Source of the DNA: a virus
Length of the DNA: 23,127 nt
IMG/VR virus record: IMGVR_UViG_3300042485_003792
Location: 1-23,127 of that record
Reading direction: 5' to 3' (one strand)
Part shown: piece after piece, positions 1 through 23,127 of the stretch
Numbering within the stretch: position 1 is the first letter of the stretch
Layout: every line of letters begins with the position of its first letter
Position numbers and translations under genes: made by a program
The notes under the pieces: model-generated
Seen by the model: only the letters and a program-made list of their open reading frames with translations
Database searches by the model: none
What the model was told of the DNA's origin: nothing

Positions 1-7
1 TCGCCAT
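1..7 (-). CDS. Start of the next late gene, cut by the window edge
   Basis: An ATG on the minus strand at positions 7-5 is followed by GCG, giving Met-Ala, and then the window ends. It is preceded by an A-rich leader (GGATAAAACA), like other starts in this window. It follows the prohead protease and its terminator, so by T4 order it could be the scaffold (gene 22) or major capsid (gene 23) gene. Only two codons are visible, so the product cannot be identified. Confidence 0.35.
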
Positions 8-37
8 TGTTTTATCCACAAAATTTGATTTGGGGGG

Positions 38-59
38 TACGGTTATTTATTCAACCGTA
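38..59 (-). repeat. Inverted repeat in the capsid-gene leader
   Basis: TACGGTT and AACCGTA form a perfect 7-bp stem around an 8-base loop. No U-run follows on the minus strand (a C-run follows instead), so it is not a terminator. It lies about 30 bases upstream of the ATG at the left edge, so an operator, a protein-binding 5' UTR hairpin or an mRNA-stabilising stem are possible. Confidence 0.5.
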
Positions 60-81
60 ATCGGAATTTATATATTTGTAA

Positions 82-101
82 ATGCTATATAAGGATAGCA
101 T
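82..101. repeat. Inverted repeat ATGCTAT/ATAGCAT
   Basis: A perfect 7-bp stem (ATGCTAT, loop ATAAGG, ATAGCAT) lies between the terminator and the left-edge gene. There is no U-run on either strand. Its role is unknown; it may be a regulator site or part of a structured leader. Confidence 0.4.
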
Positions 102-137
102 ATTATGTCTATACATATGTATGGATTATTCAAAGAT

Positions 138-163
138 AAAAAAGGGGAAACTTGCGTTTCCCC
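138..163 (-). terminator. Rho-independent terminator after the prohead protease gene
   Basis: On the minus strand GGGGAAAC, loop GCAA, GTTTCCCC form a perfect 8-bp stem, followed directly by six T residues. It sits 26 bases beyond the stop codon of the protease gene (stop at 189-191). The shape is a textbook intrinsic terminator and marks the end of the transcription unit that includes terminase, portal and protease. Confidence 0.88.
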
Positions 164-188
164 ACCCAAGGTAGCGCCCTAGGGAAAT

Positions 189-797
189 TTATATAATAGG
201 GCAGGTGCCCTTAGCGCATAGAATTTCTGTTAAAATTCCACTTGCTTTACTGTAATGGTTACTTGTGTTGTATTCTTTTCCTTCGCGCACTAAGTGCATA
301 TATGAACCTGGATTGGAAGGTGTAGAAACAAAATCCCAACATAGAAGTTCAAAGTCGTCTTGTACCTCTAGTGTACCTTCACTCATTTGTTTTAAAGAAC
401 CCATACCGCGAGAAGAAACACCTACTTGAACATTATTTTCAATTAATGCTTTTAAAATATTACCTGAAACAGTTGGTAGTATTTCTATCTTTCCTACTAC
501 GTGGTCTCCATCCCAAAAGATACTTCGGATAATATGAGATACGTTTTTAAGATTGATGATAGAGGAGTCTGGATGGTCTAGCTCACCTGTTGCTCTGTTT
601 TCTTTAACAACTTCCATGTATCTATCTATTTCGCGTTGCCATAGATCTTTTTTGTAGTAACGGCCGTTTCCGTTTTTAACTTCAGCCGTAGCTAAAATAC
701 CTTCTACAATGGGGTTGCCTGCTGGAGATTTAGTACCTTCAGTTAATTGAACAGGATTAACCTGAAACGCTTGGGTTTCAATTAATACTTGTTTCAT
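189..797 (-). CDS. gp21: Prohead core protease (T4 gp21-like)
   Basis: This is a 202-residue serine protease of the T4 gp21 type (T4 gp21 is 212 residues). In T4 it matures the prohead by cutting scaffold, capsid and internal proteins after (L/I)-x-E. Visible landmarks are GNGRYY near residues 43-48, the histidine motif GELDHPDS (H75), the core block FWDGDHVVGKIEI (94-106) and the nucleophile motif VGVSSRGMG (S128/S129). The start ATG overlaps the stop of the upstream gene by one base. Residues 5-7 (LIE) and the late segment HLVREG resemble its own target sequence, consistent with the self-processing known for gp21. It is the last gene before the terminator at 138-163. The substrate set proposed for this window depends on this protein. 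Confidence 0.93.
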   Translation of the reverse strand: MKQVLIETQAFQVNPVQLTEGTKSPAGNPIVEGILATAEVKNGNGRYYKKDLWQREIDRYMEVVKENRATGELDHPDSSIINLKNVSHIIRSIFWDGDHVVGKIEILPTVSGNILKALIENNVQVGVSSRGMGSLKQMSEGTLEVQDDFELLCWDFVSTPSNPGSYMHLVREGKEYNTSNHYSKASGILTEILCAKGTCPII

Positions 798-1471
798 TAT
801 TTTTTCTTAGGTAAATCACCATATCCGCTGGCTTTGTATTTGCCTTTAGCGGGTTCTCCTTCACCTAAACCAGGTGCTGATTTTGTATAACCAATCCCTT
901 TAATACCAAATGCGGCATTCTCTACATAGTATGAAGAATTTTTAACTAAATTTTTTCTAACAATGTCTTTTAATTCATCTATTGTTTTATCAACATTTTT
1001 AGGATCTTTCATCTCCGCGTAGTATCCCTCTAAAAATTCTTGACCATATACGTTGTCAATATTTTTTTCATTACTATAATCATAGCCAGCCATTTCCTGG
1101 CGATCTGCTACCTCTTTAGATAGATTCTTTTCTACCGATTTAGTAGTTTGAGCACCTTGGGATTTAGGAGCAGAAACTGGGTTTAATTGTTGGGCAGCAT
1201 ATGTTTTACCAACGCCACCAGCTACTGTGTATTCTTCGTTTACGTATGCATCAAATGCCTTAAATGGATCAAAAGTGCGTTGAGTAACAATACCACCACC
1301 TACAATTATTTCACTTAAAACACCTCTTTGCTTTAAAATGGTAGTAACCTCATTATAGGAGGCATAGTTTGTTAAATATTCTGGGAATAATCTACGAGCG
1401 GATTTTAAGAACATATCTTTATGTCCTTTTCCTTCCTGGATTAGATTGAATTGTTCTTGTAGGGTTTTCAT
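797..1471 (-). CDS. Putative internal head protein with gp21-type N-terminal leader
   Basis: This 224-residue protein begins MKTLQEQFNLIQEGKG. The leader closely resembles the capsid-targeting sequence of T4 internal proteins (MKTYQEFIAE), with I11-Q-E13 followed by G14 as the likely protease cut. Next come a basic helical stretch (KSARRLFPEYL, about 23-33) and a Gly-rich turn (IVGGGIVTQRTFDPFKAFD). The C-terminus is Gly/Lys-rich. It lies immediately before the protease, where T4 keeps small prohead-core genes. Packaging into the head is inferred from the leader and position; the biochemical role is unknown. Confidence 0.85.
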   Translation of the reverse strand: MKTLQEQFNLIQEGKGHKDMFLKSARRLFPEYLTNYASYNEVTTILKQRGVLSEIIVGGGIVTQRTFDPFKAFDAYVNEEYTVAGGVGKTYAAQQLNPVSAPKSQGAQTTKSVEKNLSKEVADRQEMAGYDYSNEKNIDNVYGQEFLEGYYAEMKDPKNVDKTIDELKDIVRKNLVKNSSYYVENAAFGIKGIGYTKSAPGLGEGEPAKGKYKASGYGDLPKKK

Positions 1472-1472
1472 A

Positions 1473-1736
1473 TTATTGTTGTGGGATTACAGTTGAAACT
1501 GGGTAAAATACTACAGCTCCTGATGATAAAGAAGCACTTGTTATATATAGTGGTACTGTAGTACCTACTGGGAGTGCTGTCCATAGAGCTATACTGCCTG
1601 TAGATACATTATTATTTGAATAATCTTTAAGACCTGTAAAAGTTGCTGAACCTGATACTACAGTAAAACCAGCAAATGAGCCAGTAACACTAGTAGTAGA
1701 AATAGTTCCGTTTGTATTAAAAGCAGTATTTGCCAT
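1473..1736 (-). CDS. Small Ser/Thr-rich beta-type protein, possible virion component
   Basis: This 87-residue protein is almost free of charged residues and rich in Ser, Thr, Gly and Val (for example GTISTTSVTGSFAGFTVVSG), with alternating hydrophobic and polar residues that suggest an all-beta fold. It has no signal peptide, no membrane segment and no (L/I)-x-E leader, unlike its neighbours. It lies between two prohead-core-like genes, with 1-3 base gaps. A capsid decoration or adhesin-like surface protein is a guess from composition; no family is recognised. Confidence 0.75.
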   Translation of the reverse strand: MANTAFNTNGTISTTSVTGSFAGFTVVSGSATFTGLKDYSNNNVSTGSIALWTALPVGTTVPLYITSASLSSGAVVFYPVSTVIPQQ

Positions 1737-1739
1737 ATT

Positions 1740-1988
1740 TTATTGATTTAATAATTTTTCGATGTCGTTTAAATAATCCATAATTAGATCTGTAGGTTTT
1801 ACCACAGCAAAGGATTCTGGTTTTTCTTTATAGAATGCTATTGTTTCGTCTTTTGCTCTATCAATTGCTGGATATAAACTGTTTAATCTAGATTCAATAG
1901 CTTTGAAAGCATCAATGCGTTGATTTTGGAACTCTATTCTTTTAGGATCCGCTTCGTTGATTCTAGTCTTTAGTTTATACTTATACAT
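1740..1988 (-). CDS. Small prohead-core-like protein (position of T4 genes 67/68)
   Basis: This 82-residue, charged, helical protein starts MYKYKLKTRINEADPKR. The first 12 residues are basic and end in I10-N-E12 followed by A13, a good match to a gp21 cleavage site. The rest (about 17-82) is predicted to be a long helix with Leu/Ile periodicity. T4 has genes 67 and 68, small prohead-core proteins cut by gp21, in this interval between portal and protease. Functional equivalence is proposed from position, size and leader only. A TATTTATA motif ends three bases before its ATG. Confidence 0.78.
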   Translation of the reverse strand: MYKYKLKTRINEADPKRIEFQNQRIDAFKAIESRLNSLYPAIDRAKDETIAFYKEKPESFAVVKPTDLIMDYLNDIEKLLNQ

Positions 1989-1991
1989 ACC

Positions 1992-1999
1992 TATAAATA
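1992..1999 (-). promoter_or_regulatory. TATTTATA motif at gene junction (candidate late promoter)
   Basis: The coding strand reads ATATTTATAGGTATG, the motif ending three bases before the ATG at 1988 and abutting the stop codon of the upstream gene. If it acts as a promoter the transcript would be essentially leaderless. It is one of six junction copies in the window. Confidence 0.35.
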
Positions 2000-2575
2000 T
2001 TAAGGTTTTCCCCAGAGGTATTTAGTATCTACTGCCTTAGATTGGGCCGCTAATTTTACGGGATTAACCAGTTTATACTTAAAGTTTTTAGTATAGTAGT
2101 TATTTGTTACTCCTTTAGGACCTGCTTTGGGTCCCTTACCTAATGATGCACCTAGGGAGGCTTCAGGTAATTCTTGTTTTCCCATCTTTTTAAAAGCAAA
2201 TGGGGTAGCATATTGACCACCAGTTCCAGGAGAGAATGATCCGGCTCCGGCACCACCACCAGTACCACTCATTTCAAACATACCTTTAATCTTTTGGTAT
2301 TCTGAAGGGTATTTGGTGCGCATGTGGGTTCTAAGATTATTTCTTAAAACTCTAAATTGGTTATATATTTCTCCAAATTTAGGGTCATTTATTACCTGGG
2401 GATCAGTAGCAATTGCTCTAAGAGTTTCTAAAGCGCGATTAATGTCTGCTAAAAGAATTTCAAAATCAGGAACATATGTTACGTCTGATTCGTTTTCTTC
2501 GCCTCCGGGTGTAGGGGTAAGAATAAACTTTCTACCTCTAACTATTTCCCGAATTTTGTTAAATAGAGGACCCAT
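2000..2575 (-). CDS. Hypothetical late protein with Gly-rich linker
   Basis: This 191-residue protein has a helical N-terminal half (residues 30-95, including ALETLRAIATDPQ and FRVLRNNLRTHMRTKYP), then a glycine-rich flexible segment (SGTGGGAGAGSF, about 103-114) and a basic C-terminal half with KGPKAGPKG. There is no (L/I)-x-E leader. Its start overlaps the end of the upstream gene by 17 bases; no better in-frame start is obvious. It belongs to the portal-to-protease cluster, so a head or neck role is likely, but no family is recognised. Confidence 0.8.
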   Translation of the reverse strand: MGPLFNKIREIVRGRKFILTPTPGGEENESDVTYVPDFEILLADINRALETLRAIATDPQVINDPKFGEIYNQFRVLRNNLRTHMRTKYPSEYQKIKGMFEMSGTGGGAGAGSFSPGTGGQYATPFAFKKMGKQELPEASLGASLGKGPKAGPKGVTNNYYTKNFKYKLVNPVKLAAQSKAVDTKYLWGKP

Positions 2576-3425
2576 GAGCTGATTTAAGTTCTTCTACGAG
2601 TTCGCAGTATTGGAGTAAATCAACTATATTTTCGTTTCTGATGGGTTGATTTTTTTCTATCTCAACTATAAGAGGTAACACCTCGTTTAACTTAATTTGA
2701 ACAGCTTTATCTGCTATAGTATTGCTAATAATAGCTAACTCTTCTTTAAGTTGCTGGATTCTATTATTGTAGAATGTTCTTAGCTTGGGGGTTGAATCAA
2801 CTGATGTGATAAATTCTTTAAGTACCTCTTTTTGTGATTCGTGTAAATCTGAATATTTACCGTTAAATTTCTCTAATAAAATTTTATAGGTTAACATTCT
2901 TATGTCCTTATCGTATGTTTGGAATTCTTGTAAAACCTCGTCTTTTACTTTTTCTGGGTTAACTGGTCCCAGTGTTAAGTGCTCTAAAATACTATACTTA
3001 TTAGCTACAATTTGATCAGGACTGATCATCTCTATTGAGCTTTGTGCTTCAACTAGTGTATAAAAAGCAGCTTGTGTTTTATAGTTAGGAAGTTTTGTCT
3101 TAAAAAACTCATCTAAATTATAGTGTTTTTTAATCTCGTTAATAAGATTATATTTTTCTCTTTTAAGCGTTTTCTTGTTAAGCTTTTTAGATGACTCTAA
3201 TAGAGTTTGGATAAGTAAATTAGAACGAGATTCGTTTATTTTTTTACTTTTAGTTAAAGTCTCATATAATTTGAGTTCTTTACCTAATTCGCTTTTAACA
3301 AAAAATTTCTTAATAATATTTAATGCGGGAGATTGATCACCGTTAAGGGTGTCAGCTGTTACTTGGCGTACCAGCAATTCAAATAGAATGCCCGTATTTT
3401 TATATTTCGAGTGTTTGATATTCAT
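2559..3425 (-). CDS. Conserved-type helical protein downstream of portal
   Basis: This 288-residue protein is predicted to be almost entirely alpha-helical. It starts MNIKHSKYKNTGILFELLVRQ, followed by a Lys-rich helical region (TKSKKINE, SSKKLNKKTLKREK) and a C-terminal helix rich in Glu and Leu. No catalytic motif or membrane segment is visible. AGGA lies very close to the ATG (TAATAGGAATG), one of the few Shine-Dalgarno-like sites in the window, and a TATTTATA motif ends 16 bases before the start. Its place directly after the portal gene suggests a head assembly role; its function is unknown. Confidence 0.82.
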   Translation of the reverse strand: MNIKHSKYKNTGILFELLVRQVTADTLNGDQSPALNIIKKFFVKSELGKELKLYETLTKSKKINESRSNLLIQTLLESSKKLNKKTLKREKYNLINEIKKHYNLDEFFKTKLPNYKTQAAFYTLVEAQSSIEMISPDQIVANKYSILEHLTLGPVNPEKVKDEVLQEFQTYDKDIRMLTYKILLEKFNGKYSDLHESQKEVLKEFITSVDSTPKLRTFYNNRIQQLKEELAIISNTIADKAVQIKLNEVLPLIVEIEKNQPIRNENIVDLLQYCELVEELKSAHGSSI

Positions 3426-3441
3426 TCCTATTAGGATTTAT

Positions 3442-3449
3442 TATAAATA
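3442..3449 (-). promoter_or_regulatory. TATTTATA motif at gene junction (candidate late promoter)
   Basis: The coding strand reads ATATTTATAATAAATCC in the 35-base gap between the portal stop (3461) and the ATG at 3425. The motif ends 16 bases before the ATG, the usual spacing for the copies in this window. Confidence 0.45.
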
Positions 3450-3460
3450 TATTGAGATAT

Positions 3461-5350
3461 TTAATCAGTCAGATTAGACTCATCTAATAACGATTCTTTA
3501 GCTTTATCGCTTTGGAATACTAGTTTTTTGTGAAGACCTTCCAATAATGTTCTATTTTTAGATAGTTCAAGTTTAGTACCTTCTAGCGCTAATGGTGAAC
3601 CACCTTTAAATTGAGTTCTACCTGTACCTTCTTGGTCGTCTTTTTTCATATCTTTTTTACCTAAACGATCTCTACCCAATGGGTTATCCTGAGTGTCTAT
3701 ATTAGATGCTTTTTCTTTAGGGCGACCTAATTCAGCTTTTTCATCGTACCCATCTGGTACTGAATTATCAGCGTATCTTTCTCTACCATATAAAGAAGCT
3801 AGATCGTGTGGTGTTCCGTATGAACGGCCAGTTTCGATCGGGTCATTACCTTCTTCAGCTATTTGTTGGTTACGGAATGCGCGTTTTTGGTCTTGGATAA
3901 TTAAATCTCGGTATTCATCGTATTGGTCCTGACTGAATTGGAATACGTTATCATAAATCCAATCTGATGGGATGATTTTAGTATCCAACATTTCTTTAGC
4001 TAGGGCTACTTTTTCTTTTAGTAGAGCAACTTTTTCTTGCTCTGCAATGATTGATGGAGTAGTTAACTTAAGTTCAAAGTTTGTTAATTGCTCACCATCA
4101 TATCCCTGTGAGTACAAGTGTACTAAAGCAATCTTGTATAGCTCAGATAATAGGATTCGTTGAATGCGGTCAATGGTGCGAGCAAAACGAATATCTTCAG
4201 CCGCTAACGTAGCCTTACCAGTTAAGTCTTTTTCATAGCCCATGAACGCTTTAGGTACCTTAAGGGCAGCAAATAGTTTATCTCTTAGGTAAGCTACGTC
4301 CTCGATACCATTGTATTCTAGACCTTTTGTAGTGTCTATTTTAGTTGCAGTGTCATTGCCTCTTACTGGGATGTAGAAATCCTCAAGTAGATTCTGCATG
4401 TTGTACTTTAAGTTATATTCACCTGTTTTTTCATCCATCAATGGAGTTTTCTTCATTGTGTTGATAGTTTTTTGCATAAATGCATCAACCTCTTGTGGTG
4501 GAATATTACCTACGTTGATATAGAAAATACGTTTTTCTGGGGCACGAGCAATACGGTGGATCAACATAGCATCCTCCATCAACACATATTGCTTAAATAA
4601 GCGACGTCCTGGTTCAAGATATGAACGACCATAGGGAAGATAATTTACATCCGTTAATAAGCGGAAGTGAGCTACCTCGTAGTTATCAAATACAATCTGA
4701 TTTTCAGATGGTTTAGTATTTGGAGTAGCATAGTAACCTGAACCACCCGTATAGTATCCATCGGGAGAATAAAGGAATTGAACTTTTGCTGGGTTTTCCA
4801 TGTCAAAGTTTTCGCGTCTTTGAATATGGTATGCTGTATAAGGAATTACGTTATATACACCAAATTTTTCTGCGATCTCTAGCTTTAAGAAAAAATCACC
4901 GTATTTACACATTTGACGAACCCAAGACCATAGATTAAACTCAATGTTAAGTACATCGTAAAATAGATTATAAAGGATTTTTTGAATATCATCGTCGCTA
5001 CTTCTAATTTGAAGTACCTCTCCCATATCGTTCTTTAAAGTACATTCATCCGAGATAATATCAAGGGCAGAAGCTACAATAGCATCGGTATCCATTACAT
5101 CGTAATCACTATAAAGATAAGTTCTTAGATACTGATATTGTATGTTGAATTGTGAACCTAAAAGAGATGTAGAGGCTGGGTTAGTGTAGATTTTTCCAAA
5201 CCTATCTACTAGAGAATTTGTTTGGAATTCACCACTGGTTTGGATATGATCCGTATCAACTACTTTTAGCTGACTTCCACCCTCGTTTCTGATGATTACA
5301 TCAGTTGAAAAGAGTCTTCTTAATCGGGAAAATAAACTAGTATCAGCCAT
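3461..5350 (-). CDS. gp20: Portal vertex protein (T4 gp20-like)
   Basis: This 629-residue protein forms the dodecameric DNA channel at the unique head vertex, where terminase docks and the neck attaches. T4-family landmarks are visible: YLRTYLYSDYDVMDTD (74-89), the block RAPEKRIFYINVGNIP (269-284), IEDVAYLRDKLF followed by AALKVPKAF (349-369), and the downstream helix GKATLAAEDIRFARTIDRIQ (378-397). It is about 100 residues longer than T4 gp20 (524). The extra length is largely a charged, low-complexity C-terminal tail from about 500 onward (KKDMKKDDQEG, LLDESNLTD). It follows terminase after a 24-base gap containing a TATTTATA motif. The identification is firm. Confidence 0.96.
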   Translation of the reverse strand: MADTSLFSRLRRLFSTDVIIRNEGGSQLKVVDTDHIQTSGEFQTNSLVDRFGKIYTNPASTSLLGSQFNIQYQYLRTYLYSDYDVMDTDAIVASALDIISDECTLKNDMGEVLQIRSSDDDIQKILYNLFYDVLNIEFNLWSWVRQMCKYGDFFLKLEIAEKFGVYNVIPYTAYHIQRRENFDMENPAKVQFLYSPDGYYTGGSGYYATPNTKPSENQIVFDNYEVAHFRLLTDVNYLPYGRSYLEPGRRLFKQYVLMEDAMLIHRIARAPEKRIFYINVGNIPPQEVDAFMQKTINTMKKTPLMDEKTGEYNLKYNMQNLLEDFYIPVRGNDTATKIDTTKGLEYNGIEDVAYLRDKLFAALKVPKAFMGYEKDLTGKATLAAEDIRFARTIDRIQRILLSELYKIALVHLYSQGYDGEQLTNFELKLTTPSIIAEQEKVALLKEKVALAKEMLDTKIIPSDWIYDNVFQFSQDQYDEYRDLIIQDQKRAFRNQQIAEEGNDPIETGRSYGTPHDLASLYGRERYADNSVPDGYDEKAELGRPKEKASNIDTQDNPLGRDRLGKKDMKKDDQEGTGRTQFKGGSPLALEGTKLELSKNRTLLEGLHKKLVFQSDKAKESLLDESNLTD

Positions 5351-5366
5351 TTGTGTGTTTTATTAT

Positions 5367-5374
5367 TATAAATA
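5367..5374 (-). promoter_or_regulatory. TATTTATA motif between terminase and portal (candidate late promoter)
   Basis: The motif directly abuts the terminase stop codon (TGATATTTATAATAATAAA) and ends 16 bases before the portal ATG at 5350. No Shine-Dalgarno sequence is present in the remaining leader (AAAACACACAAATG). Confidence 0.45.
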
Positions 5375-6940
5375 TCAAAGGAGCCAACGGAGATCTTCCT
5401 GCTGATTGCCTATTTTTTGTGTATATGGATTTTGGACAGCGTTGCCTGAATATGCTCCTCCGTGTGTTTTTGTCATCCCGTTTAAAGCAGCTCGGGTCAT
5501 GTCTAAACCGTGTTGCTGGAATTTAAGTGATGTGTCTCTTAAAAGCATTCCAATACCAAACGACATTACTAAATCATCGTTGTATCCGCTTTGTGCCTCT
5601 GGTCTACCGTTTTTCCAAATGAATACTTTCATTTCCTCTAGTAAACGTTTTGAGTGAATTGTTACAGAACGATCGCCAATATATTCTCTAAACTTGTTTA
5701 CCACAAGTGGTCTGGTTTTTAGCGACATTGTAAAACCAGGGGTTAAATTATTACCAAATTCATATCGGTTAAAATACGAATCAGCTGTCACTAAGTCACT
5801 CTTGGGTGACTGGTAGAAGTTTTGATAGCCGCGTTCTATAACAGTTTCTATTGTTGCCCAACCTATTGAGGCGTTCTCTACTACCAATAGAGCATTATTG
5901 TATTCGGCGGCTAGTCCTACTAGAAAATGTCCGAATTCTTTTGGCGATAATTGTCCCTTGTATTCGGCAACTTGGGTGTTTGTTTCAATATCGAGCACGT
6001 GAGCGGCCGAAAAGTCTCTACCATCACCCCTAGCCACGTCGGCTACAACCATGTAATCTCGCGAATAATCAGCAGGTTGCCAAACCCATAGGTTCTTGTC
6101 TGCCCCGCGTCTTTCAACCGGTTCTTTAACGGTAGTTTGGGCTATAAATTCGATCCATTCGGGATAGAATACCGTTTCTCCCGAGGTACTAAAATCACAG
6201 TCACATTCCTGTGCTGCCATTCTAGGATCACCTAGAAGTTCATCTTGTCGTTTCCTCCACGCCTCGTCCCTCTCCGGGTGTACGTACCAAGGTAACTTGA
6301 TAGGTAAGAAGTCGTTCTCTGCTGCTTCCGCTCTTACCCATTGCTGGTGGAACCAGTTTCCAGTTCCATAGGGGGTTGAGAGTACTATTGCTCCACCACC
6401 CGTTGCTAGTGTTTGTTGTGCTGATGCCCATATTTCTCCGATGTTTTCGATAAACGCGGCCTCATCCACTATAAGCAAAGATACTGCTTCTGATCGACCA
6501 GCATCACCTGCTGCCGATACTGCTTTGATTTGAGAACCGTTATTTAATCTTAATGTTAATTTGTTATTTTCGTCTGATGGTACTTTAAGCCATGAAGGTA
6601 GGTTTTCATACATGAATTTTACCTTGGTTACCATGTTTTTAGCTGTTTCCTGTTTTGTAGCTAAACAAAGTATGTTTTTGTCTTTATGGAAAGTCATCAT
6701 CCATAAAGAATATCCGGCCGCTAAAGTTGAAATACCTAACTGGCGAGATTTAAGTACAACCGAATATGGGTTTTCTTTCCAAAGGTTAAGTACCTTACCT
6801 TGGAATGGAAATAGATTGAAGACAACACGGCCACGTTGGGGGTGTTGAATATAACAGTATTTGCGTAGAAAGTGAGCCGGATCTTGGGCGCATTTTACGT
6901 ATTCCTGTTGTATTATTTTTCTTAAATCCTGATCACTCAT
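5375..6940 (-). CDS. terL: Terminase large subunit, ATPase and nuclease (T4 gp17-like)
   Basis: This 521-residue packaging motor cuts concatemeric DNA and drives it into the prohead through the portal. The ATPase domain shows the adenine-binding Q (FPFQ, 45-48), a Walker A-type loop SRQLGIST (65-72), Walker B LLIVDE (155-160) and the coupling motif LSTP (187-190). The RNase H-like nuclease domain has the acidic triad in VADVARGDGRDF (D301), VVENASIG (E355) and GYNDDLVMS (D455/D456). T4 gp17 has SRQLGKTT at the P-loop; here the lysine position is isoleucine, a variation that also occurs in other phage terminases. The protein is about 90 residues shorter than T4 gp17 (610). The start overlaps the upstream gene by 4 bases (ATGA), with AGGA just upstream. 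No intein is visible. Confidence 0.97.
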   Translation of the reverse strand: MSDQDLRKIIQQEYVKCAQDPAHFLRKYCYIQHPQRGRVVFNLFPFQGKVLNLWKENPYSVVLKSRQLGISTLAAGYSLWMMTFHKDKNILCLATKQETAKNMVTKVKFMYENLPSWLKVPSDENNKLTLRLNNGSQIKAVSAAGDAGRSEAVSLLIVDEAAFIENIGEIWASAQQTLATGGGAIVLSTPYGTGNWFHQQWVRAEAAENDFLPIKLPWYVHPERDEAWRKRQDELLGDPRMAAQECDCDFSTSGETVFYPEWIEFIAQTTVKEPVERRGADKNLWVWQPADYSRDYMVVADVARGDGRDFSAAHVLDIETNTQVAEYKGQLSPKEFGHFLVGLAAEYNNALLVVENASIGWATIETVIERGYQNFYQSPKSDLVTADSYFNRYEFGNNLTPGFTMSLKTRPLVVNKFREYIGDRSVTIHSKRLLEEMKVFIWKNGRPEAQSGYNDDLVMSFGIGMLLRDTSLKFQQHGLDMTRAALNGMTKTHGGAYSGNAVQNPYTQKIGNQQEDLRWLL

Positions 6941-7512
6941 TTTCCTAGTTTCCAGTACATACGAGCAGAGATTACTGGAACTAGATTTTGATCAACACCA
7001 ACTCCCAAGCCGTACGCCTGTCTTTTTTTATTTCTAAAAACCACTTCTCCACCTAAATATTGTAATTGGTCTTGGTTTCCAGTTGCTCCAATTCCAAAAT
7101 ATAATTCTCTTTTATTTAGAATAATAGTTTCTCTAATGGTAGTTTGAGGGTAAGTAAAAGTATAACTAATTTTTCTGCTTTTAATTTGATTTTGAGATAT
7201 AGTGTCGATAATAGTTAAGTTTAAACTATCTAATACTTGTTTGTCCTCGTAGGTTTTGATAGCATAATAGTCCGATAAGATAGCTGATGTATCGATTGGG
7301 GTACTAAATGTATCAATATCTACTTGGGTGATATACTTTACTTTAGGTACATATACAGGGTATTGCTTTTCAATCATAATAGATTCAACAATAGTATCTC
7401 TAATGATCTGTGGTTCAGTAGGTGTACCCTTACCTGAACAACTTCTCATTAAAAAAATCACAACTATCAACACTACTATAAGTAGTGATTGAATATTTTT
7501 AAAATATTTCAT
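6937..7512 (-). CDS. Membrane-anchored protein with beta-rich C-terminus
   Basis: This 191-residue protein has one N-terminal hydrophobic segment (SLLIVVLIVVIFLM, about 9-22) followed by RSCSGKG, so it is either a single-pass anchor or a lipoprotein-like signal with an imperfect lipobox (MRSC). The central part (30-130) is polar and rich in Thr, Ile and Asp (IIRDTIVESIMIEKQYPVYV). The C-terminal third has alternating aromatic and hydrophobic residues and glycines (YFGIGATGN, YGLGVGVD) and ends ARMYWKLGK, resembling a small envelope-facing beta structure. It lies between an AT-hook protein and terminase, with 1- and 4-base overlaps. A spanin-like or superinfection role is possible but unproven. 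Confidence 0.8.
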   Translation of the reverse strand: MKYFKNIQSLLIVVLIVVIFLMRSCSGKGTPTEPQIIRDTIVESIMIEKQYPVYVPKVKYITQVDIDTFSTPIDTSAILSDYYAIKTYEDKQVLDSLNLTIIDTISQNQIKSRKISYTFTYPQTTIRETIILNKRELYFGIGATGNQDQLQYLGGEVVFRNKKRQAYGLGVGVDQNLVPVISARMYWKLGK

Positions 7513-8273
7513 TATTTAAGCTTAGATACCTTATCTTCGATTTCGATTTTGGCTTTTGACCACTCTGTAGCGTACTTGTCTTTATCTAAGACACGGTTAG
7601 CATTATCTACTACCCCAGCATCTCTCATATCCTTTAGGAATGCTTTAACTAATTTAGTTTTTTCTTGAGCACGGAGTTGAGCTGTTTTACCTTTTTCAAG
7701 TTTACCACCTGAACCAGCTAGTTTACGTAGTTCCAAATCGGATGGTCCGTCTTGGTCTTCGCTATCAGAATAATATTTTTTAGTCATTGAGAATGTTTTT
7801 ACCTTCTCGTCTTTTTTCTTGGCAGCAAGATTTGCTGATTTGGGGCGACCACGCCTTCCTGGTTCTTTAGGCTCTTTAGCTGGTTTGTTTGGATCTGCTT
7901 TACGTCCGCGTTGTCCAACTTCTCTTTCGCCTCTTACTAGATCGATAAATTTGTTAAGTTGGTTATCGAATAAATCATCATCAGGTCCTAGTGCAGCTTG
8001 AACTTCGTTGTCTGTTTTAATAGCCTTACGAACGTCTTTCTTTTCAGCGTCTTTATTTTTTTCGATTACTTTTTCGATTGCTGCTTTTAGATCGCCTGCG
8101 ATTTTAGCCATTTCATTAAGTGCCTCGTCTGCTTTAACTACTGCTAAAGTATCACCGACTTGTACATCTGTTGGCATTGGGGTTCCTTTTTTAACAATCC
8201 TTTCCTCTTCGTTTAACTCGCTTACGATCATTTCGCGGATGGCTTTTTTTAATTCAGATATTCTCATCTTCAA
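7512..8273 (-). CDS. AT-hook-containing putative internal head protein
   Basis: This 253-residue, strongly basic protein starts MKMRISELKKAIREMIVSEL. The leader offers I12-R-E14 and L20-N-E22 as possible gp21 cuts. The middle is charged and helical (60-115). Residues 118-150 form a basic Pro/Gly/Arg linker with two arginine clusters, QRGRKAD (121-127) and GRRGRPKSA (139-147). The second holds the AT-hook core RGRP, which in other proteins binds the minor groove of AT-rich DNA. The C-terminus (190-253) is a Lys-rich helix. DNA binding inside the capsid or on host DNA is inferred. A TATTTATA motif ends 17 bases upstream of the ATG. Confidence 0.82.
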   Translation of the reverse strand: MKMRISELKKAIREMIVSELNEEERIVKKGTPMPTDVQVGDTLAVVKADEALNEMAKIAGDLKAAIEKVIEKNKDAEKKDVRKAIKTDNEVQAALGPDDDLFDNQLNKFIDLVRGEREVGQRGRKADPNKPAKEPKEPGRRGRPKSANLAAKKKDEKVKTFSMTKKYYSDSEDQDGPSDLELRKLAGSGGKLEKGKTAQLRAQEKTKLVKAFLKDMRDAGVVDNANRVLDKDKYATEWSKAKIEIEDKVSKLK

Positions 8274-8290
8274 ATATATTATAGTTTTCT

Positions 8291-8298
8291 TATAAATA
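8291..8298 (-). promoter_or_regulatory. TATTTATA motif at gene junction (candidate late promoter)
   Basis: The coding strand reads TGATATTTATAAGAAAAC, with the motif abutting the stop of the P-loop kinase gene (8299) and ending 17 bases before the AT-hook protein ATG at 8273. Confidence 0.45.
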
Positions 8299-8829
8299 TC
8301 ACAAACCTAATTGAAATTTAAGCTGTTTAATACGCTCTTCAGTAGGACCTTCCAATATACCATAATTTTTAATAAGAGAACGTCTTGATTTAAGATAGTT
8401 AACAATTATAAAATCAATTAGCTTACGATATTCAGTATCTGTTTCACGTATGCCATTATCTTCTATATCTACTCCTTCTGGGTTTATATAAAAAATATAG
8501 TCATAGTCTTTAATTAACAACATAGCTAGTTGCTCAAAATCATATTTTTCAACGGGATCCATTGACTTAGAAGCACGAGCAAAAGCCATTACATCAATTA
8601 TGGTACGGTCTGTAATGATATTTTCTTGCATAAGCTCCATAGCTCGTTCAGCTAAAAATACTGTTTGACCCTTAAGTGTAGAATCCGTGTTTAAGGGAAT
8701 ACCTTGCTCCATTAAATATTTTGAACGTTCAGTTCTAAACGTATAGTTTTTGAACTCTGGTAATTCCTTAAGTGCGTTTACAAGTGTGGTTTTACCTACA
8801 CTCATTGTTCCACATAATCCTATTTTCAT
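8299..8829 (-). CDS. P-loop kinase, AAA_28/NadR-kinase-like
   Basis: This 176-residue nucleotide-binding protein has a canonical Walker A GTMSVGKTT (7-15), an Arg/Glu motif TERSKYLMEQG (33-43), QTVFLAERAMELM (55-67) and a second acidic site IITDRTIIDV (71-80). The arrangement matches small P-loop kinases of the AAA_28 family, which includes the ribosylnicotinamide kinase half of NadR and nucleoside/nucleotide kinase-like phage proteins. The substrate cannot be told from sequence. There is no capsid-targeting leader, so it likely acts in the infected cell. It overlaps the cupin gene by 4 bases and is the last gene of the metabolic-looking island. Confidence 0.9.
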   Translation of the reverse strand: MKIGLCGTMSVGKTTLVNALKELPEFKNYTFRTERSKYLMEQGIPLNTDSTLKGQTVFLAERAMELMQENIITDRTIIDVMAFARASKSMDPVEKYDFEQLAMLLIKDYDYIFYINPEGVDIEDNGIRETDTEYRKLIDFIIVNYLKSRRSLIKNYGILEGPTEERIKQLKFQLGL

Positions 8830-9209
8830 AATTGTGATGATCCTGGTATTACTCTGTAACTGTCTTCCTCGTAGTGTTTGGTGGATACCTCAAAAATTGT
8901 AGCACCTTCAGTAAGTGCCTTTAGTTGATGTGGTTGTCCGACCTCTAAATCTACGACGTCTCCCTTACGAATCAAAGTTGAGTGAATGGAGGCTTTTTCA
9001 GTATCAATCCAGCTATATTCAAATTCGCCCTCAGAAACGTACCACGATTCTTCTTTAATCAAGTGGTAGTGCATTGAGAATTTTTTATCTTTTTCAAATA
9101 CAAGGAGTTTACCACAATATGCTTCGTGGTTTGCGATCCAAAGTTCGTGTCCCCAAGCTTTTTTGTAAATATCCCCTTTACGGGGTACTGGTTGATACTT
9201 ATGTCCCAT
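8826..9209 (-). CDS. Cupin-domain protein (sugar-isomerase-like)
   Basis: This 127-residue single-domain cupin has likely metal ligands in cupin motif 1, MHYHLIKEESWYVSEGEF (H47, H49, E53/E54), and H94 of GQPHQL in motif 2. The leading segment KKAWGHELWIANHEAYCGKL (16-35) resembles small bacterial and phage cupins related to mannose-6-phosphate isomerase or nucleotide-sugar isomerases. Function would be sugar- or small-molecule-related, for example modification of a glycan, but the substrate is unknown. It overlaps the kinase gene by 4 bases and shares one base with the small gene upstream, so these genes are co-transcribed. Confidence 0.87.
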   Translation of the reverse strand: MGHKYQPVPRKGDIYKKAWGHELWIANHEAYCGKLLVFEKDKKFSMHYHLIKEESWYVSEGEFEYSWIDTEKASIHSTLIRKGDVVDLEVGQPHQLKALTEGATIFEVSTKHYEEDSYRVIPGSSQL

Positions 9210-9481
9210 TAGAATCGTGTTGTTCCTTTCATTGAAGCGTTCTTATACCAAGGTAAACCTTCTCTATTTTTACGAGCTTCTTCCCATTGTTCCAAAATCA
9301 TATGTTTGCCATATAGATAGTATTCTTTTTTATGTTCGGTTTGCTCGCCTTCAATAGGTTGAATTGCTGGACCTTCCCAGTTGTGGTATTTCCAAGAGGT
9401 GCTGCCACTTTCTTTAAAGAAGTGATGATATGCTCCTTTAGATCTCATTCGGCGTTCTTCGTAAATTGTTTGTTTTTTCAT
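9209..9481 (-). CDS. Small hypothetical protein with WxGPA-type motif
   Basis: This 90-residue aromatic and basic protein contains YHNWEGPAIQPIEGEQ (32-47), then KKEYYLYGKHMI (51-62) and a C-terminal GLPWYKNASMKGTTRF. The pattern W-x-G-P-A followed some residues later by Y-x-x-G resembles short phage proteins with MORN-like WHxxGPA repeats, here as a single degenerate unit. No catalytic residue is evident. It is translationally coupled on both sides (1-base and 4-base overlaps) with the FAD oxidoreductase and the cupin, which suggests a shared task; its function is unknown. Confidence 0.75.
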   Translation of the reverse strand: MKKQTIYEERRMRSKGAYHHFFKESGSTSWKYHNWEGPAIQPIEGEQTEHKKEYYLYGKHMILEQWEEARKNREGLPWYKNASMKGTTRF

Positions 9482-10848
9482 GCTACATAATGGCTAATAA
9501 ATTCCGGATATTCGGTATCGCGAAGGTAATAAGAAAGAACGTCCTCGGCAACGTATATTGCCTGAGCTCCTGAAACTGTTATACCTCTAGCTGATAATGC
9601 ATCTCCTACAAAGTGTACATTGGGGAACTTGGTTAGAGACAAGTTGCGGTAGTTTACAAGTGGTTCAGGTGAAAGATATTTTACCTCGGGAACGTAAATA
9701 CCCCAATCGTCTTTTAATGTAGGGAATACTTTTTTCATATCCTCGATAAAGTCCATAATATAGTTCCAATATTCACCCATTACATGTTCTACTCCACTTA
9801 AATTATCGATTTGGAAAGCTGTAACATTGTTTCCTTCTGCTGTGGTAGATGGAACTCGAGTTGGTGAATAATATAAACCAGTACCATTAAACTGAAGCTT
9901 ATTTACTACATCACGTGACCAAGTAAATGGATCTTCAATGCCATTGATTTCCATCAAGATGCCAAAATTGGTCATCCCGTTTAGATATTTTGGATCTTTT
10001 TTAGCGTGACCATTATAGCTGTGGTCACCATATGTTTCCTCTACAGCAACGTACGCAGCATTATTGTTTGTACAGAATGAGCGAAGTGAAACACCTTTAT
10101 CGTCAAATTTTCTATACAACTTAAAATCATATGAAATATCAATTAGTTTTTGAAAGTGTTTTTGTGGTGCCTCAAAACGTACTCCAATTTGAACTGATTT
10201 AGGTTCATCTGGTAGTTCATATTGGTTAGCCAATTGTTGAGCAAAATCAATACCTGATTTACCTACACCAAAGATAAGTTCATCATAAAATACCCCATCA
10301 TTATCCATAGTTGCAAATTCGGGTTTAACCGAATGCATTACAACCTCGTTGTGTCTGAAGTTAATACTGGTTACCTTGGTTTCCCATTTAAACTCTACAC
10401 CTTTAGACACTAAATAATCATACCAGTTTTTAGCAATTTCAGATAGATAATCTGTACCTACGTGCCAAACTGGAAACAAACGCAAACCAAAATATGGTTT
10501 AATAAATTCGGGTTCTGTATCTGGATTTGAGCATTGTACTTCTTCTGGTTTAGGGTGGAAACGCTTGAAATTAGTGATAACTTGATCCATCAATTCCATT
10601 GCTTTTTCCTCACCACAATACTTAGATAACTGACCACCAATGGCTGTGTGGTAGGTTAGTTTACCATCTGACCATCCTCCGGCACCTAAAAATCCAGTCA
10701 TTACCTCTTCGGGTAAACGGTTATATGGGTCTTTACCCATATCAATGATTGTGATTAGTTCACCAGGATACCCGCTATCAACCAGTTTGGTTGCAGCATT
10801 AACTCCTGCTACACCTGCACCTACAATTACGATTTTCTTTTCCTTCAT
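9478..10848 (-). CDS. FAD-dependent oxidoreductase (COG2509-like)
   Basis: This 456-residue flavoprotein has an N-terminal Rossmann dinucleotide-binding motif VGAGVAGVNAA (9-19), then GFLGAGGWSDGKLTYHTAIG (52-71), whose GxxSDGKL block is typical of uncharacterised FAD-dependent dehydrogenases. A second nucleotide-binding strand reads ELIFGVGKSGIDFAQQL (about 190-206), and the C-terminal FAD motif is NVHFVGDALSARGITVSGAQ (about 410-429). Substrate and partner are unknown. Such an enzyme is unusual in a late structural operon. It is first in a tightly coupled set with a small hypothetical, a cupin and a P-loop kinase. Its ATG is about 28 bases beyond the terminator hairpin, with an A-rich leader (AACAAATAAAAATATG) and no Shine-Dalgarno sequence. 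Confidence 0.93.
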   Translation of the reverse strand: MKEKKIVIVGAGVAGVNAATKLVDSGYPGELITIIDMGKDPYNRLPEEVMTGFLGAGGWSDGKLTYHTAIGGQLSKYCGEEKAMELMDQVITNFKRFHPKPEEVQCSNPDTEPEFIKPYFGLRLFPVWHVGTDYLSEIAKNWYDYLVSKGVEFKWETKVTSINFRHNEVVMHSVKPEFATMDNDGVFYDELIFGVGKSGIDFAQQLANQYELPDEPKSVQIGVRFEAPQKHFQKLIDISYDFKLYRKFDDKGVSLRSFCTNNNAAYVAVEETYGDHSYNGHAKKDPKYLNGMTNFGILMEINGIEDPFTWSRDVVNKLQFNGTGLYYSPTRVPSTTAEGNNVTAFQIDNLSGVEHVMGEYWNYIMDFIEDMKKVFPTLKDDWGIYVPEVKYLSPEPLVNYRNLSLTKFPNVHFVGDALSARGITVSGAQAIYVAEDVLSYYLRDTEYPEFISHYVA

Positions 10849-10973
10849 ATTTTTATTTGTTACGCGTTAAGATAATAAAAAGCTGTGACATCTCCAAATT
10901 TGGTGACGCCACAGCTGTCAAAATTTTTAATAAGCGACTGGCTATGAATCAGTCTAAATAGTAAATTTTCAGT
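10849..10973 (-). other. Intergenic spacer holding the terminator upstream of the FAD gene
   Basis: This 125-base gap contains, on the minus strand, a weak small stem GACTG/CAGTC (10936-10954), the long hairpin terminator (10876-10916) and then the short AT-rich leader of the FAD oxidoreductase gene. No TATTTATA motif lies between terminator and ATG, so how the FAD gene is transcribed (read-through or another promoter type) is not evident. No tRNA or ORF is seen. Confidence 0.6.
10876..10916 (-). terminator. Strong hairpin terminator after the Gly-rich gene
   Basis: Positions 10881-10916 fold into one long hairpin: AGCTGTG pairs with CACAGCT, the next five positions (GCGUC against GAUGU in RNA) pair using two G-U wobbles, and after one A-A mismatch CC/GG plus AAATTT close the top. 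On the minus strand the stem is followed by TTTTTATTATC. The U-run orientation fits termination of leftward transcripts about 60 bases beyond the stop of the gene at 10974. On the other strand a T5 run lies about 8 bases away, so weak bidirectional activity is possible. Confidence 0.85.
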
Positions 10974-11717
10974 TTATGTAACAAATTTATATATAGGAAA
11001 AGCTCCTCCAGGTTTAAAATTAGAGGGAATATCTAAAATAAAATCCCCACCACCTAGATCTTTAGGTGCTAAAAATATACCACCTATACTGGCTACTGCT
11101 CCTGCTAATTTTTCTTCTCCTCCCGCACTATTATCAGTTGCCCCAAAATTTCTAATTAAAAAATCAGCTTGGTCTCCTGGGTCGGTATAAATTATGGGAG
11201 TATAAGCTCCTGAATCGCTTGGATCATCTTCGGCTGTCCAATACCATCTTACTTCTTTCATTCCTTTTTCAGGACTTCCTATAAATGATCCTGTTAATAA
11301 TATAATACCTCCTCCTACACCAAAATCATAATTACCACCATCAATAAAAAATGAAGGTAAAATTGTGGGTCCTTCTCCAGCTAAATTTCCATTAAAAGAT
11401 GGATTATATAATACAGTTTGAACTGGTTGGCCCCCTAAACTAGCACTATATGCATCTTGTCCATTTATAGCTCTAGCTGTGTTGGGGTCAGTTGTAGGGG
11501 CAGATGAGCCTGTAGCCCATGTTAAGCCCTGGTCTATAATAGTTACTCCTATATCACCATTAGATCCTGAAATTCTCCAGAATTTAGTACAAGGGGCTCC
11601 TCCAGGTGCACCAATAAAATAAGTACGATCAGGATCATTAACTACACCTGCTAGACCCCCGGCTAATGATTGAGTGGGGTACCAAAAAACATATCCTGTT
11701 GTTACGTAGTTAGCCAT
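10974..11717 (-). CDS. Gly/Ser-rich beta-type protein, possible virion appendage
   Basis: This 247-residue protein is low in charge, rich in Gly, Ser, Thr, Pro and aromatic residues, and starts MANYVTTGYVFWYPTQSLAG. Short glycine-rich turns recur (FGVGGGIILLTGSF, 131-144; AGAVASIGGIFL, about 205-216; DLGGGDFILDIP). It has no leader, signal or catalytic motif. The composition resembles tail-fibre, spike or other extracellular phage proteins, but no family is recognised. It is coupled by a one-base overlap to a mini-cupin gene and is the last gene before a strong terminator. Confidence 0.8.
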   Translation of the reverse strand: MANYVTTGYVFWYPTQSLAGGLAGVVNDPDRTYFIGAPGGAPCTKFWRISGSNGDIGVTIIDQGLTWATGSSAPTTDPNTARAINGQDAYSASLGGQPVQTVLYNPSFNGNLAGEGPTILPSFFIDGGNYDFGVGGGIILLTGSFIGSPEKGMKEVRWYWTAEDDPSDSGAYTPIIYTDPGDQADFLIRNFGATDNSAGGEEKLAGAVASIGGIFLAPKDLGGGDFILDIPSNFKPGGAFPIYKFVT

Positions 11718-11977
11718 TATTCTTTATATATTTTAATTTTAAGTGGTCCCTCCCCTTTAATGGTTCGGTGCCACATACCTCGTGGTATAAATATATGAGA
11801 GTTTAGTAAAGCTGGCAATTGGTTATCTAATTGAACCATCCAATTTATTCCCTCTAAAATCTCTATAGTACGATCTTCATCGTCCCGATGCCATAATAGC
11901 TCAATCGGGTCTATGTTCTCGTTGAACTCCCTAATGATGTATTGGTCTGTAATCTCTAGATCAGTGTATGGGGTCAT
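11717..11977 (-). CDS. Mini-cupin (single double-stranded beta-helix)
   Basis: This 86-residue protein has a compact cupin-like pattern: ELLWHRDDEDRTIEILEG (26-43), where H30 and D33/E34 could be metal ligands, followed by WMVQLDNQLP and the closing motif IFIPRGMWHRTIKG (62-75) with H70. Short WHRDxEDR cupins occur widely in T4-like phages of aquatic bacteria. No substrate can be assigned. It shares one base with the downstream Gly-rich gene and follows the kinase-like gene by 20 bases (leader AAAAATATGATTAACC), placing it in the same transcript. Confidence 0.8.
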   Translation of the reverse strand: MTPYTDLEITDQYIIREFNENIDPIELLWHRDDEDRTIEILEGINWMVQLDNQLPALLNSHIFIPRGMWHRTIKGEGPLKIKIYKE

Positions 11978-11997
11978 GTTATAGGTTAATCATATTT

Positions 11998-12513
11998 TTA
12001 TATTGCTAAATCAAAAATTTTAAGATCTCCATTATTATCAACTCCAATATTACCTGTATGAAAATCAATAGATTTATTAGGAAATACATTTAATACATCT
12101 TGAGTAAATTTAATATATTTTAAAAGAGAATTATATACAGATTTATTATTTTTTGTTTTATTTAATAATGTATCTATTTCAGATGAATCATTATTTTTTA
12201 ATAAATAATAAATCATTGTCATAGGATCTTTATCTCGCCACACGTTAATTTGTTCTAAATAGTTTAAAACATTACTAAGATCAGGCATGTCATATAATCT
12301 ATCCATAATAACATATGATTTAGTTAATTCATATATTTTAGGAAATATATCAAGATGTTTATTAAATTGATTATAAAAATATAATTCATCTTGAGTGAAA
12401 CCATCTAAAAAATTACTTTGTTTTTTAATTTTATCTTTACCTATAGCATATACTTTACCTTGTTCTCCTCTACCCAAGTATGTTTCTTTTAATATGTCTG
12501 ATAGTTTAATCAT
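11998..12513 (-). CDS. Minimal protein-kinase-like protein with capsid-targeting-like leader
   Basis: This 171-residue protein shows the kinase signature in order: glycine loop LGRGEQGKVY (13-22), a Lys cluster DKIKKQ (27-32) in the beta-3 position, a candidate alpha-C Glu (E43 in QDELYFY), hinge VIMDRL (68-73), catalytic loop IDFHTGN (149-155) and metal-binding FDLA (167-170). D150, N155 and D168 keep the exact spacing of PKA D166, N171 and D184. The chain ends three residues after D168, so the activation segment and most of the C-lobe are absent. The leader MIKLSDILKE ends L8-K-E10, as in gp21 targets. The gene is visibly more AT-rich than its neighbours. It could be a head-delivered kinase or a pseudo-kinase; protein and small-molecule substrates are both possible. 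Confidence 0.82.
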   Translation of the reverse strand: MIKLSDILKETYLGRGEQGKVYAIGKDKIKKQSNFLDGFTQDELYFYNQFNKHLDIFPKIYELTKSYVIMDRLYDMPDLSNVLNYLEQINVWRDKDPMTMIYYLLKNNDSSEIDTLLNKTKNNKSVYNSLLKYIKFTQDVLNVFPNKSIDFHTGNIGVDNNGDLKIFDLAI

Positions 12514-13133
12514 TTTATAGAAGTTTCATTCATATCGTAATAAAAAGAATCTCCATCTTCGGTAACCCATCTATCTGATTGGTTTTCCACGCTTGGAAGT
12601 TCTGTATCTACCTTATATTGCTTTAGATTCTCTGGGAGTGGTTTGGTTACCCAGTTTGAGTCTTTCCAGAATATTCTATTATTGGGCATACACATTAAAT
12701 ACCCTTCGTCTGATTCGAATATATGACCACATTTGTAATCTGTTGGTTCATCGCTATATGGATTATTGAACCAATCTACTGTAAACATATAGGTGCCCCA
12801 AACTTTATTTCCGTCTCTTAAAACAATTTGTGCTCTATGATATGCTAAAAAGCTATATTCTATAATAGCTACGTTTTCACTAAAACAATCCCATAACTGT
12901 TTAAAATTAAATGGAATGTCGTTTGTTGGGATTTCTGTATAAATTTCGGAAAGTGGAACACGAGAACGAATCATCCCGTTATCTGTCATAACATGAAATG
13001 TTAATATAGTTCCAGCGCATGATTGAAGACCAAAAACGTATACATTATAGAATTCGTTATGATCTTCTTGGTTTTTTGTAAAATATGATTTACGAACTAG
13101 CGCTTTAAAGCTAGGGATGTTTGCGTTAAGCAT
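12510..13133 (-). CDS. Conserved-type hypothetical protein of T4-like aquatic phages
   Basis: This 207-residue, aromatic-rich protein starts MLNANIPSFKALVRKSYF and contains the blocks TFHVMTDNGMIRSRVPLSEI (45-64), FKQLWDCFSENVAIIEY (77-93), VWGTYMFTVDWFNNPYSDEP (111-130) and a C-terminal SDRWVTEDGDSFYYD. From memory, similar proteins occur in T4-like cyanophages and other aquatic myoviruses without known function; this was not checked. Mixed alpha/beta composition, no membrane segment and no gp21-type leader. It overlaps the kinase-like gene by 4 bases and the upstream gene by one base. Confidence 0.85.
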   Translation of the reverse strand: MLNANIPSFKALVRKSYFTKNQEDHNEFYNVYVFGLQSCAGTILTFHVMTDNGMIRSRVPLSEIYTEIPTNDIPFNFKQLWDCFSENVAIIEYSFLAYHRAQIVLRDGNKVWGTYMFTVDWFNNPYSDEPTDYKCGHIFESDEGYLMCMPNNRIFWKDSNWVTKPLPENLKQYKVDTELPSVENQSDRWVTEDGDSFYYDMNETSIK

Positions 13134-13459
13134 TAGTTTTCTCTTATAAGAAGTTCACCTAATACCTCCATTTTACCTACCTGTCTTTGAAACTCGTTTT
13201 GGTTCATATCTAGGGATATGCTCTTTAGGATTTCAGCAAATTCTTTTTTAGCTGCCTCTTTATCAAATTTTCCGTTTATGGCTTTTTTGTAGTATGGAGC
13301 CTTAACATAAAAGTGATTGTAAGTTAACATTGCTAAACCACCTTTTTCTTCTGCAGTTGATGCTATTTTAGCAGCTCCTGCTGCACGTGTGGTAGCAAAT
13401 TCTTCAAAAGTTTCTTTTGTTTTTTTTGCTTCGGTTAGTAGTTGGAGTAGTTTAATCAT
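13133..13459 (-). CDS. Small putative internal head protein
   Basis: This 108-residue protein begins MIKLLQLLTEAKKTKE, where L8-T-E10 followed by A11 fits the gp21 site and the first residues form a short hydrophobic helix. The mature part has an Ala-rich helix (ATTRAAGAAKIASTAEEK, about 22-39), the block GGLAMLTYNHFYVKAPYYKK (40-59) and a Lys-rich helical C-terminus. Its leader is nearly the same as that of the kinase-like protein (MIKLSDILKE). The ATG is preceded by AAAATAAAATAAA. Function unknown; head localisation inferred. Confidence 0.82.
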   Translation of the reverse strand: MIKLLQLLTEAKKTKETFEEFATTRAAGAAKIASTAEEKGGLAMLTYNHFYVKAPYYKKAINGKFDKEAAKKEFAEILKSISLDMNQNEFQRQVGKMEVLGELLIREN

Positions 13460-13473
13460 TTTATTTTATTTTA

Positions 13474-14085
13474 TCACCAGAATCCTGAGAAGTTAGACTT
13501 CAAACCTAAAAGTTTAGCATAACGTGGTAAACGGCAGCTCCAGTATGAAGCCTTTGTTCTATCTTTTTTATTAGGACAATCATGACGTGCTGAAAATGCT
13601 TTACGTGCTTGTGGATTGTTTATCTTAGCTGATAGACCTGTTGTATCACCAAATGATATTTTTTTAGTTCCACCACCTGGTTTTCTTACGTAGACATAGA
13701 ATTTTTTAGAGCCACCACGCTTTGGTTTACCAATTGGAGGGTCTTTTTTCTTTTTATCTGCCTCGTTTACTTCTACCTCCTCGAAGATAAAATCTAAAGG
13801 AACTTTTTTATCCTCATACATACCAAAATGACCTAGATCAGTTTCAGTTAGTATCTCTAAATCATCTCCTTGTACCTCAATGATGTTACGGCTGTATAAA
13901 GCGCGTGCTTCTGCCCATAAATTGAAATAGCTTTCCGAGCCTGCACGATATATGTGCTCTGTAAGAGGTCGTGCGTTATCTAAGTGATATTTCAACCCCT
14001 CGGAAAGGATTGCTCTTGGTGCTACACTTTCGTTTAGCATCACTGGTTTTTTAGTATCGCAAGTATTGCAGCCGCAGTCACACAT
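13474..14085 (-). CDS. Virion-type protein with N-terminal Cys cluster and basic Cys-pair C-terminus
   Basis: This 203-residue protein starts MCDCGCNTCD, four cysteines at residues 2, 4, 6 and 9 that could bind metal. It then has several (L/I)-x-E sites (L17-N-E19, L27-S-E29 followed by G30), a helical region (PLTEHIYRAGSESYFNLWAE, 40-59) and an acidic stretch. A basic C-terminal domain (about 111-203) includes KPKRGGSKKFYVYVRKPGGG and the Cys pair C170/C184 in ARHDCPNKK and SYWSCRLPRYAKLLGL. Similar domains are, as I recall, common in virion-associated proteins of T4-like aquatic phages. L27-S-E29|G30 may remove the Cys cluster on maturation. The role is unknown. Confidence 0.85.
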   Translation of the reverse strand: MCDCGCNTCDTKKPVMLNESVAPRAILSEGLKYHLDNARPLTEHIYRAGSESYFNLWAEARALYSRNIIEVQGDDLEILTETDLGHFGMYEDKKVPLDFIFEEVEVNEADKKKKDPPIGKPKRGGSKKFYVYVRKPGGGTKKISFGDTTGLSAKINNPQARKAFSARHDCPNKKDRTKASYWSCRLPRYAKLLGLKSNFSGFW

Positions 14086-14087
14086 AT

Positions 14088-15062
14088 CTATAAAAATAAA
14101 TTCTTAAAGTTCATACCTAGTTCTGAAGATGAGACATAAACCCCACTTAAGATTCTTTCGACATCTATAGCATCTACTACAGCATCATTCATAAGATAAA
14201 ATTTACCTTTTCCTTTTTCACTTACGTTTAAGATATACCCTATATCTTTACCCATTCTAGGTTTTTTGTAGAGTTTGTTAGATAGTACTCTTTTTAAAAG
14301 TTTAGCAGCACCTTCTTTAGCAGTAGCTTCAGGTGATATATCTAATTTATTATATAGCGAATCAATACTTTTATATAGGGGCTCAAACATATCTATATCT
14401 CTTAGTGACTTGTTTTTTTCAAAACTAGACATTATATCGAATGCTGGGACTATATCCATTGCTTTAAAGTTACCTGGGTTAACTGTGATTTGGGAGTTTT
14501 CGTCAAATTCACTAAATAGAGTTAAGATGCCAAATACTTTGTTTAACAAAGCAACGTTTTCTTTATCGCCGGCAAATTTACCTAATGTGATATTGGATGT
14601 CTCGTATGATTTGATTTCGCACCCAATACCATCAATGGTTAAATCCGGGTCTTCTCCTTTTCTAGAGTCTGTAACGTTATGTCTATTGACATTATATTCA
14701 AACGCCCAGTAAGTAGCAATTTCTCCTTTACCAGCTCCTGCTGTTGGAATTTCGCTATCTTTTTTTAGTGGGAGAGTTGAATATAATTGTACCCAAATTT
14801 TTTCGTCTTCTCCACCTAAGTTAAAATCATCACCTAAACTTAAGGGAGTATTACAAGTTGGAATTTTTTCGCCTTCTTTTAAATTTAAAGCTTTACGAAT
14901 TCTGATATCATAATCTGCTTGTGCCTCGTTGATGATAATTTCACCCATAAAATTTTCAGCTAGTTCAAATAACATAGCTTTATCTTTTGAATCGTTCATG
15001 TCAGGATATCCTTTTGGGAATTTCCAAGCTACACTTTTGATAAATTTATCCAAATTATCCAT
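14088..15062 (-). CDS. PD-(D/E)XK nuclease-like late protein
   Basis: This 324-residue protein has, after an N-terminal helical segment (1-46), GAGKGEIATYWAFEY (109-123) and then DPDLTIDGIGCEIKSYE (138-154). P139-D140 followed after eight residues by E149-I-K151 fits the PD-(D/E)XK nuclease core, and E114 in the preceding helix fits the extra acidic residue seen in many members. The C-terminal half (165-324) is helical with a basic patch (LLKRVLSNKLYKKPRMGKD). I44-N-E46 followed by A47 (IIINEAQAD) could be a gp21 cut releasing the nuclease-like part. It might cut host DNA after ejection, or process DNA during packaging. The fold is assigned by motif only. Confidence 0.83.
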   Translation of the reverse strand: MDNLDKFIKSVAWKFPKGYPDMNDSKDKAMLFELAENFMGEIIINEAQADYDIRIRKALNLKEGEKIPTCNTPLSLGDDFNLGGEDEKIWVQLYSTLPLKKDSEIPTAGAGKGEIATYWAFEYNVNRHNVTDSRKGEDPDLTIDGIGCEIKSYETSNITLGKFAGDKENVALLNKVFGILTLFSEFDENSQITVNPGNFKAMDIVPAFDIMSSFEKNKSLRDIDMFEPLYKSIDSLYNKLDISPEATAKEGAAKLLKRVLSNKLYKKPRMGKDIGYILNVSEKGKGKFYLMNDAVVDAIDVERILSGVYVSSSELGMNFKNLFL

Positions 15063-15532
15063 TATGCTACTGGTTCAGCTACTGGTTCAGCTACTGGTTC
15101 AGCTACTGGTTCTTCTATTGAGGTTTCTGTTTCTGTTCCTGTTTCTGTTCCTTCAGTAGATGCTTCTGTTTTACCTCCGTAACGTAATATACGAGCTATA
15201 GATTCACAAGCCGATTCTTCCTCGTTTAGGTTAAGTAGATAGTATTTTTTACCTTCTATTTGAGCAATAAAAGTTTTAGGTGTATAAATAAGATAGAAAT
15301 CTTGTCCGTTTTTTAAATTAATACGGAAAGTAGTAGGACGAGGAGCAACCCAATCAATTGAGGCTAAAAAGTAGTCGAAATCTGCTGTAAGTAAATCGAC
15401 TATAACTTTTTTGAGTTCTGGAAATTTGGTTAGTTCATCGTACTCGGCAGCAGCAACGTCAGCCTTAAGTCTGCCTTTATAGACATCCTTAGCTAACGTT
15501 TTAATTTTTGCTACAAGATCTTCACGAGTCAT
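15062..15532 (-). CDS. Late protein with EPVA repeat tail
   Basis: This 156-residue protein has a helical N-terminus (1-50) and a small beta-rich core (WVAPRPTTFRINLKNGQDFY, 61-80; AQIEGKKYYLLNLNEEE, 90-106). It ends in a Thr/Glu-rich linker (TEGTETGTETETS, 126-138) and four EPVA units. The linker and tail are low-complexity and encoded by a 12-base tandem repeat, so the tail length could change by slippage. The core resembles uncharacterised structural proteins of T4-like aquatic phages. It is coupled by one-base overlaps on both sides. Confidence 0.83.
   Translation of the reverse strand: MTREDLVAKIKTLAKDVYKGRLKADVAAAEYDELTKFPELKKVIVDLLTADFDYFLASIDWVAPRPTTFRINLKNGQDFYLIYTPKTFIAQIEGKKYYLLNLNEEESACESIARILRYGGKTEASTEGTETGTETETSIEEPVAEPVAEPVAEPVA
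15066..15113. repeat. 12-bp tandem repeat, four copies
   Basis: Three exact copies of GCTACTGGTTCA are followed by a fourth ending in T (GCTACTGGTTCT). The repeat encodes EPVA units at the C-terminus of the 15062-15532 protein. It ends next to a second imperfect repeat of TTCTGTTTCTG type (about 15125-15150) coding the TETGTETET stretch. Unit length is a multiple of three, so copy changes keep the frame. Confidence 0.95.
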
Positions 15533-16197
15533 TATCTAGCTTTTAATTGTTTAGCTATTCTTTCAGCTAATGTTTCCGTTCTTTTTTCGTTTATCTCTAT
15601 ACCAGTGCTATTTAAAGCATCTGAAGCATCAATAACATCTACAGCAGCATCGATTTCTGGTTCTTTTAATTCGAAATCAAGGTAGTGCTTAGCACTAGAC
15701 ATCATTTCTTTTGCCTTGATGATTTTAGATTGCCACCAATGTGGAAAATCAACTTCACCTTTACCCTCAAACTGATCTACCATTTGGTAAAGATTCATAG
15801 CGTATTTTCCAATATGGTATAAATCGCTTTTAAGCATGTGTGGTTCGTCGTCTTCGTGTCCTAGATCAAGATCCTCGTTAGCTGGTTTAGCTTTAGAGAT
15901 GATGGCTTTTTGTAGGCCATCAGGTAAATTCTTTTGACCACCTTTTAAGGCAGGATCGCTATCGAATTCTTTAGAGAAGCCTGCTTTTTCTTGCATTAAA
16001 GCTGCTCTTACTAGCTCTTTTAGATTTGATTGTTCCATTTGTGTTTCTGTTACTTTTTTTGCTATATTGGTAGCGCGACCATACATTACTTTTTCTGCAT
16101 CTGAACCATAACGTTTAACAAGCCCACGCTTATTTTTTTTCATCTTCATGATAACGTCTTCGCGTTTAGCTAGTTCAGCTGAGGAAAGTTTTGCCAT
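15532..16197 (-). CDS. Two-module putative internal/core protein
   Basis: This 221-residue protein carries a basic N-terminal module (KREDVIMKMKKNKRGLVKRY, 11-30; MYGRATNIAKK, 38-48), a short helix like the leaders of neighbouring genes (NLKELVRAALMQEKAG, 58-73, with M68-Q-E70), and a second module with SDLYHIGKYAMNLYQMVDQF (124-143) and FPHWWQSKIIKAKEMM (151-166) leading to HYLDFE. Both modules recur, as I recall, in different combinations in late proteins of T4-like aquatic phages. The buried leader suggests a two-part protein that could be cut around residue 70. Its function is unknown. Leader sequence AAATAAAATGGC, no Shine-Dalgarno. Confidence 0.82.
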   Translation of the reverse strand: MAKLSSAELAKREDVIMKMKKNKRGLVKRYGSDAEKVMYGRATNIAKKVTETQMEQSNLKELVRAALMQEKAGFSKEFDSDPALKGGQKNLPDGLQKAIISKAKPANEDLDLGHEDDEPHMLKSDLYHIGKYAMNLYQMVDQFEGKGEVDFPHWWQSKIIKAKEMMSSAKHYLDFELKEPEIDAAVDVIDASDALNSTGIEINEKRTETLAERIAKQLKAR

Positions 16198-16207
16198 TTT
16201 ATTTTAT

Positions 16208-16567
16208 TTAGAATATATCTTCAAATTCTTCTACATCTTGTCCTTGTAACGTTGCAAGGGCTTCTATTGCTTCTTCTCTATTTAAAATACCTTTATCAAT
16301 ATGAATTTGCAAAGCTTTAACTTGAGTATCTAATGAATCGCCTTCATCGTAAAATTTAAGCATATACTTATCATATTTTTCTTGAAAATCATCAACTGGC
16401 ATTTTAGAAACATTAGTGAGATTAGCCTTTATATAATCTATTTCTTCATCTGAAGCATTAGACATAAGAGCATTATTTGGATCTACCATTATAGCAGTGT
16501 CTACTATTATTGCTTCTTTTAATAGTTTACCTTCAGCTAAATATTTTCTAAGATCAAAATTGCTCAT
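16208..16567 (-). CDS. Putative internal head protein, copy A of the FDLxKYLAEGKLLKE pair
   Basis: This 119-residue acidic protein begins MSNFDLRKYLAEGKLLKE. The leader has two possible gp21 cuts, L10-A-E12 followed by G13 and L16-K-E18 followed by A19. The mature part is helical and acidic (DEEIDYIKANL, 40-50; EEAIEALATLQGQDVEEFED near the end). It shares its leader and upstream DNA with the next gene upstream (16588-16947), which has the same length but a different body. The gene is distinctly AT-rich. Its function is unknown. Confidence 0.8.
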   Translation of the reverse strand: MSNFDLRKYLAEGKLLKEAIIVDTAIMVDPNNALMSNASDEEIDYIKANLTNVSKMPVDDFQEKYDKYMLKFYDEGDSLDTQVKALQIHIDKGILNREEAIEALATLQGQDVEEFEDIF

Positions 16568-16577
16568 TTTATTTTTT
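16515..16577. repeat. Direct repeat copy 1: leader region of the 119-residue gene pair
   Basis: Sixty-three bases covering the first codons and the upstream AT leader match positions 16895-16957 with about six differences, at a spacing of exactly 380 bases. Similarity fades right after the leader codons. Confidence 0.9.
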
Positions 16578-16587
16578 AATTTAATAT

Positions 16588-16947
16588 TTAAACTAATCCA
16601 GCTTTTTCATAAACTGTATCATCAGATACGCCTATCCAATTAGCCTTTATAAAACTAGTTTCACTCATATCATCTATATATCTCTCTGAGAATTCAAAAT
16701 AATCTTCTTTACTAATATCTTTTCCTTCAGGAAATTCAGATTTAAAATCATTTAATATCTCTTCATCTTCATAACTCTTAAAAATGTCTAATACTTGATT
16801 ATAAGATATATTAGGTGCAGCCTTAAAAGCAGCATCTAAATCAACTAGATCTTCATCTTTATCATAATAAAGATCAACATTAAACCCTTCATTTTCTTTT
16901 AATAGTTTACCTTCGGCGAGGTATTTTTTAAGGTCAAAATTGCTCAT
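16588..16947 (-). CDS. Putative internal head protein, copy B of the FDLxKYLAEGKLLKE pair
   Basis: This 119-residue, very acidic protein begins MSNFDLKKYLAEGKLLKE, differing from copy A by one residue in the first 18. Candidate cuts are L10-A-E12|G13 and L16-K-E18|N19. The body (NVDLYYDKDEDLVDLDAAF, 23-41; SYEDEEILNDFKSEFPEGKD) has no clear similarity to copy A. The two genes therefore look like one leader joined to two cargoes. Its start lies only 11 bases beyond the stop of the Hc1-like ORF. The function is unknown. Confidence 0.8.
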   Translation of the reverse strand: MSNFDLKKYLAEGKLLKENEGFNVDLYYDKDEDLVDLDAAFKAAPNISYNQVLDIFKSYEDEEILNDFKSEFPEGKDISKEDYFEFSERYIDDMSETSFIKANWIGVSDDTVYEKAGLV

Positions 16948-16957
16948 TTTATTTTAT
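16895..16957. repeat. Direct repeat copy 2: leader region of the 119-residue gene pair
   Basis: This is the partner of 16515-16577. It includes the ATTTTATTTTATTTT tract upstream of the ATG and the codons for the shared N-terminus. Confidence 0.9.
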
Positions 16958-16958
16958 T

Positions 16959-17132
16959 TTATTTTGCTTTGTCTTCTGCAGTAGATGCCTTGCGGTATTC
17001 TGTTGCTAGTTTTTTAAGTTCACCTGCTATTTTACGAGCACGTCCGTGTGCTGCTTTAGCTGTTTTGTGGTGCTCGATGGTTAGAGTTTCTAAAACTGTT
17101 ACCATTTTGTCGTGTAGTTCTTGTGATGTCAT
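16959..17132 (-). CDS. Hc1-like histone H1-type small basic protein
   Basis: This 57-codon ORF starts MTSQELHDKMVTVLETLTIE and continues HHKTAKAAHGRARKIAGEL then KKLATEYRKASTAEDKAK. The pattern RARK-x-x-x-EL-x-KL-x-x-x-(F/Y)RK-x-S at residues 31-50 closely matches Hc1-family histone-like proteins (Chlamydia Hc1 and the short Bacteroidota homologues), which bind DNA non-specifically. It is short but has strong, uninterrupted amphipathic helical periodicity, fills an otherwise empty gap, and has stop and start spacing like its neighbours. Its stop lies inside the AT leader of the next gene. It could help condense phage DNA or alter host nucleoid structure. The family assignment is from memory of the motif. 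Confidence 0.8.
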   Translation of the reverse strand: MTSQELHDKMVTVLETLTIEHHKTAKAAHGRARKIAGELKKLATEYRKASTAEDKAK

Positions 17133-17151
17133 ATCTTTTATTTATTTAGTT

Positions 17152-17880
17152 TTATTTAATTTTATTCCACATTGGGAATGCGATCTCGTCTACTTTTGCT
17201 TTTGTTGGCTCATCACCTGCAACAACGAAGTCGCGAGTGAAGAAGGTAATTGTGTTACCAACCTGAGTGATGAATTTTTGATCGCCAAACTCTTCTGCTT
17301 GTGCTCTTAGAGTCTCTAGGGAGTCAAGGATTTTTCTTGTATCACTTGGAAGTGAAGATAAAGAAACAATTCTTTTATCTACTACGATTGAATCATTTGC
17401 TGGTTTTTCTTCTTCGCCACCTTCGTCTTCAACTTCTTCTTCGGCATCAATTTTAATATCTGCTTCTTCTTCAGCTTCGCTCAAGTCTTCAGCCATGTAT
17501 GGATCTGCTTTAGTACCTATAATGCGAGCTAGAATATCGTCTAGGCTTTCTTCTTTTTCTTCAGCTTCATACACATTATCGCCGCCATACATGCCTTGTA
17601 AGGCAGCATCGTCATCCATAGAATTTTCAGCCATGAAAGCAGATTTGATCATTTCTTTTAATTCGTTTCTTTTCATTTTTGTTGTTGGTTTTTTTATCTC
17701 ATCCATTCTGGATTGAATATAGTATTCAAAATCTTCTACTACATCATCCTCAGACATATCGCTGTAGTCGCCTCCACGTGATAGGACACGGTCTACAGAA
17801 TCTAAATATAGTTCCACTTCGCTATCTTGAGCGTTTGGAACTTGTTTACGGATAATTTTTTCAATTGATGATAAGTCCAT
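17152..17880 (-). CDS. Acidic scaffold-like late protein with a buried leader motif
   Basis: This 242-residue protein has a helical N-terminal part (1-65) with FEYYIQSRMDEIKKP. An internal MKRNELKEMIKSAFMAENSM (69-88) looks like the N-terminal leader of other late genes (compare MKMRISELKKAIREMI) and ends M-A-E. Next is a strongly acidic segment (about 105-165, including EEEADIKIDAEEEVEDEGGE) and a folded C-terminal domain (PSDTRKILDSLETLRAQAEE; NTITFFTRDFVV). Acidic low-complexity segments are typical of scaffold or core proteins. The buried leader suggests either an upstream fusion or a protease site near residue 85. A TATTTATA motif ends 13 bases before the ATG. Confidence 0.82.
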   Translation of the reverse strand: MDLSSIEKIIRKQVPNAQDSEVELYLDSVDRVLSRGGDYSDMSEDDVVEDFEYYIQSRMDEIKKPTTKMKRNELKEMIKSAFMAENSMDDDAALQGMYGGDNVYEAEEKEESLDDILARIIGTKADPYMAEDLSEAEEEADIKIDAEEEVEDEGGEEEKPANDSIVVDKRIVSLSSLPSDTRKILDSLETLRAQAEEFGDQKFITQVGNTITFFTRDFVVAGDEPTKAKVDEIAFPMWNKIK

Positions 17881-17893
17881 AGTGATAATTTGT

Positions 17894-17901
17894 TATAAAT
17901 A
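17894..17901 (-). promoter_or_regulatory. TATTTATA motif at gene junction (candidate late promoter)
   Basis: The coding strand reads ACATATTTATAACAAATT. The motif lies 5 bases after the upstream stop (17907) and ends 13 bases before the ATG at 17880. Confidence 0.45.
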
Positions 17902-17906
17902 TGTAT

Positions 17907-18185
17907 TTATTTGTTAAGGCGTACCTTTGCTTTGGGGGTGTTTTTAACAAACTGTTTACCTTTCTTGCTTCCTGCTACTTTTTTTCGCGATGTGGCTGCT
18001 CTTTCTGCTTTAGTTAAACTTAGTGCTTTTGATTTTGGTAAACAACGTGTTGTTGCTTTACCTGGTTTCATTGTACCACAAGGACCGGTTATGTTACCCG
18101 CAGTATCTATACGCACCCAGTTCTCTTTTTTGAACCAGTCGCGTAGCGATTCTGTAATTATCTCTTGTAGACGTTCGTTTGTCAC
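17907..18185 (-). CDS. Small basic protein with GPCGT/RCLPK Cys-pair module
   Basis: This 92-residue, strongly basic protein begins MTNERLQEIITESLRDWFKK, with I10-T-E12 followed by S13 as a candidate gp21 site. It continues with NWVRIDTAGNITGPCGT (22-38; C36), RCLPKSKALSLTKAERAATS (47-66; C48) and a Lys-rich end (SRKKVAGSKKGKQFVKN). The CGT...CLPK...KAERAA.S.KK module is, as I recall, frequent in late proteins of T4-like aquatic phages, alone or fused to others. Charge and size suggest nucleic-acid binding inside the head. It overlaps the upstream gene by 4 bases. Confidence 0.82.
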   Translation of the reverse strand: MTNERLQEIITESLRDWFKKENWVRIDTAGNITGPCGTMKPGKATTRCLPKSKALSLTKAERAATSRKKVAGSKKGKQFVKNTPKAKVRLNK

Positions 18186-18883
18186 CCCTTCATCTGCCCT
18201 TTACAAACCTTAACAGCACGACCTGAAAGATAAGCAGATGATTTTTCTCCTGCTGCTTGTCTTTTTTTGATGTATGCTTTACCTTTTGGGCAAAGTTCTT
18301 CGTAAATAACACCTTCACCTAAACGAATAGTTTCCTCTCTATCATCGTCTCCCATTGTGGCAATCTTTAACAAGATTTTATCCATAACATCCTGTGTTAA
18401 ACCTTGGGTTTTACCTTTTGGGTTTTCTGGGGTGGCTAGGTATTTTGAATAACCAGTCATTTCCTCAATGGGTTCACCTACAATATCTTGGTAATCTTCC
18501 ATTGATAAAAGACCTCTTAGCTTAACGGCCTCGATAGCGCGTTCTGTTACCTTATGTAGGTCAATATCCTGTTCAGCATCCTCTCTTGCGTACTCTAACA
18601 TACGAAGGAATAAAGGAACATCCATTGCAATAATGTCTGTTGGATCTTCTTGTTCTTCATTAATTTGATTTTTTAATTGAGCAATTCTTTGTTTTAATTG
18701 TTCAATTTTAGCATCTGCTCCTTTACTTCCAAATTGGTTAGAAAAACGTATAAGTCTACGTAATTCATCTTCTAAAGAAGATATACTATTGTAATCTGGT
18801 CCATCATCTTCTATATCAAATTCATAATACCCTTCACCCATAGGTTTAGCAAAGAATTCTTGTACTTTTTTTAGGTCTTCCAT
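18182..18883 (-). CDS. Multi-module late protein with C-terminal Cys-pair basic domain
   Basis: This 233-residue protein has four visible parts: an N-terminal leader-like segment (MEDLKKVQEFFAKPMGEGYY, with M15-G-E17|G18), a Leu/Ile heptad helix (LEDELRRLIRFSNQ through QLKQRIAQLKNQINEE, 38-77), a helical module DVPLFLRMLEYAREDAEQDI (88-107) with LHKVTERAIEAVK, and a basic end LCPKGKAYIKKRQAAGEKSS (197-216) closing with VCKGQMKG (C198, C227). The last two modules are ones I recall from other late proteins of aquatic T4-like phages. The Cys pairs parallel those at 13474-14085 and 17907-18185. Likely a head or core protein; the role is unknown. Confidence 0.83.
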   Translation of the reverse strand: MEDLKKVQEFFAKPMGEGYYEFDIEDDGPDYNSISSLEDELRRLIRFSNQFGSKGADAKIEQLKQRIAQLKNQINEEQEDPTDIIAMDVPLFLRMLEYAREDAEQDIDLHKVTERAIEAVKLRGLLSMEDYQDIVGEPIEEMTGYSKYLATPENPKGKTQGLTQDVMDKILLKIATMGDDDREETIRLGEGVIYEELCPKGKAYIKKRQAAGEKSSAYLSGRAVKVCKGQMKG

Positions 18884-18886
18884 TAT

Positions 18887-19342
18887 TTATCTTTTTACAA
18901 TTCTAACCATATAACCTCTATCATCATCTTCAACGTCAAACATTCTATACCCATCTTCAAACTTAGTTTCTCGTTCAGCATTAGCAAATGTAACTTTATC
19001 GTTTTCGTCTCCAAAAACATCAATTCTATTTGATGTTGGGTCAAATCTAAGTTCTGGATATTTTGGTTTAAGTTCAGAAGCTATTTTCTCTAAAGTAGAC
19101 TCTTCAGCTTCCTCGTTTAAAGGTTCCATACCTAACTCATCATGTAATACGTTCATAAAGGATTTAAAGTTTTGAGAACCGTATTCGTCCTTTAAAACCC
19201 TAGCTACAGCTTTAGCAAACTCTTTATATCCTAGATTTTCTGGTAGGGCATTATTTATAGCCTTAGCTATAGGATTTTGAAGTTCCTCCCCAGCTTCTGC
19301 TAGGTATCGTTGTTTATTCCATTTGGATACATCAAATCCCAT
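18887..19342 (-). CDS. Putative internal head protein with YLAE leader
   Basis: This 151-residue protein begins MGFDVSKWNKQRYLAEAGEE, with L14-A-E16 followed by A17, the same YLAE site as the 16208 and 16588 genes. The body has a helical module NPIAKAINNALPENLGYKEF (23-42), continuing AKAVARVLKDEYGSQNFKSF and MNVLHDELG, then a beta-rich C-terminus (RFDPTSNRIDVFGDENDKV; GYMVRIVKR). The first module is of a type I recall from marine T4-like phages. It is 3 bases from the next gene. Its function is unknown. Confidence 0.83.
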   Translation of the reverse strand: MGFDVSKWNKQRYLAEAGEELQNPIAKAINNALPENLGYKEFAKAVARVLKDEYGSQNFKSFMNVLHDELGMEPLNEEAEESTLEKIASELKPKYPELRFDPTSNRIDVFGDENDKVTFANAERETKFEDGYRMFDVEDDDRGYMVRIVKR

Positions 19343-19364
19343 ATCTTTTTATATTAAGTGTGTT

Positions 19365-19372
19365 TATAAATA
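19365..19372 (-). promoter_or_regulatory. TATTTATA motif at gene junction (candidate late promoter)
   Basis: The coding strand reads ACTAATATTTATAAACACAC. The motif abuts the stop of the zinc-ribbon gene (19373) and ends 22 bases before the ATG at 19342. Confidence 0.45.
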
Positions 19373-19954
19373 TTAGTCTTTCTTTAGACTCTGTAAATAC
19401 TTAATAGTTTCCTCTTTTGACTCAAGTAGTTTGTTTTTAACTGAACCTGTCCATTTTTCTACGTCACCTGCTTCCGTGATATACGATTGGATAGCATTGT
19501 GTTTGATTTCCTCGTTCATCCATAGCTCAAACGTTTCTATAATACCTTCGATATCTGAATTATATATTGTTTTTTCGTATTCTTCCCAAAGTCCTTCTCT
19601 ACGGATAGCTGCTTCAAAATCTATTTGACAGTTAAAACAGCGTTTGTACATATTAAACCACTTCTTATCCAAATGGGGTTTCATTGTTTTCTTACAGGAA
19701 GGGCAAAAAATCGGGAAATTAACCGCTTCACGCGCTTTATCAAGTTTTGTAACATTTTGTTTAATGCCGTCCTTAATAGTCCACGTCTTATCTTCTTGAT
19801 CCCATATATCTCCTTCGATATGTGGACCTTCTTGTTCTTTTGTAAAACCGACTGAAGTTGAGGATTTATCTGCATATTTTCCTTTTACTAAATTTCTTAA
19901 TCTGTTAACGTCTTTTTCTACAAATTGTTTTTTCAGAACATTTTCTTTACTCAT
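19373..19954 (-). CDS. Zinc-ribbon late protein
   Basis: This 193-residue protein has a four-cysteine zinc ribbon: FCPSC (C84, C87) and RCFNC (C106, C109) separated by a basic loop (KKTMKPHLDKKWFNMYK). The N-terminal part contains DIWDQEDKTWTIKDGIKQNV (49-68), a conserved-looking block. The C-terminal part is an acidic amphipathic helix region with SYITEAGDVEKW (I-T-E|A). It resembles uncharacterised zinc-ribbon proteins of T4-like aquatic phages. It overlaps the 1021-residue gene by 4 bases, so the two are translated together. A DNA- or protein-binding role is likely; the target is unknown. Confidence 0.87.
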   Translation of the reverse strand: MSKENVLKKQFVEKDVNRLRNLVKGKYADKSSTSVGFTKEQEGPHIEGDIWDQEDKTWTIKDGIKQNVTKLDKAREAVNFPIFCPSCKKTMKPHLDKKWFNMYKRCFNCQIDFEAAIRREGLWEEYEKTIYNSDIEGIIETFELWMNEEIKHNAIQSYITEAGDVEKWTGSVKNKLLESKEETIKYLQSLKKD

Positions 19955-22900
19955 AAACCTAAATCTTGTAACTGTTTGATTGTGTTAGCAGCCGATGTGT
20001 GAAGTATACCTATACCACCATTAGCATTCCATGAATCGATAGTATCTTTTCTATCGTCAATTAAAATTTTATCGGGACCTGCAAAGTCGGCTTTTCTACC
20101 AGCAGAACGGAAATATAATTTACGCATATTAGGTAAACGTTGAACCCACTCGGTTTTACCTTGCATTGATTCATTGTTTTCTAACTTATAACGATCTTCA
20201 AATGGGATATCAAAATTAACAGAAGGGGCGGTTAAAACATATGGGTTATATCCTTTAATATAGTCCCAAAGTTGTTTTCCATCGGGCATCCAATCTAGAC
20301 TAGCCCAATATGATTTATCGGATATGTTTTTTTCTTTTAAACTTTTTCCAAATAACTTCCAAAATTCACTTTTACCTTGAGCGTCGGCTTGTTTAGTAGA
20401 TAAACCGGTTAAATCTTTATACCCTTTATCAAAATCTACTAACACACCGTCCATGTCACAAAATATCACATATTTCTTCTCTCCCATTTCCTTATCCATT
20501 TTTTTAACACCCGTATCGTAAAGGTATGAGGACTCTTTTACGTAGGCACTGGTAAAGGAAGGTAAACTTAAAGCTTTTGCTCTTTTAGCCCATAAATCAA
20601 GAATTTCTTTTCTTTCTTGAGGGTTAACTGGTTGTTTATCTAAGTAATCATCTATAACCTCTAAATAAGGTTTACGAGATTTTTTAGCCTTAAAGTAAAG
20701 ACCTTGAAGCATCGCATCTACTTCTTTTTCTAATTTAAAATAGTCTGACTTAGGGAGCAAATCTACATCAATTAGATTTCTGATGAATTCATCATCTTCC
20801 ATATATTTGCTAGGTCTTACTAACCTAGGATCATCACTATCTGTTCCACCTTTTAGATTTTCACCATCTTGTGTTAGGTGTTCAAGCTCGTGTCTTATAA
20901 CGTCCTTTAGATCAAATGAGACTGTCTGCCAATCTATATCTTTTGGGATTTCAAATCTAACGGTAAGGAGAGGTTGAATTCTTTTCCTTTTAGCATCAAA
21001 TCCTGCGTTAGCACCTCCACCTACTTTGTAAGTGTCGTCTGTATAGATTGCTTGAACTACAAAGTCAAATTCAAACTCATCAGAGACAAAATCTACTTCC
21101 TCGTCTGCTGGTCCTACTACAAATAACTCGTCTACTACTTTTTTACCAACATCATATCCGTCTTTCATTAACTCGAAAGCAAAACTAGAAAGTTCGTTAG
21201 TGAGTTTATCGTATCGACCTTCGTTTACTTGTTCTTCTTCTAAACCTTGAGCTAACTCACGAGCATATTGATTTAAACCAAAAGGATCTTTTACTTTACC
21301 ACTTGGATTATTTTGTTTTTTATAATCATCCATATTTTTATTGGATGTTTTTTGACCATCTTCTTCAATACTATCAGTCCAGTTACGGAATGTCATTGTA
21401 CCTTTTAGATTAGCTTCTTTTTCAAGATCATTGATATGATCATCCTCTAAAGTGTTTGTAGTGGATACATCTCCTAATCTACCCTCCAGGTTTTGGATAT
21501 GGTGAATCATCTCATGCGCGAAAGAACGCACAATATCTTTGGGATGACGCCCGTAAGTGTATAGGGTGATAGACTTATTGTCATTATCATAGTACGCGGT
21601 TCTACCCAGGAATTTCTCAGCATTATCCACATCATCACCTACTAGCTTAATGCTGGGGACTGGATCAATATTGTACCCTTTCCCACGCATGTAATTAGTT
21701 AACTCGGCTATTTTTTCGAGTATATCGATTGAGGGGATAGTGTTTTCTGTTATATCTCTATAGTTTTGAGATGGTGGGAATGTTCCCATTTTTTTCTTAG
21801 CCTGTTCCTTTGTTTTATAGGGACCAAATTCTTGTCTAATACCAGGAGCAAATGGGTTGTCTTGAATATAGTAGTATTTATCTCCTCTTTTTTCAATAGC
21901 TCTGTAGCGGGGTGGATTACCAGATGCTGTTCTTTCTTTTACTGTTTTATATCCTGAACCGAATGGAGCTGATTTACCATCGTGATTAGGTGCTACGTTT
22001 TCTTTTTTTAAACGTTGTGTTTTTTCTTTAGATGCTTCTTTTTTCTGTTCGGCATAATCTAAAGCAGTTTTTAAACGTTTTTTAACTTCAGGGTCTTTTG
22101 CTCTCTCGTAAGCTGCTCTAACACGTTGGTGAATTAAGTTAATTACCTGAGATTTGCGAGCGTGTGGCTTTGACTTAAAAGATGCTTTAGAAAATGTATC
22201 TATAATATCCTGTTTAGTAGAGAATTTTACTTTAACTGTATCGCTTGGATTTTCATCAGTGTATAATCTACGAGATGATCCTTTTGGTTTTTTACCTGTT
22301 CCTTTTTTAGGATCTGCTTCCTCTAAACCACCAGGTGTAGCTAATTGTTTACCGGTTTTAGCGTCTATATCGTAACCGCAAGACCCTTCTTTAAAAACAG
22401 TAGGTTCTAAAATATTGTAGATATCTTCTTTCTCGTTAGCTGGTACTTCAGTAGGTAAATAAGTAAAGAATTGTTCTTTATCTCCTTTTTTAAGTGCTTT
22501 ACGAGCATTTGTTCCGCTCATATCACCCGATGGGGTTTTGATTACTCGAACCTCTAAATTAGGGTATTTTTCTTCTACCCCTTTAGTGCGGTTTTTGATA
22601 TCATCTAAATCATCCTCTCTACCCTCACGATAACCAATTACAAAATATACTTTTTCGTCTGGGTGGTTTTTAGCATAGCGCATTATATCGCCAATAGGGG
22701 TAGCTGATGGTTCTATTTGAACTTTGGATGGAAGTAATTCCTTGTAAATATCCCATACTTGTAAAGATTGTTCTTGCTCGATTCCGTCTCGAACACCACT
22801 TCCAACATAGATTATAAATTTATCTATGTCTTTAAAATCTTTTAAAGCTGTTTTAACTAAGTCAAAGTGACCTTTAGTGGGAGGTTTGAACCCCCCACCA

Positions 22901-23016
22901 TAGATAGCTGTGACGGATTGCCCGTCTATTAGCTCCCTAACCAGAAACTTAGTTAACTCGTCCAATTTATCTAAGCTTATTAATAAGCTCTTTTGCTTTA
23001 GTTTTCTTTTCTTCAA
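19951..23016 (-). CDS. Large multidomain protein: nucleotidyltransferase-like, two metallopeptidase-like regions, HAD phosphatase-like
   Basis: This is a 1021-residue protein if the ATG at 23016 is used. Domain 1 (about 35-195) is a cytidylyltransferase/NMNAT-type Rossmann domain with AIYGGGFKPPTKGHF (37-51) and MSGTNARKAL (166-175). A linker follows with a basic module (SSRRLYTDENPSDTVKVKFS, 247-266; VINLIHQRVRAAYERAKDPE, 291-310). Domain 2 (about 424-550) has FAHEMIHHIQNLEGR (H501, E502, H505) and E534 in LEKEANLKG. Domain 3 (about 600-790) has VIRHELEHLTQDGE (H709, E710, H713) and E765 in LEKEVDAMLQG. Domain 4 (848-1021) is HAD/5'-nucleotidase-like with FCDMDGVLVDFD (D854, D856), T929 and ILIDDRKD. 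(L/I)-x-E sites (LEEA at 231-234, ITEN at 422-425) and VNEG at 597-600 fall at linkers. The ATG overlaps the upstream gene by 50 bases; a TTG at 22965, one base after that stop, is an alternative start. Confidence 0.9.
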   Translation of the reverse strand: MKKRKLKQKSLLISLDKLDELTKFLVRELIDGQSVTAIYGGGFKPPTKGHFDLVKTALKDFKDIDKFIIYVGSGVRDGIEQEQSLQVWDIYKELLPSKVQIEPSATPIGDIMRYAKNHPDEKVYFVIGYREGREDDLDDIKNRTKGVEEKYPNLEVRVIKTPSGDMSGTNARKALKKGDKEQFFTYLPTEVPANEKEDIYNILEPTVFKEGSCGYDIDAKTGKQLATPGGLEEADPKKGTGKKPKGSSRRLYTDENPSDTVKVKFSTKQDIIDTFSKASFKSKPHARKSQVINLIHQRVRAAYERAKDPEVKKRLKTALDYAEQKKEASKEKTQRLKKENVAPNHDGKSAPFGSGYKTVKERTASGNPPRYRAIEKRGDKYYYIQDNPFAPGIRQEFGPYKTKEQAKKKMGTFPPSQNYRDITENTIPSIDILEKIAELTNYMRGKGYNIDPVPSIKLVGDDVDNAEKFLGRTAYYDNDNKSITLYTYGRHPKDIVRSFAHEMIHHIQNLEGRLGDVSTTNTLEDDHINDLEKEANLKGTMTFRNWTDSIEEDGQKTSNKNMDDYKKQNNPSGKVKDPFGLNQYARELAQGLEEEQVNEGRYDKLTNELSSFAFELMKDGYDVGKKVVDELFVVGPADEEVDFVSDEFEFDFVVQAIYTDDTYKVGGGANAGFDAKRKRIQPLLTVRFEIPKDIDWQTVSFDLKDVIRHELEHLTQDGENLKGGTDSDDPRLVRPSKYMEDDEFIRNLIDVDLLPKSDYFKLEKEVDAMLQGLYFKAKKSRKPYLEVIDDYLDKQPVNPQERKEILDLWAKRAKALSLPSFTSAYVKESSYLYDTGVKKMDKEMGEKKYVIFCDMDGVLVDFDKGYKDLTGLSTKQADAQGKSEFWKLFGKSLKEKNISDKSYWASLDWMPDGKQLWDYIKGYNPYVLTAPSVNFDIPFEDRYKLENNESMQGKTEWVQRLPNMRKLYFRSAGRKADFAGPDKILIDDRKDTIDSWNANGGIGILHTSAANTIKQLQDLGL

Positions 23017-23127
23017 TAGCTTTTTTAGCTGCTCTGTACTCTTCCATTTCTTTTTTAAGAGTATTTTTCTGCATCTCGTATTCTTTAAGGGCTTCTTTAG
23101 CGCGCTTACGAGCAGCTGATTTATTTG
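22967..23127 (-). CDS. C-terminal end of a Lys/Glu-rich coiled-coil protein (partial)
   Basis: The minus strand is open from the right edge to a TAA at 22967-22969 and encodes 52 residues, NKSAARKRAKEALKEYEMQK followed by NTLKKEMEEYRAAKKAIEEK and KTKAKELINKLR. It is an extended charged helix with heptad-like spacing, typical of the tail of a long coiled-coil or core protein. Its start lies outside the window. The last 50 coding bases overlap the ATG-initiated reading of the 1021-residue gene, or end one base before its alternative TTG. Function unknown. Confidence 0.78.
   Translation of the reverse strand, partial: NKSAARKRAKEALKEYEMQKNTLKKEMEEYRAAKKAIEEKKTKAKELINKLR

Follow-up and report, generated by a model that had tools for sequence, protein, structure and literature searches.

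The chlamydial histone-like protein HctA is about 126 amino acids long and, in the section of PMC3469542 that cites Pedersen 1996, its DNA-binding domain is placed in the C-terminal region. In phages, histone H1-like proteins with the Hc1 domain (Pfam PF07432) were published in 2025 from four complete moraphage genomes; the accessible parts of that paper (PMC12619734) describe moraphages as large aquatic phages with hosts that are mostly Bacteroidota by prediction, and already speculate on a role in packaging. This was the sole paper naming PF07432 that our literature search found, and the search found no paper on Hc1 in Flavobacterium phages. Two further sets of proteins are close to the gene described here, namely gp196 (YP_010114487.1) of Flavobacterium phage vB_FspM_immuto_2-6A (immuto) and the Hc1 copies on Bacteroidota chromosomes.

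Here we describe an Hc1-domain gene of a T4-like virus, in a 23,127-base IMG/VR virus record, the whole of which was analyzed and is called the window (Table 1). The window protein and HctA have the Hc1 family in common; however, the window protein matches the Hc1 N-terminal region alone, its open reading frame (ORF) ending after a domain of the N-terminal type, and the C-terminal region ascribed to HctA in the cited section is absent. With the moraphage proteins the likeness is one of Pfam family only, and the accessible parts of the moraphage paper concern jumbo phages of 200-307 kb. Immuto gp196 is 49% identical to the window protein over 57 aa, and immuto likewise is T4-like, infects a Bacteroidota host, and has a related terminase, portal, and prohead protease. 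In contrast to the window gene, gp196 is found downstream of groES-groEL and at a great distance from the head cluster; it scores 21 bits, just below the Pfam cut-off, and is filed as a hypothetical protein. The gene had been called overlooked, which is apt for annotation, as the immuto copy illustrates, and deserves correction there, but does not hold for the literature, given the phage PF07432 proteins reported in the moraphage paper as far as it was accessible. New here are the spread of the family in T4-like aquatic phages, the several places in which the gene is found or missing, an architecture that lacks the tail, and immuto as a testable case: with immuto and Flavobacterium sp. LMO8, an isolated pair with an Hc1 copy is at hand in which the role of a tail-less Hc1 protein can be tested.

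Table 1. Positions of the Hc1 gene and of surrounding features in the window
Feature	Position	Strand	Basis
Hc1-domain protein, two-helix hairpin	16959..17132	-	Pfam PF07432, 32.9 bits; pLDDT 98.1; pI ~10.1; dN/dS
Acidic 242-aa gene, directly upstream of the Hc1 gene	17152..17880	-	TATTTATA box ahead; synteny
Small protein, capsid-targeting-like N-terminus (MSNFDLKKYLAE, then G), paralogue of 16208..16567	16588..16947	-	Sequence, motif test
Small protein, same N-terminal leader as 16588..16947	16208..16567	-	Sequence, motif test
Gene usually found next downstream of Hc1 at the window's site	15532..16197	-	Synteny; empty site in L305
Terminase large subunit (TerL), T4 type	5375..6940	-	PHROG 2, E 1.8e-50
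Portal protein	3461..5350	-	PHROG 213, E 4.5e-63
Head maturation (prohead) protease	189..797	-	PHROG 207, E 2.3e-56
Leader genes (examples)	797-1471, 1740-1988, 11998-12513, 13133-13459, 16208-16567, 16588-16947, 17907-18185, 18887-19342	-	Motif test, window 189-19342
TATTTATA boxes	1992-1999, 3442-3449, 5367-5374, 8291-8298, 17894-17901, 19365-19372		Upstream of start codons

Family membership, coding, and host

The sequence-only reading had given the coordinates and the 57 residues of the ORF correctly and left out its strand: the gene is read from the minus strand and starts with ATG (MTSQELHDKM...YRKASTAEDKAK). A plus-strand reading of the same positions is interrupted by stops and was discarded. 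The HMM search that had been proposed for the suspected Hc1 match bore it out, the Pfam model (57 positions) matching residues 9-55 at 32.9 bits (E value, 5.7e-8) against a gathering cut-off of 23.5 bits, and the protein was above the cut-off in a further search as well. All 38 aligned viral members matched Hc1 at an E value of 0.01. In 15 of 20 long records PF07432 was above its cut-off, and the remaining five (immuto and groEL-site phages) fell below it, at 19-21 bits. A profile of the viral copies aligned with a profile of 11 chromosomal Bacteroidota Hc1 copies in hhalign with 97.1% probability (E value, 4.9e-11). On the Pfam score, the matches of all 38 relatives, and the chromosomal profile match, the window protein is assigned by sequence to the Hc1 domain family. 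Searches of other collections with the window protein returned weak matches alone in PHROGs (E values, 0.032 and 0.11), Mycobacterium phage matches (E value, 0.5) that we put down to chance, and no solved structure at an E value of 0.001 in a PDB sequence search.

A single-protein scan of viral contigs (126 candidate stretches) found the reading frame conserved in 64 loci, and an alignment scan (600 candidates) found it in at least 527, of which the best 80, those most similar to the window copy, were retained. Viral copies are 55-62 aa long, taking the annotated start for L066, and 10 columns (E5, K26, A32, R33, K34, K40, Y46, S50, E53, and K55) are invariant among the 38 aligned copies. The gene is under purifying selection, since dN/dS was 0.02-0.26 in the eight of nine comparisons with relatives for which dS was finite; for the remaining relative, L013, dS had reached saturation. 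ORF 16959-17132 is confirmed as a genuine gene. A short, helical sequence of low diversity that finds no match in NCBIfam could in principle be a composition artefact, either a lysine/alanine-rich helix matching Hc1 by chance or a non-coding frame. This explanation, to which we attach next to no weight, is refuted by the E value of 5.7e-8 above a curated cut-off, by the position-specific invariant residues, by the low dN/dS, and by the profile-level match to chromosomal Hc1.

The chromosomal Bacteroidota copies (e.g., L205 and L176) are about 58 aa long (mostly 58-60), like the window protein, and have with it a common KAAG/RK and LKK-type core. Flavobacteriales copies end in [DE]FRKVSVEESKK, close to YRKASTAEDK in the window, whereas L176-type copies have EIRxEIQ in place of YRKAS. 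The YRKAS pattern that had been tied to Bacteroidota is thus recognizable as FRKVS in the Flavobacteriales and was over-stated as a general signature of the phylum. In an Hc1 tree of 85 rows and 61 columns, used for the broad clustering of viral copies only, the chromosomal L205 and L176 fell outside the viral cluster, as far as so few columns can place them. Three rows from bacterial bins fell inside it: L070 has phage gene order; L069, which has no assigned neighbours, can by inference be taken as a phage contig; and L075, from a Flavobacteriales metagenome-assembled genome (MAG), looks chromosomal. In L075 a phage-like, YRKSS-type Hc1 gene (positions 2995-3168) lies between genes that by eye resemble those for ribosomal protein S2 and EF-Ts, unexpected surroundings for a histone-like gene.

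A Bacteroidota-type host, as had been suggested, is supported by three lines of evidence. First, the closest isolates to the window phage are Flavobacterium phages. Second, a Shine-Dalgarno-like core was found upstream of none of the 32 window genes, and the upstream bases are A-rich; A-rich upstream stretches without a Shine-Dalgarno core are expected in Bacteroidota. Third, PF07432 is present in 148 of 247 sampled Bacteroidota genomes, the phylum of a Flavobacteriales MAG, and in 2 of 80 genomes in the phylum of a Marinimicrobia genome; searching the order of that Flavobacteriales MAG with the viral profile gave relatives in 26 of 148 genomes. Hc1-domain proteins are common in the sampled Bacteroidota genomes and are carried by many aquatic phages, with at least 527 viral stretches.

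Placement of the gene in phage genomes

Of 144 viral loci from both scans (64 plus the best 80 of at least 527), 98 distinct neighbourhoods were obtained and their sites grouped by hand, five being placed by a single assigned neighbour; the counts lean to the window's site because the alignment scan retained the matches most similar to the window copy. Among the matches listed, 48 of the 98 neighbourhoods had the gene at the window's site, flanked by homologues of the 17152 and 15532 genes or with local changes to that arrangement, so that conservation at the same place, a check that had been proposed, was indeed found. It lay upstream of terL in 19 neighbourhoods, with homologues of the 11717 and 9478 genes on either side; between the prohead protease and scaffold genes in 10, the protease homologue immediately preceding it in L008, L013, L016, L163, and L165; after groEL in 16; and elsewhere in 5. 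The head and packaging region, with three of the four main sites, thus holds 77 of the 98 listed neighbourhoods. The head-gene setting that had been read from the window stands, with portal, terminase, and prohead protease named by PHROGs and synteny in relatives, but a fixed position in a head operon does not, and a fixed link to head genes is ruled out by the groEL and other sites. No partner gene was conserved across sites among these 98 neighbourhoods.

The gene is also absent where its flanks are present. In L305 the homologue of the 17152 gene ends at 13420 and that of the 15532 gene starts at 13422, with no Hc1 gene between them, and the two homologues adjoin in L309 too; none of the eight loci examined for empty sites yielded an Hc1 gene. 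Among 20 records chosen for a related TerL (18 of the 80 loci listed for such a terminase and two phage records), 6 carry the gene. Of the 14 that lack it, one is the complete genome of Microcystis phage Mel-JY01 (190 kb) and another is a 484-kb record; the others are fragments in which absence could reflect truncation. Given the several sites, the empty sites, and this patchy presence, the Hc1 gene is an accessory gene that changes place. It is present as a single copy in 19 of the 20 long records and as two in the 634,780-base jumbo phage LR745206.1 (L068), whose PF07432 genes score 61 and 26 bits; the 26-bit gene follows one that is RecA/UvsX-like by eye.

Predicted hairpin and candidate roles

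The predicted fold of the window protein is a two-helix hairpin (helices 3-22 and 26-56; pLDDT, 98.1). At positions K26, R33, K34, K40, K41, R47, K48, and K55, 95% or more of the sequences have a basic residue, and these residues cluster on a single face of helix 2, across the helix from its hydrophobic face. The charge moment of helix 2 was 6.4 against a shuffle mean of 3.1, a value reached by 2.6% of shuffles, so the asymmetry is only moderately unusual. The calculated pI is 10.1 (family range, 7.2-10.3), and the net charge is modest (+12/-8). Foldseek searches of PDB and BFVD returned generic helical hairpins alone, none at an E value of 0.001 or better.

We propose, with a probability of roughly 0.55, that the Hc1 protein would act in trans in the infected cell as a protein of the nucleoid-associated type, self-associating and contacting DNA through its basic face. 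On the predicted model, the hairpin would probably self-associate via the hydrophobic face, presumably as a dimer, and helix 2 may contact nucleic acid along its conserved basic face (K26, R33/K34, K40/K41, R47/K48, K55). The protein would most likely act on DNA, either that of the host nucleoid or replicated phage DNA, and is less likely to be a dedicated part of the capsid. The Pfam and profile matches, the high-confidence hairpin, the basic pI, the basic face of helix 2, and the single copy in nearly all long records favour this proposal, and a gene that changes sites while its sequence is conserved suits a trans-acting product without fixed partners. Against it stand the missing C-terminal region, the site of the DNA-binding domain in HctA, together with the modest net charge, the only moderately unusual charge asymmetry, and the lack of a structural match at an E value of 0.001. 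DNA compaction, which had been put forward from the sequence, is left as a candidate function, since the protein spans no more than the N-terminal region of Hc1.

More tentatively, and clearly with less confidence than in the general proposal, the tail-less gene could be a movable single-gene cassette, inserted repeatedly into capsid operons and behind groEL of Bacteroidota-type T4-like phages, whose dimerized hairpin would bridge DNA late in infection. The dimer would align its basic faces, and replicated phage DNA might thereby be organized or the host nucleoid shut down. If so, the phages would have a nucleoid protein that does not need the C-terminal region with which chlamydial Hc1 binds DNA.

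The same hairpin might instead be a dimerization or docking module that acts on another protein, with no role at nucleic acid. The part matched is the Hc1 N-terminal region, the only domain type present, which in the title of a 1996 paper by Pedersen is reportedly a potential dimerization site. Such an adaptor could serve capsid assembly, the chaperonin, or the transcription or translation machinery, and it would fit groEL as the neighbour in 16 of the 98 listed neighbourhoods and the position of the chromosomal relative in L075 between the S2- and EF-Ts-like genes. However, no partner gene is kept across sites in those neighbourhoods, and conservation is strongest at the basic residues of helix 2, in chromosomal relatives as well. 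We therefore regard an adaptor as improbable and retain the nucleoid-associated reading.

Head-region leaders and a putative late box

By our tiling the window contains 32 minus-strand genes, with 678 intergenic bases in total. Ten of these genes encode N-terminal leaders, defined as ending in [LI]xE followed by A, G, S, T, or N, compared with 2.5 expected, and none of 1000 shuffles reached this number. Capsid-targeting sequences of T4 that are cut by the prohead protease are leaders of the same type. In immuto, leaders were found in 13 of 30 genes tested in the head region (52 listed) and in none of 24 tested around the Hc1 gene (26 listed). These motifs suggest that many different proteins, the products of the leader-bearing window genes, may be enclosed in the head. 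One of them, the 92-aa product of 17907-18185 (minus strand), combines a leader-type site (ITE/S) with a lysine-rich C-terminus and is a candidate basic internal head protein.

This setting raises the alternative that the Hc1 protein is itself a small basic internal head protein that is packed alongside the genome and delivered into the next host by ejection, a role for which the internal proteins of T4 provide the comparison. Its neighbourhood is rich in leaders of the prohead-protease type, and 77 of the 98 listed neighbourhoods are in the head and packaging region, 10 of them between prohead protease and scaffold. The motif test, however, ruled out a capsid-targeting leader ending in an [LI]xE site on the window Hc1 protein, and in the 14 of 38 family members that do have the motif it mostly falls at residue 15, within helix 1, so that cleavage there would disrupt the hairpin. 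Moreover, 16 of the listed neighbourhoods follow groEL even in a sample biased to the window's site, and because the head position is not fixed, it is by itself no evidence for a role in the virion or in packaging. We consider an internal head protein unlikely and favour a nucleoid-associated protein acting in the infected cell.

The box TATTTATA, read on the coding strand, lies 3-22 nt upstream of starts in six of its eight occurrences in the window, compared with 0.34 expected within 30 nt. In the immuto head region six of eight occurrences are likewise upstream of starts, mostly by 16-17 nt, against 0.28 expected. The box precedes the portal gene, the 17152 gene, and other head-region genes, and is possibly a late promoter element; it corresponds to the T4 late box TATAAATA in reverse complement. 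The Hc1 gene has no TATTTATA box of its own; it is probably co-transcribed with the head and packaging genes, and its expression would then be late.

Several neighbours merit description. At the window's site, the gene next upstream of Hc1 is usually a homologue of the 17152 gene; the product of the 17152 gene itself had no family match better than an E value of 0.99 in Pfam and PHROGs and no tblastn match in phages. The window terminase large subunit is 59% identical to that of immuto. Adjoining the head genes, 7512-8273 (minus strand) encodes a basic 253-aa protein with a GRRGRPK stretch that resembles an AT-hook; it is another candidate DNA-binding phage protein. Finally, 9478-10848 (minus strand) encodes a 456-aa FAD/NAD-type oxidoreductase (Pfam Pyr_redox_2) that is kept near the terminase gene in relatives.

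Follow-up and report, generated by a model that had tools for sequence, protein, structure and literature searches.

A probable head-internal cargo polyprotein with candidate prohead protease sites in a T4-like phage of marine Bacteroidetes

The phage studied here, a T4-like virus of marine Bacteroidetes represented by an entire IMG/VR fragment of 23,127 bases (the whole stretch analysed, hereafter the window), encodes a chain of enzyme-like modules. The chain is probably a late polyprotein of cargo carried inside the head, which a leader would target, the gp21 prohead protease would cut and the virion would release with the DNA. In the proposed mechanism, an N-terminal leader resembling the T4 capsid-targeting sequence (CTS) would bring the chain into the prohead core, and the gp21 serine protease would cut after the Glu of [L/I/V/M]-x-E in disordered linkers during maturation. 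This would free a nucleotidyltransferase (NT), a basic B(+R) protein, two HExxH metallopeptidase-like domains (MP1 and MP2) and a 5'-nucleotidase-like HAD domain. The entry and cutting steps are proposed from sequence comparison. By analogy with the T4 internal proteins (IPs) and Alt, the mature enzymes would be enclosed with the genome and presumably delivered to the host at infection. Presence in the virion, the cleavage itself, ejection and the enzyme targets are predictions, and it may be speculated that the enzymes serve nucleotide/NAD chemistry at the start of infection and proteolysis of host proteins. With somewhat less assurance, a broader reading is also favoured, namely a permutable chain of cargo enzymes that share one leader, are supplied in equal numbers and have the capsid protease as their separator, a virion analogue of viral polyproteins. 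A polyprotein matured by the prohead protease had been among the readings offered by the original prediction, and comparative evidence supports it well: the motif marks each junction between enzymes, the window encodes gp21, relatives have free-standing modules, and the leaders are CTS-like.

The polyprotein open reading frame (ORF), which is open at the contig edge, lies on the minus strand. It had been described as a 1021-residue frame at 19951-23016, with no strand given. A start at the TTG at 23016 is ruled out, both by the tail of the upstream gene (stop codon 22967-22969), which overlaps this stretch out of frame, and by five relatives in which ATG occupies precisely the position of the window TTG at 22965, right after the upstream stop; the true start is therefore 22965 and the protein has 1004 residues. 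A single long multi-enzyme ORF is confirmed, with corrections to its strand, start, module count and number of sites. Its parts are as follows, a slash marking the candidate cut.

19951..22965, minus strand: polyprotein gene, 1004 aa, TTG start at 22965
22915..22965, minus strand: N-terminal CTS-like leader MDELTKFLVRE/LIDGQS, a short leader with VRE
22411..22914, minus strand: NT module (residues 18-185), putative HIGH-superfamily nucleotidyltransferase; TKGH at 22867-22878, SGTNAR at 22501-22518
21997..22314, minus strand: B module (residues 218-323), basic KKGTGKKPKGSSRRLYTDE domain, free-standing in many relatives
21760..21909, minus strand: R module (residues 353-402), RYRAIEKRGDKYYYIQ segment, travelling with B
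21370..21744, minus strand: MP1 module (residues 408-532), predicted zincin-type metallopeptidase; HEMIHH at 21499-21516, downstream Glu motif LEKEAN at 21409-21426
20554..21219, minus strand: MP2 module (residues 583-804), second HExxH domain; HELEH at 20878-20892, LEKEVD at 20716-20733; zincin fold weakly supported
19954..20478, minus strand: HAD module (residues 830-1004), 5'(3')-deoxyribonucleotidase (NT5C)-like; DMDGV at 20443-20457; phrog_2643

Both motifs of the HIGH superfamily, (H/T)xGH and SxTxxR, are present in NT as TKGH and SGTNAR. PF01467 scores 21.8 bits against a cut-off of 21 when NT is scanned alone, and the best PDB match of the NT profile is the NMN adenylyltransferase (NMNAT) MJ0541 (1f9a, E 9e-4), with both motif regions aligned. 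The sequence thus supports NT as a HIGH-superfamily nucleotidyltransferase; against the NCBIfam equivalogs for NMN/nicotinate adenylyltransferase it scores far below cut-off. The HAD module carries the DxDGVxxDF and LIDDR motifs and a family profile match of NT5C (phrog_2643, E 4e-25), which support an NT5C-like, putative 5'(3')-deoxyribonucleotidase. PF06941 was found in 19 of 27 relatives, the window protein scoring 18.4 bits, under the 24.8 cut-off, and a PDB match was obtained with mitochondrial 5'-nucleotidase (4mum). A plasmid search returned distant HAD matches only.

The two HExxH metallopeptidase-like regions proposed originally held up unevenly. HExxH does occur twice (HEMIHH, residues 484-489; HELEH, residues 692-696), and MP1 is backed by AlphaFold2 (AF2) modelling and structure comparison, whereas MP2 is so only weakly. 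Across 87 MP1 sequences R, D, R, HExxH, Q and a downstream E..A are invariant, among them H78, E79, H82 and E109. In an AF2 model of MP1+MP2 built from 46 sequences, pLDDT was about 90 for MP1, above 90 for much of MP2 and below 50 for most of the linker. On VIA structure comparison of the MP1 model the top rows were Wss1/SPRTN (Z 8.1-7.1), with Wss1 as best neighbour (Z 8.1, rmsd 3.6, 102 aligned), and zincins made up nearly all of the top 50. The model thus supports MP1 as a zincin with an HExxH helix and a downstream Glu on a second helix. The Pfam zincin families DUF6782, M76, M91, M78 and DUF6647 matched MP1 relatives, all below cut-off. In MP2, HExxH and a downstream E-x-D-A are invariant, as are E, D and Q of LEKEVDAMLQ, and the order of elements is helix-sheet-helix; M3 peptidases and HtpX were among its best VIA rows as weak matches (Z at most 4.3), and a zincin identity is plausible, if unproven. 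Neither the MP1 nor the MP2 profile found a credible match when searched against PDB sequences, and Foldseek against the PDB gave no significant one for either model, the best for MP1+MP2 being IrrE (3dti, E 0.056). Shared ancestry of MP1 and MP2 was considered and set aside, hhalign having aligned the HExxH stretch only (probability 5.6%). A scan of bacterial genomes with MP1 found eight MAG contigs only and did not identify a cellular source.

The basic linkers said to separate the modules are instead a conserved, separately occurring and mobile module, B, with the short R segment; conservation and many free-standing copies rule out B as a mere basic linker. Four modules had been counted, of which NT, MP1 and HAD are supported and MP2 is a plausible zincin, but the total is six with B and R.

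Profile scans of IMG/VR found at least 511 MP1, at least 249 MP2 and at least 589 B relatives, and architectures were compared at 263 related loci. Modules have been lost from some of these loci, and elsewhere are permuted, fused or free-standing. NT-MP1-MP2 occurs 41 times, NT-MP1-MP2-HAD 19, NT-MP1-HAD 17 and NT-B-MP1-HAD six, and NT-MP2-B-MP1, NT-MP1-B-HAD and HAD-MP2-MP1-B are also found. The presence of modules as separate genes in relatives, suggested as a check on the first reading, is borne out at these loci for B, HAD, MP1 and MP2. HAD is fused in 56 complete NT..HAD ORFs, and in 50 cases is the separate next gene after an NT-containing chain, usually a few bases away.

Candidate gp21 sites lie at the module borders of the window protein.

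22387..22389, minus strand: P1 codon of FKE/G (residue 193)
22318..22320, minus strand: P1 codon of LEE/A, NT/B border
21745..21747, minus strand: P1 codon of ITE/N, R/MP1 border
21220..21222, minus strand: P1 codon of VNE/G, MP1/MP2 border, ending the low-confidence (disordered) linker of the AF2 model
20533..20535, minus strand: P1 codon of YVKE/S (P1 residue 811), MP2/HAD border

LEEA (231-234), ITEN (422-425) and VNEG (597-600) had been placed exactly in the earlier numbering, and begin at 214, 405 and 580 when counted from the true start; FKE/G, YVKE/S and a further candidate, LEE at 577, had been missed. The suggestion that each half could be released stands as to separate release, but was an understatement, as the sites would free up to five pieces. 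Of 15 [LIVF]xE motifs in the window protein, 10 are located within its 158 linker or leader residues (binomial p ~1e-5); the other five sit inside domains, which counts against the reading.

The motif was examined more widely by comparing 177 non-redundant linkers with domains and with shuffles. [LIVMF]-x-E was present in 174 of the 177, including every linker of all 15 junction types other than B>R, in any module order. B>R linkers, the only exceptions, lacked the site in three of six, so that the pair acts as a single unit. [LIV]xE[NGAS] was observed 201 times in linkers, as against 71±8 in shuffled linkers (2.8-fold), and there was little or no enrichment of the control motifs [LIV]xD, [LIV]xK, [LIV]xQ, Ex[LIV] and [LIV]xxE. 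Observed-to-expected ratios were 2.78 in linkers, 1.50 in ordinary phage ORFs and 0.43 in folded domains. [LIV]xE alone was seen in 96% of linkers against a shuffled baseline of 69%, the linkers being Glu-rich and related to one another. Purging of the motif from domains was rejected as strong evidence; the shuffle z of about -8 to -10 was largely removed by a column-wise control, which left z at -3.1 (NT), -2.6 (MP2), -0.1 (HAD) and +2.3 (MP1), and the apparent depletion is mostly a fold-level property. At the MP2 border P3 (L/I/V/M), P1 (E) and P1' (G) are nearly fixed and P2 takes more than 10 residues, as would be expected if selection acted on a protease site rather than a folded segment. 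The spacing between the site and the next domain is narrowly confined, at 0 residues ahead of MP2, about -1 to 0 ahead of B, 3-4 ahead of HAD and mostly 11 ahead of MP1.

Free-standing modules begin with the same kind of site. N termini of free-standing MP2 (MKYIKQFENFLINE/GRYD and MKYIKMFESFTLNE/GRYD) and of free-standing B (MIKLVDLLKEITE/GDPK) end their leaders in the site of the fused junction, and free-standing HAD likewise has a leader with such a site. A leader cassette, F-D-L-[KR]-x-[FY]-L-x-E, is common to proteins that continue differently, and is N-terminal in 31 of 31. In Flavobacterium phage Immuto, the two head blocks have [LIV]xE[NGASQD] within residues 4-32 for 54% and 62% of their genes; the figure is 13% for early genes and 3% for tail genes. 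The leaders resemble the T4 CTS in sequence, and a targeting role is proposed for them. That leaders of free-standing modules end in the junction site is also what would be seen if the sites were fusion scars, left over from the leaders of formerly separate genes, in a chain that works uncut. Such scars seem very unlikely, given that the leader helix has mostly gone at the junctions with the site alone retained, and that fixed P3, P1 and P1' with a free P2 are kept across proteins of ~40% identity and in all module orders.

Cleavage by gp21 is consistent with the gene content of the window.

189..797, minus strand: gp21-like prohead protease (Peptidase_S77), the proposed cutter; PF03420 93.7 bits, phrog_207 E 2e-56
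3461..5350, minus strand: gp20-like portal, a marker of the head-gene block; phrog_213 E 5e-63
5375..6940, minus strand: gp17-like terminase; closest isolate Immuto, 59% identity

The head-block location near gp17, gp20 and gp21 is seen in both the window and Immuto. In T4, gp21 cleaves L/I-x-E on the C-terminal side of the Glu (PMC9026906), a rule that the junction motif matches, but with V, M and F also at P3. gp21 is encoded in 10 of 10 long relatives, and gp23 of nine of these (ten copies) has [LIV]xE where the T4 propeptide is cut (position from PMC9026906). A zincin is the hub of polyvalent proteins, for which autoprocessing is a published proposal (PMC5512222), and MP1 is by its model a zincin, so that one could envisage a polyvalent protein whose own metallopeptidase domains, in place of gp21, process it. 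This is nevertheless unlikely: the linker motif is that of the gp21 rule and is also found in gp23, it occurs in the leaders of free-standing HAD, B and other head genes without a peptidase domain, and it is kept in many architectures with one peptidase only. A cytosolic multifunctional enzyme of nucleotide/NAD metabolism, made in infection and left unpackaged, is highly improbable. NT and HAD are indeed nucleotide enzymes of a kind often phage-encoded for metabolism, but here the chain also holds a strongly basic module and two peptidase-like domains, leaders and sites are present, and in the window and Immuto the gene lies in the head block, near gp17, gp20 and gp21.

On the broader reading, fusing any gene in frame after an L-x-E site would turn it into ejected cargo. 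The cargo polyprotein, if real, would unite two known ideas, the internal proteins that T4 targets to its capsid and the polyvalent proteins of phages, with the prohead protease as a polyprotein protease. Leader and junction motif would predict, from sequence alone, which marine-phage genes of unknown function are head-borne, offering a route to the identification of ejected early effectors. Neither a prohead-protease polyprotein, or permutable enzyme chain cut by a capsid protease, nor a virion proteome of Immuto was found in the literature searched, which covered few subscription papers. Immuto is an isolate with the system, which is therefore directly testable.

A close isolate counterpart is Immuto gp088 with gp087 (NC_055915; 34% identity over 70%), in which gp088 is NT-MP1-MP2, HAD is the next gene and synteny is the same. 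Unlike the window, Immuto has HAD as a separate gene, and gp088 lacks B and R and has an extra N-terminal region; the two are annotated only as NMN adenylyltransferase and nucleotidase. T4 IPI-III and Alt share a short N-terminal leader and an L/I-x-E site, and their genome likewise encodes gp21 and head genes of the T4 type. However, T4 substrates of this kind lose terminal propeptides to give one mature protein, whereas here the sites are located between several enzyme domains. Head proteins of SPN3US and phiKZ are ejected, and a gp21 homologue matures them with cuts that follow Glu motifs, repeatedly in the propeptides (PMC10052503). Of the 14 cuts mapped there, 13 take off N-terminal propeptides and separation of enzyme domains is not reported (PMC10052503), whereas the cuts predicted here fall between enzyme domains. 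Polyvalent proteins (Iyer et al. 2017) likewise place two or more unrelated enzyme domains on one phage chain, with a zincin (as MP1) and a late-gene neighbourhood, but their processing is proposed to be by embedded peptidases, as for P1 DdrB and N4-like RNAPs (PMC5512222), while the sites here match a separate gp21. The likeness to polyvalent effectors noted originally therefore holds for architecture (zincin domain and late-gene neighbourhood), but not for the hallmark non-peptidase domains, as no Pfam, PHROG or NCBIfam match at E <=1 was found for ART, ArdC-N, DdrB-ParB, helicase or MTase. Polyvalent proteins are thus the nearest concept, and T4 IP/Alt and the giant-phage head proteins the nearest mechanism.

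Short N-terminal leaders are found on small proteins of the window as well as on a kinase-like product, and the proteins concerned are as follows:

16208-16567, minus strand, small protein with leader MSNFDL[RK]KYLAEGKLLKE
16588-16947, minus strand, small protein with the same leader
11998-12513, minus strand, kinase-like protein (phrog_18305, E 9e-5)

The two small proteins diverge in sequence after their common leader, and 31 ORFs of related loci begin with the same cassette, which is a candidate capsid-targeting leader. The kinase-like protein opens with the leader MIKLSDILKE/T (slash, candidate cut point) and is possibly an ejected protein kinase. A repeated site is present in the Flavobacterium phage Immuto:

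L027 37647-38888, Immuto gp067, gene between gp21 (prohead protease) and gp23, the scaffold position

This protein has a tandem repeat, GFEQWLDSVSAQMDKFGKNNPTIQAIEKAV.., every copy of which is preceded by an x-E/G site.

Within the polyproteins, KDPFGLNxYAxELAxGLEE was found 61 times, all in linkers (61 linkers; L002, L005, L015 and others), with no copies within domains or in other ORFs. Some linkers also contain a zinc-ribbon-like CxxC..CxxC segment, e.g. IECDNCGWSW...YICHKCDHDN:

L090 and L168, in the linkers from MP1 (zincin) to MP2 (second HExxH domain)
L036 and L128, adjoining the DPFG segment

In L018 (2642-4204), approximately 115 additional residues separate the nucleotidyltransferase and basic modules, including a hydrophobic segment that was not found in other members.

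Among bacterial assemblies, MP1 occurs in only a few MAG contigs (L277-L284; Flavobacteriales, Winogradskyella and others), which are probably phage contigs that were binned; they hint at flavobacterial hosts.

The gp21 homologue of the window (189-797, minus strand) itself has LIE and LTE motifs close to its N terminus, which resemble LIE-9, discussed for autocleavage of T4 gp21.
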